A DNA stretch of 64,000 nt from Agromyces salentinus (lineage in GTDB: Bacteria > Actinomycetota > Actinomycetes > Actinomycetales > Microbacteriaceae), in the NCBI RefSeq assembly GCF_009749395.1, contig NZ_WBIR01000003.1, positions 62,001-126,000 of the forward strand. Reading direction: 5' to 3'. The notes under the pieces were generated by a model that was not told where the DNA came from, did not search any database, and was given only the letters and a program-made list of their open reading frames with translations. A program made the translations under genes and the position numbers. Shown here in pieces: positions 1 to 64,000 of this stretch. Position 1 is the first letter of the stretch, and every line of letters starts with the position of its first letter.

Positions 1-340
1 AACGAGCCGCCCCGACGTCGCCGGCATCGACAGCGGCCTGCAGCCGCACCGTCGCGGCGGCCCTCGCCTCGGGGGAGACCGGCGCCGGCGTCGGCGTCGA
101 CGCGGGAGAGGGTGCCGGCGTCGGCGGATGCGGTGTCATCGACGACTCCTTCGGGCCAGGGGCTGCGGATGCTTCGGCGCCCGCGTCGAACTGCGGCGCC
201 GCGCATCCCGCGAGGACCGCGACGGCGGCGAGGGCGCAGGACGTGCGGACGGCGACCCCGGCCGAGCGGATGCCGGTGCGCACGGGCCGTCGTCGCGGCA
301 TCCGTTCGCGGTTCGCCCCGGTCGATTCGGAATCGTGCAT
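1..340 (-). CDS. Lipoprotein, N-terminal part (runs off window)
   Basis: Reading the minus strand from an ATG at 340 gives 113 open codons up to the window edge. The protein starts with a basic stretch, then a hydrophobic segment ending in a lipobox LAGC with the lipidated Cys near residue 46. A Pro/Thr/Ala-rich linker follows. An in-frame ATG at residue 14 is an alternative start. The last visible residues (ATVRLQAAVDAGDVGAAR) look like the start of an ankyrin-type repeat, as in other secreted actinobacterial ankyrin lipoproteins, but only one partial repeat is visible, so that is a guess. The membrane-anchored lipoprotein call is well supported. The function is unknown. Confidence 0.75.
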   Translation of the reverse strand, partial: MHDSESTGANRERMPRRRPVRTGIRSAGVAVRTSCALAAVAVLAGCAAPQFDAGAEASAAPGPKESSMTPHPPTPAPSPASTPTPAPVSPEARAAATVRLQAAVDAGDVGAAR

Positions 341-432
341 CCGGCTTGTCTACCGAATCGCTCCGGGAAAGGACGGTGGGACGACTGGGCGCCCCCTTCG
401 AATCGGACGCGGGCGCGCAGCCGTGGTCGGCG

Positions 433-2214
<1,782 letters not shown>

Positions 2215-2309
2215 GACATTCAGCCTATTCAGGGATCGCGCATTGCCTTTGGGTTGAGTCCACAAGAAAGGTGCCCGACCCTTTCGGGTGTCGACAAAGG
2301 AGCCGTGGG

Positions 2310-2948
2310 TCAGCCCCGGTTCCAGAGCGAGGGCCACGAGACGCCGAGCTCGCGCACGAGGTCGCGGAGCGTCGACAGCGACAGTCCGACGACCGTGGAC
2401 GGATCGCCCTCGACCCGGCGGATGAAGGGTCCGCCGAGGCTGTCGACCGTGAACGCGCCGGCGACGAGCAGCGGTTCCCCGGAGGCGACGTAGGCGTCGA
2501 TCTCTGCCTCGTCGAGGGCCGCGAAGCGCACGGTCGCGACATCCGCCCTCCCGACGGCGCCGTTGACGCGTCCGCCGCGGTGGTCGATGAGCCAGTGACC
2601 GGACCACAGGTCGCCGTGCGAGCCGTTCTGCTCGAGCCAGCGCGCCTTCGCGACCTCGGGGCGATGCGGCTTGCCGTGGATGCGGCCGTTCACGAGGAAC
2701 GCGGAGTCGCCGCCGAGGATGAGCCCGTCGATCGGTTCGCCGTCGACGGTCGCGCCGACCACCGCCTCGGCCTTCGCCCTGGCCAGGAGCTGCACGAGGT
2801 CCGGCGCCTCGAGCGCCCCGTGCGCCGCCTCGTACGCGGCGACCGCCGCCTCCTCGTCGACGCCGGGCGAGATGGCGACGGGTTCGATGCCCGCGGCACG
2901 CAGCGTCGCCAGGCGGGCGGGGGAGGTGGAGGCGAGGTGGAGGCGCAT
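2310..2948 (-). CDS. maf: Maf family nucleotide pyrophosphatase
   Basis: 212 aa. It starts [16 protein letters not shown], matching the Maf N-terminal S-x-S-P-x-R phosphate-binding motif. Further conserved blocks are LILGGDSAF (the catalytic Asp region), GKPHRPEVA and [19 protein letters not shown] near the C-terminus. Maf proteins hydrolyse non-canonical nucleoside triphosphates to monophosphates. The ATG at 2948 is only 45 bp from the divergent methyltransferase start at 2994, so the two share a short promoter region. The stop lies 96 bp before the carboxylase alpha gene, so co-transcription is likely. Full length for the family. Confidence 0.93.
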
Positions 2949-2993
2949 CCCCCCATCCTGCCGCTCACAGGCGGGCTGTGGAATGCTCGAGGC

Positions 2994-4382
2994 ATGCCCC
3001 GACCGCAACGTCCAGACCGCTCGAACTCCGCCAGGCGGGGCGGACGCCCCAACGCGCGCACCGGGAAACCGGCCGCCGGGCAGCAGCAGGGGCGGGGCAG
3101 GGAGCGAACACCGGCACCGGTCAGGACCGACGGCCCCGTGCTCGAGCTCGAGGCCGAGCGCATCGCGCACGGCGGCATCGCGGTCGCCCATCACGAGGGG
3201 CGGGTCGTCTTCGTCGCCGACGCGATCCCCGGCGAGCGGGTGCTCGCCCGCGTGACCGATGACGGGCACGACCGCTTCTGGCGGGCCGACACGCTCGAGG
3301 TGCTCGAGGCGTCGCCCGACCGCGTGCCGCACGTCTGGGCCGAGGCCTCCGTCGACCGTGCGCCCGAGCGCCGGGCCGGCGGCGCCGAGTTCGGTCACAT
3401 CGCGCCGGTGCGGCAGCGCGCGCTCAAGGCCGAGGTGCTGCGCGACGCACTGTCCCGCTTCGGCGGCATCGAGCACGAGGTGCTCGTGCGGGCGGTCGAC
3501 CCCGCCCTCGCGCCCGGGGTCCGGGCCGACGGCACGGGATGGCGCACGCGCATGCGCCTGCACGTCGCCGAGGACGGCACCGTGGGCCCCTACGCCGCTC
3601 GGAGCCACACCGTCGTGCCCGTGGCCTCCGTCCCGCTCGCCGTCGACGCGCTCGCCGCCCTGGCGCCGCTCGCGGACCGCTTCCCGGGCGCCGTGTCGAT
3701 CGACCTCATCGCACCGAGCGGCGACTTCGCGCAGCTCGTGGTCTCCGACGGCGAGCGGATGCCGCGTGGCGAGCGTCCGGTGACCACCGAGATCGTCGGC
3801 GACCGCAGCTTCTCCGTCGACCGCGACGGATTCTGGCAGGTCCACCGCGGCGCGGCGGCCACGCTGACCGAGGCCGTGCGCGACGCGGTGGATGCCGACC
3901 GCTTCGACCCGCGCGCCGCGAACCTCGACCTCTACGGGGGCGTGGGCCTGCTCGCCGCCGCTGTCGGCGACCGGTTCGGCGACACGATGCGGATCACGAG
4001 TGTCGAGGCCGACGAGCGCGCGACCGCGCACGCGGGTGCGAACCTCGCCGACTGGGTCGGCGCCCGTGCCGTCACCGCGAGGGTCGACCGGTTCCTGGTG
4101 CAGCTCGAGTCCGACGCCGGTGCGGGGGAGCGCGCGCGCTTGCGCGACGCGACGGTCGTGCTCGATCCGCCGCGCTCCGGCGCCGGTCGCGAGGTCGTCG
4201 ACCGCATCGCCGCACTGCGACCACGTCAGCTCGTCTACGTGGCGTGCGACCCCGTCGCCCTCGCCCGCGATGTGGGCCTGCTCCGCCAGCACGGGTACGA
4301 ACTCGAGCACCTCGAGGCCTTCGACCTGTTCCCGAGCACCCACCATGTCGAGGCGGTGGCCCGACTGGCCGCTATCGTGTGA
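2994..4382 (+). CDS. TRAM-domain class I SAM-dependent RNA methyltransferase (TrmA/RumA-like)
   Basis: 462 aa. The N-terminal 45 residues are very basic and probably RNA-contacting. A TRAM domain (LELEAERIAHGGIAVAH onward, about 45-105) follows. The C-terminal half is a Rossmann methyltransferase: SAM motif LDLYGGVGLLAAAVG, motif IV DPPRSGAG near 391-398, and the catalytic Cys in YVACDP near 418. This is the layout of uracil-5 methyltransferases acting on tRNA or rRNA; which RNA and base cannot be told. The start at 2994 has a GAATGCT -10-like element about 7 nt before it and no ribosome site, consistent with a leaderless message. It stands head to head with maf. Confidence 0.88.
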   Translation: MPRPQRPDRSNSARRGGRPNARTGKPAAGQQQGRGRERTPAPVRTDGPVLELEAERIAHGGIAVAHHEGRVVFVADAIPGERVLARVTDDGHDRFWRADTLEVLEASPDRVPHVWAEASVDRAPERRAGGAEFGHIAPVRQRALKAEVLRDALSRFGGIEHEVLVRAVDPALAPGVRADGTGWRTRMRLHVAEDGTVGPYAARSHTVVPVASVPLAVDALAALAPLADRFPGAVSIDLIAPSGDFAQLVVSDGERMPRGERPVTTEIVGDRSFSVDRDGFWQVHRGAAATLTEAVRDAVDADRFDPRAANLDLYGGVGLLAAAVGDRFGDTMRITSVEADERATAHAGANLADWVGARAVTARVDRFLVQLESDAGAGERARLRDATVVLDPPRSGAGREVVDRIAALRPRQLVYVACDPVALARDVGLLRQHGYELEHLEAFDLFPSTHHVEAVARLAAIV

Positions 4383-4400
4383 CTGACGGAAGGGGGCGCC

Positions 4401-5093
4401 GTGCCGGGCCCAGAAGCAGACGCGATCGCCACGGTCGCCATCGTCGACGACCATGAGGCGGTCAGGCTCGGGCTCCGAGCCGCCTGCCGCGACGCCGGGT
4501 ACGCCGTCGTCGCCGAGACCGCCGACGTGCCCGACCTTCTCGCGGCGCTGGCCCGACTCGACCGCCGCCGGTGCGACGTCGTCGTCCTCGACCTCTCGCT
4601 CGGCGACGGGTCGAGCGTGACCGAGAACGTGCGCTCGGTGCTCGCGACCGGCAGTGCCGTCCTCGTCCACAGCATCGCCGACCGGGTCGCCGCGGTCCGC
4701 GAGGCGCTCGCCGCCGGCGCCGCGGGCGTGATCCCGAAGGCGTCGCCGATGTCGGCCGTCATCGCGGCCATCGCGACGGTCGCGCGGGGCGACGTGCTGA
4801 ACAACGTCGAGTGGGCGAGCGCCATCGAGGCCGACCGCGACTTCGCCAAGGCCCAGCTCGGGCGGCGGGAGCACGACGTGCTCCACCTCTACGCCTCCGG
4901 GTTGCCGCTGAAGCTCGTCGCCGCCCAGCTCGGCATCGCGCATTCCACGGCCCGCGAGTACCTCGACCGGATCCGCGCGAAGTACGTGGAGGTCGGGCGC
5001 CCGGCTCCCACGAAGGTCGACCTCCTGCGTCGGGCCGTCGAAGACGGCATCCTGCCCGGACTCGACGGTGAAGGCGGGGATGCCCGCCGCTGA
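4401..5093 (+). CDS. LuxR-family response regulator
   Basis: 230 aa, GTG start preceded by GGAAGGGGG. The receiver domain has an acidic pair at Asp16-Asp17, the phospho-acceptor Asp near 64 (VVVLDLSL) and a Lys in VIPKAS near 115. The C-terminal 65 residues form a LuxR-type helix-turn-helix (LGRREHDVLHLYASG, then LVAAQLGIAHSTAREYL). It is the first gene of a three-gene operon with the kinase and a kinase-like membrane protein. A TATCGT -10 candidate overlaps the stop region of the previous gene at about 4373-4378. Target genes are unknown. Confidence 0.92.
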   Translation: MPGPEADAIATVAIVDDHEAVRLGLRAACRDAGYAVVAETADVPDLLAALARLDRRRCDVVVLDLSLGDGSSVTENVRSVLATGSAVLVHSIADRVAAVREALAAGAAGVIPKASPMSAVIAAIATVARGDVLNNVEWASAIEADRDFAKAQLGRREHDVLHLYASGLPLKLVAAQLGIAHSTAREYLDRIRAKYVEVGRPAPTKVDLLRRAVEDGILPGLDGEGGDARR

Positions 5094-6315
5094 GGTGCGC
5101 CCCGCGCGTGCGCAGATCCGACGTCGCAGGGCCGTCACCCGCGAACAGGTGGAGACCGTCGCGGCGCGGGCGCTCGGCATCTTCGGCATCGTGTTCGGCG
5201 CACAGGCGCTCCCGCTCGCGCTCGACCAGGCGGCGGGTCTGCGGCCGGGCGCCGGCGTGGCACTCGTCGCGGTGCTGTACGGCTCGATCCTCGCCGTCGC
5301 GCTCGCGGCCGCCACCAAGGTCGCCATCCGAAGCGCCGCCCTCGTCTTCGCGGTGCTCTACGCGGCCGCCATCCTCGTCTGGCCGCTGATCGTCGTCGAC
5401 CTCGACATCGTCGCGACGTCGCCGCCCTGGTTGTACTACCTGTGCACGGTCGCCACCACGGCGGCGGTGGTCGCCCTGCCGATCGGATGGGCGATCGCGT
5501 ACACGGTGCTCGTTCCGACCATGTACGGCGTCGTGCGGCTCACCCCGGCGGGCGGCGCGGCCGACCTCGACCTCGCGATCCTCGATGCGCTCTATGCGCT
5601 GATCCTGGGCTTGGTGGTCCTCATCATCGTCACCATGCTCCGCAACGCCGCCCGCGCGGTCGACGTCGCCCAGGAGGCCGCCCTCGAGCGGTACGAGTCG
5701 GCGGTCCGGCTGCACGCGTCCGAACTCGAACGCGCGAAGGTCGATGCGCTGGTGCACGACAGCGTGCTCACGACGCTCCTCTCGGCCGCGGCCGCCAACA
5801 CGCCGGAGGAGCAGGCGCTCGCCGCTCGGATGGCCCGCGACGCGACGAGCCGCCTCGACGAGGCGGGGGCCGACTGGCCGCAGGTCGGCGATCGCGTCGG
5901 CCTGCCGCACCTCGTGCGCCGGCTCCGATCGGCCCTCGCGACCTTCGCGGCCTCGTTCACCGTGCGGGTCGTGAACACCGGTGGCGTGGAGATCCCGGTC
6001 GAGGCGGCGGACGCCCTGTCCACGGCCGCCGTGCAGGCGATGGTCAACAGCATGCAGCACGCCGAGGGCGCCGGGCACACGGTGCGCAGGGAGGTCCGCA
6101 TCCGCGGCATCCGGGCAGGCGGCTGCGTCATCGAGGTGGCCGACACGGGGGTCGGGTTCGACCTCGACGAGATCCCCACCGAGCGGCTGGGGGTCCGCGT
6201 CTCGATCATCGAGCGCATGGCCAATGCGGGCGGGGCGGCCCGCATCGAATCGGGCGAGGGACGTGGCACGACCGTGACGCTCCTCTGGCCGGCGGGCGTG
6301 GAGGCGGTCCGATGA
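5068..6315 (+). CDS. Sensor histidine kinase (DesK/NarL-partner type)
   Basis: 415 aa from GTG 5068; ATG 5080 is an alternative. It overlaps the regulator gene by 26 bp. Several membrane helices span about residues 35-195. A dimerisation/phospho-acceptor helix follows with His230 in ALVHDSVLTTLL. The HATPase domain has an N-box (NSMQHA), G1 box DTGVGFDL and G2 box GRGTTVTLLW. It is predicted to autophosphorylate on His230 and pass the phosphate to the adjacent LuxR regulator. No extracytoplasmic sensor domain is evident, so it may sense within the membrane. The ATGA junction with the next gene indicates translational coupling. Confidence 0.92.
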   Translation: MKAGMPAAEVRPARAQIRRRRAVTREQVETVAARALGIFGIVFGAQALPLALDQAAGLRPGAGVALVAVLYGSILAVALAAATKVAIRSAALVFAVLYAAAILVWPLIVVDLDIVATSPPWLYYLCTVATTAAVVALPIGWAIAYTVLVPTMYGVVRLTPAGGAADLDLAILDALYALILGLVVLIIVTMLRNAARAVDVAQEAALERYESAVRLHASELERAKVDALVHDSVLTTLLSAAAANTPEEQALAARMARDATSRLDEAGADWPQVGDRVGLPHLVRRLRSALATFAASFTVRVVNTGGVEIPVEAADALSTAAVQAMVNSMQHAEGAGHTVRREVRIRGIRAGGCVIEVADTGVGFDLDEIPTERLGVRVSIIERMANAGGAARIESGEGRGTTVTLLWPAGVEAVR

Positions 6316-7322
6316 TCGCCATCCCGCGTTGGCTGCTGCTCGTGCTCGCGGTGCTCTTCTCGACCTACCACGTGATGCTCGGCATCACGTCGCTCGATGT
6401 CCCCGCATCGCCGTGGCCGACGGTCGTGGCGCTCGCGCTGTACGTGATCGCGACCGTCGCGAGCCTGTCGGTGGGCTCTCGCGTGCGCATGCCCGACTGG
6501 CTCGCCGCATTCGACCTCGCGGTCTGCATCGTCATTCCGGTGCTCGTCACGAGCCAGCTCGACCCGGACGAGGCGAACGGGTACGCGACCTGGTACGTGG
6601 CGGCCGTCGGCACGCTCATGACGATCGCAGCCGCCCGGCGGCAGATCCTCGCCGCGTGGCTCGGCGTGCTCGCCCTCGCCGTGCAGACGGTGGTGTGGGA
6701 CGACCTGTTCGCGCTCGGCACGCTCGGCGTGATCGGCAGCATCGCGTGGGTCGCCATCGCGCACATGCTCACGGCGGCGCTCGGCACGGCCGCCCGTGAG
6801 ACGCGGCGCTACGCGCAGGCCGAGCGGGAGGCCGCCGAGTGGCAGGCCGCCCAGGACGCGCACGTCTTCGAGGGTCGGGCCAGGCTCGCGCACACGAACC
6901 GCATCGCGGCGCCGATGCTCCGCCGGATCGCCGATCGGGGCGGCGTGCTCACGCCGGCCCAGCGCCAGGAGTGCCGCGTCCTCGAGGCGGCGATCCGCGA
7001 CGAGATCCGCGGCCGGATGCTGCTCACCGACGACGTGCGCTCGGCCGTGCAGCGCGCGCGGGAGCGTGGCGCAACGGTGACCCTGCTCGACGAGGGCGGC
7101 ATCGACGAGTTGCCGGACACCGAACGCGCGCGGGTGCTGGAGCGGCTCGCCGAGGCGATCGCGTCGTCGCGCGCCGACCGCATCATCGCGCGCACGGCGG
7201 CTGAGACCTCGACGGCCGCCGTGACGGTCGTGGGCCTCACGGCCCCGGAGCCCGGTGCCCTCCTCGGGGACTCGGACGAACTCGACGTGGAGTTCTGGCT
7301 CGAGATCCCGCGCGGGTCCTGA
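6312..7322 (+). CDS. Membrane protein with kinase-like layout, third gene of two-component operon
   Basis: 336 aa, ATG overlapping the kinase stop. The first 150 residues hold four to five hydrophobic helices. They are followed by a charged Ala/Glu/Arg helical segment (about 155-200), then a soluble domain ending VTVVGLTAPEPG. The architecture mirrors the neighbouring kinase, but I see no phospho-acceptor His motif and no N, G1 or G2 boxes, so it is probably not catalytic. It could be a co-sensor or a regulator of the kinase. Family not recognised. The hairpin at 7382-7408 lies about 60 bp after the stop. Confidence 0.75.
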   Translation: MIAIPRWLLLVLAVLFSTYHVMLGITSLDVPASPWPTVVALALYVIATVASLSVGSRVRMPDWLAAFDLAVCIVIPVLVTSQLDPDEANGYATWYVAAVGTLMTIAAARRQILAAWLGVLALAVQTVVWDDLFALGTLGVIGSIAWVAIAHMLTAALGTAARETRRYAQAEREAAEWQAAQDAHVFEGRARLAHTNRIAAPMLRRIADRGGVLTPAQRQECRVLEAAIRDEIRGRMLLTDDVRSAVQRARERGATVTLLDEGGIDELPDTERARVLERLAEAIASSRADRIIARTAAETSTAAVTVVGLTAPEPGALLGDSDELDVEFWLEIPRGS

Positions 7323-7381
7323 GGCGGACGCCGCAGGCAGGCCGCCCGGTCGTGTCGGAGGCAAGGCCCGGACATGAAGGT

Positions 7382-7408
7382 GGGGGGCCGATCGATGATC
7401 GACCCCCC
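7382..7408. terminator. Strong hairpin, probable terminator
   Basis: Six G (7382-7387) and CGATC (7389-7393) pair with GATCG (7397-7401) and six C (7403-7408), around a GAT loop with one C/A mismatch. It lies 60 bp after the two-component operon on plus. Read on minus, it ends the hairpin chain downstream of the epsilon-subunit gene. There is no U-tract on either side, which is common in high-GC actinobacteria. Confidence 0.7.
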
Positions 7409-7628
7409 ATCAAGCCCGAGTCACGGCGACAACCCGAATATCGCCCTGACTCGCCCCCAACCACTCGCCGGTTACCCGACCGACGAGGGTGGCAGCTCCC
7501 TGAGGGAGCCTGCACAAACCATCCTCATACGGGCGGTCCCGACGGCAAAGTCAGCATTTCGGGGGACAGCGCCCGAGAACGCACGAATCGAGCGGATGCC
7601 CCGTGCGCACGCGCGCGATCGAGCGAGG
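7409..7628. ncRNA. Candidate structured RNA in convergent intergenic gap
   Basis: The 306-bp gap 7323-7628 has no credible protein gene but several hairpins. At 7417-7453 a 7-bp and a 5-bp stem are separated by one C/C mismatch, with an 11-nt loop. At 7464-7487 two 4-bp stems are separated by one mismatch. At 7491-7515 a stem CTCCC/GGGAG is extended by GCAG/CTGC. On minus, a possible promoter (CTGACT, 19 nt, TATGAG, around 7520-7550) precedes the hairpins and the terminator-like stem at 7382-7408 follows them. A minus-strand small RNA of about 140 nt is therefore plausible. I recognise no known RNA family. Confidence 0.4.
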
Positions 7629-7877
7629 TCAGGCTCCGGCGCGATCCCATCGTGCGCCACGCGGGTCGAACGCGCTGAGCGAGCCCGAACTGCGGACCCA
7701 TGCACCGCGCCGCGGGTCAGCGGGCACCGTGGCGTCCGATTGCTCCTCGAGGGCGGCCACGAGCACCGCCGTGACGGCCGCGGCCTCCTCGTCGGTGACG
7801 TTGCGCGTGATGAACCGGATCGCGGCGGCAGCGGCCGCGGCATCCGCTTCGGGGGTGGATTCGTCTCGTGTGCTCAT
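7629..7877 (-). CDS. accE: Acyl-CoA carboxylase epsilon subunit
   Basis: 82 aa, starts MSTRDESTPEAD. The core AAAIRFITRNVTDEEAAAVTAVLVAAL matches the small actinobacterial epsilon subunit, where this helix-forming stretch docks on the carboxylase complex. The tail ending FDPRGARWDRAGA is also typical. It lies 6 bp downstream of the beta-subunit gene, so it is surely in the same transcript. Epsilon subunits stabilise and stimulate the alpha-beta complex. In many relatives maf and the alpha gene follow directly; here a 4.6-kb block of mostly plus-strand genes intervenes. Confidence 0.88.
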   Translation of the reverse strand: MSTRDESTPEADAAAAAAAIRFITRNVTDEEAAAVTAVLVAALEEQSDATVPADPRRGAWVRSSGSLSAFDPRGARWDRAGA

Positions 7878-7883
7878 GGTGCC

Positions 7884-9482
7884 CTACAGCGGGATGTTCC
7901 CGTGCTTCTTGGGCGGCAGGCTGGCCCGCTTCGTGCGGAGCGAGCGCAGTGCCTTGAGGATCGCCACGCGCGTGGCGGCGGGTTCGATGACCCCGTCGAG
8001 CTCACCGCGCTCGGCGGCGAGGAACGGGGAGGCCACGTTGTAGGTGTACTCGTTCGCGAGCTTCGTGCGGACCGCGGCGACGTCTTCGCCGGCCTCCTCC
8101 GCCCGCCTGATCTCACCGCGGTAGAGGATGTTCACGGCGCCCTGGCCGCCCATGACGGCGATCTCGGCCGTGGGCCAGGCGAGGTTGATGTCGGCGCCGA
8201 GCTGCTTGGAGCCCATGACGATGTAGGCACCGCCGTACGCCTTGCGGGTGATGACGGTGACGAGCGGCACCGTCGCCTCGGCGTAGGCGTAGAGCAGCTT
8301 CGCGCCCCGGCGGATGACGCCGGTCCACTCCTGGTCGGTGCCGGGGAGGTAGCCGGGCACGTCGACGAGGGTGAGGATCGGGATCGAGAAGGCGTCGCAG
8401 AACCGCACGAACCGGCTCGCCTTCTCGCCGGCCGCGATGTTCAGCGTGCCGGCCATCTGGCTCGGCTGGTTCGCGATGATGCCGACCGAGCGACCCTCGA
8501 CCCTCGCGAAGCCGATGAGGATGTTGGGCGCGAACAGCGGCTGCACCTCGAGGAAGTCGCCGTGGTCGACGACGCCCTCGATCACGGCGTGCATGTCGTA
8601 CGGCTGGTTCGGCGAGTCGGGGATGACCGTGTTCAGGCGGAGGTCCTCGTCGGTGACCTCGAGCTGCGCCTCGGTGTCGTAGACCGGGGCATCCGTCATG
8701 TTGTTGTCGGGCAGGAACGAGACGAGCGTGCGCGCGTAGTCGAGCGCATCGGATTCGTCGCTCGCGAGGTAGTGCGCGACGCCCGAGACCGAGTTGTGCG
8801 TCAGTGCACCGCCGAGCTCCTCCATGCCGACGTCCTCACCGGTGACGGTCTTGATGACGTCGGGGCCGGTCACGAACATCTGGCTCGTCTTGTCGACCAT
8901 GATGACGAAGTCGGTGAGCGCGGGCGAGTACACGGCGCCGCCCGCGGCGGGACCGCAGACGATCGAGATCTGGGGGATGACGCCCGACGCGGCCGTGTTG
9001 CGGCGGAAGATCTCGCCGTACTTGCCGAGGGCGACGACGCCCTCCTGGATCCGGGCGCCGCCCGAGTCGAGGATGCCGATGATCGGCACGCCCGTCTTGA
9101 TGGCCAGCTCCATGACCTTGATGATCTTCTCGCCGGCGACCTCGCCGAGGGAGCCGCCGAAGATCGTGAAGTCCTGCGAGTACACGGCGACCTGGCGTCC
9201 GTGGATCGTGCCGGTGCCCGTGACGACGGCGTCGCCGTAGGGCCGCTTCGCCTCCATGCCGAACGCGTGCGTGCGGTGTCGCACGAACTCGTCGAGCTCG
9301 ACGAACGAGCCGGGATCCAGGAGTTCCGCGATGCGCTCGCGGGCGGTCATCTTGCCCTTCGCATGCTGCTTCTCGATCGCCGCCTCGCCGCTCGCGGTCA
9401 CGGCTTCGTGGTAGCGGAGCTTGAGGTCGGCGAGCTTGCCCGCCGTGGTGGACAGGTCGGGGCCGTCAGTCGCATCGGTCAC
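7884..9482 (-). CDS. accD5: Acyl-CoA (propionyl/acetyl-CoA) carboxylase beta subunit
   Basis: 532 aa from GTG 9482 ([20 protein letters not shown]); an in-frame ATG at 9506 is an alternative. I favour GTG 9482 because TAGAGT at 9490-9495 sits 7 nt upstream, giving a leaderless start. It is a carboxyltransferase of the crotonase fold. Oxyanion-hole glycine motifs are visible in [11 protein letters not shown] and [16 protein letters not shown], and in the C-terminal half [19 protein letters not shown]. It moves CO2 from carboxybiotin to the acyl-CoA. It partners with the alpha (433-2214) and epsilon subunits. Acetyl versus propionyl preference cannot be assigned. Symbol by analogy. Confidence 0.94.
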
Positions 9483-9489
9483 GCGGTTC

Positions 9490-9495
9490 ACTCTA
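9490..9495 (-). promoter_or_regulatory. -10 element for carboxylase beta gene
   Basis: TAGAGT on the minus strand lies 7 nt before the GTG at 9482. That is where transcription would begin, so it supports a leaderless start. No clear -35 is seen. Confidence 0.5.
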
Positions 9496-9590
9496 CCGGC
9501 GCGCATCCGGCCGACTTCGTTGACGGATTCCTACAAATCGGACGCCCGCAATGGTGTCTTCCCCCGGGTCGGCTGCGGAAGACTGTCGGC

Positions 9591-10439
9591 ATGGACCTTC
9601 CGAAGTCTCGCGCCGTCTCGCCCCGCCTCGAGTTCCTCGACACCGCGACCTCGACCAACGACCTGCTCCGTGAGGCCGCGAGCGGGCCGGATGCCGCGAG
9701 CTGGCCGCATGGCTCGGTGATCGTCACCGACGACCAGACGAGCGGCCGTGGCCGGCTCGGTCGCACCTGGCTCGCGCCGACCGGCAAGACCCTCGCCATC
9801 TCGGTCCTGCTCCGACCCGGCGGCGGTGCGCAGGCGCGCGCATTGCCCGGCGACGCGTACGGATGGATCCCGCTCATCGCGGGCGCGGCCATGACCGAGG
9901 CCGTGACGAGGGCGGTCGACGCGGCCCGCCCAGCCGAACCCGAGGACCCGGAGGACCGCACCGGTGGCGTGGAGGTACGGCTGAAGTGGCCGAACGACGT
10001 GCTCGTGTCGGGCTACAAGGTCTGCGGCATCCTCTCGGAACTGCTGTCCGAGTCCGGCGCGGTCATCGTGGGAGCCGGGCTGAACCTCACGCTCGACGAG
10101 CACGACCTGCCCACGCTCACCTCGACCTCGCTGCTGCTCGCAACCGGTGTCCGCCCCGACGCCGATGCCGTGCTCGCCGACTACCTCGAGACCTTCGCCC
10201 GCCTGTTCGAGGCGTTCCTCGACCACGGCGGTGACGCGGATGCCGCCGGCACGGCGGCCCGGGTCTCGGCGCTCTGCGGCACGCTCGGGTCCGAGGTCCG
10301 GGTCGAGCTGCCCGGCGACCGGGAACTCATCGGCACCGCCCTGCGCATCGACGCCGACGGACGCCTGGTCGTGCGAGACCGTGAGAACGGTGAGGAGCAG
10401 GCTGTCGCCGCCGGCGATGTGACCCACCTGCGGTATTAA
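9591..10439 (+). CDS. birA: Biotin--[acetyl-CoA-carboxylase] ligase
   Basis: 282 aa. The catalytic domain shows TSTNDLL, the biotin-AMP loop GRGRLGRTW, the active-site Lys in RLKWPNDVLV, and ILSEL. The small C-terminal SH3-like domain ends with AAGDVTHLRY. There is no N-terminal helix-turn-helix, so this is a ligase without repressor function. It attaches biotin to Lys in the EAMKM site of the carboxylase alpha subunit encoded 7 kb away. It is divergent from the beta-subunit gene (108 bp apart), a standard actinobacterial arrangement. Confidence 0.94.
   Translation: MDLPKSRAVSPRLEFLDTATSTNDLLREAASGPDAASWPHGSVIVTDDQTSGRGRLGRTWLAPTGKTLAISVLLRPGGGAQARALPGDAYGWIPLIAGAAMTEAVTRAVDAARPAEPEDPEDRTGGVEVRLKWPNDVLVSGYKVCGILSELLSESGAVIVGAGLNLTLDEHDLPTLTSTSLLLATGVRPDADAVLADYLETFARLFEAFLDHGGDADAAGTAARVSALCGTLGSEVRVELPGDRELIGTALRIDADGRLVVRDRENGEEQAVAAGDVTHLRY
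10434..10439 (+). promoter_or_regulatory. -10 element overlapping birA stop, serving PH-domain gene
   Basis: TATTAA ends 8 nt before the ATG at 10447, the spacing expected for a leaderless transcript. It coincides with the TAA stop of birA. Confidence 0.4.
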
Positions 10440-10446
10440 TGGGCGT

Positions 10447-11115
10447 ATGACGAAGGGCGGCGAGGGGCGCGCAGCCGGGCGGGCCGCGAGGTCGGGGGTG
10501 CCGGCGCCGGCACGTGCGCAGCCGCCGTCGGCCCGGTCGTCGACGGGCGCGGTGCCCGGGGGAGTCGGGGGCCTGTCTGCAACCGGAGCGGTCCTCGTCC
10601 CGGAGCGAGTCGTCGCGCGCGTCCGCCGCCATGCGCGGGTGCTCGTGTTCCCGGCCGCGCTGCTCGTGGTCGTGGCCGGACTCACCGCCTACGCGGTCGG
10701 TGCGTTCGAGGAGCCCTGGCAGGTGATCGCCGCGCTCGCCGCGGGGGTCGTGCTCGTCCTGGTCGGCTCCGTGCTGCCCTTCCTCGCCTGGCTGACGCGC
10801 CGCGCGACGATCACCACCCGGCGCGTGATCGTGCGTCACGGAGTCGTGTCCCGCACGCGCCAGGAGCTCCTGAACAGTAGGGCGACCGATGTCGACGTCC
10901 GCGCCGGTTGGGTGCAGTCCATGTTCGGCTCGGGCGACGTGCGCATCAACACCGGACACGACCGCGTGCTGGTCATCCGGGACGCGCCGCGGGCCGAACT
11001 CGTCCAGGCCGCGCTCCAGGAGTTGATGGACCCGTCGAGTCCCGCCGCCGCCGAGCATCGGCGCGCGATGCGGGAGATGCCAGAGGGCGACACGGTCGCC
11101 TGGGACCGGCGCTGA
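10447..11115 (+). CDS. PH-domain (bPH_2/DUF304) membrane protein
   Basis: 222 aa. A Pro/Ala-rich cytoplasmic N-terminus of about 45 residues is followed by two membrane helices (about 68-90 and 95-118). A bacterial PH-like domain follows: TRRATITTRRVIVRHGVVSRTRQEL, then the SGDVRINTG strand. Such proteins next to birA are conserved in actinobacteria but their function is not established. It starts 7 bp after birA. The C-terminus is charged and cytoplasmic. Confidence 0.85.
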   Translation: MTKGGEGRAAGRAARSGVPAPARAQPPSARSSTGAVPGGVGGLSATGAVLVPERVVARVRRHARVLVFPAALLVVVAGLTAYAVGAFEEPWQVIAALAAGVVLVLVGSVLPFLAWLTRRATITTRRVIVRHGVVSRTRQELLNSRATDVDVRAGWVQSMFGSGDVRINTGHDRVLVIRDAPRAELVQAALQELMDPSSPAAAEHRRAMREMPEGDTVAWDRR

Positions 11116-11207
11116 ACCGGTTCGCGCGCGGCACACGGTTTCGGGGCGTAACCTAGAAGGTCTGACTCGTGCGCCCCCGAGCGCGAGCAGGCCTATGGAG
11201 GTTTCCC

Positions 11208-12059
11208 GTGGACGAATGCAGGCACGGTTTCGAAGCCGGAATGTGCGCGACGTGCTTTCCGCCGCCCGAGCCCGCTCCCAAGCCGGTCGTCGCGACCGTT
11301 CGCGCGCCGCGCTCGTCCATCGGCATCGGCGGCACCGTCACGCGTGCGAGGCGCGCCCCCGCACGGGTGGCCGGCACGCGCGGCGTCCAGGCCGAGCTCG
11401 CGCCCGTCGACCCCAAGGGCGTGCGCATCTACCACGTGACGCACATCGAGAACCTCGCGTCCATCCTCGGCGAGGGCGCCATCCTCGCCGATGCCGCGGG
11501 CGCCGAGCCCGAGGTCGACCTCGCGGCCCCGGCCGCTCGGGAGTTCCGGCGCGCGGCGCCCGTCGAGGGCACCGACCAGGTGGTCGCCGACTACGTCCCG
11601 TTCCTGCTCTCGACCGACGCCCACCTCTGGGAGGCCCTGCGCACCGGCTCGCCCGACCCGCGCCTCGCCGAGGCCGCGGTCTCGCGGCCGGCATCCGACC
11701 ACGTGCTCTTCGTGACCGATGTGGCGGCTGCGGTCGGCCCCCGCACCGAGGACGTCGGCACGGTCGCGATCACCGAGACGGATGTCGCGGCCACCGGGTC
11801 CGTCTCGGCCTCCGATTGGCCCGACGTGCTGCGCTCGCTGCGTCGCCTGCACCGCGACGACGACGGGGCGCAGCTCCTCGCCGCCGAGTTCCTCGTGCGC
11901 GAATGCCTGCCGATCGAGCGCGTCCGCCTCATCGCCGTCGCGAACGACCGGGTGCGCGATCGGGTCAAGGCCGCCCTCGACGCCGTGGGACTCGCGACGC
12001 GCGTCGCCGTGTACCCGCCGTGGTTCCAGCCCGCCGGCGGTCAGGCCCTCGAAGACTGA
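11208..12059 (+). CDS. DarT-like (DUF4433) ADP-ribosyltransferase with N-terminal Cys/His cluster
   Basis: 283 aa. The GTG at 11208 is preceded by a perfect GGAGG 6 nt upstream, so I prefer it to GTG 11169. The first 20 residues hold C-x-H-x6-C-x2-C (CRHGFEAGMCATC), a likely zinc site. After an Ala/Pro/Arg linker, the DUF4433 fold starts at RIYHVTHIENLASIL (NAD-binding His/Thr strand) and continues with DYVPFLLS and the late AEFLVRECLPIERV, where DarT toxins carry their catalytic Glu. DarT modifies thymidine in single-stranded DNA. No DarG-type macrodomain antitoxin lies next to it. It may be a diverged housekeeping member; target unknown. Confidence 0.75.
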   Translation: MDECRHGFEAGMCATCFPPPEPAPKPVVATVRAPRSSIGIGGTVTRARRAPARVAGTRGVQAELAPVDPKGVRIYHVTHIENLASILGEGAILADAAGAEPEVDLAAPAAREFRRAAPVEGTDQVVADYVPFLLSTDAHLWEALRTGSPDPRLAEAAVSRPASDHVLFVTDVAAAVGPRTEDVGTVAITETDVAATGSVSASDWPDVLRSLRRLHRDDDGAQLLAAEFLVRECLPIERVRLIAVANDRVRDRVKAALDAVGLATRVAVYPPWFQPAGGQALED

Positions 12060-12622
12060 TCGGCCGAGGCATCCGCCTCGCCGGGTTCCTCGAAGAGGGT
12101 GCGCTGCGCCTCCTCGACCCTGGCGAGGTTCGAGAGCCCGTCGGTGCGGTGGTGGCCGAACACCCAGTAGCGGTACAGCACGAAGCGGAACGCCGTGCCC
12201 AGGCCCAGGCCGACGACGTTCGTCGCGATGTTGTCGGCGAGCAGGCTCGTGTAGCCCAACAGGTGGTGGCTGATCCACAGGCAGCCGAGCGCGATGAGCA
12301 TGCCCCCGATGGAGACGACGACGTACTCGCCGAACTCGCGCACGTAATTGCGCCTGCGGTGGTTGCGGAAGGTCCAGTACCGGTTGCCCAGCCAGTTGAA
12401 GACGATCGCGACGCTCGTCGAGATCGTCTTCGCGCCGATCGCGGACTGCGCCCAGTGGTCGTCGCCGAAGACGCCGAGGCGCAGCAGGTTGAACAGTGCC
12501 ACGTCGATGACGAGGCCGATGAGCCCCACGACGCCGAACTTCAGGGCGTAGGCGAGCAGCCCGTCCCAGGCCCGTGCGAGCGCACCCGCCGGGCGTTCGT
12601 GGCTCGTGGTTCGGCTGGGCAC
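12041..12622 (-). CDS. GtrA family membrane protein
   Basis: 193 aa from GTG 12622; the reading also allows GTG 12628. TAGGAT at 12629-12634 lies 6 nt before 12622, suggesting a leaderless start. Four membrane helices are visible, with family motifs KFGVVGLIGLVIDVALFNLL, NRYWTF and FRFVLYRYWVF. GtrA proteins are thought to flip or help transfer polyprenyl-linked sugars. The C-terminal 30 residues are acidic and soluble. It overlaps the tail of the DarT-like gene by 19 bp on the opposite strand. Confidence 0.9.
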   Translation of the reverse strand: MPSRTTSHERPAGALARAWDGLLAYALKFGVVGLIGLVIDVALFNLLRLGVFGDDHWAQSAIGAKTISTSVAIVFNWLGNRYWTFRNHRRRNYVREFGEYVVVSIGGMLIALGCLWISHHLLGYTSLLADNIATNVVGLGLGTAFRFVLYRYWVFGHHRTDGLSNLARVEEAQRTLFEEPGEADASADQSSRA

Positions 12623-12651
12623 CGGCACATCCTATGCCGTCGGATGCCGCC

Positions 12652-12657
12652 TAGACT
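12652..12657 (+). promoter_or_regulatory. -10 element for purK
   Basis: TAGACT lies 75 bp before the purK GTG, giving a leader of about 68 nt that ends in the AGAAGGAG ribosome site. A short in-frame GTG reading (12664 to the purK start) exists in the leader, but nothing supports its being coding. Confidence 0.45.
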
Positions 12658-12731
12658 GAACGGGTGACGCCGCGACCGCGGCCCGGCTCCATTCGCGGGT
12701 CGATTCCATCCCGAGCAGAAGGAGCGACCGC

Positions 12732-13862
12732 GTGCGAGTCGGAGTGATCGGCGGCGGACAGCTCGCCCGGATGATGATCCCCGCGGCGATCGAGTTGGGC
12801 GTCGACCTCCGAGTGCTCGCCGAGGCCGACGGCATGTCCGCGGCGATCGCGGCCGACCGCGTCGGCGACTACACCGACCTCGAGACCGTGCTCGCATTCG
12901 CGCGCGAGGTCGACGTGATCACGTTCGACCACGAGCACGTGCCCCAGGACGTGCTGCGCGGGCTCGTCGATGCCGGCGTCGCCGTGCACCCGGGCCCCGA
13001 TCCGCTGCGATTCGCGCAGGACAAGCTGCTGATGCGCGAGCGGCTCTCGGAGCTCGGCCTCCCCGTGCCCGACTGGGCGAGGGTCGAGTCGGCCGCGGAG
13101 CTCGACGCCTTCATCGACGCGCACGGCGGCACGGCGGTCGTGAAGACCCCGCGCGGCGGCTACGACGGCAAGGGCGTGCGCGTCGTCCGTACCGCGGCCG
13201 AGGTGCACGAGTGGTTCGCCACCGCCGCCGAGGACGGCCGCGGGGGAGCCCTGCTCGTCGAGGAGCTCGTCGACTTCCGCCGCGAGCTCGCGCAGCTGGT
13301 CGCCCGACGGCCCTCGGGCGAGACGGTCGCCTGGCCGCTCGTCGAGACGGTCCAGGTCGGCGGCGTCTGCAGCGAGGTCATCGCGCCCGCGCCGCACGCT
13401 GCCGGGCGCATGTCCGACGTCGCCGCCGAGATCGCCTTCGCCGTGGCCGAGGGACTCGGCGTCACCGGCGTCATGGCGGTCGAGCTCTTCGAGACGACCG
13501 ACGAGCGGATCCTCGTGAACGAACTCGCGATGCGACCCCACAACAGCGGCCACTGGTCCATGGACGGCGCGACCACCGGCCAGTTCGAGCAGCACCTGCG
13601 CGCCGTGCTCGACCTGCCGCTCGGCGGCACCGGCATGCACGCCGACTGGTCGGTCATGGTCAACATCCTCGGCGGCCCCGAGGAGGGCTCGCTCGCCGAC
13701 CGCTACGAGCGGGCGCTCTCCGAGCACCCGACCGCGAAGCTCCACAACTACGGCAAGGCGCCGAGGCCCGGTCGCAAGGTGGGTCACGTCACCGCGGTGG
13801 GCGACGACCTCGACACCGTGGTGTACGAGGCTCGTGCGGCCGCGGCGGCCTTCCAGGACTGA
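12732..13862 (+). CDS. purK: N5-carboxyaminoimidazole ribonucleotide synthase
   Basis: 376 aa, GTG start with an AGAAGGAG ribosome site. The N-terminal pre-ATP-grasp motif is GGGQLARM (7-14), with TFDHEHV near 64-70. The ATP-grasp loop is TPRGGYDGKG (139-148), and NELAMRPHNSGHWS near 260 binds Mg-ATP. It converts AIR, ATP and bicarbonate to N5-CAIR in purine synthesis. purE follows after 78 bp. Normal length, all key motifs present. Confidence 0.96.
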   Translation: MRVGVIGGGQLARMMIPAAIELGVDLRVLAEADGMSAAIAADRVGDYTDLETVLAFAREVDVITFDHEHVPQDVLRGLVDAGVAVHPGPDPLRFAQDKLLMRERLSELGLPVPDWARVESAAELDAFIDAHGGTAVVKTPRGGYDGKGVRVVRTAAEVHEWFATAAEDGRGGALLVEELVDFRRELAQLVARRPSGETVAWPLVETVQVGGVCSEVIAPAPHAAGRMSDVAAEIAFAVAEGLGVTGVMAVELFETTDERILVNELAMRPHNSGHWSMDGATTGQFEQHLRAVLDLPLGGTGMHADWSVMVNILGGPEEGSLADRYERALSEHPTAKLHNYGKAPRPGRKVGHVTAVGDDLDTVVYEARAAAAAFQD

Positions 13863-13928
13863 GCCTCCGGCGATCGGGCCGCTCCGGCCACCCCGGGCGC
13901 CCTGCGGCGATCTGCCAGCCCGGCATCC

Positions 13929-13934
13929 TAAGAT
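13929..13934 (+). promoter_or_regulatory. -10 element for purE
   Basis: TAAGAT lies 6 nt before the purE GTG at 13941, again at leaderless spacing. It suggests that purE can be transcribed apart from purK. Confidence 0.45.
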
Positions 13935-13940
13935 CGTCGG

Positions 13941-14444
13941 GTGACTGCAGCAGCTGGCCCGCTCGTGGGCGTCGTGATGGGTTCCGACTCCGACTGGAAC
14001 GTGATGCGCGACGCATCCGTCGTGCTCGACGAGTTCGGCATCGACCACGAGGTCGAGGTGCTCTCGGCCCACCGCACGCCCGAGAAGATGATCGCGTACG
14101 GCAAGGATGCGGCCGCTCGCGGACTCAAGGTCATCATCGCCGGAGCCGGCGGCGCGGCCCACCTGCCCGGCATGCTCGCCTCGGTCACCACGCTGCCCGT
14201 CATCGGCGTCCCCGTGCCGCTGTCCAGGCTCGACGGGCTCGATTCGCTGCTGTCCATCGTGCAGATGCCGGGCGGCATCCCGGTCGCGACCATGGCGATC
14301 GGCGGCGCGAAGAACGCGGGCCTCTACGCCGTGCGCGTGCTCGGGGCATCCGATCCCGCGCTCGCCGATGCGCTGGCGGCCTACGCCGAAGCCCTCGCCG
14401 CGCTCGTCGAGGAGAAGAACGAACGGTTGAAGTCGACCCGATGA
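13941..14444 (+). CDS. purE: N5-CAIR mutase, class I PurE
   Basis: 167 aa. It shows [10 protein letters not shown] (10-19), SAHRTPEKM with the catalytic His near 45, [11 protein letters not shown] and [12 protein letters not shown]. These are the hallmarks of class I PurE, which shifts the carboxylate of N5-CAIR to carbon 4. It pairs functionally with purK. Its stop overlaps the ATG of the LCP gene (ATGA), so the two are translationally coupled. Confidence 0.96.
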
Positions 14445-15817
14445 CGCTCGCTGCAAGCCCGATCCGGTTCCCCGACGCCGCCTCGCGCACGGTGATGACC
14501 CGCCGCGCCTGGTGGCTCGTGGCGATGAACTTCCTGGTGCCGGGCTCCGCGCAGGTGCTGGCTGGCGACCGGCGCCTCGGCCGGTTCGGCCTGGGTGCGA
14601 CGCTCACCCTCTGGACCCTCGCGGTGGTCGCGCTCGTCGTCTGGCTCCTCTGGCCGACGGTCATCTACACCGTGGTCTCCACGAGCATCACGCTCTGGGT
14701 CATCGCCGCGCTGCTGCTCTTCTACGCGGTGCTGTGGGTCGTGCTCACGCTCGACACGCTGCGGCTCGTGCGGCTCGTGAAGACGGCGCCGTCGGCGCGC
14801 GCCTGGGTCGCCCTGCTCTCGGTCGCCCTCATGGTCGTGCTCTCGGGCGGAGCCGCGTACGGCGCGTACTTCGCGACGACGGCGAGCGGGTTCCTCTCCT
14901 CCGTCTTCGTCGCGGGCCCGACCGAACCGCCCGTCGACGGCCGCTACAACATCCTCCTGCTCGGCGGAGACGCCGGGCCCGACCGCGATGGCATGCGACC
15001 CGACAGCATGAGCGTCGTCAGCATCGACGCCGAGACCGGGCAGGCCGTGACCATCGGCCTGCCGCGCGACTTCGTGGACGTGCCGTTCCCCGAGGATTCT
15101 CCGCTCTACCAGGTCTACCCCGAGGGCTACGGCGCGATCGACGGGTGCGAGGTCGACGTCTGCCAGCTCAACTCGATCTACACCGAGGTCGAGCTGAAGT
15201 CCCCCGAGATGTACCCGAATGCCGTCTCCGAGGGCAGCGAGCCCGGCATCGAGGGCATGCGGGATGCCGCGGAGGGCATCACCGGGCTCACGATCCAGTA
15301 CTACGTGCTGATCGACATGCAGGGCTTCGAGCAGCTCATCGATGCGCTGGGCGGCGTGGACATCAACGTCGAGACGCGCATCCCGATCGGCGGCGACGAG
15401 GACAACAACGGGGTCGACGGGTGGATCGAACCCGGGCAGCAGCACCTCAACGGCTACCACGCGCTCTGGTACGGCCGCGCGCGCTACGGCGTGGCGGGCG
15501 GCGACTACGAGCGCATGCAGCGCCAGCACAACCTCGAGGCCGCGATCCTCGAGCAGTTCACCCCGGCCAACGTGCTCACGCAGTTCCAGGGTGTCGCCAG
15601 CGCCGGCGCCGACACGGTGAAGACCGACATCCCGCAGTCGATGCTGGGGTACTTCGTGAACCTCGGGTTGAAGACGAAGGAGTTGCCCATCATCACCGTC
15701 TCGCTGACGCCCGAGAACGGCGTCGACTCCGCCGAGGACCCCGACTACGAGTACGTGCGCCAGCTCATCGACCAGGCCCTCGTCCCGCCGACGGCTGAGC
15801 CGGAGGACGTCGGCTGA
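14441..15817 (+). CDS. LCP (LytR-CpsA-Psr) family glycopolymer ligase
   Basis: 458 aa. A conserved [14 protein letters not shown] stretch precedes three or four membrane helices (about 52-145). The extracellular LCP domain starts at [11 protein letters not shown] (169-179). It has [11 protein letters not shown] (186-196), GLPRD (206-210), the pyrophosphate-binding basic strand [18 protein letters not shown], and paired Cys in [15 protein letters not shown] enzymes move polyprenyl-pyrophosphate-linked glycans onto peptidoglycan. Here it borders a large glycan island, so it is a candidate anchoring enzyme for that polymer. It is coupled to purE by ATGA. Confidence 0.92.
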
Positions 15818-15855
15818 GCCGGCAGGCGTCACCCAGCTCCGGCGGCGACGCGGGG

Positions 15856-16998
15856 TCAGAGGTCGGCGTGCAGCTGCCACACCCGCTCGGCCGTGTCGCG
15901 CCAGCTGAAGGCACGTGCGCGATCACTCGAGGTGACCGACAGGCGTTCGGCCAGCGAGGACTGTTCGACGACCGAGGTGACGGCCGCGGCCAGCCGATCG
16001 GCGTAGCCGCCTGATCCGATCGTGACGGCGAGGCCCGATTCGGCCGCGACCTCGAGATGCGTCGCCGTCGTCGAGTGGATGACCGGCACGCCGAGGCTGA
16101 AGGCCTCGATGAGTCCGGTCGCCGCACCGTCGTCGTGGCCGGGCGCCACCACGGCCGTGGCGCCCGAGAGCACCACGGCGAGGTCGGCCGCGTCCTCGCA
16201 TTCGACCGCCCGGACGAGGCGCGGGTCGACGCCGGACTCCTCCGCGACGGTGGCGAGGTGCACCTCTCCCCAGGTCGCCGGGCCGATGACGACCAAGGGG
16301 ATGTCGGGGACGCCCGGTCGGCCGAGCGCCTCGAGCAGGTCGACGATGCCCGCGCGCGGTTCGAGCGTGCCCGCCGTCACCAGGTACTGCGACGGAAGGC
16401 CGAGCCGCGTCGCCCGGAGGGAGGCCTCGAGTTCGGCCGGACGTACGAGTCCCGGCCGCGGGGCCGTGCCGATCACGCGGACGCGATCTCCGAAGTCGGC
16501 GACCTCCGCGAGCCGCTCGGCGAGCGCGTGCGTCGGGACCACGATCGCATCGGCGTGCCGGCGTGCACGCTTCAGCATCGATCGCGCCCAGGTCACGTGC
16601 GACGGGGTGAGCGCCTCGGGGTGCGTCCACGGGGCGAGGTCGTGCAGCGTCACGACGACCTGGTCGCCGCTGACCGTCCGGTCGTGCCGGCGGAGCGGGG
16701 CGAAGAGCCCCGGTGCATGGATCATGCCGCCGCCGGGGGAGCTCGTGAGACCGAGCTGCCAGGCCGCCGTCAGCTCCCGGCGCGCGAGGGAGGTCTTGTA
16801 CAGGCCCGAGAGGCCGGGGAACATGGCCTCGACGCGGGCGTAGTCGGTCGCCGAGGAGGCCGAGACGATGCCCTCGACGTCGCATCCCGAGGGCGCATTC
16901 GCGACGAGTGCGGTGGTGAGGGCCTGGGTGTACACCCCGAGCGGGCCCGGGACCGGTGCGATCACCTGATCGACGACCATCCGGAGTGTGGTGGACAT
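15856..16998 (-). CDS. Glycosyltransferase family 4
   Basis: 380 aa. A GT-B enzyme: the N-terminal half contains VVVTLHDLAPWTHPEAL and PTHALAERLAEVADF. The C-terminal half contains YLVTAGTLEPRAGI, PLVVIGPATWGEV and the nucleotide-sugar Glu region GAATGLIEAFSLGVPVI. This pattern is typical of mannosyl- or rhamnosyltransferases using NDP-sugars. The ATG at 16998 has GAGGAG just upstream, and TAGATT at 17033-17038 is a likely -10. It converges on the LCP gene and diverges from the GlfT1-like gene. Donor and acceptor unknown. Confidence 0.85.
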   Translation of the reverse strand: MSTTLRMVVDQVIAPVPGPLGVYTQALTTALVANAPSGCDVEGIVSASSATDYARVEAMFPGLSGLYKTSLARRELTAAWQLGLTSSPGGGMIHAPGLFAPLRRHDRTVSGDQVVVTLHDLAPWTHPEALTPSHVTWARSMLKRARRHADAIVVPTHALAERLAEVADFGDRVRVIGTAPRPGLVRPAELEASLRATRLGLPSQYLVTAGTLEPRAGIVDLLEALGRPGVPDIPLVVIGPATWGEVHLATVAEESGVDPRLVRAVECEDAADLAVVLSGATAVVAPGHDDGAATGLIEAFSLGVPVIHSTTATHLEVAAESGLAVTIGSGGYADRLAAAVTSVVEQSSLAERLSVTSSDRARAFSWRDTAERVWQLHADL

Positions 16999-17141
16999 GC
17001 ATCTCCTCGTCCGCTCGATGACAACCCTGCAAATCTACCGGTCGCAGCGCCGCGAATCCGACGGGAAGGCCTGCCCATGGTCGGCACGCCGGCCGAAGGC
17101 AGGGCAAGATGGAATGTCCCCCAGAGCTTGATGAGAGTCAG

Positions 17142-18089
17142 ATGAGTCCGAACCGGCATCCACCGCGCGTCGTCGCAGTCGTCGTGGCCTACAACCGTCG
17201 CGACCTGCTCGTCGAGGTCCTCCAGGCGTTGGCCTCGCAGCGCACCCCCGTCGCCCGGGTCGTCGTCATCGACAACGCCTCCACCGACGACACCGCCGAC
17301 GTCGCACGAGCCGCAGGCGACCTCGTCGACCTCGAGCAGCTGGCGCGCAACACGGGCGGCGCCGGCGGGTTCGCCGCAGGCATGGCCGTGGCGCTCGAAC
17401 GCCATGACCCCGACTGGCTGTGGCTCATGGACGACGACACGGTGCCGACCGAAGGGGCCCTCGAGGCGCTGCTCACGTCGGTCGAGGGCACCGATGTCGC
17501 GGCGGCGGGCTCCCGCGTCATCTGGACCGACGGCACCGAGCATCCCATGAACACGCCTCGAGCCAAGCCGTTCGCGGCCAAGGCCGAACGGGTCGCGGCC
17601 GCCAGGGCGGGTGGCATCCCGGTGCGCAGCACCTCGTTCGTCTCGATGCTCGTGCGCGCGGACGTCGTTCGCGAGGTCGGCCTGCCCATCGCCGACTACT
17701 TCATCTGGAACGACGACTTCGAGTACTCGACGCGCGTGCTCCGCGGTCGTCGCGGCCTGCACGTTCCGGCATCCGTGGTCGTGCACAAGACCAAGGTGCT
17801 CGGCGCCACCGACGCCGACCCCGGGCCCAGGTTCTATTACGAGGTGCGCAACAAGCTCTGGATGTTCCGTCGATCGCAGAGCCTCTCCGCGTTCGAGAAG
17901 CTCGTCTACGGCGGGTCCAGCGTCCGACGGTGGATCCGCACGTTCGCGAGGTCGGCCGACCGGCAGGTGCTCCGCGACGGCTGGAGGCGCGGCTACCGCG
18001 ACGGCACGCGCACGCGGCCGCGTCCGAACGGCTCGGCGCTCGCCGGGCTCGGCGGGGTCAGCGACGCCGTGCGCGCAGTGGAGCCCTGA
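17142..18089 (+). CDS. GT2 glycosyltransferase, GlfT1-like galactofuranosyltransferase
   Basis: 315 aa from ATG 17142 (MSPNRHPPRVVAVVVAYNRR); ATG 17109 is also in frame. GT-A fold: AYNRRDLL, VVVIDNASTDDT, NTGGAGGFAAGM, the metal-binding WLWLMDDDTVP near residue 95, and the acceptor motif FIWNDDFEYSTR near 187. The GGAGGF and MDDDT blocks are characteristic of UDP-galactofuranose transferases such as mycobacterial GlfT1. With glf and a GlfT2-like gene nearby, a role in starting a galactan is a fair inference. The next gene's ATG overlaps its stop. Confidence 0.82.
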   Translation: MSPNRHPPRVVAVVVAYNRRDLLVEVLQALASQRTPVARVVVIDNASTDDTADVARAAGDLVDLEQLARNTGGAGGFAAGMAVALERHDPDWLWLMDDDTVPTEGALEALLTSVEGTDVAAAGSRVIWTDGTEHPMNTPRAKPFAAKAERVAAARAGGIPVRSTSFVSMLVRADVVREVGLPIADYFIWNDDFEYSTRVLRGRRGLHVPASVVVHKTKVLGATDADPGPRFYYEVRNKLWMFRRSQSLSAFEKLVYGGSSVRRWIRTFARSADRQVLRDGWRRGYRDGTRTRPRPNGSALAGLGGVSDAVRAVEP

Positions 18090-18928
18090 TGGGGGAACCG
18101 TTCGCGCTGCTCATGCCGGTCTACCGCGGCGACGACGCGGCGCACTTCGCGAAGGCGTTCACGTCGAGCGTCACCCAGCAGTCGCGCCGGCCGGACCAGG
18201 TCGTCCTCGTGCAGGACGGACCGGTCGGGGAGCCGCTCGCCGCGGCGATCGAGGCCGCGATCGCCGGATGCCCGGTGCCGGTCGTCCACCATGTCATCGC
18301 CGAGAACGTCGGCCTCACGCGCGCCCTGACGGAGGGGCTCGCGCTGAGCGAGCACGACATCGTCGCCCGAATGGACGCTGACGACATCTCGCTGCCCGAA
18401 CGCTTCGCCAAGCAGGTGCCGCTCGTCGAGGGCGGCCTCGACCTGGTGGGCACCGGCATGCTCGAGTTCCTCGACGACGACGGCTCCATCGTGGGCAAGC
18501 GGGTGCCTCGAACGGATGCCGCCGACATCGCCGCATACTCCCGCTTCCACGATCCCTTCAGCCATCCCACCGTCGTCTACCGGCGTTCCGCGGTCGATCG
18601 CGTGGGCGGCTACCAGCCGATGGGACTGATGGAGGACTACTGGCTGTTCGCCCGCATGATCGCCGGCGGCGCAGCGGTCGGCAACCTCGCCGAGCCGCTC
18701 GTCATGTACCGCGTCGGGGCGGGAGCGTATGCGCGCCGCGGCGGCCGCGCGCAATGGCGCAGCGAGCTCGCCCTGCAGCGGGCTCTCCGCGCGATCGGCT
18801 TCACGACCAGGCGCCAGCACGTGCGCAACGTCGCCGTCCGAGGCCTCTACCGGTTCGTGCCCGAGCCGGTGCGCAAGGTCGCCTATCGGCGGTTCATCGC
18901 GAACGGCGGCGCGATCGCGGAGCACTGA
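18089..18928 (+). CDS. GT2 family glycosyltransferase
   Basis: 279 aa. It starts FALLMPVYRGDDAAHF, followed by VVLVQDGPVGEPL, NVGLTRALTEGL and the metal-binding ARMDADDISLPERF near 93. A WYL-like acceptor block is GYQPMGLMEDYWLFARM. It is close to capsule-type GT2 enzymes whose N-terminus reads MPVY. Start and stop overlap with the GlfT1-like gene (TGATG), so the two are coupled. The end is a convergent gap of 51 bp with rmlD, where I see no clear terminator. Sugar specificity unknown. Confidence 0.87.
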   Translation: MGEPFALLMPVYRGDDAAHFAKAFTSSVTQQSRRPDQVVLVQDGPVGEPLAAAIEAAIAGCPVPVVHHVIAENVGLTRALTEGLALSEHDIVARMDADDISLPERFAKQVPLVEGGLDLVGTGMLEFLDDDGSIVGKRVPRTDAADIAAYSRFHDPFSHPTVVYRRSAVDRVGGYQPMGLMEDYWLFARMIAGGAAVGNLAEPLVMYRVGAGAYARRGGRAQWRSELALQRALRAIGFTTRRQHVRNVAVRGLYRFVPEPVRKVAYRRFIANGGAIAEH

Positions 18929-18979
18929 GTCCGATGCGATCGTCCGAGATGCCGCGAAGAGATCAGGGAGCGCGACGGT

Positions 18980-19828
18980 TCAGGAAGCCGCGGGGGCAGC
19001 GATCCCCGATGCGGCGAGGGCCGCGCGCCAGTCCCGCATCGGCTCGAGGCCGGCGGTCCGCCAGGCGTCGTGGCCGAGCACGCTGAACGCCGGCCGAGGC
19101 GCCGGGCGGACGAACTCCGCGCTCGTCGTGGGCTGGACGCGTTCGGGGTCGAGCCCGGCCTCCTCGAGTACGGCGCGGGCGAACCCGAACCAGCTCGTGC
19201 GGCCGGAATTCGTGCCGTGGTAGATGCCGGCGGGGGCGTCGGCCTCGAGCAGTTCGCGGATTCGGGTCGCGAGATCGAACGTCCAGGTGGGCTGCCCGAC
19301 CTGGTCGTCGACGACGGTCCAGGTCTCGCGCTGGGCGGCGATGCGGAGCATGGTGGCGGCGAAGTTCGGCCCGTCCTCGCCGTAGAGCCAGGCCGTCCGG
19401 ACGACGTACGTGCCCTCGGGGTGCGCAGCGAGGGCCAACTCCTCGCCGGCCGCCTTGGTCCGGCCGTACGCGTTGATCGGATCCCGGGGCCGGTCTTCGG
19501 CGTACGGTTCGCTCGCGAACCCGTCGAAGACGTAGTCGGTCGAGACGGTCACGAGCTTCGCGCCGTGCTCGCGTGCGGCCTCGGCGAGGTTCGCCGCACC
19601 CGTCGCGTTGATCGCGTAGGCCTCGGCCTCGTGCGTCTCCGCGTCGTCGACCTTCGTGTACGCGGCGGCGTTGACCACCACGTCGTGGCCCGCGACGGCA
19701 TCGAGGACCGCCGCGGCATCCGTCACGTCGAGGTCTGCCCGGCCGAGGGCCGTGACCTCCCTGCCGTCGAACGCACGTTGCAGGTCGTGGCCGAGCATGC
19801 CGGCGGCCCCGGTGATGAGCACCCGCAC
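18980..19828 (-). CDS. rmlD: dTDP-4-dehydrorhamnose reductase
   Basis: 282 aa from GTG 19828. Extended SDR: NAD(P) motif GAAGMLG (7-13), NAAAYTKVDDAE, STDYVFDG, catalytic YGRTK and later YHGTNSG. It reduces dTDP-4-keto-L-rhamnose to dTDP-L-rhamnose. The start is 2 bp after the rmlB stop, so the two form one operon. With rmlC and rmlA on the other strand, the dTDP-rhamnose pathway is complete within 4.4 kb. Confidence 0.94.
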   Translation of the reverse strand: MRVLITGAAGMLGHDLQRAFDGREVTALGRADLDVTDAAAVLDAVAGHDVVVNAAAYTKVDDAETHEAEAYAINATGAANLAEAAREHGAKLVTVSTDYVFDGFASEPYAEDRPRDPINAYGRTKAAGEELALAAHPEGTYVVRTAWLYGEDGPNFAATMLRIAAQRETWTVVDDQVGQPTWTFDLATRIRELLEADAPAGIYHGTNSGRTSWFGFARAVLEEAGLDPERVQPTTSAEFVRPAPRPAFSVLGHDAWRTAGLEPMRDWRAALAASGIAAPAAS

Positions 19829-19830
19829 GC

Positions 19831-20868
<1,038 letters not shown>

Positions 20869-20921
20869 CCTTGAGCGCTTCGCGCGCGAAGTTCGGGACG
20901 TCGAGAGCGAGGAGGGCCCAC

Positions 20922-21773
20922 GTGCGGGAACACCCATGGATCAGCGCGGCATCGTACTGGGAGCCGGAGCGCTTCGTCGGCTCGGCCTGGTACCAGCACG
21001 CGCCCTTCGCCTTCTGGCTCGTGGACGCGGTCGAGCCGCGCACGATCGTCGAGCTCGGGACGCATCGCGGGTTCTCGTACTTCGTGTTCTGCGAGGCGGT
21101 GAAGCGGCTCGGCCTCGACACCGTCGTCACGGCGACGGACGGGTGGATGGGCGACGAGCATGCCGGCTTCTACGGGCAGGCGGTGTACGACGCCGTCGCG
21201 GCGACGACCTCCGAGCTGTATCCCGGCATCGGCGAGCTGCATCGGGGGTGGTTCGACGACTTCGCCGGCCCGACCCCCGACCGGAGCATCGACCTGCTCC
21301 ACATCGACGGCCGGCACCGATACGAGGATGTCTGGCACGACTTCGAGTCGTGGCTCCCCAACGTCTCCGATCGGGGCGTGGTCATCTGCCACGACACCAC
21401 CGAGCGCAAGCGCGACTTCGGCGTCTGGAAGTTCTGGGATGAGGTCCGCGACAGATACCCGTCGTTCGGGTTCGAGCACGGGCACGGCCTCGGCGTGCTC
21501 GCGGTCGGCCCCGAGGTGCCGGCGCGGATGTCGGCGTTCCTCGACGCGGGCCGGGTCGACGGCGACGAGGTCAGGGACTTCTACCACGAGCGCGGGCGCC
21601 GGATCAGCGCGTCGGCGCAGGCGAGGGCGGATGCCGCCCGCCACGCGGCGGCGGCCGCGAAGCTCGCCGCCGCCGAGCAGCGCGTGCGCGACCTGGAGAC
21701 CAGCACCAGCTGGAAGATCACCGCGCCGATGCGCCGTGCGAGTTCCGCGCTGCGGTCACGCGGACGCGGGTGA
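20922..21773 (+). CDS. Class I SAM-dependent methyltransferase (Methyltransf_24 type) with coiled-coil tail
   Basis: 283 aa. The GTG at 20922 has GGAGGG 5 nt upstream, so I prefer it to the longer frame from 20829. SAM-binding motif [15 protein letters not shown], then [21 protein letters not shown] and the acidic VICHDTTE. This matches sugar or cephalosporin-hydroxylase-like methyltransferases common in polysaccharide loci. The C-terminal 70 residues are an Ala/Arg/Glu coiled coil followed by [17 protein letters not shown], a tail often seen at the end of glycan-assembly proteins. Substrate not known; a glycan sugar is likely from context. Confidence 0.8.
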
Positions 21774-21793
21774 GTCCCGATGCGTCCTATTGG

Positions 21794-21799
21794 TAGACT
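21794..21799 (+). promoter_or_regulatory. -10 element for rmlC-rmlA
   Basis: TAGACT ends 6 nt before the rmlC GTG at 21806. With no ribosome site present, this indicates a leaderless transcript. Confidence 0.5.
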
Positions 21800-21805
21800 C
21801 CTGCG

Positions 21806-22414
21806 GTGCAGATCCGCGAACTGAAGATCCCCGACAGCTACGAGATCACCCCGAAGCAATTCGGCGACGACCGGGGTGTCTTCCTCGAATGGTTCCGGGG
21901 CGATCGCCTCGAGCAGGAGATCGGGCGCCGATTCCCCATCGTGCAGTCGAACACCTCCGTCTCCAAGCGGGGGGTCGTGCGCGGCATCCACTTCGCCGAC
22001 ATCGCGCCGAGCCAGGCGAAGTACGTCACGGCGACGCACGGCGCCGTGCTCGACTTCGTCATCGACATCCGGGTCGGCTCCGAGACCTTCGGCCAGTGGG
22101 ACGCCGTCCGGCTGGACGACGTGGACCGCAAGGCGATCTTCATCTCCGAGGGCCTCGGTCACTGCTTCGTGGCCCTGACCGACGACGCGATCGTGAGCTA
22201 CCTGGTCAGCGCGCCGTTCAATGCCGAGCGCGAGCACGGCATCAACCCCCTCGACCCGGCTGTGGGCCTCGAGTTCCCGGCCGAGGCGGGCGTTCCGCTC
22301 CTGTCGCCGAAGGACGAGGTCGCGCCCGGCCTGGAGGAGGCCGCTGCCGCCGGACTCCTCCCGACCTGGGACGAGGCGAAGCGGTTCTACGCGAGCCTGG
22401 GCGGAGCCGCCTGA
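21806..22414 (+). CDS. rmlC: dTDP-4-dehydrorhamnose 3,5-epimerase
   Basis: 202 aa. Cupin-fold epimerase: DRGVFLEWF, the catalytic His in [26 protein letters not shown], then [14 protein letters not shown], which surrounds the active-site region. It epimerises C3 and C5 of the 4-keto sugar. ATG of rmlA overlaps its TGA, giving coupled translation. The C-terminus continues [14 protein letters not shown], normal for actinobacterial RmlC. Confidence 0.94.
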
Positions 22415-23280
22415 TGCGCGGCATCATCCTCGCGGGCGGCTCCGGCACGCGCCTGTGGCCCATCACCAAGGGCATCTCGAAGCAGCTCATGCCCATCTAC
22501 GACAAGCCGATGATCTACTACCCCTTGTCGACGCTCATGATGGCGGGCATCAACGAGGTGCTGATCATCACGACGCCCGAGTACTCCGATCAGTTCCAGG
22601 CCCTCCTGGGCGACGGGTCGAGCCTCGGCATGCGGCTCGAGTACGCCGTGCAGCCCTCGCCCGACGGCCTCGCGCAGGCCTTCATCATCGGCGAGGAGTT
22701 CATCGGCGACGAGAGCGTGGCCCTCGTCCTCGGTGACAACATCTTCCACGGCGCCGGCCTCGGCACCGCGCTTCGCGGCAACACCGACATCGACGGGTCG
22801 CTGATCTTCGCGTACCACGTCAGCAACCCGCGGGCCTACGGCGTGGTCGAGTTCGACGACGAGTTCCGTGCCGTCTCGATCGAGGAGAAGCCGGAGGAGC
22901 CGAAGAGCAACTACGCCGTTCCCGGTCTCTACTTCTACGACAACGACGTGGTCGCGATCGCCAAGGACGTCGAACCGAGCCCCCGCGGTGAACTCGAGAT
23001 CAGCACGGTCAACGAGCGCTACCTCGAACGGGGCCGGTTGCAGGTGCAGGTGCTCGACCGCGGAACGGCGTGGTTGGACACGGGGACGTTCGAGTCGATG
23101 ATGCAGGCGAGCGACTACGTGCGCGTCATCGAGGAGCGCCAGGGATTCAAGATCGGCTGCATCGAGGAGATCGCCTGGCGCGCCGGCTGGATCGATGACG
23201 CCCAGCTCGAGCGACTCGCCGCACCGCTCGTGAAGAGCGGCTACGGCACTTATCTCACGCGCCTGCTCGCCGAGCGCTGA
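22414..23280 (+). CDS. rmlA: Glucose-1-phosphate thymidylyltransferase
   Basis: 288 aa. It starts [18 protein letters not shown], the nucleotidyltransferase signature. [29 protein letters not shown] (metal Asp), [20 protein letters not shown] and GTAWLDTGT follow. It forms dTDP-glucose from dTTP and glucose-1-phosphate, the first step of dTDP-rhamnose synthesis, and is coupled to rmlC. Full length. Confidence 0.96.
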
Positions 23281-24567
<1,287 letters not shown>

Positions 24568-24619
24568 GCCCTCCGTTCGTACGACGCTCGCCCGCCGACT
24601 CTCGAGATCGAAGGAAACC

Positions 24620-26602
24620 ATGACGACCGATCCCCTCGTGCTGCAGCGCGTGATCTTCCCGGAGCACGGCGATCCCCAGGCCCTCCCGCTCTACCTCGAT
24701 GCGGAGACGTGGTCGTGGTCCTACTCGGGCGACAGTGACGACAACCTGCTCGCGAAGGCACGCGGGCTCTTCATCGAGGGCCACGACCGGCGCCCCTCGC
24801 GGGTGACCAGCCGCAACGGCCTGAGTTGGCTGAGCGGGCGCCGCGGCCTCCGCCTGCCCGCCTCCGAGACCGTCTCGCTCGCGGCCTACTTCAACGCGTT
24901 CCCCGCGAGCTACTGGAACGCGTGGACCGTGCTCACCGGCACCCGCCTCCGTGTTCAGACGGAGGGGCCCGGTCGTGTCGTCGTGTTCCGCTCGAACGCG
25001 CGCGGCGTGATCCAGCGGGTCGACGGCGTCGAGGTCACGGGTGCGACGACGAGCGAATTCGTCCTGCCGTTCAATTCCTTCCTCGACGGCGGCTGGCTGT
25101 GGTTCGACCTCATCGCCGGCGACGAGCCGCTCGAGCTCGTCCAGGCCGACTGGCTCGCGCTCGACGGCGAGAGCGCGGTCGTCGACGGCAGCGCCACCGT
25201 GTCGATCACGACGCTGAACCGCGGGGCCTACTGCACCAAGCTGATCGCCGAGATCGGCGACGACGACGACGCGATGGCGTACATCGACCGCGTCCTCGTC
25301 GTCGACCAGGGCAGTGAGCGCATCGTCGAGAACGCGGGCTTCCCGCTCGCAGCCGAGCGACTGGGCGATCGACTGCGCGTCATCGAGCAGGCGAACGTCG
25401 GCGGCTCGGGCGGCTTCTCCCGCGGGATGCTCGAGACGAGCGAGGCCGACGCGTCGGACTACATCATCCTGCTCGACGACGACGTCGAGATCGAGCCCGA
25501 GAGCCTGCGGCGTGCCGTCCTCTTCGCGAACCACTGCACGAAGCCCACGATCGTGGGCGGCCACATGTTCGACATGTACGACAAGTCGAAGCTGCATGCC
25601 TTCGCCGAGGGCATCCACTGGCAGCCGTTCATGTGGGGGCCGTTCACCCCCGCGAGGCATGATCTCGCCGAGTCGAACCTGCGCCAGACGAATTGGCTGC
25701 ACCGCCGCTTCGATGTCGACTACAACGGGTGGTGGATGTCACTCATCCCGGTCTCGATCATCAAGGAGATCGGACTCTCCCTCCCGGTGTTCATCAAGTG
25801 GGACGACGCCGAGTACGCGTTGCGGGCCCGCGCGCACGGGCACTCGACGGTGAGCCTCCCGGGTGCGGCGGTCTGGCACGTGTCCTGGGTCGACAAGGAC
25901 GACTCGCACGACTGGCAGGCGTTCTTCCACGCCCGGAACCGCCTCGTCGCGGCCCTGCTGCACTCGCCGGCCGCACGAGGCGGCAAGCTCTGGCGCTCGA
26001 ACCTCGCGATCGACGTGAAGAACCTGTTCACCATGGACTACTACACGGTGGCGATGCGGCACGCGGCCATCCGGAACGTCTTCGAGGGCCCGGACCAGCT
26101 GCACGCGGACATGCTCGACCGCCTTCCGCGGGTGCGGGCGCTGGGTTCGCAGTTCCGGGAGTCGAAACTGCTCCGCGATCCCACCGACATGCCGAAGTTC
26201 GCGGCGCGCGACATCCCCGAGGTGGCGACCGGCCGCGCCGACCCCGGCCCGCGCGGCCTGGCCTTCGTGTCGTGGCTGCTGAAGACCGTCTGGCGTCACG
26301 CCTTCCGTCGTCCGGTCGCAGATGCCTCCGTCCGGCCGTCCGCCCACCTTCCGTACCAGGATGCGCGCTGGTTCGAGGTGAGCCGCTACGACAGCGTGCT
26401 CGTCAGCAATGCGGAGGGGTCCGGCGCCACGTGGCATGTCCGCAACCCGCGCACGTTCCGCAAGCAGCTCGTGGATGCGGTGCGGCTGAACCTGCGGACC
26501 CGCAAGGAATGGGACGCCCTCTCGAAGCAGTATCGCGAGGCACTGCCCGAGATCACGTCGGCCGCCAGCTGGGACCGATCGCTCCGAGGCTCCTCCGACT
26601 GA
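24620..26602 (+). CDS. GlfT2-like galactofuranosyltransferase (galactan polymerase)
   Basis: 660 aa, the length of mycobacterial GlfT2. An N-terminal beta-sandwich of about 170 residues precedes a GT-A domain. Motifs are SITTLNRGAYCTKLI, VVDQGSERIVEN, NVGGSGGFSRGM, the metal-binding IILLDDDVEIEPE near 284, the catalytic acidic motif KWDDAEY near 394, and VWHVSWVDKDD near 420. A helical C-terminal domain follows. GlfT2 builds alternating beta-1,5/1,6 galactofuranan from UDP-Galf. Adjacent glf supports the call. The exact linkage here is unknown. Confidence 0.92.
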   Translation: MTTDPLVLQRVIFPEHGDPQALPLYLDAETWSWSYSGDSDDNLLAKARGLFIEGHDRRPSRVTSRNGLSWLSGRRGLRLPASETVSLAAYFNAFPASYWNAWTVLTGTRLRVQTEGPGRVVVFRSNARGVIQRVDGVEVTGATTSEFVLPFNSFLDGGWLWFDLIAGDEPLELVQADWLALDGESAVVDGSATVSITTLNRGAYCTKLIAEIGDDDDAMAYIDRVLVVDQGSERIVENAGFPLAAERLGDRLRVIEQANVGGSGGFSRGMLETSEADASDYIILLDDDVEIEPESLRRAVLFANHCTKPTIVGGHMFDMYDKSKLHAFAEGIHWQPFMWGPFTPARHDLAESNLRQTNWLHRRFDVDYNGWWMSLIPVSIIKEIGLSLPVFIKWDDAEYALRARAHGHSTVSLPGAAVWHVSWVDKDDSHDWQAFFHARNRLVAALLHSPAARGGKLWRSNLAIDVKNLFTMDYYTVAMRHAAIRNVFEGPDQLHADMLDRLPRVRALGSQFRESKLLRDPTDMPKFAARDIPEVATGRADPGPRGLAFVSWLLKTVWRHAFRRPVADASVRPSAHLPYQDARWFEVSRYDSVLVSNAEGSGATWHVRNPRTFRKQLVDAVRLNLRTRKEWDALSKQYREALPEITSAASWDRSLRGSSD

Positions 26603-26612
26603 GCCGAGGGAT

Positions 26613-26643
26613 CCGCCCGCGTCGACTCACTCGACGCGGGCGG
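26613..26643. terminator. Bidirectional terminator hairpin
   Basis: A perfect 13-bp inverted repeat (26613-26625 with 26631-26643) with a 5-nt loop sits between the converging GlfT2-like and GT2 genes. The stop codon of the minus-strand gene (26627-26629) is in the loop. No T-tract, as is usual at this GC content. Confidence 0.8.
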
Positions 26644-27523
26644 GACCGAACGTGTGCCGTGCGAGGCTGCGGAAGCCCTTCGGGTCCTTCGCCAGCACGG
26701 CCTTGGGCAGGTCCGCCGCCGCGTGCAGGCGCGAGGTGAGATGCAGCCTGGCCGCCCGCGCGGCACCGTGCCATCCGAGTTCCGAGAGGTCGCGAGCCGC
26801 CTCGGCGAAGACCACGCGCTCCTGGGCGAACTTCGATCCGTCGGGGGCCGTCACGGCCGAGACGCTCTCGGCGTGGCGCCGGTACTGGAACACGACCTCG
26901 TCGTCGACCACGAGCGAGCCGCCGTCCTTGGCGAGCTCGAGGAGCATCGCAAGGTCCTGCACGACGTCGAGATCCACGCGGAACTCGTGCCGGCGGAGGC
27001 GCTCGACGTTCCACGCGAGCGACGGGAAGTAGGTCCAGTTGCCGCGGAGGAGGCTCTTGGCCATCGACGGACCCTCGAGGATGCGCACGCCGGAGCCCCT
27101 CGGCTCGTAGAGCGCCTTCACCCGGTCGGCGAGCGGGCGATGCAGCCCGCCGTCGGAGTCGATCACCTCGACGCCGGGTTGGATCACGGCCGCGTTCGGG
27201 AATCGGGAGGCCAGCGTGTTCACCCGCGCGACGTAGCCGGGGAGCATGATGTCGTCGCAGCCCATGATCACGGCGAACGGATGCTCCATGAGGCTCACGC
27301 ACTTGCGGTAGTTGCGACTCGGGCGCAGGTTCTCCTCGTTGCGGAGGTACGTGACCCGGGGGTCGTCGATCGCCGATGCCCACTCGCCCGCGCTCAGGTC
27401 GGGGTACACGTCGTCGACGATCACGAGGCGCCAGTCGGGGTCGGTCTGGGCGAGCACGCTCTGCACCGCGAGCTTGAAGTGGTCGATGCGACCGTAGAAC
27501 GGCATCATGATGTCGAGAGTCAC
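26627..27523 (-). CDS. GT2 family glycosyltransferase
   Basis: 298 aa, GTG start. It opens LDIMMPFYGRIDHFKLAVQSVLAQTD, then LVIVDDVYPD, NLRPSRNYRKCV, and MGCDDIMLPGY in place of the usual DxD. The C-terminal part has VVQDLAMLLEL and YRRHAESVSA, typical of capsule GT2 enzymes. It stands alone on minus, divergent from the DUF6541-like gene and convergent with the GlfT2-like gene. Sugar unknown. Confidence 0.86.
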   Translation of the reverse strand: MTLDIMMPFYGRIDHFKLAVQSVLAQTDPDWRLVIVDDVYPDLSAGEWASAIDDPRVTYLRNEENLRPSRNYRKCVSLMEHPFAVIMGCDDIMLPGYVARVNTLASRFPNAAVIQPGVEVIDSDGGLHRPLADRVKALYEPRGSGVRILEGPSMAKSLLRGNWTYFPSLAWNVERLRRHEFRVDLDVVQDLAMLLELAKDGGSLVVDDEVVFQYRRHAESVSAVTAPDGSKFAQERVVFAEAARDLSELGWHGAARAARLHLTSRLHAAADLPKAVLAKDPKGFRSLARHTFGPARVE

Positions 27524-27690
27524 CCGTCAATCGTCCCATGCCGGCCGGGGTGGCCGGACCGGACGGCTCGACCACCGGAGCGGCATCCGGGCGCCGATGA
27601 CGGCGTGGCGGTTCCCCGCAGGACGCTGGCGGTATCCTTGGAGACCGACGCCGCCGATCTCCGGAAGCGTGTGAAGGGATGCGACCTGAG

Positions 27691-29691
27691 ATGACGTGGC
27701 TCGATCTTGCGTGGGCGTCGACCATCGCTGCGGCGATCATGGTGCTCCCCGGATTGCTCCTCGCCCGCGTGGTCGGGCTCCGCGGCGCGTGGATGTGGGG
27801 GCTCTCCGCGCCGTTCTCGGTGACGGCGATCGCGCTTGCCGCCCTCGTCGCCCCATTCATCGGCCTGACCTGGTCGTGGGTCCCCGCGCTGCTGTTCACC
27901 GTCGTGCTCGCCCTCGCGCTCTGGGCCGCGAGGCGGCTGACCGCGTCGCGCCGGGGCGGTGCCGCGGCGGCATCCGATTCCGCTCCGACGCAGGGCGCAT
28001 GGTCCGCGTCGTCGAATGCCGGCAACGCCGGCATGTGGGCGTTCGGAGTCGGGGTTCTGCTCGCCGCCGTCGTGATCGGGATCAGGTCGGTGCAGATCGT
28101 CGGAGAACCGGGCGGCATCTCGCAGACGTTCGACAACATCTACCACCTCAACGCGGTCCGCTACATCCTCGACACGGGGAGCGGCTCGCCGCTCGACGTC
28201 GGGGCGATGACCTCCGGTGCACTGTGGTTCTACCCGGTCGGATGGCACGACGTCGCGACGCTCGTGGTGCAGCTGACGGGGGTCACGATCCCGGTCGCCG
28301 TGAACGCCACCTGGATCACCTTCTCGGCAGTCGCGTGGCCGCTCGGCATCGTGCTGCTCGCGCGTGCGCTCGGCGGCACGAAGCCGTCGGTCGCATTCGC
28401 CGCCGGTCTCGCGGCGGCGTCGATCCCGGCGTTCCCATACCTGCTCGTCGACTACGGCGTGCTCTACCCGTACCACGCAGGTGTCGCGCTCGTGCCTGCC
28501 GCGGTGGCCGCCACGGTCGCACTCTTCCGGCTGGGACGCGAGTCGACCGGCCTCGATCCGGTGTGGTCGACCGTCGTGCTCGCCGGCGCGCTCCCGGCGC
28601 TCGCATTGACGCACCCCGGCGCATTCATGGCCTGGCTCGCGTTCTCGCTGCCGATCGCCGTGGTCGCGCTCATCCGCCTGCTCAGGTCGGGTGCCGCGGC
28701 GCGCGAGAGGGTCATCGCGATCATCGGGTTCGTGGTGTACCTCGGGGTCGGGTTGGTGGCGATCCGCGTCCTGCGGCCGCCGCTCGAGGCGACGCTGTGG
28801 CCTGCGATCGGACTCGCCGGTCAAGCACTCGGCGAGGTGATCACGGTCTCGATGTACCACACGCCGATCGCCGAGGTCGTCGCGATCGCGATGATCGCCG
28901 GTGTCGTCTTCGCCGCGATGCGCCGGCGCCCCGCCGACTGGGTCGCGATCTCGCTCCTGGTCGTGGCCGGGTCGCTCTACATCGTGGTCGCCGGCGTCTC
29001 GAGCGCGACGATCCGCAACCTGATCACCGCGTCCTGGTACAACAACACGCCTCGACTCGCGGCGCTCGTGGCCGTCGCCATCGTCCCGCTCGCCGCCATC
29101 GGCGTGGCGAGCCTCTGGGAGAAGTTGGCCGCGACGGGCACCTATACGCGCCTCGTGACGAATCGCGGGCGCGTGCTGCAGGCCGCGGTCGCGACGCTGG
29201 CCGTCCTGCTCCTCGGGCTCTCCATGCAGGGCCGCAGCATCACGGGTGCGATCGACGGCGCCGCCGACGGCTACCGTTTCACCGATGACGCGCGGTTGCT
29301 CAGTCCGGACGAGCTGCAGCTGCTCGAGGAGTTGCCGGGACTCGTCCCCGAGGACGTCGCCGTCGCCGGCAGCGCGTGGACCGGCGCCGGGCTGGCGTAC
29401 GCCATCGCGGACCGACGCGTCCTCATGCCGCACACCCTCATGGACATCTCCGAAGAGGTCGGCACCATCTACGACGAACTCGACGAGCCCGGCGCCGGCG
29501 CGGAGCTCTGCGCGGCGCTCGAGGCAGAGAACGTCGGGTTCGTGCTCGACTTCGGCTCCCGCGAGGTCCACGGCGGCAAGCACGACTACACCGGGTTCGA
29601 CGAGCTGGCGACCTCCGAATCGGTCGAACTCGTGCGCGAGATCGGCGACGCGCGGCTCTACGAGATCACTGCGTGCGGGGGCCTTCGATGA
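27691..29691 (+). CDS. Polytopic membrane protein, DUF6541-like (possible lipid-linked sugar transferase)
   Basis: 666 aa from ATG 27691; ATG 27679 is in frame but abuts the AAGGG site. About twelve hydrophobic helices. The first extracytoplasmic loop (about 130-200) contains TFDNIYHLNAVRYIL and WFYPVGWHD. A final soluble domain (about 510-666) holds VAVAGSAWTGAGLAYAI. The layout resembles GT-C-type integral enzymes, which use polyprenyl-phosphate sugars, and I place it with DUF6541 proteins. The next gene is a DPM1-like enzyme that could make such a donor. TATCCT at 27632-27637 is a possible -10. Function inferred from fold and neighbour only. Confidence 0.72.
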   Translation: MTWLDLAWASTIAAAIMVLPGLLLARVVGLRGAWMWGLSAPFSVTAIALAALVAPFIGLTWSWVPALLFTVVLALALWAARRLTASRRGGAAAASDSAPTQGAWSASSNAGNAGMWAFGVGVLLAAVVIGIRSVQIVGEPGGISQTFDNIYHLNAVRYILDTGSGSPLDVGAMTSGALWFYPVGWHDVATLVVQLTGVTIPVAVNATWITFSAVAWPLGIVLLARALGGTKPSVAFAAGLAAASIPAFPYLLVDYGVLYPYHAGVALVPAAVAATVALFRLGRESTGLDPVWSTVVLAGALPALALTHPGAFMAWLAFSLPIAVVALIRLLRSGAAARERVIAIIGFVVYLGVGLVAIRVLRPPLEATLWPAIGLAGQALGEVITVSMYHTPIAEVVAIAMIAGVVFAAMRRRPADWVAISLLVVAGSLYIVVAGVSSATIRNLITASWYNNTPRLAALVAVAIVPLAAIGVASLWEKLAATGTYTRLVTNRGRVLQAAVATLAVLLLGLSMQGRSITGAIDGAADGYRFTDDARLLSPDELQLLEELPGLVPEDVAVAGSAWTGAGLAYAIADRRVLMPHTLMDISEEVGTIYDELDEPGAGAELCAALEAENVGFVLDFGSREVHGGKHDYTGFDELATSESVELVREIGDARLYEITACGGLR

Positions 29692-30473
29692 GCGCCGCCG
29701 CGCAGGACGCGCCAGACACCGTTGCTATGCTCGAACCCATCATGAATGACTCGCTCGGGCGTGTGCTGGTCATCGTCCCGGCGTGGAACGAGCAGGCCAA
29801 CGTCGGCAACACGGTGCACGAGATCCTCAGCCGAACGACCGGCCTCGATGTCGTCGTCGTCGATGACGGCTCGACCGACGACACGGCCGCCGTGGCACGT
29901 GCCGCCGGCGCGACCGTCATCGCGCTCCCGTTCAACCTCGGCGTGGGCGGCGCGATGCGTGCCGGCTTCACGTACGCGCAGCGTCGCGGGTACGACGCCG
30001 CGATCCAGGTCGACGCCGACGGGCAGCACGATCCCGCCGAGATCGGGCGGGTGCTCGAGGGCCTTCGCACCGCCGACATCTCGATCGGCGCGAGGTTCGC
30101 CGACAAGGGCGACTACGCGGTCAAGGGCCCGCGGCGCTGGGCGATGGTGTTCCTCGCCGGCGTGATGTCGAAGGTCGCGGGCACGCGCCTGACGGACGTC
30201 ACGTCGGGGTTCCGCGCTGCGAACCGTCGGGCGATCGCGCAGTACGTGCGCTACTACCCGGCCGAGTACCTCGGCGACACGCTCGACTCGCTCGTCGCCG
30301 CGGTGCACTCGGGGCTCTCTGTGACCCAGGTCCCGGTCGCGATGCGCCAGCGCATGTACGGCAACCCGAGCCAGAACCCGATCGGAGCGAGCGTCTACCT
30401 GTTCCGGTCGATCTTCGCCCTCGGACTCGCGCTGATGCGCCCGGGCAAGACCACGGGAGGTCAGACCGCGTGA
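29688..30473 (+). CDS. GT2, polyprenyl-phosphate sugar synthase (DPM1-like)
   Basis: 261 aa from ATG 29688, which overlaps the previous stop (ATGA). However, TATGCT at 29726-29731 sits 10 nt before an in-frame ATG at 29742, so a shorter leaderless form is possible. The GT-A domain shows VIVPAWNEQANVG, VVVDDGSTDDT, LPFNLGVGGAMRAGF, QVDADGQHDP and DVTSGFRAANRRA. This is the dolichyl/polyprenyl-phosphate mannose or glucose synthase subfamily. It probably loads a sugar onto a lipid phosphate for the integral-membrane protein upstream. It is coupled to the DUF2304 gene by a 4-bp overlap. Confidence 0.88.
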   Translation: MSAAAQDAPDTVAMLEPIMNDSLGRVLVIVPAWNEQANVGNTVHEILSRTTGLDVVVVDDGSTDDTAAVARAAGATVIALPFNLGVGGAMRAGFTYAQRRGYDAAIQVDADGQHDPAEIGRVLEGLRTADISIGARFADKGDYAVKGPRRWAMVFLAGVMSKVAGTRLTDVTSGFRAANRRAIAQYVRYYPAEYLGDTLDSLVAAVHSGLSVTQVPVAMRQRMYGNPSQNPIGASVYLFRSIFALGLALMRPGKTTGGQTA

Positions 30474-30922
30474 TCGTCTTCTTGGGCATCGCCCTCGCGC
30501 TCGTCCTGGTCAGCATCGTCGTGTACATGCTGCTCACGCGCAAGCTCCGCGAGAAGTACGCGTTCTTCTGGATCGTGATCGGCCTCGTGGTGCTCGTGCT
30601 CGGCATCTTCCCGCAGTTGCTCGAGGGCCTCACGCTCGCGCTCGGCGTCCAGGTGCCGTCGAACCTGCTCTTCTCCCTCGCCATCGTCCTGCTGCTCGGC
30701 GTGAGCCTGCACCTGTCCTGGGAGATCTCGCAGGCCGAGGACGAGATCCGGCGCGTCGCCGAAGAAGCGGCGCTCCTGAACACCGAGGTCGAGCGGCTCT
30801 CCGCCAGGCTCGACCAGCTGGAACGCGGTGTCGTCACGGCCGAACCGCCGTCGCGCCCCAATGCGACGCCCGTTGTGGACCGGGTGCCCGATGAGCCGAC
30901 CCTCGAGGACGACTCGCGGTGA
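30470..30922 (+). CDS. DUF2304 small membrane protein
   Basis: 150 aa, GTG start overlapping the previous stop. Three membrane helices (about 2-20, 30-50, 63-85), with LTRKLREKYAFFWIVIGL typical of DUF2304. A coiled-coil segment (about 88-118) and an acidic Pro-rich tail follow. Such proteins regularly follow DPM1-like GT2 genes and are thought to hold or activate the enzyme at the membrane. That partnership is inference from gene order. Confidence 0.85.
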   Translation: MIVFLGIALALVLVSIVVYMLLTRKLREKYAFFWIVIGLVVLVLGIFPQLLEGLTLALGVQVPSNLLFSLAIVLLLGVSLHLSWEISQAEDEIRRVAEEAALLNTEVERLSARLDQLERGVVTAEPPSRPNATPVVDRVPDEPTLEDDSR

Positions 30923-31905
30923 ACCCGCCCGTGCCGGGTGATGACCGCATCCACGTGGTGATCTCGGCGTTCCGACCGGAGCCCGCGCTGGTCGCGAGCG
31001 TGACCGACCTCCGAGGTCATGTCGACGAGATCGTCGTCGTCGACGACGGGAGCGGTCCCGACGCCGACGACGTGCTCGAACGGATCGAACACGCGGGTGC
31101 GACGGTGCTGCGGTCGCCCACGAATTCCGGGATCGCCTCCGCCTTGAACCGCGGGATCGACCACGCCCGCGCGAGCGGCGCCACGCATGTGCTCACGCTC
31201 GATCAGGACTCCCGCCTGCCCGCGGCATCCGTGGGTCGACTGCTGGCCGCCGCGGGGCTCGCGGTGGGCCATGGCCACGCGGTGGCCTTCGCCGTGCCGG
31301 AGCGGTTCGCCTCGGTGAGCCAGGTGGCCGAACGCCATGAGGACGGCACGCTCTTCACGCGGCACGCGATCCAGTCCGGAATGCTCGTGCCGATGGCCAC
31401 GTTCGACCGGGTCGGCACGCTCCGCGCCGACCTGTTCATCGACCTCGTGGACACCGAGTTCGAGCTGCGGTGCACCACGGCGGGACTGCGCGGGATCGCG
31501 GCCCAGGGGGTCCGCCTCCCGCATTCGCTCGGGGCGGCGTACGAGCGTCCCGCCTGGCTCCGGGCGGTCACCCTCGGACGAGGTCCGAAGGACGTCACCC
31601 TCAGCACCCCGTTCCGGTACTACTACCGGGTTCGCAACCGCATCGTCGTCAATCGGGAGTTCCGCCGAACCCAGCCGGCGTGGATCGCCAGGGACACGGC
31701 GGTGGAGCTGCTCCACTTCATCGTGGCGGCGACCCTGGCGCGGCCGAGGCGGTCCCTCTGGCGCGTCTACCGGGCCGCCGTCTCGGACGCCCGGGCTGGA
31801 CGCATGGGGCGCGGCGACGAGGCGACGCTCCGGGTGGCGCGTGGCATCCGCTGGGCGACGCCGCGCATCGATCGACCCGACGACCAGTCGCTCGCACCGC
31901 GCTGA
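30919..31905 (+). CDS. GT2 glycosyltransferase, rhamnosyltransferase-like
   Basis: 328 aa, GTG start with a 4-bp overlap. VVISAFRPEPALVASV, EIVVVDDGSG, NSGIASALNRGI, THVLTLDQDSRLP (DQDS is the metal motif typical of rhamnosyltransferases such as RfbF) and the acceptor region FIDLVDTEFELRC are present. The C-terminal part has YYYRVRNRIVVNREF. dTDP-rhamnose is made in this cluster, so it is a candidate rhamnosyltransferase. Sugar assignment is inferred from subfamily and context. Confidence 0.85.
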   Translation: MNPPVPGDDRIHVVISAFRPEPALVASVTDLRGHVDEIVVVDDGSGPDADDVLERIEHAGATVLRSPTNSGIASALNRGIDHARASGATHVLTLDQDSRLPAASVGRLLAAAGLAVGHGHAVAFAVPERFASVSQVAERHEDGTLFTRHAIQSGMLVPMATFDRVGTLRADLFIDLVDTEFELRCTTAGLRGIAAQGVRLPHSLGAAYERPAWLRAVTLGRGPKDVTLSTPFRYYYRVRNRIVVNREFRRTQPAWIARDTAVELLHFIVAATLARPRRSLWRVYRAAVSDARAGRMGRGDEATLRVARGIRWATPRIDRPDDQSLAPR

Positions 31906-31914
31906 CGCGCCGGA

Positions 31915-33183
31915 TCACCAGCTGCTCGGGCTGCCCTCGACCTCTGCGGTCTGCACGGTGACCGGGTGCGGCGCCGGGGTGTTGATCATCCGGAGGCCCG
32001 GAACCACGAGGATGAGCAGCGAGGTCGCCTCCGCGGCGGCGACGCCCGCGGCGACGACCGACTCGAGCCCGTTGATCGAACCCAGCGTCATGATCGTCAC
32101 ACCGACGACCGATGCCGTGAGCGTGGTCGCGAGCACGAAGCGATAGCGACCGTGGGGAATGAGGATGTTCCGGATGAACGGCGTCGCGCTCGAGATGCAG
32201 AAGAAGGCCGCGCCGAAGAGGGTGCAGGTGAGCGGGTCCGCGGCGACCGCCGCGCCGAAGATGAACCCGGACGCCCACGGTCCGAGGAGCGCGAGGCCCA
32301 CGGCGCCGAAGACGCCCAGCCCGACGTGGGCGATGATCGCGGCGCGATGCCGCCTGGCCGGACTCGTCGCGTCGGGCTCGAGGACCCAGGCCTGGAATGC
32401 GTTGCCGAGCGCGATGACCGCGAGGACCCCGACGCGGTAGAGGCGGTCGGCCGAGGCGAACGAGCTCGCCTCAGCGGGTGGGAGTCCGGCCGTGGCGATC
32501 GGGACGGGCGTGGTCCCGTACGCGTTGCCGGCGGCGTCGATCGCGGCCGTCGGCAACAGCACCCGGAGCACGCGGAAGCCGTCGCCGAGCCCGACCCTCT
32601 TCGCCGAGGAACCTCGGAGGCCGATGAACGCGTGGGCCATGGCCGCCACCACGGTGGCGACGGCGAGGACGATGGGATAGAACAGCACCGGGCCGCCCAT
32701 CAGGAGGACCGGCATCGCGACGAGCGCGCTGACCAGCTTCGGGCCCGAGTCGTACAGCATGAGGTCGCCGGGGCGAGCGGCGCCGATGCAGAACCACGAC
32801 GGCGACAGGCCGCCGAGCGTCATGGCGACGGCCATCGCGATCGACTCGACCTTGAAGTCGGGGCCGGTGACGAGCGCCGTGGTGAGGATCACGAGCGGGA
32901 TCGCGACGACGGTCGTGATGGACCGGGAGACGAGGCTCTCGCGCAGGATGTGCGCCCGGCCCGTGGCATCCGTGGTCCTGGCGACGCGGACCGGACCGAC
33001 GACGCCCCACCCGAAGAACACGACCACCATGCCGAGGATGCCGATGGACTGCCCGGCCGAGAAGTCGGCCCATCCGCCCGGTCCGGTCACGCGGGAGATG
33101 ATCGGGAGGAGCAGGAAGGGGGCGAGGGCCGACAGGATCGGTGCTCCCGTGAATCCGGCTAACCTCAAGAGGACAGATCTCAT
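31915..33183 (-). CDS. Wzx-like polysaccharide flippase / oligosaccharide exporter
   Basis: 422 aa from ATG 33183. About twelve membrane helices. It starts LLRLAGFTGAPILSALAPFLLLPIISRV, the MATE/MOP-superfamily pattern, with a basic loop near 90. TAGACT on minus (33192-33197) lies 8 nt before the ATG, indicating a leaderless start. It likely moves lipid-linked repeat units across the membrane. An ABC exporter 6 kb away could serve another polymer, so two export routes may coexist. Confidence 0.84.
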   Translation of the reverse strand: MRSVLLRLAGFTGAPILSALAPFLLLPIISRVTGPGGWADFSAGQSIGILGMVVVFFGWGVVGPVRVARTTDATGRAHILRESLVSRSITTVVAIPLVILTTALVTGPDFKVESIAMAVAMTLGGLSPSWFCIGAARPGDLMLYDSGPKLVSALVAMPVLLMGGPVLFYPIVLAVATVVAAMAHAFIGLRGSSAKRVGLGDGFRVLRVLLPTAAIDAAGNAYGTTPVPIATAGLPPAEASSFASADRLYRVGVLAVIALGNAFQAWVLEPDATSPARRHRAAIIAHVGLGVFGAVGLALLGPWASGFIFGAAVAADPLTCTLFGAAFFCISSATPFIRNILIPHGRYRFVLATTLTASVVGVTIMTLGSINGLESVVAAGVAAAEATSLLILVVPGLRMINTPAPHPVTVQTAEVEGSPSSW

Positions 33184-33191
33184 CGACCGAC

Positions 33192-33197
33192 AGTCTA
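33192..33197 (-). promoter_or_regulatory. -10 element for flippase gene
   Basis: TAGACT on minus, 8 nt before the flippase ATG. It overlaps the first in-frame ATG (33197) of the divergent GT2 gene, which argues for the downstream GTG start of that gene. Confidence 0.5.
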
Positions 33198-33238
33198 TGT
33201 CGCTCGATCCATTGCGATTCACCGGGAGCAGGTTCGGC

Positions 33239-34018
33239 GTGGAGCATCCGAGACCACGGGTGAGCGTGTGCATGGCGACGTACAACGGTGCCGCCTACGT
33301 GCTCGAACAGGTCGACTCGATCCTTGCGCAGCTCGCGTCGGACGACGAGCTCGTCATCGTCGACGACGCGAGCGCCGACGACACCGTCGCGCTCATCGAG
33401 GCCCTCGACGACCCGCGTGTCCACCTGACCCGGGCGACCGTCAACGCCGGCTACGTGCGCAGCTTCGAGTCCGCGCTCTCGCGCGCGACGGGCGACGTGT
33501 TGCTCCTCGCCGATCAGGACGACGTCTGGATCCCCGGCCGGCTCGACGTCCTGCTCTCCGCGCTCGCGGAGTCCGGGGCGTCGATCGTCGCCTCCAACCT
33601 GGTCGTGCTCGGCACCGACGAGCCGCTGCCCTCGCCGCTCACCGGACGCCCGTGGCGACTCGAACGTGCGCAGTCCTCGCAGCACCGCCGCAATGTCCTG
33701 CGCATCATGCTGGGCGATGCGCCGTACTTCGGGTGCGCGATGGGACTGCGGCGCGGCGCGCTCGACCTCGTCACGCCGTTCCCGCGCTTCCTCACCGAGT
33801 CCCACGACCTCTGGCTCGCGATCGCCGGCAACGAGGCACGGTCGATCGTGCACGTCGAGGAGCCCACCCTGTACCGTCGGGTCCACGAGTCGAACGCGTC
33901 GACGCCGCGACCCCGCGGCATCCGTGCGGCACTCGCATCCCGCTGGATGCTGGTGCGCGCCAGGTCCGAAGCTCGGCGCCGGTTGCGCCGGTTGCGTCGG
34001 CTGCGCGGGAGCCGCTGA
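33239..34018 (+). CDS. GT2 family glycosyltransferase (capsule type)
   Basis: 259 aa from GTG 33239, preceded by GGGAGCAGG. An in-frame ATG at 33197 would add 14 residues but has no ribosome site and overlaps the flippase -10 box. VSVCMATYNGAAYVLEQVDSIL, ELVIVDDASADDT, NAGYVRSFESAL, LLADQDDVW, GCAMGLRR and ESHDLWLAI are the conserved blocks of RfbF/WcaA-like enzymes. The C-terminus is Arg-rich. Its stop lies 1 bp from the converging acyltransferase stop. Sugar unknown. Confidence 0.86.
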   Translation: MEHPRPRVSVCMATYNGAAYVLEQVDSILAQLASDDELVIVDDASADDTVALIEALDDPRVHLTRATVNAGYVRSFESALSRATGDVLLLADQDDVWIPGRLDVLLSALAESGASIVASNLVVLGTDEPLPSPLTGRPWRLERAQSSQHRRNVLRIMLGDAPYFGCAMGLRRGALDLVTPFPRFLTESHDLWLAIAGNEARSIVHVEEPTLYRRVHESNASTPRPRGIRAALASRWMLVRARSEARRRLRRLRRLRGSR

Positions 34019-34019
34019 C

Positions 34020-35108
34020 TCAGGCGGCCGCGCCGACCTCGACCGGTCGCGTCGGCCGGCGCCCCTTCGCGAGGCGCATCACGGGCCGCTCGACGAGGAA
34101 CCAGCTCGCGGCCGCGAAGATCGCAGTGAGCACGACGGTCGCACCGATGTAGACGGCCATGCCGTACTGCGCGAGCGCCGGCAGCATCAGGAGTTGCTGC
34201 ATCGGCCACGCGTAGATGTAGAAGCCGTACGAGACGTCGTTCTTCGCGATGAACCGGGGCTGCGGGACGATCGTCGACAGGTACAGCAGCCCGTACGCCA
34301 TGAACGGAGCCGAGACCTGGCCGCCCCAGTGCGGGATGAAGGCGATGAGCGCCACGGTCACCACGAGCGAGCCGATGCCGATGACGGGACTCAGGCCGAA
34401 CCGCGAGATGACGTAGTAGACGACGGCGCCGCCCATGAAGAACGGCAGGAGCCGCATGAGCAGGACGAAGTCCTCGTTCAGCCCGAGGCGCCGGACGAGA
34501 TCGATGTTCGCATACGCCACGACGCTGAGGACGAAGACGCCGGTGACGATCACGGGGGAGCGGCGCACCACCGCGAGCGATCCGAGCAGCCAGATCGTCA
34601 GGTAGCAGAGGAACTCGTAGTAGAGGGTCCAGAGCGACCCGTTCCATGCGCCGGGGTACGGCACCGTCGAGAGGGTGCCGGCGATGTCGTAGTGCTGCAT
34701 CTTCAGGCCCGAGTTGGCCCAGATGAAGTTCAGCGGCGTCACCGGCGTGGTGAAGAACCCCGCGAGGGTTCCCCGCTCCCACAGGGCTGCGATGGGCGCG
34801 AAGACCAGCGCGGTCACCACGAGGCAGACGATGAAGGCGGGGAAGATGCGGGCGATGCGGTGCACGAGGAAGTCGCCGGCCGAGTTGGTGAACCGGCTCG
34901 TGGTGATCAGGAACCCGCTGATGACGAAGAAGCCGGCCACGGCCCATCCGCCGAGGTTCTCGCCCTGGATGCCGGGGCCGCTGCCCTCGCCCGCGGTGTA
35001 CCAGGAGTGCGCGAAGAGCACGAGCGCCGCGAGGATCAGTCGGAACAGGTTGAGGCTGTTCGCCCTCGAGGGGAACGGGCTCCCGGTGAGCAGGCGCGGA
35101 ACGCTCAC
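34020..35108 (-). CDS. Acyltransferase family 3 membrane protein (glycan O-acyltransferase)
   Basis: 362 aa from GTG 35108, overlapping the epimerase stop. About ten membrane helices. NLFRLILAALVLFAHSW carries the conserved catalytic His, with GYxFFVISGFLI-type FFVISGFLITTS, RIARIFPAF and WNGSLWTLYYEF. These enzymes add acetyl or other acyl groups to exported sugars. It is one of three in the window (also at 55463 and 62558). Co-transcribed with the dTDP-rhamnose-4-epimerase-like gene, so it may acylate that deoxysugar. Confidence 0.9.
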   Translation of the reverse strand: MSVPRLLTGSPFPSRANSLNLFRLILAALVLFAHSWYTAGEGSGPGIQGENLGGWAVAGFFVISGFLITTSRFTNSAGDFLVHRIARIFPAFIVCLVVTALVFAPIAALWERGTLAGFFTTPVTPLNFIWANSGLKMQHYDIAGTLSTVPYPGAWNGSLWTLYYEFLCYLTIWLLGSLAVVRRSPVIVTGVFVLSVVAYANIDLVRRLGLNEDFVLLMRLLPFFMGGAVVYYVISRFGLSPVIGIGSLVVTVALIAFIPHWGGQVSAPFMAYGLLYLSTIVPQPRFIAKNDVSYGFYIYAWPMQQLLMLPALAQYGMAVYIGATVVLTAIFAAASWFLVERPVMRLAKGRRPTRPVEVGAAA

Positions 35109-36244
35109 TTCAGGAGGTTCCTGGCGGCCATCTCGTCGAGCGAACGCTGGTAGTTGTCGCCCTCGACCGGCTCGGTGAGCACCCACTCGACGAACCGACG
35201 CACGCCCTCGCGGAAGTCGACGGTCGCCTCGAGGCCCAGGACCTCGGAGAGCCGGCTCGTGTCGGCGAAGTTGTGGCGGATGTCGCCGAGGCGGTAGTTG
35301 CCCGAGATGGTGGTGGGGACCTCGGTGCCGAAGGCGTCGAAGAGCGCCGCGACGACCTCGGAGACGGTGGTCGCGACCCCGCTGCCCACGTTGATGATGC
35401 GGGCGGCGGCGTCGGGCACGGTCGAGGCCAGGAAGGTCGCGTTCACGACGTCGTCGATGTAGACGAAGTCGCGGCTCTCCTCGCCGTCTTCGAAGATGTT
35501 GATCGACTTGCCCTGCCGGATGAGCGTCGAGAAGATCGAGAGGATGCCGGTGTACGGGTTCTTGAGCGACTGCCCGGGGCCGTAGACGTTCTGGTAGCGC
35601 AGCGCGACCGGCTCGATGCCGATCGTGGGCGCCACGGTCATGATGAGCGATTCCTGCACGTGCTTGGTGATGCCGTACACCGACGACGGATGGATGGTCG
35701 CGGCCTCGGTGGTCGCGACGAGCTCGAGCGGGCCGTCGACACCCGGCTGGCGCACCTCGAAGTCGCCCGCGGCCATCGCCGCGTCGTCGCGGTGCGGCGG
35801 GTAGACGAGGTCGCCTGCGGGCGTGCGGTACGCCCCCTCGCCGTAGATGGAGCGGGAGGAGGCGACCACCATGCGCGTGACGTGGTGCGGTCCGTTCGCG
35901 AGGGCATCGAGGATCTTCGCCGTTCCGCCCACGTTCGCCTCGACATAGCGGTCGATCTCGTACATCGACTGGCCGGTGCCGGTCTCTGCGGCGAGGTGCA
36001 CGATGATGTCCTGGTCGACGAGCGCTCGCGCGACATCCTCGCGCGATGTGACGGTCCCGCGCAGGACCGTCACGCTGTCGCGGATGGAGGCGAGCAGCGG
36101 TGAGGTCGTGTCGGGGTCGTCGCCATGGACCTGGGGGATCAGGCTGTCGAGGACGGTGACCCGGTAGCCCTCGTCGACGAAGCGCCGCGCGAGACGGCTC
36201 CCGATGAAGCCGGCACCGCCGGTGATCAGAACGTTGCCTTGCAT
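35105..36244 (-). CDS. NAD-dependent epimerase, dTDP-L-rhamnose 4-epimerase-like
   Basis: 379 aa from ATG 36244. [14 protein letters not shown], then LDSLIPQVHGDDPD, HLAAETGTGQSMYEIDRYVEANVGGTA, VASSRSIYGEGAY, catalytic YGITK, NVYGPGQSLKNPYTG. The SIYGEG and GQSMYEI blocks together are those I associate with WbiB-type dTDP-L-rhamnose 4-epimerases, which form dTDP-6-deoxy-L-talose. This fits local dTDP-rhamnose supply. General SDR assignment is sure; the specific substrate is inferred. The promoter candidate at 36336-36356 has the -10 in a palindrome. Confidence 0.8.
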   Translation of the reverse strand: MQGNVLITGGAGFIGSRLARRFVDEGYRVTVLDSLIPQVHGDDPDTTSPLLASIRDSVTVLRGTVTSREDVARALVDQDIIVHLAAETGTGQSMYEIDRYVEANVGGTAKILDALANGPHHVTRMVVASSRSIYGEGAYRTPAGDLVYPPHRDDAAMAAGDFEVRQPGVDGPLELVATTEAATIHPSSVYGITKHVQESLIMTVAPTIGIEPVALRYQNVYGPGQSLKNPYTGILSIFSTLIRQGKSINIFEDGEESRDFVYIDDVVNATFLASTVPDAAARIINVGSGVATTVSEVVAALFDAFGTEVPTTISGNYRLGDIRHNFADTSRLSEVLGLEATVDFREGVRRFVEWVLTEPVEGDNYQRSLDEMAARNLLK

Positions 36245-36335
36245 GATGTCGGTGCTCCGGATCGGTATGTGGAGGAGGGGGAATCGTGTCGGCATCCGTG
36301 GCGGTGAATCCGAGTTCGCCGTCGGACCGGATGGG

Positions 36336-36356
36336 CCCCGGACAGTCTATCCGGGG
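36336..36356. promoter_or_regulatory. Palindrome with embedded -10 box
   Basis: CCCCGGA (36336-36342) and TCCGGGG (36350-36356) flank a 7-nt core that on minus contains TAGACT (36344-36349). The -10 of the epimerase operon thus lies inside an inverted repeat, so a repressor site or cruciform is possible. The divergent gene at 36460 has its own -10 candidate TAGCAT at 36400-36405. Confidence 0.4.
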
Positions 36357-36459
36357 CTCGCGGCGAGGCCGATCCTCGCTTTCGGGCCTCCCGTGGCCGT
36401 AGCATGTCAGGTACTGCCGCCCGTATGGGGGGTGCGGCGGTGGCAACGGGGGTTGTGCA

Positions 36460-39240
36460 ATGGGGTGGAACCGTCTCGCGGGCATTCTGGCTTCGATGAG
36501 CCTGCTCATCGGGCTGCTCGTGGCCCTGCCGGCCGTCTCCGACCTCGGCTCGCAGCCGGCGCAGGCCGCCGACGGGTCGCAGTTCGACGCCGGGGACATC
36601 ATCAGCGACGGGGTGTTCTACGACAGCAGCACGATGAGCACGGCTCAGGTGCAGTCCTTCCTGAACGCACGTGTCCCGTCGTGCCGCTCGGGCTACACCT
36701 GCTTGAAGGACTACCGCCAGAACACGGCCGGGCAGCCGGCGCGATCCGAAGGTTGCGCCGCGACCGCCAGCACCGCGAACGAGACGGCCGCCTCGATCAT
36801 CGTCCGGGTGTCGAGGGCCTGCGGGATCAACCCGCGCGCGATGCTCGTGCTGCTCGAGAAGGAGCAGGCCCTCGTGAGCGACACGTGGCCGACCGCGCGG
36901 CAGTACCGGTCCGCGACGGGCTACGGATGCCCCGACACGGCCGATTGCGATGTCAACTACTACGGCTTCTTCAACCAGGTGTACAACGCGGCCTGGCAGT
37001 TCAAGAAGTACCGTGCGCGGCCCGACCGTGCCTACGCCGCCGGGCGGTGGAACACCATCCAGTGGCATCCGAACGCCGCCTGCGGCACCTCGAGCGTCTA
37101 CATCCAGAACCAGGCCACGGCGGGCCTCTACCTGTACACGCCGTACCGGCCGAATGCCGCGGCGCTCGCGAACCTCTACGGCACCGGCGACGGATGCTCG
37201 TCGTACGGCAACCGGAACTTCTGGCGGATCTTCACCGACTGGTTCGGGAGCACGCACGGCACCGAGCCGACCATGATCAAGGGCGAGAGCACGCCCGAGG
37301 TGTACCTCCTCTCCGGGGGGACGAAGCATCACATCACCACGTACAGCGACTACCTCGAGTTCCAGAAGGGACTCGGCACGCACCGGGTCGTCAGCCAGTC
37401 CTACCTGAACTCCATCCCGACCGGGCGCACGGCGACCCTCTTCGTCAAGAACAGCCGCAACGGAGAGATCGCCCTGATCCAGGGCGGCACCACGCACCGG
37501 TTCGCGAACTGCACGCTCGTCGCGGCCTGGGGTTCGCGATGCGGCGACGGGTACCTCACGGTCACGGAGGCGATCTACACGCGGTTCAAGGTCGGCGGCG
37601 CCATGACCAAGTTCGGCAAGGCCCCCGACGGCGTCGTCCGGATGCTCGAACGGCCGACGGCCGCGAAGCTCATCGGCACCGCCCCGACGGCGTTCAACGG
37701 CGGTAAGGCTCCATTCCTCGCGAAGATCTCGTCCGCGCTCCTGGCGACGTACAAGACCGGACGCACGCTCGCGGCACCGCATTCGTACATCAAGTCGACG
37801 TCGAGCAGGCAGGTGTACTACGTCGATGGGCGCGATCGCCTCCAACTCCTGAACGACTGGACGTACGCGCCCGAGTACGGGCTCGCGAAGACGGCATTGA
37901 CCGTCTCGGACAGCGTCATCGCCGGCTACGCACGAGCCGGCCGCGTCGGGCTCGCCGTGAGTTGCGGCCCGAACACCTACGCCGCATCCAGCGGCACATT
38001 CATCAGGTTGCAGCGAGGTGCGGGAGGACTGCCCGTCGCATCGCTCGCGAGCGAGACGTGCGCCCTGCTGCCGAAGTCGACGTCGACCGTGTCCGGGCCG
38101 CTCTTCCTTCAAGCGGTCGGAGCTCGCAGCGTCTACCTCGTGCGCGACGGCAAGCTCAGGCAGATCTCGTCGCCCGAGCAGCTCACCGCGCAGAACGGTG
38201 GGACCTGGCCGACGATCGTGAAGGTCTCCGGGACGACGCTCGCGAGGACGCCCATGGGTGGGGCCGCGCTGGACATCGGGACGCTGGTGGCGTTCTCCGG
38301 GGACCCGAAGGCGTACCTGGTGAACGGATGGCAACTCGTGCACATCCCGAACATCTCGCTGGCCGACGAATATCGAATTCCTCGGGCCGTGCCGACTCTT
38401 CCCGCGTCCCGACGTACCGGGTACTCCAACGCCGCTCGCCCCCTCGGGACATTCGCCAAGTGCGGTCCGACCGACGTCTTCGCCGTCACGGGAGGGCAAC
38501 GACAGAACGTGGGCGCGACCGCGCTCGCCGGAAACGCGTTCACCACGCTCCACTCGTCGATCTGCGCGCGCATCCCCGTCCGGACCCCACGCATCGACGG
38601 GCCGCTCTTCCTCGCGTCTGGATCGAGCTACCGCGTGGCGGTCGCCGGCGGCTTCGCCCCGATCTCCGCCGCGGCGATGCTCGAGGCGAATGCCGGCGTC
38701 ACGCCGGCACCGCTCGCGGTTCGGTCCGGGGCGCTCTCCGTCCTCCCGGCCCGCGGTGCGGCGCCGGCGGCCGGCTCGCTCATCCGCGGGTCCAACTCGA
38801 AGGCCGTCGTGTTCGTCGACGGCACCGCGAAGCACGCCCTGCCGAACTGGGGTGTCGCGGCCGACCTCGGCATCGCGGGCCGGTACTCGGTCGTGCATCC
38901 CGCCGAACCGGCCCTGTTGAAGACGCAGACGCCGGCGCTCGGTATCTTCGTCACCTGCGGCACGCAGGCCTACGTGGCCTCGCTGGGCGTGCTCAACCGC
39001 GTGACGCCCGACCTGGCGGCCGGCTTCAGTGTCGTCGCGCTCTCGGATGCCGCATGCGCGTCCTTGGTGCTCACCGGACTCGACATCCGTGGTGGGCTCT
39101 ACCTGAGGGACGTCTCGACCGGTCTCGTCTATCGGCCCGACTCGGGTCGGCTCGTGGAGACGGCGAAAGCCTCGATCCCCGCAGGGTCGACGGTCCTCGG
39201 CCTCGACGGACGCACGATCGCGGGGATGCTCTCGCGCTGA
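36460..39240 (+). CDS. Secreted multi-repeat surface protein
   Basis: 926 aa. Signal peptide with cleavage expected after AQA near residue 37. An N-terminal module (about 40-270) has five or more Cys and helical parts such as CGINPRAMLVLLEKEQALVSD and YYGFFNQVYNAAWQFKKY, reminiscent of lysozyme-like folds (Glu in LEKEQ). From about 275 to the end there are roughly eleven degenerate repeats of 40-60 residues, each with a core like VYLLSGGTKHHI, VYLVRDGKLRQI or VVFVDGTAKHAL. They suggest a beta-propeller or carbohydrate-binding array. No LPXTG or C-terminal membrane helix is seen. It sits between the epimerase operon and the ABC exporter. Function not known; wall binding or hydrolysis is a guess. 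Confidence 0.75.
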   Translation: MGWNRLAGILASMSLLIGLLVALPAVSDLGSQPAQAADGSQFDAGDIISDGVFYDSSTMSTAQVQSFLNARVPSCRSGYTCLKDYRQNTAGQPARSEGCAATASTANETAASIIVRVSRACGINPRAMLVLLEKEQALVSDTWPTARQYRSATGYGCPDTADCDVNYYGFFNQVYNAAWQFKKYRARPDRAYAAGRWNTIQWHPNAACGTSSVYIQNQATAGLYLYTPYRPNAAALANLYGTGDGCSSYGNRNFWRIFTDWFGSTHGTEPTMIKGESTPEVYLLSGGTKHHITTYSDYLEFQKGLGTHRVVSQSYLNSIPTGRTATLFVKNSRNGEIALIQGGTTHRFANCTLVAAWGSRCGDGYLTVTEAIYTRFKVGGAMTKFGKAPDGVVRMLERPTAAKLIGTAPTAFNGGKAPFLAKISSALLATYKTGRTLAAPHSYIKSTSSRQVYYVDGRDRLQLLNDWTYAPEYGLAKTALTVSDSVIAGYARAGRVGLAVSCGPNTYAASSGTFIRLQRGAGGLPVASLASETCALLPKSTSTVSGPLFLQAVGARSVYLVRDGKLRQISSPEQLTAQNGGTWPTIVKVSGTTLARTPMGGAALDIGTLVAFSGDPKAYLVNGWQLVHIPNISLADEYRIPRAVPTLPASRRTGYSNAARPLGTFAKCGPTDVFAVTGGQRQNVGATALAGNAFTTLHSSICARIPVRTPRIDGPLFLASGSSYRVAVAGGFAPISAAAMLEANAGVTPAPLAVRSGALSVLPARGAAPAAGSLIRGSNSKAVVFVDGTAKHALPNWGVAADLGIAGRYSVVHPAEPALLKTQTPALGIFVTCGTQAYVASLGVLNRVTPDLAAGFSVVALSDAACASLVLTGLDIRGGLYLRDVSTGLVYRPDSGRLVETAKASIPAGSTVLGLDGRTIAGMLSR

Positions 39241-39305
39241 ACTCGGCCTCGCGCCGGTGGGCGGCGCCCCGGAATCGCTGTCGTGGAACGGCAAGCTTTC
39301 TCGGC

Positions 39306-39311
39306 TAGTAT
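39306..39311 (+). promoter_or_regulatory. -10 element for ABC exporter operon
   Basis: TAGTAT, 57 bp before the permease ATG. It is a likely promoter for the four-gene coupled operon 39368-42823. Confidence 0.4.
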
Positions 39312-39367
39312 GCCGGGGGGCTTCGGAGCAATCGGGGCCCTTTTCACTTTCGGAGATCAGCCATCAC

Positions 39368-40231
39368 ATGACATCTGTCGATTTGACGGGGTTCCAGACT
39401 CCCGGTCGCGGTCGCGGCGTGCTCGACGTCTTCAACCACGGGTACCTCCTGCGTCTGCTCATCCGCAAGGGAACCGCGACCCGGTACCGCAACTCGGTGC
39501 TCGGGTGGACGTGGTCCTACGTCAAGCCCGCAGCGCAGTTCTTCATCTACTACTTCGTCATGGGCGTGGTGCTCCAGTTCCACCGCGACGTCGAGAACTT
39601 CGCGATCTACCTCTTCGCCGGCGTCGTCGCGATCAACCTCTTCAACGAGGCGTTCGGCAACGCGACCCATTCCATCGTCGACAACCGTGCACTCGTGCGC
39701 AAGATCTACCTCCCGCGCGAGCTCTTCCCGATCTCGACGATCATCATCGCCCTGATCCACTTCCTGCCGCAGGTCGCGATCCTGCTGCTGGCGTGCATCC
39801 TCGTCGGGTGGACCCCGACGTTCCTCTCACTCGGGGCCTTCGTCATCGGGCTGGTCATCGTGCTCATGATGAGCCTCGGCCTCGGCCTGCTCTTCGGCGC
39901 GCTCAACGTCCGCTACCGCGACGCGCAGAACTTCGTCGAGATCATCCGCATGCTCTCGACCTGGGCATCACCCGTGCTGTACACGATCGCCATGGTGCAG
40001 GCGACGCTGCCGGAATGGGCGTTCCGCATCTACATGCTCAACCCGCTCACGACCGCCGTCGAGCTCTTCCACTACGCGTTCTGGGCCCCCACCACGACGA
40101 CGCCGACCGACACCCTCGCCCCGAGCATCGTCGGCGATGTCTTCCTGTCCCTGGGCATCTGCGCCGTCCTGATCGTCATCGGGCAGATCGTGTTCCGCCG
40201 GTTCGAACGGAGCTTTGCACAAGACCTATGA
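39368..40231 (+). CDS. ABC-2 polysaccharide exporter permease (Wzm/TagG-like)
   Basis: 287 aa from ATG 39368. Six membrane helices. It starts with a cytoplasmic amphipathic region LLRLLIRKGTATRYRNSVLGWTWSYVKP, typical of O-antigen and teichoic acid exporters, with VDNRALVRKIYLPRELFP and LNVRYRDAQNFVEI. It pairs with the ATPase gene, whose ATG overlaps its stop. It moves a lipid-linked polymer outward. Mycobacterial homologues (next to glfT1) export galactan, which matches the Galf genes here. Confidence 0.93.
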   Translation: MTSVDLTGFQTPGRGRGVLDVFNHGYLLRLLIRKGTATRYRNSVLGWTWSYVKPAAQFFIYYFVMGVVLQFHRDVENFAIYLFAGVVAINLFNEAFGNATHSIVDNRALVRKIYLPRELFPISTIIIALIHFLPQVAILLLACILVGWTPTFLSLGAFVIGLVIVLMMSLGLGLLFGALNVRYRDAQNFVEIIRMLSTWASPVLYTIAMVQATLPEWAFRIYMLNPLTTAVELFHYAFWAPTTTTPTDTLAPSIVGDVFLSLGICAVLIVIGQIVFRRFERSFAQDL

Positions 40232-40974
40232 GCGACACACTCACGCAGAAACGCCCCAGCATCATCGTCGAGGGCGTTCGCAAGACCTTCCAGATCCGCC
40301 ACACGCACTCCATGAAGGAGGCGTTCATCTCGCGCATCAAGCGCAAGCAGGTCGGGTCGACGCCGTACAACGCGCTCGACGACGTGACCTTCTCGGTCGC
40401 CGAGGGCGAGAGCGTCGCCGTGCTCGGGTTCAACGGATCCGGCAAGTCGACCCTGCTGAAGCTCGTGTCGGGGGTCCTCGAGCCCGACGCGGGTCGCGTC
40501 CTCACGCGCGGTCGTGTCGCCGGTCTCATCGAGGTGGGCGCCGGATTCCATCCCGAGCTCTCCGGACGTGAGAACGTCTACCTCAACGCCGCGATCCTCG
40601 GCATGAACAAGGCCGAGATCGATGAACGCTTCGATCGCATCGTCGAGTTCTCGGAGATCGGCGAGTTCATCGATCAAGAGGTCAAGCACTACTCGTCGGG
40701 CATGTTCCTGCGCCTCGCCTTCTCGGTCGCAATCCACGTGGAGCTCGACGTCCTCCTGGTCGACGAGATCCTGTCGGTCGGAGACGCGCCCTTCCGCAAG
40801 AAGTGCACGGAGAAGATCCACGAGCTCGCCCAGGCGGGCAAGACGATGCTCATCGTCAGCCACAACATGGCGATGGTGCAGGAACTCTGCGAACGTGGGG
40901 TCGTCATCCGCAAGGGGAAGAAGGTGTTCGATGGCCCGATCGCCGAGGCCGTCGAGGCGATGAACGCGAAATGA
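40228..40974 (+). CDS. ABC polysaccharide exporter ATPase (Wzt/TagH-like)
   Basis: 248 aa. Walker A GFNGSGKST, Q-loop region IEVGAGFHPELSGRENVYLNAAI (typical of this exporter class), signature YSSGM, Walker B VLLVDEIL and switch His in VSHNM. The protein ends soon after the ATPase domain, so there is no C-terminal glycan-recognition domain as in O-antigen Wzt of the O8/O9 type. Coupled by ATGA to both neighbours. It powers export through the permease upstream. Confidence 0.94.
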   Translation: MSDTLTQKRPSIIVEGVRKTFQIRHTHSMKEAFISRIKRKQVGSTPYNALDDVTFSVAEGESVAVLGFNGSGKSTLLKLVSGVLEPDAGRVLTRGRVAGLIEVGAGFHPELSGRENVYLNAAILGMNKAEIDERFDRIVEFSEIGEFIDQEVKHYSSGMFLRLAFSVAIHVELDVLLVDEILSVGDAPFRKKCTEKIHELAQAGKTMLIVSHNMAMVQELCERGVVIRKGKKVFDGPIAEAVEAMNAK

Positions 40975-42527
40975 CCTCTCGCGTCGCGGTTCAGCTGGAT
41001 GCATCCTGGTTCGAGGGCATCCGCATCGTGGACGTCCACTTCGACGGACGTCGGGTGTGGTCCGTCGCCTCGGAGGCGATTCCCGGGGGACGTCTCCGAT
41101 GGCCTGCGGCGCTGAAGCCCTACCTCGAGGGCCGCACGACGATGACGCTGCACGACGCCGCCACCGGAAGGGTCATCGGGACGACGGAACTCAGGTTCGG
41201 TCGGTCCCACGATCGCATCACCCTGCAGGATGCGGCCGGGCGACCGCTCGCGATGAACAAGTGGAATCGCCTCGGCCCGGTCTTCGACGGTGGCAATGTC
41301 GAGCTGCGCTCCCGCCTGCTGCTGAACGCGCAGGGCATCGTCGGCGTGCTCGAGGCCGCGGCGTTCGACGTCTACATCGTCGGTGGCAGCCTGCTCGGCT
41401 ACATGCGCACCGGAGGCCTCATGGCCCATGACGACGACATCGACCTGGCGTTCCTCAGCCGCCACTCGGATCCCGCCGACATCGGGCTGGACAGCTTCCG
41501 CATGCAGCGCGTGCTCGAGCGCAACGGGTACACGGTGGTCCGCCACAGCCTCGCCCACCTGGAGATCGACTTCTTCGACGCAGAGGGCCACGTCGAGCAC
41601 TACGTGGACATCTTCACCGGATACTTCCGCGACGGTCTCTACAGTCAGCCGTTCGCGCTGCGCGGGCCCGAGGTCAGGCGCGAGGACCTGGTTCCGGTGC
41701 AACGCGTCGAGGTCGACGGGGTCGAGCTCCCTGCTCCGGCGCGGCCGGAGGCATGGCTCGAGTACGCGTACGGCCCGAGCTGGCTCGTACCGGACCCGTC
41801 ATTCGTCTTCGAGACATCCCGATGGACGCGGCGTCGTTTCGAGAACAACTTCGGCGTCTTCAACCGTGGGCGGGTCTTCTGGGAGAAGCGCTACCTGTCG
41901 CTCGGCGGCGAGGTGGACCTCGATCATCAGGATCGCGATGCGATCGCAGCCTGGGCGTCTGCGCTGCCCCCGAGCGCGAGGGTGCTCGACGTCGGATGCG
42001 GAACCGGCGCCGCCGCCAATCTCATCGCGAGTTCCGGCCGCGACGTGCTCGGCATCGACTACAGCCACGAGGCGCTCTCGATCGCCGTCGAGAACGCCGT
42101 CCCCGGTGCGCGGTTCGCGTACGTGAACATCAACGATCGTCGTGACCTGCTCTCGCTCGGGGCGCGGTTGCTCGCCACGGGCGACCTCTGGCACGTCCGC
42201 ATCGCTGATGTGCTCCACGGGCTCACCCGGACGAACCGGCACTCGCTCTTCCACTTCCTCGAGCTCGTCCTGCGCGGCGGGGCGGTGGCGACGGGGACCG
42301 TGCCGACGGTCCTCCCGCCCGACTACCGGCGCGGCGACCCGACGAGCTGGCACTACCCCGAGGAGTGGTTCCGCGCCGAACTCGGCAAGCACCGGCTCCA
42401 TGTCGAGTTCGGCGAGACGAGACGACGACAGACGCCACATGGGGTTCGCGACGAGGTCGAGTTCGTGATCCGCCCGAGGCCCGCAGACCAGACCGTTCCG
42501 GCGATGAGAGAAGACGATTCAGCATGA
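40971..42527 (+). CDS. LicD-like phosphotransferase fused to SAM methyltransferase
   Basis: 518 aa, ATG overlapping the ATPase stop. Residues 1-110 form a beta-rich region. About 115-315 is a LicD/fukutin-type nucleotidyltransferase fold: FDVYIVGGSLLGYMRTGGLMAHDDDIDLAFL, with the catalytic DDDID, then LAHLEIDFFD and HYVDIFTGYF. About 325-518 is a Rossmann methyltransferase with ARVLDVGCGTGAAANL and DVLGIDYSHEALS. LicD proteins move phosphocholine or alditol-phosphate from CDP-carriers to sugars. The fusion suggests transfer plus methylation on one glycan end. A CDP-alditol source could be the TarI-like gene at 46382. Fusion is certain from the frame; substrate is inferred. Confidence 0.82.
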   Translation: MTSRVAVQLDASWFEGIRIVDVHFDGRRVWSVASEAIPGGRLRWPAALKPYLEGRTTMTLHDAATGRVIGTTELRFGRSHDRITLQDAAGRPLAMNKWNRLGPVFDGGNVELRSRLLLNAQGIVGVLEAAAFDVYIVGGSLLGYMRTGGLMAHDDDIDLAFLSRHSDPADIGLDSFRMQRVLERNGYTVVRHSLAHLEIDFFDAEGHVEHYVDIFTGYFRDGLYSQPFALRGPEVRREDLVPVQRVEVDGVELPAPARPEAWLEYAYGPSWLVPDPSFVFETSRWTRRRFENNFGVFNRGRVFWEKRYLSLGGEVDLDHQDRDAIAAWASALPPSARVLDVGCGTGAAANLIASSGRDVLGIDYSHEALSIAVENAVPGARFAYVNINDRRDLLSLGARLLATGDLWHVRIADVLHGLTRTNRHSLFHFLELVLRGGAVATGTVPTVLPPDYRRGDPTSWHYPEEWFRAELGKHRLHVEFGETRRRQTPHGVRDEVEFVIRPRPADQTVPAMREDDSA

Positions 42528-42823
42528 GACGAATGCTCGGCAGGATTGCCGCACGAATGTTCCCCCGCACTTACCACAACCTGCAGGTGCTCTCGACGGT
42601 CGACCTGCAGAGCGACTCGATGCTCGAGCGGATGATCTCGTATGAGACGGAGGTTCGCGAGCTCAGGGCTGAACTCAACGAGATCCGACGCGACAATCGT
42701 CGGGTCGTCGAGCTCTACGACCTCGTCTTCGAGCGGCTCCAGGAGGACATGCCACTGCGAGCCAAGCCGGTGCCCGCCGATGGTGGGCAGGATTCGGCGG
42801 CCTCGACGGGCGAACGGAGCTGA
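42524..42823 (+). CDS. Small coiled-coil protein of exporter operon
   Basis: 99 aa, ATG overlapping the previous stop, so fully coupled. A basic start (MRRMLGRIAARMFPR) could be an amphipathic membrane-binding helix. A coiled coil of about 40 residues follows (SMLERMISYETEVRELRAELNEI). The tail is disordered. Possibly a DUF6752-type protein, though I am unsure of that name. It may scaffold the exporter or the LicD fusion at the membrane. No catalytic motif. Confidence 0.7.
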   Translation: MRRMLGRIAARMFPRTYHNLQVLSTVDLQSDSMLERMISYETEVRELRAELNEIRRDNRRVVELYDLVFERLQEDMPLRAKPVPADGGQDSAASTGERS

Positions 42824-42850
42824 GTATCCCGGGCTCCTGCCAGGAGGAGA

Positions 42851-44392
42851 TCAGGGCCGGACGTGAAGGCTCAGATTCGCGTGGATGTTCGAGTAGACGT
42901 GGTACTGACGTCCGTTCGGATTCCGGTCGAACCTCCCGATCGCCCGCACAGCTCGCTGGTTGACGACCCCGAAGAGCTCGTTCCTCGCGTTGAAGTCCCA
43001 ACGCCCGGCGGCCATGGGCCGACCATGGCGAAGTGCTTCAGGCGTGAGGACCGCGACTGATCGCGCGGTGACGTCGGGGTAGCCCGATGCCGGGTCGACG
43101 GTCACGGACGTCTCGGTCGGCACCAGCCAGGTCATCTTCGTGTCCCGGGAGCGGAGACCGATCCTCGTGGAAGCCGCAGCGATCTCGCGGTCGAGCAGGA
43201 GGAGGTCGTCTCCCAGTTCGGCCGCGAGGTGATCGGGGAGTGCGCGTCGCACGTGATCGCCGTCGACCACGAGGTCGAGGAAGCCCCCGTGGTGCGCCGT
43301 CCACAACGTCTTCGTCTCCAGGCGGATGGAGGGGCCGTCATCGGAGTCGACGCGAGAAGCCAGCGCGAAGGTGATGCCCAGGATCCCGTCGTCGAAGGAG
43401 GCGAGCGCTTCGACCAGGTCGGTTCGACCGAGGCGGAGCAGATGCGCCCGTGCGGCGAGGTGGCGTGTCAGGCGCTGATCCATCCGCGGTGCCAGGAACC
43501 CGTCGACCAAGGAGCGTGCGCGGTCGAGGACGAACGCGCGATCCTCGGGCGGACGTCGAAGCAGCCCGGGACCCACGGCCGGAAGCACGCGTTCCCGGAA
43601 CTGGTGGACGAGCAACTGGTCGCGTTGACCCGCGTCCTCCTGCGAGCCGAGGACTGCGTCGATATGGCGGATGATGCGCTCGAGGGCATCCCACCACTCC
43701 TTCAGGTCGGCGCCGAAGGTGGTCGAGGTCGTGCTCTGCTCCCGGACCCAGTGGTAGAACGGCTCGTCGGAACGAATGCTCACGCCGCGCATGTGACGGG
43801 CCACGTCGGCGTTGAAGATGACGTCCTCCCACAGTTGGCGACCCGCCTCCGGGAACCGGATGCCGTGATCGCGCAGCATCGAGGTGCGGTAGGCCTTGTG
43901 CGGGTTCGTGGGGATCAGCGGGTGGACTCCGAGACGCTCGCTCGCGTCGTCGTGATTTCCATCGAACGCGTCGAGTGCCCACTTCGCCTGGTCGGTGCGG
44001 GCCTCCTTGCCTGCGAACACGTCGGCGCCGGTGCGTTGCAGTGTTTCCACGGCGGTGGCGAGGGAGCCGGGATACAACTCGTCATCGTGGTCGACGAAGA
44101 GGATGTATTCGCCACGGGCCAGATCGATGCCGGTGTTCCGCGGCGCGCTCGGCCAGCCGGTGTGCGCGATGCGATGGAACCGGGCGTTCGGCTGTTCGCC
44201 GACCATCTTGGCGATGGCTGCCGCCTCCGGTTCGGGCGAGCCGTCGTCGATGACCAGGACTTCGAACCGCTCGGCCGGCAAGGTCTGGTCGCGGAGGGAT
44301 GTGAGGAGCCGCCCGAATGCTTCGCCGGAACGGTACGTCGGGACCACGACGCTGATGAAGGGAGTGGAGGACGGGCGCGGCGCCTCAGCCAT
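42851..44392 (-). CDS. GT2 glycosyltransferase, TarS/TarP-like, copy C
   Basis: 513 aa from ATG 44392. The GT-A domain of about 330 residues has ISVVVPTYRSGEAF, FEVLVIDDGSPEPE, NTGIDLARGEYILFVDHDDELYP, then NPHKAYRTSMLRDHGIRFPE and LWEDVIFNADV. These last blocks match poly(ribitol-phosphate) GlcNAc transferases TarS/TarP. A shorter C-terminal beta-domain (about 370-513) contains RWDFNARNELFG. It overlaps the preceding copy by 8 bp. It is the last gene of a seven-gene minus-strand operon. Sugar unknown. Confidence 0.85.
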   Translation of the reverse strand: MAEAPRPSSTPFISVVVPTYRSGEAFGRLLTSLRDQTLPAERFEVLVIDDGSPEPEAAAIAKMVGEQPNARFHRIAHTGWPSAPRNTGIDLARGEYILFVDHDDELYPGSLATAVETLQRTGADVFAGKEARTDQAKWALDAFDGNHDDASERLGVHPLIPTNPHKAYRTSMLRDHGIRFPEAGRQLWEDVIFNADVARHMRGVSIRSDEPFYHWVREQSTTSTTFGADLKEWWDALERIIRHIDAVLGSQEDAGQRDQLLVHQFRERVLPAVGPGLLRRPPEDRAFVLDRARSLVDGFLAPRMDQRLTRHLAARAHLLRLGRTDLVEALASFDDGILGITFALASRVDSDDGPSIRLETKTLWTAHHGGFLDLVVDGDHVRRALPDHLAAELGDDLLLLDREIAAASTRIGLRSRDTKMTWLVPTETSVTVDPASGYPDVTARSVAVLTPEALRHGRPMAAGRWDFNARNELFGVVNQRAVRAIGRFDRNPNGRQYHVYSNIHANLSLHVRP

Positions 44393-46328
44393 GAGCAGCG
44401 ACCTCGAGTCGCGCAGTGGTCCGGTCGACGCGGATGCTCCACGCCGGCATGTGCGTGCCGCGCGGCGAGGCGGTCCAGCGGTAGCGGCCCGGACCCGGCA
44501 GCTCGAGCGTCGCGATGACCCCTCCGCCCGCGCTGTCCCCATCGGTCGGTCGGAAGCGCGCTCGGAACCTGGCCGGCGGATGCTCGCGTCGAGCGATTCG
44601 CCGCATCAGGCCGACCGCCGCCGAGCGAAGACCCGCCCGCCGGAATGAGAGCAGCACCCAGCCCGAGCCCTCACCCGCGCCGGCCGTCGCGACCTCGGGA
44701 AGGCTGAGGTGCACTTCGGTGCGGCCGTCGGACGGCGTCGTGCCGGTGACCGCTGAGGGCGTCGAACCATCGAAGAGCGACGCGACTCCACCTCCGAGAT
44801 CGATGCTGAGGAACCCATCGCGATTCGTGTACGCGACAACGGGCCGGCCGTCGACGAGGGCGCCCTGCGCTCCGATCGAGGAGCGGATGCGCGGTTGCTG
44901 CAGTCGACCCACGCGGTCGACACGGAGGAAGACGTCCCACACCTGGTCGTCGAGGAACGGATCCGACGGCGCGGCTCGGACATCGACGGCCCCGTCGACG
45001 GTGAGCCGCAGGCTGACTTCGCTGCCATCGGCGGAAGCCGGCCGGGAACGTGCGCCGACCTCGCTCTCGACGCTCCATCCGATGCGCGAGCCTCGACCTC
45101 GTACGGCGAAGGCCGCCGCCGTCGCCTCGAGCTCCTCCGCGACGTCGTATCGGCCCGCCAGTTCGGCCGGATCGAGCTCGAGTTCGGCGGCGAGCGCCTC
45201 GATGAGGTCCTCGGATGCCGCGAGCACCCGCTCGCCATCGATGCGGAAGGTGCCGCCGCCGGCGAGCCGTTCGACCGTGGTCACGGTCGCCGACACGGCC
45301 AACCTCCCGCCTCGCCACTCGGCCCGGTCGAGCACGGGAGCGCCGAACCGGTCGGTGCCGGCCGCCGACGCCGCGAGCGACAGGAGGGCGGAGTCGCCGG
45401 ACCGGAGTGCGGCGGCCACGACAGCGGCTCCCCGATCGAGGTCGTCATCGTCTGAGACATCCGTGAAGCGCTCCTGGAGTCGCCTCGCCCGATCCTCGAT
45501 GAGCCGTCGTTCCTCCTCCGGCCGGCGGAGGAACCCGGGGGTGAACGATCCGAGGATGCGGCTGACGTACTGGTGGCGCCGCAGTTGGCGTCCTTGCAGG
45601 GAGTCGCGGCCGAGCCGGTCGACGATCGCCTCGAGCACCCGCTCCAGGTGATCCCACCATGCGGGGTCGGACCGACGGAAGGTCGTCGAGCCGCTGCCGC
45701 CCGTCTGCACCCAGTGGTAGAACGGCACCGAGGCCAGGGTCGAGATCGTCGCAGCCTTCGCGGCGACCTCGATGTTGAAGAAGATGTCCTCCCAGAGCAC
45801 GCGGCGTCCCTCGATGAAGCGGATGCCGTGCTCGCGGAGGAAGGCGGTGCGGTACAGCTTGTGCGGGTTCATCGGTACGAGCGGGTGGGCGTCCTCACGC
45901 CCGACGTCCTGCGGGGAGTCGGCCCGATAGGTGTCGAGAGCCCAGCCCGCGTCCTGCGTGCGGGCCTCCTTGCCGTTCAGCACATCGGCACCGTGACGCC
46001 TGGCGAACTCCGCGCCCGCCCGCAGCGCATCGGGGTAGAGCTCGTCATCGTGGTCCATGAAGAGCACGTACTCGCCCTCGGCGAGATCGAGGCCGACATT
46101 GCGTGGCCGCGACGCCCAGCCCGAGTTCTCGATGGCCTCGACGCGGATGTTCGGTCGAGTCGACGCGATGCGGTGCAGTCGCTCGACCGTGTCGTCCGGG
46201 GAGCCGTCGTCGACGAAGATCACCTCGAACCGGTCGGCAGGAAGGGTCTGGCGATCCAGCGACGCGACGAGCCGGTCGAGACCGGCACCGGGGGAGTAGG
46301 TCGCGACGACGACGCTGACGAGGGGCAC
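44385..46328 (-). CDS. GT2 glycosyltransferase, TarS/TarP-like, copy B
   Basis: 647 aa, GTG start. VSVVVATYSPGAGLDRL, FEVIFVDDGSPDDT, RPRNVGLDLAEGEYVLFMDHDDELYP, NPHKLYRTAFLREHGIRF and LWEDIFFNIEV, as in TarS. The C-terminal 300 residues are beta-rich and contain DDQVWDVFLRVDRVGR; TarS has an equivalent IWDVFLEV motif in its tandem C-terminal modules. The length equals that of copy A (647 aa). A role in decorating an alditol-phosphate polymer outside or before export is a reasonable inference. Confidence 0.86.
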   Translation of the reverse strand: MPLVSVVVATYSPGAGLDRLVASLDRQTLPADRFEVIFVDDGSPDDTVERLHRIASTRPNIRVEAIENSGWASRPRNVGLDLAEGEYVLFMDHDDELYPDALRAGAEFARRHGADVLNGKEARTQDAGWALDTYRADSPQDVGREDAHPLVPMNPHKLYRTAFLREHGIRFIEGRRVLWEDIFFNIEVAAKAATISTLASVPFYHWVQTGGSGSTTFRRSDPAWWDHLERVLEAIVDRLGRDSLQGRQLRRHQYVSRILGSFTPGFLRRPEEERRLIEDRARRLQERFTDVSDDDDLDRGAAVVAAALRSGDSALLSLAASAAGTDRFGAPVLDRAEWRGGRLAVSATVTTVERLAGGGTFRIDGERVLAASEDLIEALAAELELDPAELAGRYDVAEELEATAAAFAVRGRGSRIGWSVESEVGARSRPASADGSEVSLRLTVDGAVDVRAAPSDPFLDDQVWDVFLRVDRVGRLQQPRIRSSIGAQGALVDGRPVVAYTNRDGFLSIDLGGGVASLFDGSTPSAVTGTTPSDGRTEVHLSLPEVATAGAGEGSGWVLLSFRRAGLRSAAVGLMRRIARREHPPARFRARFRPTDGDSAGGGVIATLELPGPGRYRWTASPRGTHMPAWSIRVDRTTARLEVAAHG

Positions 46329-46381
46329 CAGACGATCCTAACCGGGGGAGGCTGCCGCGGGAGGGCCGTGACGGCCGGGCA

Positions 46382-47080
46382 TCACTCCTCCGCGTCGAGG
46401 AGGTGCTCGGCGATCAGTCTGGCCGTTCCGAGATCTTGGGGCGTCGTGATCTTGATGTTGTTGACGTGTCCCTCGATGATGCGGACCGCGACCCCGCAGT
46501 ACTCGGCCACGAGGTCCGCGTCGTCGCTGACCCGGGCGTACTCCGACTCCACGGCGGCGCGGTACGCCGCGTGGAGCAGGTCCCGCTGGAAGGCCTGCGG
46601 GGTCTGGCCGAGCCAAGAGTGCGATCGATCGAGCGACCCCTCGATGAACCCGTCGTCGCTCACGAGCTTGACCTGCACGGTGCTCGGCATGCCGAGCATC
46701 GCCGCGCCGTGCTGGACGGCGGCCTCCACGACCTTCTCGACCAGGTCGGGGGTCGTGAACGGACGGACCCCGTCGTGCGTGATCACGATGTCGCCGGTGG
46801 TGGCAGCCAGCCCCTGCATGGCGGAGAGGTGGCGCTCGGCGCCGCCCTCGACGAGCACGACGTCGAGTCCGGCGTCATCGACGAGGATGCGGCGGTACTC
46901 GGCTTCGTTCTCCGGGCTCACCGTGACGATGACCTCGTCGACGACGGGGACCATGATCGCCCGTACGGTGCGCTCGATGACGGTCATGCCGTCGATCGTC
47001 ACGAGCAGCTTGTTCGATCCGAATCGCGTGCCCTTGCCGGCGCACGTGACGATCGCCGAGACCTTGTGGCCCGCGTGCAT
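46382..47080 (-). CDS. IspD/TarI-family cytidylyltransferase
   Basis: 232 aa, ATG overlapping the SDR stop (ATGA). SAIVTCAGKGTRFGSNKLLVTIDGMTVIERT (CTP-binding Gly-rich loop with Lys), VIVTVSPENEAEY, TTGDIVITHDGVRPFTTPDLVEK and HSWLGQTPQAFQRDLL are IspD/TarI blocks. IspD makes CDP-methylerythritol; TarI, Bcs1 and human ISPD make CDP-ribitol. The location between TarS-like genes, far from isoprenoid genes, and the coupled reductase-like SDR favour a CDP-alditol product. A check for another ispD elsewhere in the genome would help. Substrate inferred. Confidence 0.85.
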   Translation of the reverse strand: MHAGHKVSAIVTCAGKGTRFGSNKLLVTIDGMTVIERTVRAIMVPVVDEVIVTVSPENEAEYRRILVDDAGLDVVLVEGGAERHLSAMQGLAATTGDIVITHDGVRPFTTPDLVEKVVEAAVQHGAAMLGMPSTVQVKLVSDDGFIEGSLDRSHSWLGQTPQAFQRDLLHAAYRAAVESEYARVSDDADLVAEYCGVAVRIIEGHVNNIKITTPQDLGTARLIAEHLLDAEE

Positions 47081-47862
47081 CAGCGCACCTCGCGAAGCGA
47101 CCCGGCGAAGGCGCGGATCTCCGCCAGCTCGGTCTCGGCGTCCAGCAGGTACGGCCCGCTGCCGCCGAACAGCCCGGCGTGCTCGGTGCGCATGTCGCGC
47201 GTGTACATGCTCGCGAACGGGTCGGCGGGACCGGGATCGTTCGCGCTGATGTCGGCGCCGAACGCGGCTGCGACGACATCGTTGCGGAGCGCCGGGGTGG
47301 CGAGGTTCAGCGAGGAGAGGCCGGCCTCGAGGGCGGTGCCGATATCGTTCCAGAGGCGCCGGACGTCGTAGTACTGGAACTCGGCCTCCGGCCGGATGAA
47401 TTCCACGCGGTAGTCGTTGGCGAGGTCGTAGACGATGCCCTTCTTCAGGCCGTCGCCGTAGAGCTGCGGCAACCGCAGGACGAGCGTGTCGTGCTCGGCG
47501 GTGAGGCGGCGCTCCTGGTGCAGGCGGTTCGCGCCGTACGGCGTGAGCCCCTCGTCGCTCGTCGGGGTGGATTCCGTCGGGCTGGTCCCGCCCGGGTACA
47601 CGCAGACGGTCGAGACGAGCACGACCTTGTCGGCCTTCACGGTGGCGAGGCGGTCGGCGAGCGCGTCCACTTCGACGCGATCGGCTTCGCCCTCCCGGTT
47701 GATGCGGTGCGAGTCGGCGCGGTTGCCCGCGGTCACGACGAGGTCGAACGACTCGCCCTCGATGTCGTGGATGTTGCTGGTGTTGTAGACGGCGTCGAAC
47801 GCGTGTCGTGACGCGAGGTTCGACCCGACGAATCCGGTGTATCCGATGAGTGCGGTTCGCAC
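47080..47862 (-). CDS. Unusual SDR (NAD-dependent epimerase/reductase) with YxxxR
   Basis: 260 aa, GTG start with AAAGG upstream. NAD motif GYTGFVGSNL (7-16), VVTAGNRADSHRIN, VLVSTVCVYPGG, then YGANR where SDRs normally have YxxxK. The rest, with LRLPQLYGDGLKKGIVYDL and YYDVRRLWNDIG, is RmlD/epimerase-like. Lys-to-Arg at the catalytic site may alter or abolish standard chemistry. Coupled to the TarI-like gene, it could reduce a ketose phosphate, as the SDR half of Bcs1/Acs1 does, but sequence alone does not prove it. Confidence 0.78.
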   Translation of the reverse strand: MRTALIGYTGFVGSNLASRHAFDAVYNTSNIHDIEGESFDLVVTAGNRADSHRINREGEADRVEVDALADRLATVKADKVVLVSTVCVYPGGTSPTESTPTSDEGLTPYGANRLHQERRLTAEHDTLVLRLPQLYGDGLKKGIVYDLANDYRVEFIRPEAEFQYYDVRRLWNDIGTALEAGLSSLNLATPALRNDVVAAAFGADISANDPGPADPFASMYTRDMRTEHAGLFGGSGPYLLDAETELAEIRAFAGSLREVR

Positions 47863-47943
47863 GTGTGCCTTTCGTCGTCGTACTGGTGTGCAGCCGACGC
47901 ATCCGATGGGTCTCCGGGCAGCGCCGGCCGACCGGGCATCAGG

Positions 47944-49887
47944 TCAGTTTACGCGTGCCGTCGCGACGGGGTCTTCAGGCCCACCGGATGTGCGGGGCGA
48001 TCGTCCGGTGCCTCGGCGACGCGAGAGCTCGATCCCCGAGCTGACGACAGCGCGTCCCGATCGGATGCGCAACTCCGCGGGGACCAGGCTGGGCCGCCCG
48101 ACGAGTTCCAGGAATGCGGCCCCGCCCTCGCCTCGGATCGCGGCCCGGGGGACCGGGGCCAGCCGCTTCAGGATGGCCGCGCGGATGGCACGGGCGGGCA
48201 GCCGATCGGTTCCGAGGAACCGTGCGAGGCGGCCTCGCGGCACCACGAGCGCTTCGATCGGGATGGCGGTGCGCCCATGGGCGTGCACCCCGGTCAGCTC
48301 CACGCGGAGCGATCCAGTGCGCCCGTTCCGGTGCCGGGTCGCAGCGGCGGGCCGGCTGAGTCGCACGAGTTCGGTGACATACGAGGGCCGTTGCGTGAGA
48401 TCCAGCGCGAGCTTGCCCGGTCCGGTACGGCACGCGAGCGCGATCCGGCCGTCGAGGAGGGCGAAGAGCCGGAGCGCGCCGGTGTCGCATCGCCGTTGCT
48501 GGTGACCGGTGAGGAGGGTGGCTCGGACGAAGACATCCCAGACGTCCTCAGGCAGGGGCCGCCCCAGGATGCCGGATGCCGGATCGATCCAGGCGCGTGC
48601 CTCGACGACGAGGTCCGGATCGTCCGTGCTGCCGTCCACCACCCGGACGGCCTCCGTGGGCTGCAGCCAAGATGCCGCGGTGCCGCGACTTCGAACGGCG
48701 ACGACCGCGTCGGGAGCGGTGGCCATGTCGGTCATGTCGATCAGTCCGTCGGACAGGATCGCGGGCAGTTCGGTGCCCAGGTCGGCGAGCACGCGGCCTC
48801 CCGACCGCCGGAGTCGCGGGGGAGCGCCGTCCTCACCGCGCCAACGGGTGTGCGTCGTCACCAGCAGGCGTCCGTCGTTCCACTCGACCTCGGAGACCGT
48901 GTTCATGCTCTGCATGCCCCGGTCGAACGCGTCCAAGGGCTCGAAGAGATCCTGTCGGCCCGCCCTGATCAGCTCGACGATCGCGCGTCGTCCGAAATCG
49001 AGTCGCCGGAAGACGCCCTCGGACAGGTAGCGGTCGATGAGCTCGACGCAGCGGGCGAACACCTCCTCCCGGTCGGCGTCGGAACCGCGCCACACCAGCG
49101 TGGAGATCGGAAGGACCTGGCCGCTCAGCAGCGTCATGGCGATCATCTCGAAGACCGTGCTGCGGGACCCCGAGAGACGGTCGGCACTGAATTCCAGCAC
49201 CTGTGCAACCGACGCGATCTGCTCCGCCGGGTTCGAGAGGTAGGCGATCGAGTTGTTCGTCCCGGTGGTGATCCAGTGGTATGCAGCCCGGTCGGCCAGC
49301 ACCGAGATGGCCCGCGCATGCTGGAGGACCTCGACGTTGAAGTAGAGGTCCTCGTTGACGACCCGACCGCCCTCGGGAAAGGCGATGTCGTGCTCTCGCA
49401 GGAATGCGCGCCGATACAGCTTGTGCGGAGTGAGCGGTCCCAGGGGATTGTGGTCGGTCCGGCCGAGCGCGTCGTCGTGGTTCCGGTCGAAGATCGGCAG
49501 CGCCCAGCCGGCCAGGTGGGTGCGCGATTCCTTGAGGTTCACGGCGTCGGCGCTGTTTCGCGAGCCGAGTTCCCACGCCGCCGCGAGCGTCTCGGGAGCG
49601 AGCTCGTCGTCGTGATCCATGAAGAGCACGTACTCGCCCGCGGCGAGGTCGATGCCGATGTTCCGGGGACGGCTGGGCCAGCCGGAATTGGCGATCCGGC
49701 TCACTCGGTAGTTCGGCCGAGTCGAGGCGAACTCGAGCAGCCGCTCGTACGTGGCATCCGGCGAGCCGTCATCGATCATGATGACCTCGAACTCGGCCTG
49801 CGGAAGGGTCTGCGCGTCGAGGCTGGCGACGGTCCGATCGAGCTCCGCACCCGAGCGATACGTCGGAATGACGACACTGACCTTCAT
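47944..49887 (-). CDS. GT2 glycosyltransferase, TarS/TarP-like, copy A
   Basis: 647 aa from ATG 49887. VSVVIPTYRSGAELDRT, FEVIMIDDGSPDAT, RPRNIGIDLAAGEYVLFMDHDDELAP, TPHKLYRRAFLREHDIAFPEG, VNEDLYFNVEVLQ, and the C-terminal PEDVWDVFVRATL as in TarS. The domain order is that of copy B: GT-A, helical linker, then two beta modules. Copies A, B and C have clearly diverged, so they likely add different sugars or act on different positions. Confidence 0.86.
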   Translation of the reverse strand: MKVSVVIPTYRSGAELDRTVASLDAQTLPQAEFEVIMIDDGSPDATYERLLEFASTRPNYRVSRIANSGWPSRPRNIGIDLAAGEYVLFMDHDDELAPETLAAAWELGSRNSADAVNLKESRTHLAGWALPIFDRNHDDALGRTDHNPLGPLTPHKLYRRAFLREHDIAFPEGGRVVNEDLYFNVEVLQHARAISVLADRAAYHWITTGTNNSIAYLSNPAEQIASVAQVLEFSADRLSGSRSTVFEMIAMTLLSGQVLPISTLVWRGSDADREEVFARCVELIDRYLSEGVFRRLDFGRRAIVELIRAGRQDLFEPLDAFDRGMQSMNTVSEVEWNDGRLLVTTHTRWRGEDGAPPRLRRSGGRVLADLGTELPAILSDGLIDMTDMATAPDAVVAVRSRGTAASWLQPTEAVRVVDGSTDDPDLVVEARAWIDPASGILGRPLPEDVWDVFVRATLLTGHQQRRCDTGALRLFALLDGRIALACRTGPGKLALDLTQRPSYVTELVRLSRPAAATRHRNGRTGSLRVELTGVHAHGRTAIPIEALVVPRGRLARFLGTDRLPARAIRAAILKRLAPVPRAAIRGEGGAAFLELVGRPSLVPAELRIRSGRAVVSSGIELSRRRGTGRSPRTSGGPEDPVATARVN

Positions 49888-49925
49888 TCGGGACAGGATA
49901 TCGGAGACCGCGAACGACGGCCGGC

Positions 49926-51227
49926 TCAACGGGTCGGCAGGTGACCGGCACCGGGATCGCGCGCCGTCGCGAGCGCATCCCGCCAACTCATGTCCCTGGC
50001 GGACTTCACGGCGCACACGACGAGCAGCATCCAGCCGCCTTCGAGCAGTGCGAAGCTCTCTGCGAAGCTCGTCACCGTGATGATGACCAGCATGAGCGCC
50101 GGCCACAGGTACACGACGCTTCGCCGGCCCGTCGCGAGCAGCCAGGCGCGGACGAGCGCCACCCCGATGAGGCCCGCGAAGAGCAGGACGCCGATGACTC
50201 CGACCTGGAAGTACACGTCGACATAGGCGCTCAGCGCCGAGCTCTGCTGCCGGCCGATGGCGGCCTCGATCCAGAGGTACGGCGACGCGTCGGGCCACGC
50301 GCCCACCCAGCCCCAGCCCTGGAGCGGATTCAGCGCGAGGTACCGGGATGCCTCGCGCCAGAGGTCGAGCCGGACGTCGAAGTCCGCACGGGCGTCGAGC
50401 AGTTCGATGATGCGGCCGCGGATCAGCCAGACGGTGATGAGCACCGCGACCGAGGTCACGAGCAGGGCGATCTGCCATCGCCACCTGGTCGAGGGCGCGG
50501 CTCGGCGGAGGCCGTAGATCGCGGCGAGGGCGACGAGGGCGACGGCCAGGGCGATCCACGCGGTGGGCGAGCCCGAGAACACGACGCAGACGGCCGCGAG
50601 CGTGATCGAGGCGATCGAGCGGCCCCTCGACATGATGTGGGTACGCCACTCGACGACGAACGTCAGCAGACCGATCACGGCGATGAAGCCGAGCAGGTTG
50701 CGCGAGCCGAAGATGCCCTGGATGGGGCCGAGCGAGGCGATGTTCCCCTGCACGCCGATGAGCGGGATCGCGGTGTCGATGAGGATTCCCGCGACGATCT
50801 CGAGTGCGAGCGAGGCGCCGAGCAGCACCCGGGTGACGCCGCCGAAGGCCCGGACGATCTGCAGCGTGTCGCGCATGAGCGCCACGTAGACGCCGATGAT
50901 CCCGAAGATGACGAGGTAGATGACCCGGGCGAGGCTGAGCACGGGCGTGGTGCTCCAGAGCACGGATGCCACGCACCATCCGACGAAGACCAGGATCGTG
51001 AGCGGCAGGATGCCGTACCACTCGACCGCGCGCCACCTCGCCACGAGCGAGAGCGCGCAGAGCACGAGCAGCACCGCGAGCATGGCCAGCAGTCCGGGCC
51101 AGCCGATGAGGCTCCGGATGAGGTGCGTCGTGAAGGCGGTGCCGATCGCCGCGGTCGAGAGTGCCTGGGCGAACCGTGCGGAGCCGGCGAACTCGCGAAG
51201 CGGCAGGAACGTCGTGGCGCCGGTCAT
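49926..51227 (-). CDS. O-antigen ligase/Wzy-like membrane protein, copy 1
   Basis: 433 aa. About twelve membrane helices. The large outer loop between late helices contains FDVRLDLWREASRYLALNPLQGWGWVG and SALSAYVDVYFQVGVIG, the Wzy_C/O-antigen ligase pattern, with Arg and His/Asp-type positions partly kept. SGSPTAWIALAVAL and GSRNLLGFIAVIGL are also family-like. Its ATG overlaps the stop of copy 2. It may polymerise or ligate lipid-linked units. First helices are longer than usual. Confidence 0.86.
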   Translation of the reverse strand: MTGATTFLPLREFAGSARFAQALSTAAIGTAFTTHLIRSLIGWPGLLAMLAVLLVLCALSLVARWRAVEWYGILPLTILVFVGWCVASVLWSTTPVLSLARVIYLVIFGIIGVYVALMRDTLQIVRAFGGVTRVLLGASLALEIVAGILIDTAIPLIGVQGNIASLGPIQGIFGSRNLLGFIAVIGLLTFVVEWRTHIMSRGRSIASITLAAVCVVFSGSPTAWIALAVALVALAAIYGLRRAAPSTRWRWQIALLVTSVAVLITVWLIRGRIIELLDARADFDVRLDLWREASRYLALNPLQGWGWVGAWPDASPYLWIEAAIGRQQSSALSAYVDVYFQVGVIGVLLFAGLIGVALVRAWLLATGRRSVVYLWPALMLVIITVTSFAESFALLEGGWMLLVVCAVKSARDMSWRDALATARDPGAGHLPTR

Positions 51228-52627
51228 GCGTCGGTGCGCGGGACCGCGCGGACGGAGGTCGTTCCCGGCGGCGGCGCGTCGAGCGCGACGGCCCGCGAGC
51301 GAGCCGGCCGCGGCTCGGCGGGCAATGGGTCATTCGACCACTGCCGGCGCTTGGTCGCCCACGCGATCGCGATGAGCAGCAGCCAGCCGGACTCGATCAG
51401 GATGCGGCTCTCGGCGAGGCTCTGTCCCAGCAGCGCGACGAGCACGAGCAGCGGGAGGAGCGACGCCGCCGAGTACGGGATCGGCCGGCCCGCGGCATCC
51501 CTCGGCTGGTCGACCGCGAGGAACCAGGATCGCCAGAGCGCGCCGATGACGATGGCCGCGAACGCGAGCACGCCGAGCACGCCCAGCTGCATCCACAGGT
51601 CGAGCCATGCGTTGTGCGCCTGCAGGTAGGTGACGCCCTTGCGCACCGCGAGGTCGTTGAACGGTTCGACCCAGGGCACCCAGTATCCGACCCACCCCCA
51701 GCCGGCGACGGGGCGCTGCTGCGCGAGGTCGATCACCGCGTTCCAGATGTCGGTGCGCCCGGTGAGGTCCTCACTCTTGCCGAAGAGCGAGAGGAGCCAG
51801 CCCCAGGCGAAGGCGAGCAGGGCGACGGATGCCGCGAGCACGGCGGCGGCGGTCCAGTAGATGCGGCGGCGGCGCTCGGCACCGGCGCGACGGGTCCAGA
51901 GCGCGAACAGGAGCGCAACGGCGACGAGGGCGGCGACGAGGATGACGGTGGACGAACGCGTCAGCGCGAACACCACGCCTGCCGTGACGAGCCAGGAGAT
52001 GCCGGGAGCGCGTCGCATGCTGCCGGCGGCGAGCAGGCAGCCGAAGACGATGAGGCCGATCAGTGCGATCATGCCGAGGAGGTTGCGGCTGGCGACGATG
52101 CCCTCGATCGGACCGCCGTCGAACAGGAGCCCCCGTGACCAGTAGAAGGCCATGGGCAGTTTCTCGCCGGTGACCTCGAAGTCGGGGAAGTTGGGGAGGA
52201 CCGGCTCGCGGATGACGAGCGCCACCCAGAGCTCGAAGAGGATCGACAGGGCGAGGATCCACTTGATGGCCGCCGCGAGCGACGAGACGATGCGCGACCA
52301 CGGCAGGCACAGCACGAGCGCCACGGCGGCGAACGTCGTCACGAAGCTGATCGCGAGGCCGAGCGCGGTGGCGCCGGGGTAGAACGACGAGGCGAGCGAG
52401 AGCGTCGCGAGGATGAGGAACGCGAAGGTCGACTTCGGCACGCGCCGCCAGGTCCACCTCGGCCGGGTGGCGACGATGAGGAGGGCTCCGCCGACCACGA
52501 CGATCGCGACCGCCGCGCCGAACCCCCACCAGCCCAGGAGATTGCGCCAGAACTGGCCCGCGAGTGCCGTGAACAGCACGAACGTCGCGTACGCGCCCGC
52601 GAGGGCGTGACGACGGTCGGGGCTCAT
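51224..52627 (-). CDS. O-antigen ligase/Wzy-like membrane protein, copy 2
   Basis: 467 aa from ATG 52627. About ten to twelve helices. ASRNLLGMIALIGL, ALTRSSTVILVAAL, GRTDIWNAVIDLAQQRPVAGWGWVG and LQAHNAWLDLWMQLGVLG match Wzy_C; the His in AHNAW is the conserved one. Copy 1 has SALSAY at the equivalent place, so the His is lost there. It heads the seven-gene minus operon (52627 to 42851). The C-terminal 40 residues are Pro/Arg-rich and cytoplasmic. Confidence 0.88.
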   Translation of the reverse strand: MSPDRRHALAGAYATFVLFTALAGQFWRNLLGWWGFGAAVAIVVVGGALLIVATRPRWTWRRVPKSTFAFLILATLSLASSFYPGATALGLAISFVTTFAAVALVLCLPWSRIVSSLAAAIKWILALSILFELWVALVIREPVLPNFPDFEVTGEKLPMAFYWSRGLLFDGGPIEGIVASRNLLGMIALIGLIVFGCLLAAGSMRRAPGISWLVTAGVVFALTRSSTVILVAALVAVALLFALWTRRAGAERRRRIYWTAAAVLAASVALLAFAWGWLLSLFGKSEDLTGRTDIWNAVIDLAQQRPVAGWGWVGYWVPWVEPFNDLAVRKGVTYLQAHNAWLDLWMQLGVLGVLAFAAIVIGALWRSWFLAVDQPRDAAGRPIPYSAASLLPLLVLVALLGQSLAESRILIESGWLLLIAIAWATKRRQWSNDPLPAEPRPARSRAVALDAPPPGTTSVRAVPRTDA

Positions 52628-52636
52628 GCCGTCAAG

Positions 52637-52654
52637 GGTATCGCTCCGGATACC
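52637..52654. promoter_or_regulatory. Inverted repeat between divergent wzy-like gene and ugd
   Basis: GGTATC (52637-52642) and GATACC (52649-52654) with a 6-nt spacer lie in the 60-bp gap. The TATCG and TATCC cores could be -10 boxes in either direction. It may be a shared operator. Weak evidence. Confidence 0.3.
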
Positions 52655-52687
52655 GCAGAATGGTTCGGATCGATGTGAAGGAGAACC

Positions 52688-53983
52688 GTGAAGCTCTCGG
52701 TGATCGGCTGCGGGTACCTCGGTGCCGTGCATGCCGCAGCAATGGCGAAGCTCGGCCACGACGTCATCGGCGTCGACACCGATGCGAGCAAGGTGGCGAA
52801 GCTGGCGGCGGGGGAGGCCCCGTTCCACGAACCGGGCCTGCCGGAACTCCTCCTCGAAGGCGTCGCCAGCGGACGACTCCGCTTCACGACCGACATCGCC
52901 GAGGCCGCCGACGCGCAGGTGCACTTCCTCGCAGTGGGCACGCCGCAGTCCGCGGATTCCGACAGCGCGGATCTCCGGTTCGTGTACGCCGCGGTGGACG
53001 CACTGCGCCCCGTGCTGCAGCCCGGTGCGCTCGTTGCGGGTAAGAGCACCGTCCCCGTCGGCACGGCAGCCGACCTCGCCGAGCGGATCGCCACCACCGG
53101 TGCCGGGCTCGCCTGGAATCCCGAGTTCCTGCGCGAAGGCTTCGCCGTAGCTGACACCATCACCCCCGACCGCATCGTCTACGGCGTCACCGATCCGGCC
53201 CACGCCGACCTGCTCGACGACGTCTACCGGGTCGCGATCGACGCGGGCACGCCTCGCATCACGACCGACCTTCCGACGGCCGAGCTCGTCAAGACCGCGG
53301 CCAACGCGTTCCTCGCCACGAAGATCAGCTTCATCAACGCCATGGCCGAGATCGCGGAGGTCACGGGCGCCGATGTGACGACCCTCGCCGACGCCATCGG
53401 CCACGACGCCCGCATCGGACGCCGGTTCCTCAACGCGGGGATCGGGTTCGGCGGCGGGTGCCTGCCGAAGGACATCCGCGCCTTCACCGCGCGCGCCGAG
53501 GAGCTCGGCCGCGCCGAGTCCGTGGCGTTCCTCCGCCAGGTGGACGCGATCAACCTCCGTCGCCGCGAGCGGGTCATCGACCTCGCCGTCGAGATGCTGG
53601 GCGGATCGGTCTTCGAGAAGCGCATCGCCGTGCTCGGCCTCACCTTCAAGCCTGATTCCGACGACATCCGCGATTCGCCGGCCCTGGATGTCGCGGCTCG
53701 CCTGCACGGCCTCGGCGCCGAGGTGATCGCGACCGACCCTTACGGCATCGAGAACTCTCGTGCCAAGCATCCGCAGCTCGAGTACATCGCAGACACCGAG
53801 GCGGCGCTGGACGGCGCGGAACTCGCCGTGCTCGTCACCGAGTGGGACGAGTACCGAGGGCTCGATGCCGCGCGGGTCGCCGGGCTGATGGGGTCACCCC
53901 GGATCATCGACGGGCGCAACGTGCTCGACGTGGCGGCGTGGAAGCAGGCGGGCTTCGAGTTCCGAGGGCTCGGCCGCCACTGA
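52688..53983 (+). CDS. ugd: UDP-glucose 6-dehydrogenase
   Basis: 431 aa, GTG start with GAAGGAG upstream. GCGYLGAVHAAAMAKLGHDVIGVD (NAD site), FLAVGTPQ, KSTVPVGTA, WNPEFLREGFAV with the active Glu, ELVKTAANAFLATKISFIN with catalytic Lys, and the active Cys in GFGGGCLPKD. LTFKPDSDDIRDSPA closes the domain pair. It oxidises UDP-glucose to UDP-glucuronate, which suggests an acidic (uronic) sugar in a local polymer. Some homologues use UDP-N-acetyl sugars, but the motifs favour glucose. Confidence 0.93.
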   Translation: MKLSVIGCGYLGAVHAAAMAKLGHDVIGVDTDASKVAKLAAGEAPFHEPGLPELLLEGVASGRLRFTTDIAEAADAQVHFLAVGTPQSADSDSADLRFVYAAVDALRPVLQPGALVAGKSTVPVGTAADLAERIATTGAGLAWNPEFLREGFAVADTITPDRIVYGVTDPAHADLLDDVYRVAIDAGTPRITTDLPTAELVKTAANAFLATKISFINAMAEIAEVTGADVTTLADAIGHDARIGRRFLNAGIGFGGGCLPKDIRAFTARAEELGRAESVAFLRQVDAINLRRRERVIDLAVEMLGGSVFEKRIAVLGLTFKPDSDDIRDSPALDVAARLHGLGAEVIATDPYGIENSRAKHPQLEYIADTEAALDGAELAVLVTEWDEYRGLDAARVAGLMGSPRIIDGRNVLDVAAWKQAGFEFRGLGRH

Positions 53984-54031
53984 GGAGGCGAACAGTCGCT
54001 GAACTCCGAGCAGATCCGCGGACTCGCCTGC

Positions 54032-54037
54032 TAGCGT
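54032..54037 (+). promoter_or_regulatory. -10 element for GT4-like gene
   Basis: TAGCGT ends 7 nt before the in-frame ATG at 54045. It supports that ATG as a leaderless start rather than ATG 54039. Confidence 0.4.
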
Positions 54038-54044
54038 CATGACG

Positions 54045-55379
54045 ATGTTCGAACTCAGCGGTCGACGGGTCCTCATCACGCAGGCGCACGTGCAGTCGTA
54101 CGGCGGCTCCGAGATCGTCACGCACGAGCTCGCCGAGTACTTCAGCGGGCGAGGTGCCGAGGTCGTGGTGGCCACGGCCTTCGCCGCCGAACCGATGGCC
54201 ACGGAGCTGTCGTCCACTCCGGGCGTCCGGATCGCGGACATCCGGGATCCGGAGTTCCTCGCCGAGATCGCGGCGTCGCCGCCGCATCTCGCATGGATCC
54301 ACCACCAGCTGATCCCCGCACCCCTTCTGGCCGATCCCGGTCGCACCGTGTTCGTGTTCAACCACATGTCGTTCATCCATCCCCTCGAGTTTCCCTACTC
54401 GCCGACGGTCGAGGCAGCGTTCGCCGATCTCTCCCTCTTCGTCTCCGAGGAGATCCGCGAGCGCCAGGTCCCGTCGGGGCTGCATGAGCACCTCGATCCA
54501 CGGCGCGTCGATCTCTTCAACAATCCCGCGCCCGGCATCTTCGCCCGTGGCGATGGCACTTCGACAGGCATGCCGTTGCCTCGCCTCCTCGCCGTCACGA
54601 ATCACCTGGTCGAGGAGTTGCGCGAGGCATTCGAGCTGCTCCGTACGGAGTTCGAGATCCAGATCGTCGGTTCGGAGGGAGCGAAGGGGGCGACGCCGTT
54701 CCGAGTCACCCCCGAAGTGATCCATGCCGCGGATGCCGTCATCACGATCGGGAAGACGGCGCAGTACGCCTTGCTCGCGGGCGTCCCGGTGTACTGCTAC
54801 GACCGATTCGGCGGACCGGGATGGCTGTCTCCGTCGAACTTCGAACGAGCGGCTCGAGGTCACTTCCGCGGAAGCGGCTTCCGGCAGTCGGATGCCGAGA
54901 CGCTCGCTACTGAGCTCCGGAGCGGTTTCGAGGTGGCTCGCCGCGATGCAGCAGTGCTCCGCGATGCGTATTCGGGCACCTTCACGCTCGAGCAGCGACT
55001 CGACGCGCTGCTCGGCGAGCTCGATCCCCGATCGCCCGAATCGAAGGACATCGCGCCGATCACCCTCGCACAACACCTGAAGACGCAGGAGGTCATCCTG
55101 CACTACCTCCACGGCAACCGCCGGCTGGAGGCCGCCGTGACGAGGGCCCGTCGCGAATCAGACGCCAGGATCGCTGACCTGCGGCAGGGCGTGGAGGACG
55201 TGCGCCAGGGTCACGAGCACGAGCGCGAGCGGGCGCGCAAGGCGGAAGGCGTGGCGAAGGAGCTGCGGGAATCGAGGGAACACGAGCGCGCGCGCGCGCG
55301 CAAGGCCGAGCACGCCGCCCAGGACCTGCGCGATGAGATCGCCGCCCTCCGTCGGGCGCTTCGCGAGGCCCGGGGCTAG
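54045..55379 (+). CDS. GT-B (GT4-like) glycosyltransferase with C-terminal coiled coil
   Basis: 444 aa from ATG 54045. RVLITQAHVQSYGGSEIVTHELAEYF is the GT4 N-terminal pattern (GGSE loop). VFNHMSFIHPLEF, LSLFVSEEIRERQ and the second half VTPEVIHAADAVITIGKTAQYALLAGVPVYCYD follow. The usual GT4 EAF-type Glu motif is not obvious, so activity is uncertain. The last 110 residues are a long Glu/Arg coiled coil (DLRQGVEDVRQGHEHERER and so on). It may be a scaffold-linked transferase. Neighbour of ugd. Confidence 0.72.
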   Translation: MFELSGRRVLITQAHVQSYGGSEIVTHELAEYFSGRGAEVVVATAFAAEPMATELSSTPGVRIADIRDPEFLAEIAASPPHLAWIHHQLIPAPLLADPGRTVFVFNHMSFIHPLEFPYSPTVEAAFADLSLFVSEEIRERQVPSGLHEHLDPRRVDLFNNPAPGIFARGDGTSTGMPLPRLLAVTNHLVEELREAFELLRTEFEIQIVGSEGAKGATPFRVTPEVIHAADAVITIGKTAQYALLAGVPVYCYDRFGGPGWLSPSNFERAARGHFRGSGFRQSDAETLATELRSGFEVARRDAAVLRDAYSGTFTLEQRLDALLGELDPRSPESKDIAPITLAQHLKTQEVILHYLHGNRRLEAAVTRARRESDARIADLRQGVEDVRQGHEHERERARKAEGVAKELRESREHERARARKAEHAAQDLRDEIAALRRALREARG

Positions 55380-55399
55380 CGCTCGTCAGCAGGCCCCGG
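55370..55399. terminator. Hairpin between converging genes
   Basis: CCGGGGC (55370-55376) pairs with GCCCCGG (55393-55399) around a 16-nt loop. It spans the stop codon of the GT4-like gene and lies before the converging acyltransferase end. Confidence 0.5.
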
Positions 55400-55462
55400 A
55401 GGTATGCTGCCGTTCCATGCCTGCCCACGGCGGATCTCGACCGACGTGTGTGCCGCGCTTCG

Positions 55463-56656
55463 TCAGGCGGGATGCGACGCCGAAAGCCCGTTCTCGGACG
55501 TTGCGGGTGTCGCGGGCGTGACGGCAGGAAGCGTGACCGCGGGGACCGTCACCGCGGGGAGCGCGACGGCGGGGACCGTGAGTGCGGGGGGCGCGAGTGC
55601 TGGGACGGCGACATCGGGGAGCGTGAGTGCGGGACTCGGGACGTCCGTGCCCCTCCGCCGGGACAGCGTCGGTTTCTCCACGAGGAACCAGCTTCCGACG
55701 GCCAACGGGAGCGTCGCGAGCACCGAGATCCCGAAGAATCCCCACGCACTCCCAGCGAGGGCGCCGAGCCCGGACAACACGATCAATTTCTGCATCGCGA
55801 AGCTGTAGTAGAAGAAGCCCAGCGCGAAGTCGTTCCGCCGGAGGAATGCGGGGACCCGGATCGCGTTCGCGAGGGTGAGGATCGCGTAGGCGGCCAACGG
55901 CGCCCCGAGCTGCAGCCCGAAGCTCGGCATGAGGAACACGAGCAGGCACATGAGCAGCACGGCGCAGGCTGCCGCCCAAGCCCGGAGCGGGAGCCTCCTC
56001 CGCAGTTGGAAGTACAGGGCGCCGCCGAGGAAGAGCGGGAGGAACCGCAGGAGCTGAATCGTCCGCGGGTCCTGCAGGTACGGAATCAGGGTCTCGACGT
56101 TCGCGTAGAGGCCGACGCTGAGGGCGAAGCAGGAGGCCACGATGACGGTTCGGAGCCTGTCCGGCCCGATCTTGAGGATCGCTCCGACGATGAGGTAGCT
56201 GACGACGGTGAAGATGACCGTCCAGAGGCTGCCGGTCCAGCCGAACCGGTCGGGGGTTCCGGAGATCGAGGTCTGGCGGATCTCGAAGAGGGCGTTCTGG
56301 GTGAGGAACTTGATCGGGCCGTTCTCAGCTGTGAGGTACCCGTCGAGCGTCCCGTGCGCGATCAGGTATCCGGCCGGGGCGATGATCGTGGCGATGATGA
56401 GGATGCACACGACGAATGCCGGCCACAGCCTGGCGATCCTGCTCCAGACGAAGACCGAGTACTCGCGCTTGATCGCCCCGCTGCTGATCAGGTAACCGGA
56501 GACCGAGAACAACCCGATGAGCGCCCAGCCTCCCACGGTGTGTCCGAGGAAAACGGGAGAGAGGCTGTATCTGCCAAGCGTGAACGAATGGGAGAGGATG
56601 ACCGTCAGGACCAGGATGAGGCGCAGAGCGTTGAGGGAATTCCGCTCGTTCAGCAC
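55463..56656 (-). CDS. Acyltransferase family 3 protein with Pro-rich repeat tail
   Basis: 397 aa, GTG start. About ten helices with LRLILVLTVILSHSFTLG (catalytic His), GLFSVSGYLISSG, RIARLWPAF and GWTGSLWTVIFTVV. After the last helix (VGSWFLVEKP) comes a 55-residue tail made of about nine pentapeptides of the form L/V-P-A-V/L-T/A. It likely O-acylates an exported glycan. The tail is rigid or extended and perhaps wall-spanning. Its start overlaps the stop of the 1048-aa glycosyltransferase gene by 7 bp, so the two are coupled. Confidence 0.88.
   Translation of the reverse strand: MLNERNSLNALRLILVLTVILSHSFTLGRYSLSPVFLGHTVGGWALIGLFSVSGYLISSGAIKREYSVFVWSRIARLWPAFVVCILIIATIIAPAGYLIAHGTLDGYLTAENGPIKFLTQNALFEIRQTSISGTPDRFGWTGSLWTVIFTVVSYLIVGAILKIGPDRLRTVIVASCFALSVGLYANVETLIPYLQDPRTIQLLRFLPLFLGGALYFQLRRRLPLRAWAAACAVLLMCLLVFLMPSFGLQLGAPLAAYAILTLANAIRVPAFLRRNDFALGFFYYSFAMQKLIVLSGLGALAGSAWGFFGISVLATLPLAVGSWFLVEKPTLSRRRGTDVPSPALTLPDVAVPALAPPALTVPAVALPAVTVPAVTLPAVTPATPATSENGLSASHPA
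55516..55645. repeat. Tandem 15-bp minisatellite in acyltransferase gene
   Basis: About nine imperfect 15-bp units (consensus on plus near GCGGGGACCGTGAC-x) in frame with the coding sequence. Each unit codes one Pro-Ala-containing pentapeptide. Slippage here would change tail length by whole pentapeptides without a frameshift. Confidence 0.75.
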
Positions 56657-59600
56657 TGCGGGGATTTCAGCTTGTACTCGCCGAGTACCGTCGCCAGGAG
56701 GACTTCGGCGCGAGCCTCGAAACTGTGCTCGCGACGAATCCGCTCGGCGATCTCCTGCATCTTCTCGGGACTCGGGATCCAGTCGCGGTCGGCGAGGAGC
56801 GCTGCAAGTTCGTCCGTCGTCTGGTAGCTGACCACCGCTCCCTCGAACAGGTCGAGACCTTCGACGTGATCACTGAGCACCGGCGTGCCGGTTGCGATGA
56901 CATCGAACGTGCGGTTGTTGACGAAACCCCATTCAGCCATGGTCGGCATGTGGTCGTTGAGTACGAGGGATGCCCGTCGATATGCCGAGGAGAGCTGCTC
57001 GAAGGGAAGGAACTCGCCGCGTACCATCTCGGCCGGTGCAACCTTGGACCATCCGGGACCCCAGAGGGCGAGGTCCGCTCCGGCCGAAAGCGCGTCGGTC
57101 ACGACCTGACGACCACCTTCGTGGATTCGCGGGCCGCCGACGAACAGGAGGTCGATCTCGGCGTCGATGTTCTCGCCGGTCGGGCTGAACCGATCGGGGT
57201 GCGTCGCTTGCAGGAGGACCTCGATGCGTTTTCCAGACCGGCGCTGCATCCATTCGGCCCACAGGGGCGAAGCCGCGAACACCCGGTCGAACCCCTGCAC
57301 CTCGGCGATGGTGACCAACTCGGGACGGCTGATCACCCAGAGGATGTTGATCCGACCGGCGTGGGGCTGTGCGGGCTGCTTCCCGCGAACCGTCAGCACG
57401 ACGTCGTCGAGGTATGCGGTCGATCGACCGAACGCGCCATGTCGGTCGATGACGACGTCTTGACCGCGAGCACGCAGTGCGAGAGCGAGATCGTCCGCGA
57501 ACGGGACGTCGCCCCAGCCGTCACCGCCACGGGTGTATTCCGCGCCGATCTTGATCGCCCAACGAAGTGACGGTATTTCTCCGTGGACGGGATCGATCAC
57601 GCTCGTCGTCGGACGAGTCACGATCGGCTTCGCCGCGCCCGACTCGCCCTTGACGTCGGGGGACGTCCCGACCACCGAGAGCCCGATCGCCTCGTAGGCG
57701 CTGAGGTCCGGTGCGGGGAGGAGTCCGTGCCACCGTCGAGAGAACACCTGCCGGTCGTCGTTCTCGAAACGGCTCACGCGATCCGCTCGTCGCGGATTGT
57801 CGTGGAGGACAACCGTTGACCTCGCGCGGACGAAGCCGCGTTCCGGAGCGGCCTGCTGGGCGCGAAGGCAGAGGTCGACCGCGGCGAGTTCGCCTCGGAA
57901 GAGGGCATCGAATCCGCGATGCTCGGCGAAGAGGTCGGCCCGAATCGCGAACGCGATCCCCGTGACGGCTGCGATAGCCGACGGTGCTCGTTCGGCGTCC
58001 TGGAGCGGGTGATTCGCGAGGAAGTGCGAGGGTCGGTGCTGGTCGACGCTGTACAGGTAGCCGGCAGTGACGACCGTGCCGTCGGCGCCGGTGATCGTCG
58101 GCTGCGCCGCAATCGGCGCATCATCGGACCCGAGTGCCTCGAGGAGCGGCTCGAGCCATCCGCTCCGGACCTCGCTGTGGCCGTCGAGGAACACGATCGT
58201 GCTGCCGGTCGACAGCGCATACCCGACGTTCGCCGCGAGCGCGTGGCCGTAGTTGCGAGCCAACCGGTGATACTTCACTCGAGGATGGTCCGCGAACTGC
58301 GAGGCGATGAGTCGACCCGCCACGAGGGCGGCGCCGTTGTCGACGACGATGACCTCGATGTCGCGATCGCCGGTCGTGCGGAGGATGTCCTCGAGCAGCA
58401 ACGCCGTGCGATGGCCGTTCTCGTGCACCGCGATGATCACGCTGGTCCGGTCGGGCGCGCGTTCGGCGACCGCTCCTTCGACCTTCGGCCAGTCGATGAA
58501 GGCCTTCTCCGCGACACGGAAGCGCCAGGTCAGTGGCTCCTTGACGGTGATCCGGTCGACCGCCAGCGTGTTCGAGTAGTAGCACCCGCGGAAGGGGAGG
58601 TATTCGAACGATCCGAGCTTCGCCAGGCGCAGGACGAGGTCGTAGTCGACCCAGCGCCGGAGCTGCACATCGAATCCACCGATCTGCTCGACGATCGCCC
58701 TGCGAGTGAGCAGGCAGTTCATGTCGATCGCGTTCTCGATCAGGAGGTCATCGAAGCCGACCTGCCCTCCGCGGAACCGGATCGCGCCATCGATGTCGAC
58801 GATCTGAAGGGCCGAGTAGACGCCGACGGCATCCGTATCCGCGAGCGCCCGACACGCGAGGTCCAGGAATGCCGGATCCCAGTTGTTGTCGCTGTCGAGG
58901 AAGGCCAGGTAGGTTCCGCGTGCAGCATCGAGGCCGGCATTGCGCGCCGCGCAGACGCCCCCGTGGGGAACCTGGATCGCGATGATGCGGCGGTCGCGTG
59001 CAGCCGCATCGCAGGCTGCCGCATAGGTTCCGTCATCCGAACCGTCGTCGACGATGATCAGTTCCCAATCGGGGAACGTCTGGGTCAGGACGGATTCCAC
59101 TGCCTCGAGGAGCTGAGCCTCACGATTCCAGACCGGCATGACGATGGAAACGAGCGGCGCCCCGTCCGTCCTCTCCGGGAGTGGCAGCGCTCGGGCCGAG
59201 TCGACCCAGTCGCGTTCGAGCGTCTCATCCCAGTCGGTCCGAATCGGAGCCAGGCGGTAGTCACGCTGGCGAGCCACCATGCGAGCGTGGTCGATGGCGT
59301 TCGATCGTGCTCGGTCGAGGGTCGGCGCTGCGTCAGGGTACCCGGGGATGACCGGCAGCACGTCCTCACCGCTTAGCGCCATGAACGCCTCGAACGCCGA
59401 CGTGCCCTGGCCGAGGTTCCGGGGGTCGAACAGCGGCCCCCAAGCATGCTGGAGTGCCGCATCCGACTGGAGGTGCGCGAGAACCGCGTCGGCGACACCC
59501 GCGAACAACTGGTCGCGCACCGGTGCAGGGAGGTACACCGCCTCGATCAGCGGATGAAGCGGGAAGCCCTGTCGAGCACCCTCGCGCAGGAAATTGAGCG

Positions 59601-59796
59601 CGCATCCGAACGGAGTCGGATCGACCGACGGCCTGGACACCGCGTACAGCTCGGCGTCGAAGATCCCGCTGTTGACCAGGATGTGGGCCTGGTGGTACTC
59701 GGCGGGGACGCTGCTGAGCCGCGTTGGAGCCACGGAGGCGACTCCCGTCGCAGCGCGAAGGGCTCGCTTTGCGGCGCTTCGAATCCTGGGACGCAC
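56650..59796 (-). CDS. Three-module glycosyltransferase (GT2-GT2-GTB)
   Basis: 1048 aa, GTG start. Module 0 (1-215) is helical. Module 1 (about 218-450) is a GT2: VSIVMPVWNREAQLLEAVESVL, LIIVDDGSDDGT, AFLDSDNNWDP and WVDYDLVLRL. Module 2 (about 468-720) is a second GT2-like domain: TSVIIAVHENGHRTALLLEDIL, VIVVDNGA, NYGHALAANVGYAL, VFLDGHSEVRSGW. Module 3 (about 770-1040) is GT-B-like: DLLFVGGPRIHEGGRQV, PFEQLSSAYRRASLVLNDHMPTMAEWGFVNNRTFDVIATGTPVLSDH, as in CgeB/GT4-type proteins. It probably adds several sugars in sequence. The order of sugars is unknown. Confidence 0.85.
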   Translation of the reverse strand: MRPRIRSAAKRALRAATGVASVAPTRLSSVPAEYHQAHILVNSGIFDAELYAVSRPSVDPTPFGCALNFLREGARQGFPLHPLIEAVYLPAPVRDQLFAGVADAVLAHLQSDAALQHAWGPLFDPRNLGQGTSAFEAFMALSGEDVLPVIPGYPDAAPTLDRARSNAIDHARMVARQRDYRLAPIRTDWDETLERDWVDSARALPLPERTDGAPLVSIVMPVWNREAQLLEAVESVLTQTFPDWELIIVDDGSDDGTYAAACDAAARDRRIIAIQVPHGGVCAARNAGLDAARGTYLAFLDSDNNWDPAFLDLACRALADTDAVGVYSALQIVDIDGAIRFRGGQVGFDDLLIENAIDMNCLLTRRAIVEQIGGFDVQLRRWVDYDLVLRLAKLGSFEYLPFRGCYYSNTLAVDRITVKEPLTWRFRVAEKAFIDWPKVEGAVAERAPDRTSVIIAVHENGHRTALLLEDILRTTGDRDIEVIVVDNGAALVAGRLIASQFADHPRVKYHRLARNYGHALAANVGYALSTGSTIVFLDGHSEVRSGWLEPLLEALGSDDAPIAAQPTITGADGTVVTAGYLYSVDQHRPSHFLANHPLQDAERAPSAIAAVTGIAFAIRADLFAEHRGFDALFRGELAAVDLCLRAQQAAPERGFVRARSTVVLHDNPRRADRVSRFENDDRQVFSRRWHGLLPAPDLSAYEAIGLSVVGTSPDVKGESGAAKPIVTRPTTSVIDPVHGEIPSLRWAIKIGAEYTRGGDGWGDVPFADDLALALRARGQDVVIDRHGAFGRSTAYLDDVVLTVRGKQPAQPHAGRINILWVISRPELVTIAEVQGFDRVFAASPLWAEWMQRRSGKRIEVLLQATHPDRFSPTGENIDAEIDLLFVGGPRIHEGGRQVVTDALSAGADLALWGPGWSKVAPAEMVRGEFLPFEQLSSAYRRASLVLNDHMPTMAEWGFVNNRTFDVIATGTPVLSDHVEGLDLFEGAVVSYQTTDELAALLADRDWIPSPEKMQEIAERIRREHSFEARAEVLLATVLGEYKLKSPQC

Positions 59797-59921
59797 GCGG
59801 GGTCCTCTCGAGTATGAGTTCTAGAAGGGGGTGACCGCGCGAAGACGGCGCCATCTGAGGACCAGGCTGCGCCGTGGTCCGGTCATCAGGGCACTCTAGT
59901 CCATTGGGGGCGCTCCGCAGA

Positions 59922-61100
59922 TCACACGAACGCGGCGCTGCCCGTGATCTTGCGGCCGACGATGAGGGTGTTCATCTCGCGCGTGCCCTCGTAGGAGTAG
60001 AGCGCCTCGGCGTCGGCGAAGAACCGGGCGACGTCGTACTCGAGCGTGATGCCGTTGCCGCCGCACGCCTCGCGTGCCCACGCCACCGTCTCGCGCATGC
60101 GGGCGGTCGTGTACGCCTTGGCGAGGGCGGAGTGCTCGTCGCGCTGCTCGCCGCGGTCGAGCATCTCGGACACGCGCACGACCATGCCGAGCGAGGCGGT
60201 GATGTTGCCGAGGCTCTTCACGAGCAGGTCCTGAATGAGCTGGTGCGAGCCGATGGTCTTGCCGAACTGCACGCGCTCGCCGGCGTACTTGACGGCCGCT
60301 TCGTACGCGCCGATCGAGGTGCCCACCGCTGCCCACGCGACTTCGGCGCGGGTCAGGCGCAGCACGCTGGCGGTGTCGCGGAACGAGTTGGCGTTCTGGA
60401 GCCGCAGTGACTCGGGCACGACGACGTTCTCGAGCGTGATGTCTGCGTTCTGCACCGCGCGCAGGCTGATCTTGCCCTGGATCTTCGACGCCGTGTACCC
60501 GGGCGTCGTCGTGGGCACGATGAAGCCCTTGACCTGGTTGTCGTCGACGTCCTTCGCCCAGATGATCGTGATGTCGCTGAAGGTCGCGTTGCCGATCCAG
60601 CGCTTCGAGCCGTTGAGCACCCAGGTGTCGCCGTCGCGCTTCGCGGTCGTGCGCAGGCCCTGCGCCGAGTCCGAACCGGACAGCGGCTCGGTCAGCCCGA
60701 AGGCGCCGAGCACCTCGCCGCTCGCGAGCTTGGGGATCCACTCCTCGCGCTGCTCCTTCGAGCCGCACACGCTGATGCTGCCGGTCGCCAGGCCGTTCTG
60801 CACGCCGACGAACGTGGCGACGGATGCGTCGACGCGAGCCAGTTCCATCGCGACGAAGCCGCGGAACACGGCCGAGTTCTCGAACGGCTTCGTCTCGTCC
60901 CAGCCGAAGGAGAGCACGCCGTGCTCGGCGAGGGGCTTCACGACCTGCATCGGGAATTCGGCGCGCTCCCAGTAGTCGCCGACGATCGGCTTGACGTCGG
61001 CCTCGAGCCAGGCGCGCAGCTCGGCGATCGCCTGCTTCTCGCGGTCGGTCAGGAGGGATTCGTACGAATAGAAGTCGCTCGCGAGCGGCTCGAAGGTCAT
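59922..61100 (-). CDS. Acyl-CoA dehydrogenase, glutaryl-CoA dehydrogenase-like
   Basis: 392 aa. FGLTEPLSGSDSAQGLRTTA and WVLNGSKRWIGNATFSD (FAD/substrate region), RVQFGKTIGSHQLIQDLL, and ACGGNGITLEYDVARFF, whose Glu is at the place of the catalytic base of glutaryl-CoA dehydrogenases. It oxidises an acyl-CoA with electron transfer to ETF. It is metabolic and looks unrelated to the glycan island. GGAG precedes the ATG, and TAGGCT on minus near 61131 is a possible -10. Divergent from manA. Substrate not certain. Confidence 0.9.
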   Translation of the reverse strand: MTFEPLASDFYSYESLLTDREKQAIAELRAWLEADVKPIVGDYWERAEFPMQVVKPLAEHGVLSFGWDETKPFENSAVFRGFVAMELARVDASVATFVGVQNGLATGSISVCGSKEQREEWIPKLASGEVLGAFGLTEPLSGSDSAQGLRTTAKRDGDTWVLNGSKRWIGNATFSDITIIWAKDVDDNQVKGFIVPTTTPGYTASKIQGKISLRAVQNADITLENVVVPESLRLQNANSFRDTASVLRLTRAEVAWAAVGTSIGAYEAAVKYAGERVQFGKTIGSHQLIQDLLVKSLGNITASLGMVVRVSEMLDRGEQRDEHSALAKAYTTARMRETVAWAREACGGNGITLEYDVARFFADAEALYSYEGTREMNTLIVGRKITGSAAFV

Positions 61101-61204
61101 GACAGCTCCAATGCGTCGTCGGATGCCACGAGCCTACGTGCGTGCTCCGAGGGCGCTCCGGCCGTTGGTAGCTTTGGGGGAAATCTCGGAAGGGGCCCTC
61201 TGGA

Positions 61205-62455
61205 ATGTTTGTGTCGATCGGCAACACTCCTCGTGACTACGCCTGGGGGTCGACGTCCGCGATCGCGGGGTTCCGTGGTGTACCCGCCTCCGGCGCACCG
61301 GAGGCCGAGCTGTGGCTCGGCGCGCACGCGGGCTCCCCGGCACGGATCCTCGATGGGAGCATCAGCGGCTACGACGATCTCGCCGGTTGGATCGCGGCGG
61401 ACCCCGAGACCGCGCTCGGCGCGGACCTCGCGGCGCGTGGCGCCCGGCTGCCGTTCCTCCTGAAGGTGTTGGCCGCCGCCGAACCGCTGTCGTTGCAGGC
61501 GCACCCCACGCCCGAGCAGGCGCGTGCAGGCTTCGCCAGGGAGGAGGCCGAAGGCCCGGAGCTCACGGCCTACGACCGCAATTACAAGGACGAGTTCCAC
61601 AAGCCCGAGCTCATCGTCGCGGTCAGCGAGACCTTCGACGCGCTGTCGGGCTTCCGCCCGCTCGAGGAGGTCGCCGGCATCCTCCGGGTCCTGCGTGAGG
61701 CGGATGCCGCGGCCGCCGAACCCCAGCCCGCTGCGCTCGAGCTGCTCGAGGCCCGGCTCTCCTCGCAGCATCCGCTCCGGGACACCGTCGAGTGGCTCCT
61801 CCGCGACGGCCGCGGCGGCGACACCGGTGAGGTGGCCTGGGTCGTCGAGCGCGTGACGTCGCTCGCGGCATCCGATCTCGCGCGCGCGTCCGAATACGCG
61901 CTCTCGTTCGAGACCGTCGCCGTGCTCGCCGAGGCCTACCCCGGCGACCCCGGCATCGTGATCTCGCTCCTGCTCAACCGGGTGCGGCTGCGCCGAGGTG
62001 AGTCGCTCTACCTGGCCGCGGGCAACATCCACGCCTACCTCGAGGGCCTCGGCATCGAGCTCATGGCTGCGAGCGACAACGTCCTGCGCGGCGGGCTCAC
62101 GCCCAAGCACATCGACGTCGACGAACTGCTCGAGGTGCTCGACTTCACGCCCATCGCACCGCCTCGCCTCGAGCCCGAGCGGCTCGGCGCCGGCGTCGCG
62201 GTGTTCCGCCCCGACGTTCCGGACTTCGTGCTGTACCGCATCGAGCCCGCGTCGGCACCGGATGCCGCGACGACGCCGATCGCGCTCGACGGCCCGGCGA
62301 TCGTGCTGGCCGAAGGCGCGAGCGTCGAGGTCCGCGGCGTGTCGGGCGCGGCATCCGTCGCCCGAGGCGAAGCGCTCTACGTCACGCCCGACGAGGCACG
62401 GCTCACGGTGACCGGCGACGGCGTCGCCTGGATCGCGACGACCGGCCCTGCCTGA
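61205..62455 (+). CDS. manA: Mannose-6-phosphate isomerase, class I
   Basis: 416 aa. PRDYAWGSTSAIAGF, AELWLGAHAGSPA, the zinc-binding region PFLLKVLAAAEPLSLQAHPTPEQA (QAHP), NYKDEFHKPELIVAVSETFDALSGFRP, and LYLAAGNIHAYLEGLGIELMAASDNVLRGGLTPKHID with its paired metal/substrate residues. It interconverts fructose-6-P and mannose-6-P, so it can feed GDP-mannose for local glycosyltransferases. A TAGCTT -10-like box lies about 30 bp upstream. Confidence 0.95.
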   Translation: MFVSIGNTPRDYAWGSTSAIAGFRGVPASGAPEAELWLGAHAGSPARILDGSISGYDDLAGWIAADPETALGADLAARGARLPFLLKVLAAAEPLSLQAHPTPEQARAGFAREEAEGPELTAYDRNYKDEFHKPELIVAVSETFDALSGFRPLEEVAGILRVLREADAAAAEPQPAALELLEARLSSQHPLRDTVEWLLRDGRGGDTGEVAWVVERVTSLAASDLARASEYALSFETVAVLAEAYPGDPGIVISLLLNRVRLRRGESLYLAAGNIHAYLEGLGIELMAASDNVLRGGLTPKHIDVDELLEVLDFTPIAPPRLEPERLGAGVAVFRPDVPDFVLYRIEPASAPDAATTPIALDGPAIVLAEGASVEVRGVSGAASVARGEALYVTPDEARLTVTGDGVAWIATTGPA

Positions 62456-62545
62456 GCCGTCCGCTCCAGTTACTACTGGGACCCCTCGTCATCCCTCGGG
62501 CACTGCCGCTCGTTCGACGTGACCGGGAAGGCGCGGCGGCTCGGG

Positions 62546-62551
62546 TAGGGT
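62546..62551 (+). promoter_or_regulatory. -10 element for acyltransferase gene
   Basis: TAGGGT ends 6 nt before the GTG at 62558, again at leaderless spacing and with no ribosome site visible. Confidence 0.4.
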
Positions 62552-62557
62552 GAGCGC

Positions 62558-63616
62558 GTGCCTCGTCTGAACAACTTCGACGCGATGCGGATCGCCGCAG
62601 CGCTAGCCGTGATCGTCGGTCACGGATTCGAGCTGACCGGGGCCGGAGCAGCGCCGAGGGTGCTCGGCGTGCCGATCCACGTGCTGGGCGTGCAGGTCTT
62701 CTTCGTCATGAGCGGGTTCCTGATCACGACGAGCTGGTTGCGGACGCCTTCGCCGCTCGCGTTCTTCCGCAACCGCGCGCTCCGGATCTTCCCCGGCCTG
62801 GTGGTCGTCGTGCTGTTGACGGTGTTCGTGCTCGGTCCGCTCGTGACAACACTCAGTGTGCCGCAGTATTTCGCGGAGCCTCGCACTTGGAGATACCTGC
62901 AGAACATCCTGCTCTGGCCGCAGTTCGATCTGCCCGGCGTCTTCCTCAATGTGCCGCACCCCGGCTCGGTGAACGGGTCTCTCTGGACACTGCCGGTCGA
63001 GTTCGCCTGCTACATCGCGGTGCCGGTCCTCCTCGCATTCACGCGCTGGCGGTTCGCCGCCGTGATCGCGTTCGCCGTGGCCGGGGTCCTGATCGACCAG
63101 TTCATCCTGAACCCGCTGATCGTCTGGGGCACGTCCCTGCAGAAGGGGGCGGACCTCTTCACCTTCTTCGCGGCCGGCATGCTCGTCGCCCTGTTGGGTC
63201 GGCGCGTCCTCCGACTCGACATCGCGATCGCCGCACTGGCCGCGCAAGTGCTGATCGCTGCCGCGTTCAATCCCATCGTCTCGCGGTGGGCGCTCTGGGT
63301 GACCCTGTCCTACGTGGTCCTGGCATTCTGCATGACCTCCACGCCGTACCTGCGTCGCGCCGCCCGCTTCGGAGATCTCTCGTACGGCCTCTACATCTAC
63401 GCGTTCCCGATTCAGCAGCTGACCGTCAGCGCATGGCCCGGATTACCGTTCGTCGCAAACCTCCTCGTGGTCATCACGCTCACCGCTGGGGCGGCGTTCG
63501 CGTCATGGCATCTCGTGGAGAAGCACGCCCTCCGGCTCAAGGCGAGACCTCGGTCGCGCACCATCGCGCCGCTGCCTGCAGAGGGCGCGGCAGCCTCGAT
63601 GGACCACGCGCACTAG
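62558..63616 (+). CDS. Acyltransferase family 3 membrane protein
   Basis: 352 aa, GTG start. It begins LNNFDAMRIAAALAVIVGHGFELTG (catalytic His). FFVMSGFLITTSW, FFRNRALRIFPGLVVVVLLTVFVLGPL, VNGSLWTLPVEFACY and a final helix ending ASWHLVEKHALRLKA follow. It is the third glycan O-acyltransferase in the window. The C-terminal tail is short. It is followed by a 214-bp gap and another glycosyltransferase. Confidence 0.92.
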   Translation: MPRLNNFDAMRIAAALAVIVGHGFELTGAGAAPRVLGVPIHVLGVQVFFVMSGFLITTSWLRTPSPLAFFRNRALRIFPGLVVVVLLTVFVLGPLVTTLSVPQYFAEPRTWRYLQNILLWPQFDLPGVFLNVPHPGSVNGSLWTLPVEFACYIAVPVLLAFTRWRFAAVIAFAVAGVLIDQFILNPLIVWGTSLQKGADLFTFFAAGMLVALLGRRVLRLDIAIAALAAQVLIAAAFNPIVSRWALWVTLSYVVLAFCMTSTPYLRRAARFGDLSYGLYIYAFPIQQLTVSAWPGLPFVANLLVVITLTAGAAFASWHLVEKHALRLKARPRSRTIAPLPAEGAAASMDHAH

Positions 63617-63830
63617 CGCGGACTACTGACGCCGCGGTGGGCGCTGGGACACACTGCTGTTCCGGCGAACCGCCCCCTGTGTATTCTTGAACGGCCGCGA
63701 GCGGAGCCACCTCGGAGGGTCGCCGGCGTCAGCTGGGCTGCTCGTGATTCTGCCGGTCCCGGTCCCGTTCATTCGCACTCGTCGCTGGCTGGTGAATCGG
63801 CGGTTTGACGAAGAGAGACAGGAGGCGCAC
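63617..63830. other. Intergenic region with possible promoter
   Basis: 214 bp without a credible gene. TATTCT at 63682-63687 could be a -10 for the gene at 63831. GGAGG at 63821-63825 is that gene's ribosome site, 5 nt before its ATG. Confidence 0.4.
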
Positions 63831-64000
63831 ATGATCCGGGACGTCCGGACCCTCGCGGCGAGAGTCGTAGGCGAACTCCGGGCGCTGGGCGGCACGGCGT
63901 TGCTTCCGGTGCGAATGGCCAAAGGTCGCCGTATGGCCCGTGCCGTGGCTCGTCACGAGAGACGAGACGGCTGGGTCTCGGTGATCATGCCGACCCGGGA
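63831..64000 (+). CDS. GT2 glycosyltransferase, N-terminal fragment (runs off window)
   Basis: ATG at 63831 with GGAGG 5 nt upstream; 56 codons are open to the window end. After a basic 45-residue leader (RVVGELRALGGTALLPVRMAKGRR in parts) it reads DGWVSVIMPTR, the start of a GT2 domain, so the chain continues outside. It extends the glycan island beyond this window. Confidence 0.7.
   Translation, partial: MIRDVRTLAARVVGELRALGGTALLPVRMAKGRRMARAVARHERRDGWVSVIMPTR

Follow-up and report, generated by a model that had tools for sequence, protein, structure and literature searches.

We conclude that the 926-residue protein encoded at this locus of Agromyces salentinus probably represents a new, uncatalogued family: a secreted peptidoglycan glycosidase of the lysozyme superfamily, held on the cell wall by repeats like those of EccB and PlyCB. 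The ORF named in the preliminary description was confirmed in the window (the whole stretch of 64,000 nucleotides that was analysed; Table 1). Its product consists of a signal peptide, an N-terminal module with eight cysteines (N-module) and then repeats of about 57 residues in about 12 slots, and close relatives carry homologues spanning most of this length. The signal peptide, also part of that description, was recognized by inspection as a hydrophobic N-terminal stretch followed by a signal-peptidase-like A-Q-A site at residues 34-36. These features suggest Sec secretion.

Table 1. Features of the gene, its product and the adjoining exporter genes (positions in the window).
Feature	Position	Strand	Basis
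Whole gene, putative secreted 926-aa protein	36460..39240	+	ORF, ATG start
Putative signal peptide, residues 1-36, ends PAQA	36460..36567	+	Sequence, hydropathy
N-module, residues 37-265, 8 Cys, predicted lysozyme-superfamily fold	36568..37254	+	AF2 model, VIA-align
K134-E135, invariant dyad at helix end; E135 proposed general acid	36859..36864	+	163/163 distinct sequences
Q173, invariant	36976..36978	+	163/163 distinct sequences
Repeat array, residues 266-926, ~12 slots of ~57-aa EccB-repeat-like unit, ~166-aa super-repeats	37255..39237	+	Self-comparison, HMM, AF2
Repeat unit, residues 271-321, clear	37270..37422	+	48.5 bits, leave-out HMM
Repeat unit, residues 328-376, clear	37441..37587	+	35.8 bits, leave-out HMM
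Repeat unit, residues 442-491, clear	37783..37932	+	31.6 bits, leave-out HMM
Repeat unit, residues 549-598, clear	38104..38253	+	36.2 bits, leave-out HMM
Repeat unit, residues 607-655, clear	38278..38424	+	15.4 bits, leave-out HMM
Repeat unit, residues 772-815, clear	38773..38904	+	31.1 bits, leave-out HMM
ABC-2 polymer exporter permease, Wzm/TagG-like	39368..40231	+	PF01061 E 3.3e-19
Polymer exporter ATPase, Wzt/TagH-like	40228..40974	+	PF00005 E 5.1e-18

Fold and family assignment of the N-module

Neither Pfam nor NCBIfam gives a match to the N-module, in agreement with the preliminary description, which could name no family with certainty for the architecture. The lysozyme-like look noted there is borne out by a confident AF2 model (pLDDT 92.3, pTM 0.90) and by its structural matches. 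The top three VIA-align matches are all GH73 LytB structures (Z 10.0, 9.7 and 9.0), the best with an rmsd of 3.1 over 140 residues; the tool itself cautions that models lacking clear relatives often reach a best Z of 7-8. Titles of 48 of the 50 matches listed (Z 10.0 to 5.3) name wall- or chitin-cleaving enzymes, the two exceptions being a phage tail tip (8ej5) and an NLP/P60-family lipoprotein (4fdy). The lysozyme-superfamily fold is assigned on the LytB matches, Foldseek alone being weak (best E 0.17). A match to a non-catalytic family, which together with a lack of wall association would have spoken against the wall-glycan role first suggested for this protein, was not what emerged.

In predicted fold the module lies nearest to GH73, whose members LytB, AtlE (Z 8.3), AtlA-gl and SagB provide the best matches; next come GH23 lytic transglycosylases and g-type lysozymes, whose Z values run from 5 to 7. 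Unlike GH73 proteins, it does not match PF01832, whether the whole protein is searched with an E limit of 1 or 29 module members with a limit of 10; identity in the GH73 VIA-align rows is 8-12%. The module's eight cysteines stand at residues 75, 81, 99, 121, 157, 163, 208 and 246, and conserved cysteines, together with YxYTP and YGNxNF segments, set it apart from GH73. It differs likewise from GH23, for which the profile-profile probability is weak and the PF01464 (SLT) profile matches neither the whole protein (E up to 1) nor the 29 module members (E up to 10). Both profiles are also without a match in the whole source genome, and LGFP, CWB2 and choline-binding repeats have no Pfam match in the 926-residue protein at E up to 1. 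In the wall-hydrolase literature on Saccharibacteria or Patescibacteria and on Microbacteriaceae, drawn mostly from non-subscription sources outside bioRxiv, the titles and abstract openings among the matches listed do not name this family.

Four residues, K134, E135, G154 and Q173, are unchanged in all 163 distinct sequences (the source protein among them), and T220, Y224, T227 and P228 are kept in 162 of these, with one gap each. E135 is module residue 100, and in the model the helix spans residues 90-101 in module numbering. The three profile-profile comparisons, which have sequences in common, all place E135 on the catalytic Glu of GH23, at a probability of only 3-10%, and reversed controls are much weaker. 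Around this presumed catalytic Glu the module reads KEQ or similar, whereas GH23 and GH73 have ES. A 24.9% profile-profile match of the module to a repeat unit is an artefact, because the aligned rows overran the module by as many as 35 residues, into the first repeat.

The repeat array and its relation to EccB and PlyCB

Ungapped self-comparison gave scores of 52, 47, 45 and 41 at shifts of 168, 331, 166 and 56 residues, the best of 20 shuffles reaching 37. A repeat HMM of 227 units was used with the units of the source protein and two close relatives removed, and against this leave-out HMM the whole array scores 186.2 bits while 500 shuffles give at most 10.7; the removed units had served in earlier rounds of gathering the HMM set. 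Five partial traces (at 408, 672, 730, 840 and 882) score between -2.9 and 2.9 bits, and single shuffle hits reach 8.2. Since these traces score no better than shuffle hits, only six units are counted by sequence alone, and the remaining slots were deduced from the spacing of about 57 residues and the strand and helix pattern of the AF2 model (pLDDT 93.4, pTM 0.74). The count of about eleven degenerate repeats given in the preliminary description is therefore a fair one. Each modelled unit consists of three strands, a helix, a strand and a helix, and the repeat part holds eight cysteines in four pairs about 165 residues apart.

Fold prediction had been proposed as a means of choosing between a propeller and a solenoid. 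The propeller was rejected: the modelled units match EccB repeat domains and not blades, and the first propeller in the Foldseek list (haemopexin) appears at an E of only 0.07. Foldseek aligned the array to a chain of the ESX-5 complex (E 2.2e-6), presumably EccB5, and to EccB1 (E 1.1e-5). Single units superpose on EccB repeats at 1.9 A over 55 and 57 residues with Z 7.0 and 6.8, a unit Z of 7 being below the level that the superposition tool calls telling for repeats. Among the superposed units are modelled residues 440-497, which fit EccB1 at 1.9 A over 57 residues, and the slot at residues 383-438, which fits an EccB repeat. When Foldseek aligns the array as a whole to EccB, the TM-scores are 0.09-0.12 and the rmsd exceeds 30 A, limiting the likeness to single units.

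A profile search with the repeats, also proposed earlier, gave a divided answer. The profile of the whole array finds EccB1 (E 1.7e-5). The single-unit profile (A3) did not find EccB in the PDB and returned chance hits only, the best being the repeat protein OR464 (E 5.6e-5) with no single stretch significant; this miss counts against the EccB link. With the EccB profile PF05108, six members out of 32 give a match (E limit 1, best 8.8e-7), and the source protein's own array gives none. The repeats agree with EccB repeat domains in predicted fold and in sequence, the two profile misses notwithstanding. The proposed link to EccB draws on the whole-array profile and the modelled fold.

Although its repeats appear to share the unit fold of the EccB periplasmic repeat domains, the protein was not taken to be an EccB: it has about 12 units instead of four, fused to an enzyme-like, lysozyme-type module, whereas in EccB four repeats surround a core behind a transmembrane segment, and the overall arrangement is unmatched. 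A role in type VII secretion was also discarded, with no type VII gene among the 20 neighbouring ORFs scanned and no EccB found by a PF05108 search of the source genome. The PlyC endolysin, in which PlyCA carries a lysozyme-type domain and PlyCB forms a ring, has a like plan of a lysozyme-type domain joined to wall-binding units of related fold. It differs in that PlyCB is an octameric ring, while the 926-residue protein is one chain with tandem units. LysIME-EF1, matched by a repeat unit at Z 5.1, likewise has wall-binding units of related fold. EccB repeats themselves are described as similar to the phage wall-binding subunit PlyCB, with wall binding by EccB unproven, in PMC4769845. Taken with the EccB superpositions, the array profile and the PF05108 matches in members, this agrees with kinship of the repeats to a fold with wall-binding precedent. 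The EccB/PlyCB-like repeat would now extend beyond secretion machines and phage lysins to many secreted bacterial proteins.

Genomic context and distribution

The place of the gene beside a polymer exporter, pointed out in the preliminary description, is not random. Of 80 named loci, 27 have a Wzt-like ATPase (counted at no less than 40% identity) no further than about 6 kb away, where about 0.5 would be expected, and 25 of these 27 hold a Wzm-like permease too; in the other 53 loci no such ATPase was found within the flanks examined. Among the 20 neighbouring ORFs scanned, all those with an assignment are wall-polymer genes, and the window contains an IspD/TarI-type cytidylyltransferase, a TarS-linker glycosyltransferase and LicD.

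All 60 genomes examined from the source organism's genus carry the N-module, as do 139 of 150 Microbacteriaceae genomes and 213 of 244 genomes of the class Saccharimonadia, and a close subfamily is common to Actinomycetes and Saccharimonadia. Cultivated Saccharibacteria are epibionts on actinobacterial surfaces. A module for which the searched copies of Pfam and NCBIfam have no family entry is thus found in most of the Saccharimonadia genomes sampled (0.4-2.2 Mb). Its C-terminal partner is swapped between relatives: the C-termini joined to it include LGFP (13), FG-GAP (8) and CWB2 (6) among 70 from actinobacteria, and B_lectin (10), N_BRCA1_IG (10), LGFP (2) and ricin-type (1) among 41 from Saccharimonadia, N_BRCA1_IG and FG-GAP by themselves being no evidence of glycan binding. 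Both members fetched from one group of small genomes of the actinobacterial phylum (L158 and L159) have a long N-terminal region ahead of the module, and in L158, the one scanned, this region matches the PcsB coiled coil of peptidoglycan hydrolases at 28 bits (cut-off 27).

The gene was not taken for a phage or plasmid gene, as tblastn with the N-module gave no match among 50,697 phage records (E limit 1) or 72,556 plasmid records (E limit 1e-5). Viral contigs yielded two distant relatives, one sharing 41% identity across 131 residues and the other 30% across 130.

Proposed function and alternative readings

The proposed enzyme would be a Sec-secreted, disulfide-rich protein of the lysozyme superfamily. 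We infer that its N-module may cut the glycan strands of peptidoglycan, with E135 as the general acid, assisted by the invariant K134 and Q173 and by the YxYTP segment. The enzyme would be anchored on the wall by as many as twelve EccB/PlyCB-like repeats, their ligand being either peptidoglycan or a teichoic-acid-type polymer made and exported next door. Wall strands would then probably be opened or trimmed where the exported polymer is built in. If the protein is a wall glycosidase, it offers a named place to study how actinobacteria couple the export of wall polymer to remodelling of the wall, and a concrete candidate for how epibionts handle their own or the host wall. In Ca. S. epibionticum, peptidase and lysozyme homologues beside virB4 are essential for epibiotic growth, according to PMC12102498.

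It is rather unlikely that the N-module is instead a non-enzymatic lysozyme fold with a glycan-binding or structural task, in a protein serving as a wall-anchored adhesin or envelope scaffold. The surface and binding domains that accompany the module in relatives, its weak profile match to catalytic families and the structural role suggested for EccB, kin of the repeats (PMC4769845), would fit such a protein. However, four residues show no change across the 163 distinct sequences, which come from two phyla and have diverged in much of the remainder, a pattern that a purely structural role does not easily explain, and the PcsB-type coiled-coil architecture of one relative also speaks against this reading.

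The clustering with Wzm/Wzt and the three further polymer genes in the window would suit a glycosidase acting on the exported wall polymer, trimming or releasing teichoic-acid or polysaccharide chains and leaving peptidoglycan uncut. We consider this quite improbable, as the module occurs also in Saccharimonadia and at the 53 loci lacking the exporter, with many different C-termini, and its nearest folds act on peptidoglycan or chitin. We give very little credence to an interbacterial protein that targets the walls of neighbours, including epibiotic Saccharibacteria, or in Saccharibacteria the host wall. The subfamily common to the two groups is consistent with it, as is the harm to host envelopes proposed for Patescibacterial lytic transglycosylases (PMC11665869), but presence in every genome of the genus and the adjoining biosynthesis genes suit a housekeeping role better.

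Phylogeny and direction of transfer

A quick tree of 71 rows, hand-picked from the 163 distinct sequences, groups the close rows from Actinobacteria and Saccharimonadia together, apart from ten divergent ones (98 starred), with many inner branches of the close group left open. In tests on 67 rows, with four long ones left out, neither a single actinobacterial clade (p 0.656) nor a single Saccharimonadia clade (p 0.585) was rejected. The ten divergent rows are not purely from Patescibacteria: the genomes behind L156 and L158 belong to the actinobacterial phylum. The genomes of L167 and L174 also fall within the Saccharimonadia class sample.

Since neither clade is rejected and the divergent rows are mixed, the direction of transfer is only a guess. 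Ours is that it ran from the Patescibacteria side, based on the wide spread of divergent members there. We hold a broader scenario tentatively, as possible but doubtful: an uncatalogued wall glycosidase family would have crossed between phyla, most likely from Patescibacteria, with epibionts using it to open or grip the host wall by way of lectin-type domains and the actinobacterial form serving polymer-coupled wall remodelling. Several of the divergent relatives widespread in Patescibacteria share the two-part build.

Gene and protein organization

The 926-aa protein consists of a hydrophobic leader ending, by sequence inspection, in an AQA site (residues 34-36), the N-module (residues 37-265) and a repeat array extending to the C-terminus. 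Both the open reading frame with its leader and the absence of a family name agree with the preliminary description: Pfam and NCBIfam scans of the whole protein at E up to 1 returned no family, and a PDB sequence search with it gave chance matches only (best E 0.84). The last 60 residues contain no LPxTG-type sorting motif. We conclude that the protein is not an ordinary member of any named family; the kind of enzyme predicted is known, as is the repeat fold.

Coordinates of the gene and its neighbours in the window
Feature	Position	Strand	Remark
Secreted 926-aa protein gene	36460-39240	+	ORF
Polymer exporter permease	39368-40231		adjoins gene
Polymer exporter ATPase	40228-40974		adjoins gene
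LicD-methyltransferase fusion	40971-42527		
TarS-linker glycosyltransferase	42854-44542	-	
IspD/TarI-type cytidylyltransferase domain	second half of ORF 46385-47902	-	true start probably further in
Two adjacent ORFs, each with Wzy_C/O-antigen ligase domain	49929-53770	-	

The N-module has a lysozyme-like predicted fold

Pfam searches of 29 N-modules individually yielded five families, each in a single member (best E 0.058). Foldseek comparison of the model predicted from an alignment of 29 relatives (pLDDT 92.3, pTM 0.90) with the PDB found nothing better than E 0.17; 29 of the top 30 rows were wall-cleaving enzymes, and the remaining row was a phage tail tip. VIA-align, run on 270 Foldseek candidates, ranked LytB (GH73; Z 10.0, 9.7 and 9.0) and AtlE (8.3) ahead of other GH73 enzymes, MltF and g-type lysozymes, with 79 chains reaching Z 5 and seven reaching Z 8. 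A Z of 10 exceeds, by little, the values of 7-8 that the tool gives as background, and the consistency of the match list is a stronger argument than that score itself. The lysozyme-like character first noticed in the sequence is thus borne out by the predicted fold.

K134, E135, G154 and Q173 are invariant across 163 distinct sequences, the source protein included, and the only failure at each of T220, Y224, T227 and P228 in this set is one gap. The modelled helix of module residues 90-101 carries E135 at its C-terminal end, and the catalytic Glu of g-type lysozyme has the like position in its own helix. Profile-profile comparison with seven GH23 domains was weak (3-10% probability), with three overlapping tries placing E135 on the catalytic Glu; P-values were 0.003-0.017 for the actual profiles versus 0.73-0.94 for reversed-profile controls. 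The whole source genome has no SLT (PF01464) or Glucosaminidase (PF01832) match at E up to 0.001, so the uncatalogued N-module may replace these families there.

The repeats resemble EccB

Repeat units are about 57 aa long, and the super-period is about 166 aa. The profile search suggested in the preliminary description, which had counted about eleven repeats, confirmed the array with six clear units; five partial traces were no better than chance by sequence. By sequence, the whole-array profile matched EccB1 (E 1.7e-5, with 0.002 for the top single stretch), and six of 32 array members matched PF05108 at E up to 1 (best 8.8e-7). Two results count against kinship with EccB: the single-unit profile missed EccB, and the source protein's own array did not match PF05108.

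Fold prediction (pLDDT 93.4, pTM 0.74) gave a row of small alpha/beta units over the full length of the array. The top eleven Foldseek matches (E 2.2e-6 to 7.4e-4) comprised seven chains named EccB and four ESX-5 complex chains, presumably EccB5; haemopexin came twelfth (E 0.07). On the question of propeller or solenoid, it is EccB repeats that the units match, rather than the blades of a propeller: residues 383-438 superpose on EccB1 (3x3n) at 1.9 A over 55 residues (Z 7.0) and residues 440-497 on EccB1 (5cyu) at 1.9 A over 57 residues (Z 6.8). In the superposition table, alignments of greater length have an rmsd of at least 14 A. The Foldseek TM-scores are 0.09-0.12, so the overall arrangement does not match EccB. 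One unit also resembles the phage endolysin LysIME-EF1 (Z 5.1, 2.6 A, 55 residues). The EccB1 structure paper describes repeat 1 of EccB1 as similar to the phage wall-binding subunit PlyCB (Dali Z 5.0, 2.7 A) and states that binding of EccB to the wall lacks experimental proof (PMC4769845).

C-terminal partners are exchanged

At least three EccB-like repeats occur in 19 of the 80 named N-module loci, and a simple motif count found a GW-x-x-D-P-type repeat in 16. Seventy actinobacterial C-termini (73 minus three too short; some truncated at contig ends) carried LGFP (13), FG-GAP (8; FG-GAP_3 8, FG-GAP 7), CWB2 (6), EccB (3), CBM_4_9 (2) and SH3 (2). The 41 from Saccharimonadia (42 minus one too short; seven from named loci, 34 others) carried B_lectin (10), N_BRCA1_IG (10), LGFP (2) and a ricin-type lectin (1). 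The N-module is therefore constant and its partner swapped. The pairing with EccB-like repeats is old, as eight of 20 divergent members fetched carry both (L161, L162, L164, L167, L168, L170, L171, L175); the repeat was further found in L073/L118, L121, L141, L142 and L146.

Other architectures were also seen. Two loci from small genomes of the actinobacterial phylum, L158 (7-1194) and L159, have a long region N-terminal to the module, scoring in L158 as a PcsB coiled coil. Within the Patescibacteria sample, the divergent member L163 (231-3485) is a 1085-aa protein that joins the module to a subtilase and Ig-type domains, and a module relative (G843:C1:736337-736951) lies within a 24,404-aa open frame, perhaps a giant protein.

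Distribution and history

At E up to 0.001, the N-module was matched in 60 of 60 genomes of the genus. Family matches, with the whole protein as query, covered 139 of 150 genomes and 78 of 85 genera. The order gave 51 of 198 (14 from the own family) and the actinobacterial phylum 10 of 296, of which four belong to the own family and the other six are distant (E 1e-15 to 1e-26). Among the best 80 of at least 563 relatives, Agromyces allii is the nearest named (84% N-module identity); these include Agromyces, Cryobacterium, Clavibacter, Cellulomonas, Demequina, Geodermatophilus, Blastococcus and six Saccharibacteria/Saccharimonadia MAGs (53-59% identity).

Genomes of the seven Saccharimonadia-type loci measure 0.8-1.3 Mb, consistent with that class. 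L063 is a Saccharimonadales MAG (Candidatus Saccharimonadia at NCBI class level), and the module recurs in 213 of 244 genomes of its class, which disfavours binning error; by eye, 183 have E values of 1e-30 or lower and the other 30 match more weakly. In the phylum of L063, 90 of 239 genomes match, 76 of them more divergent; all 14 matching at E 1e-40 or better are also in the class sample. In the tree, the close subfamily groups together and apart from ten divergent rows (98, starred), two of them from the actinobacterial phylum. Within the subfamily, neither a single actinobacterial clade nor a single Saccharimonadia clade is rejected, and the simplest reading of the tree would be a single transfer between phyla. 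A wider reading, in which epibionts and actinobacteria would share one transferred wall enzyme and use it each in their own way, is a tentative proposal that we consider rather unlikely. A Saccharimonadia row, L129 (G669), is placed among actinobacterial copies (support 89) and may represent a further transfer.

Polymer exporter and proposed function

The adjoining polymer exporter was correctly recognized in the preliminary description. Other neighbours include an acyltransferase, an epimerase and several GT2 enzymes, and the gene set likely makes a teichoic-acid-like polymer. A Wzt-like ATPase (at least 40% identity to the source Wzt over 150 aa or more, a threshold picked after the first table was viewed) was present in 27 of the 80 named loci, surveyed up to 6 kb each side (mean length 12.1 kb) and selected for closeness to the source N-module, with L032 and L033 near-syntenic kin; 25 of the 27 also had a Wzm-like permease. 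About 0.5 per 80 loci are expected by chance, because at least 43 places reach 40% identity in about 91 Mb from 25 relatives, counted with a different program. By eye, no more than 15 kb separates the best Wzt from a full N-module in 10 of 16 same-genus genomes and from a fragment of one in an eleventh; every one of the 16 has both on one contig within about 41 kb.

Positions 40971-47902 hold another GT2 enzyme beside the LicD fusion, the TarS-linker glycosyltransferase and the IspD/TarI-like domain. A DUF6541 protein (27679-29688, +; E 9.4e-159) is followed by GT2 and DUF2304 genes.

Most likely, the protein would be exported and fold with disulfides, its repeats would anchor it on peptidoglycan or a wall polymer, and the N-module would cleave glycan strands. 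The earlier suggestion that it binds or trims the wall glycan is supported in part, by computed fold, conservation and repeat kinship and by exporter proximity; catalysis and ligand we infer.

A short paralogue, L002 (G000:C33:274797-275564, -; 299 aa), lies outside the window and has a lipoprotein-like start (LAGC). By eye, 51 of 60 genus genomes have exactly two N-module matches, often one long open frame and one clearly shorter; this pairing suggests wall-held and membrane-held forms of one putative activity.
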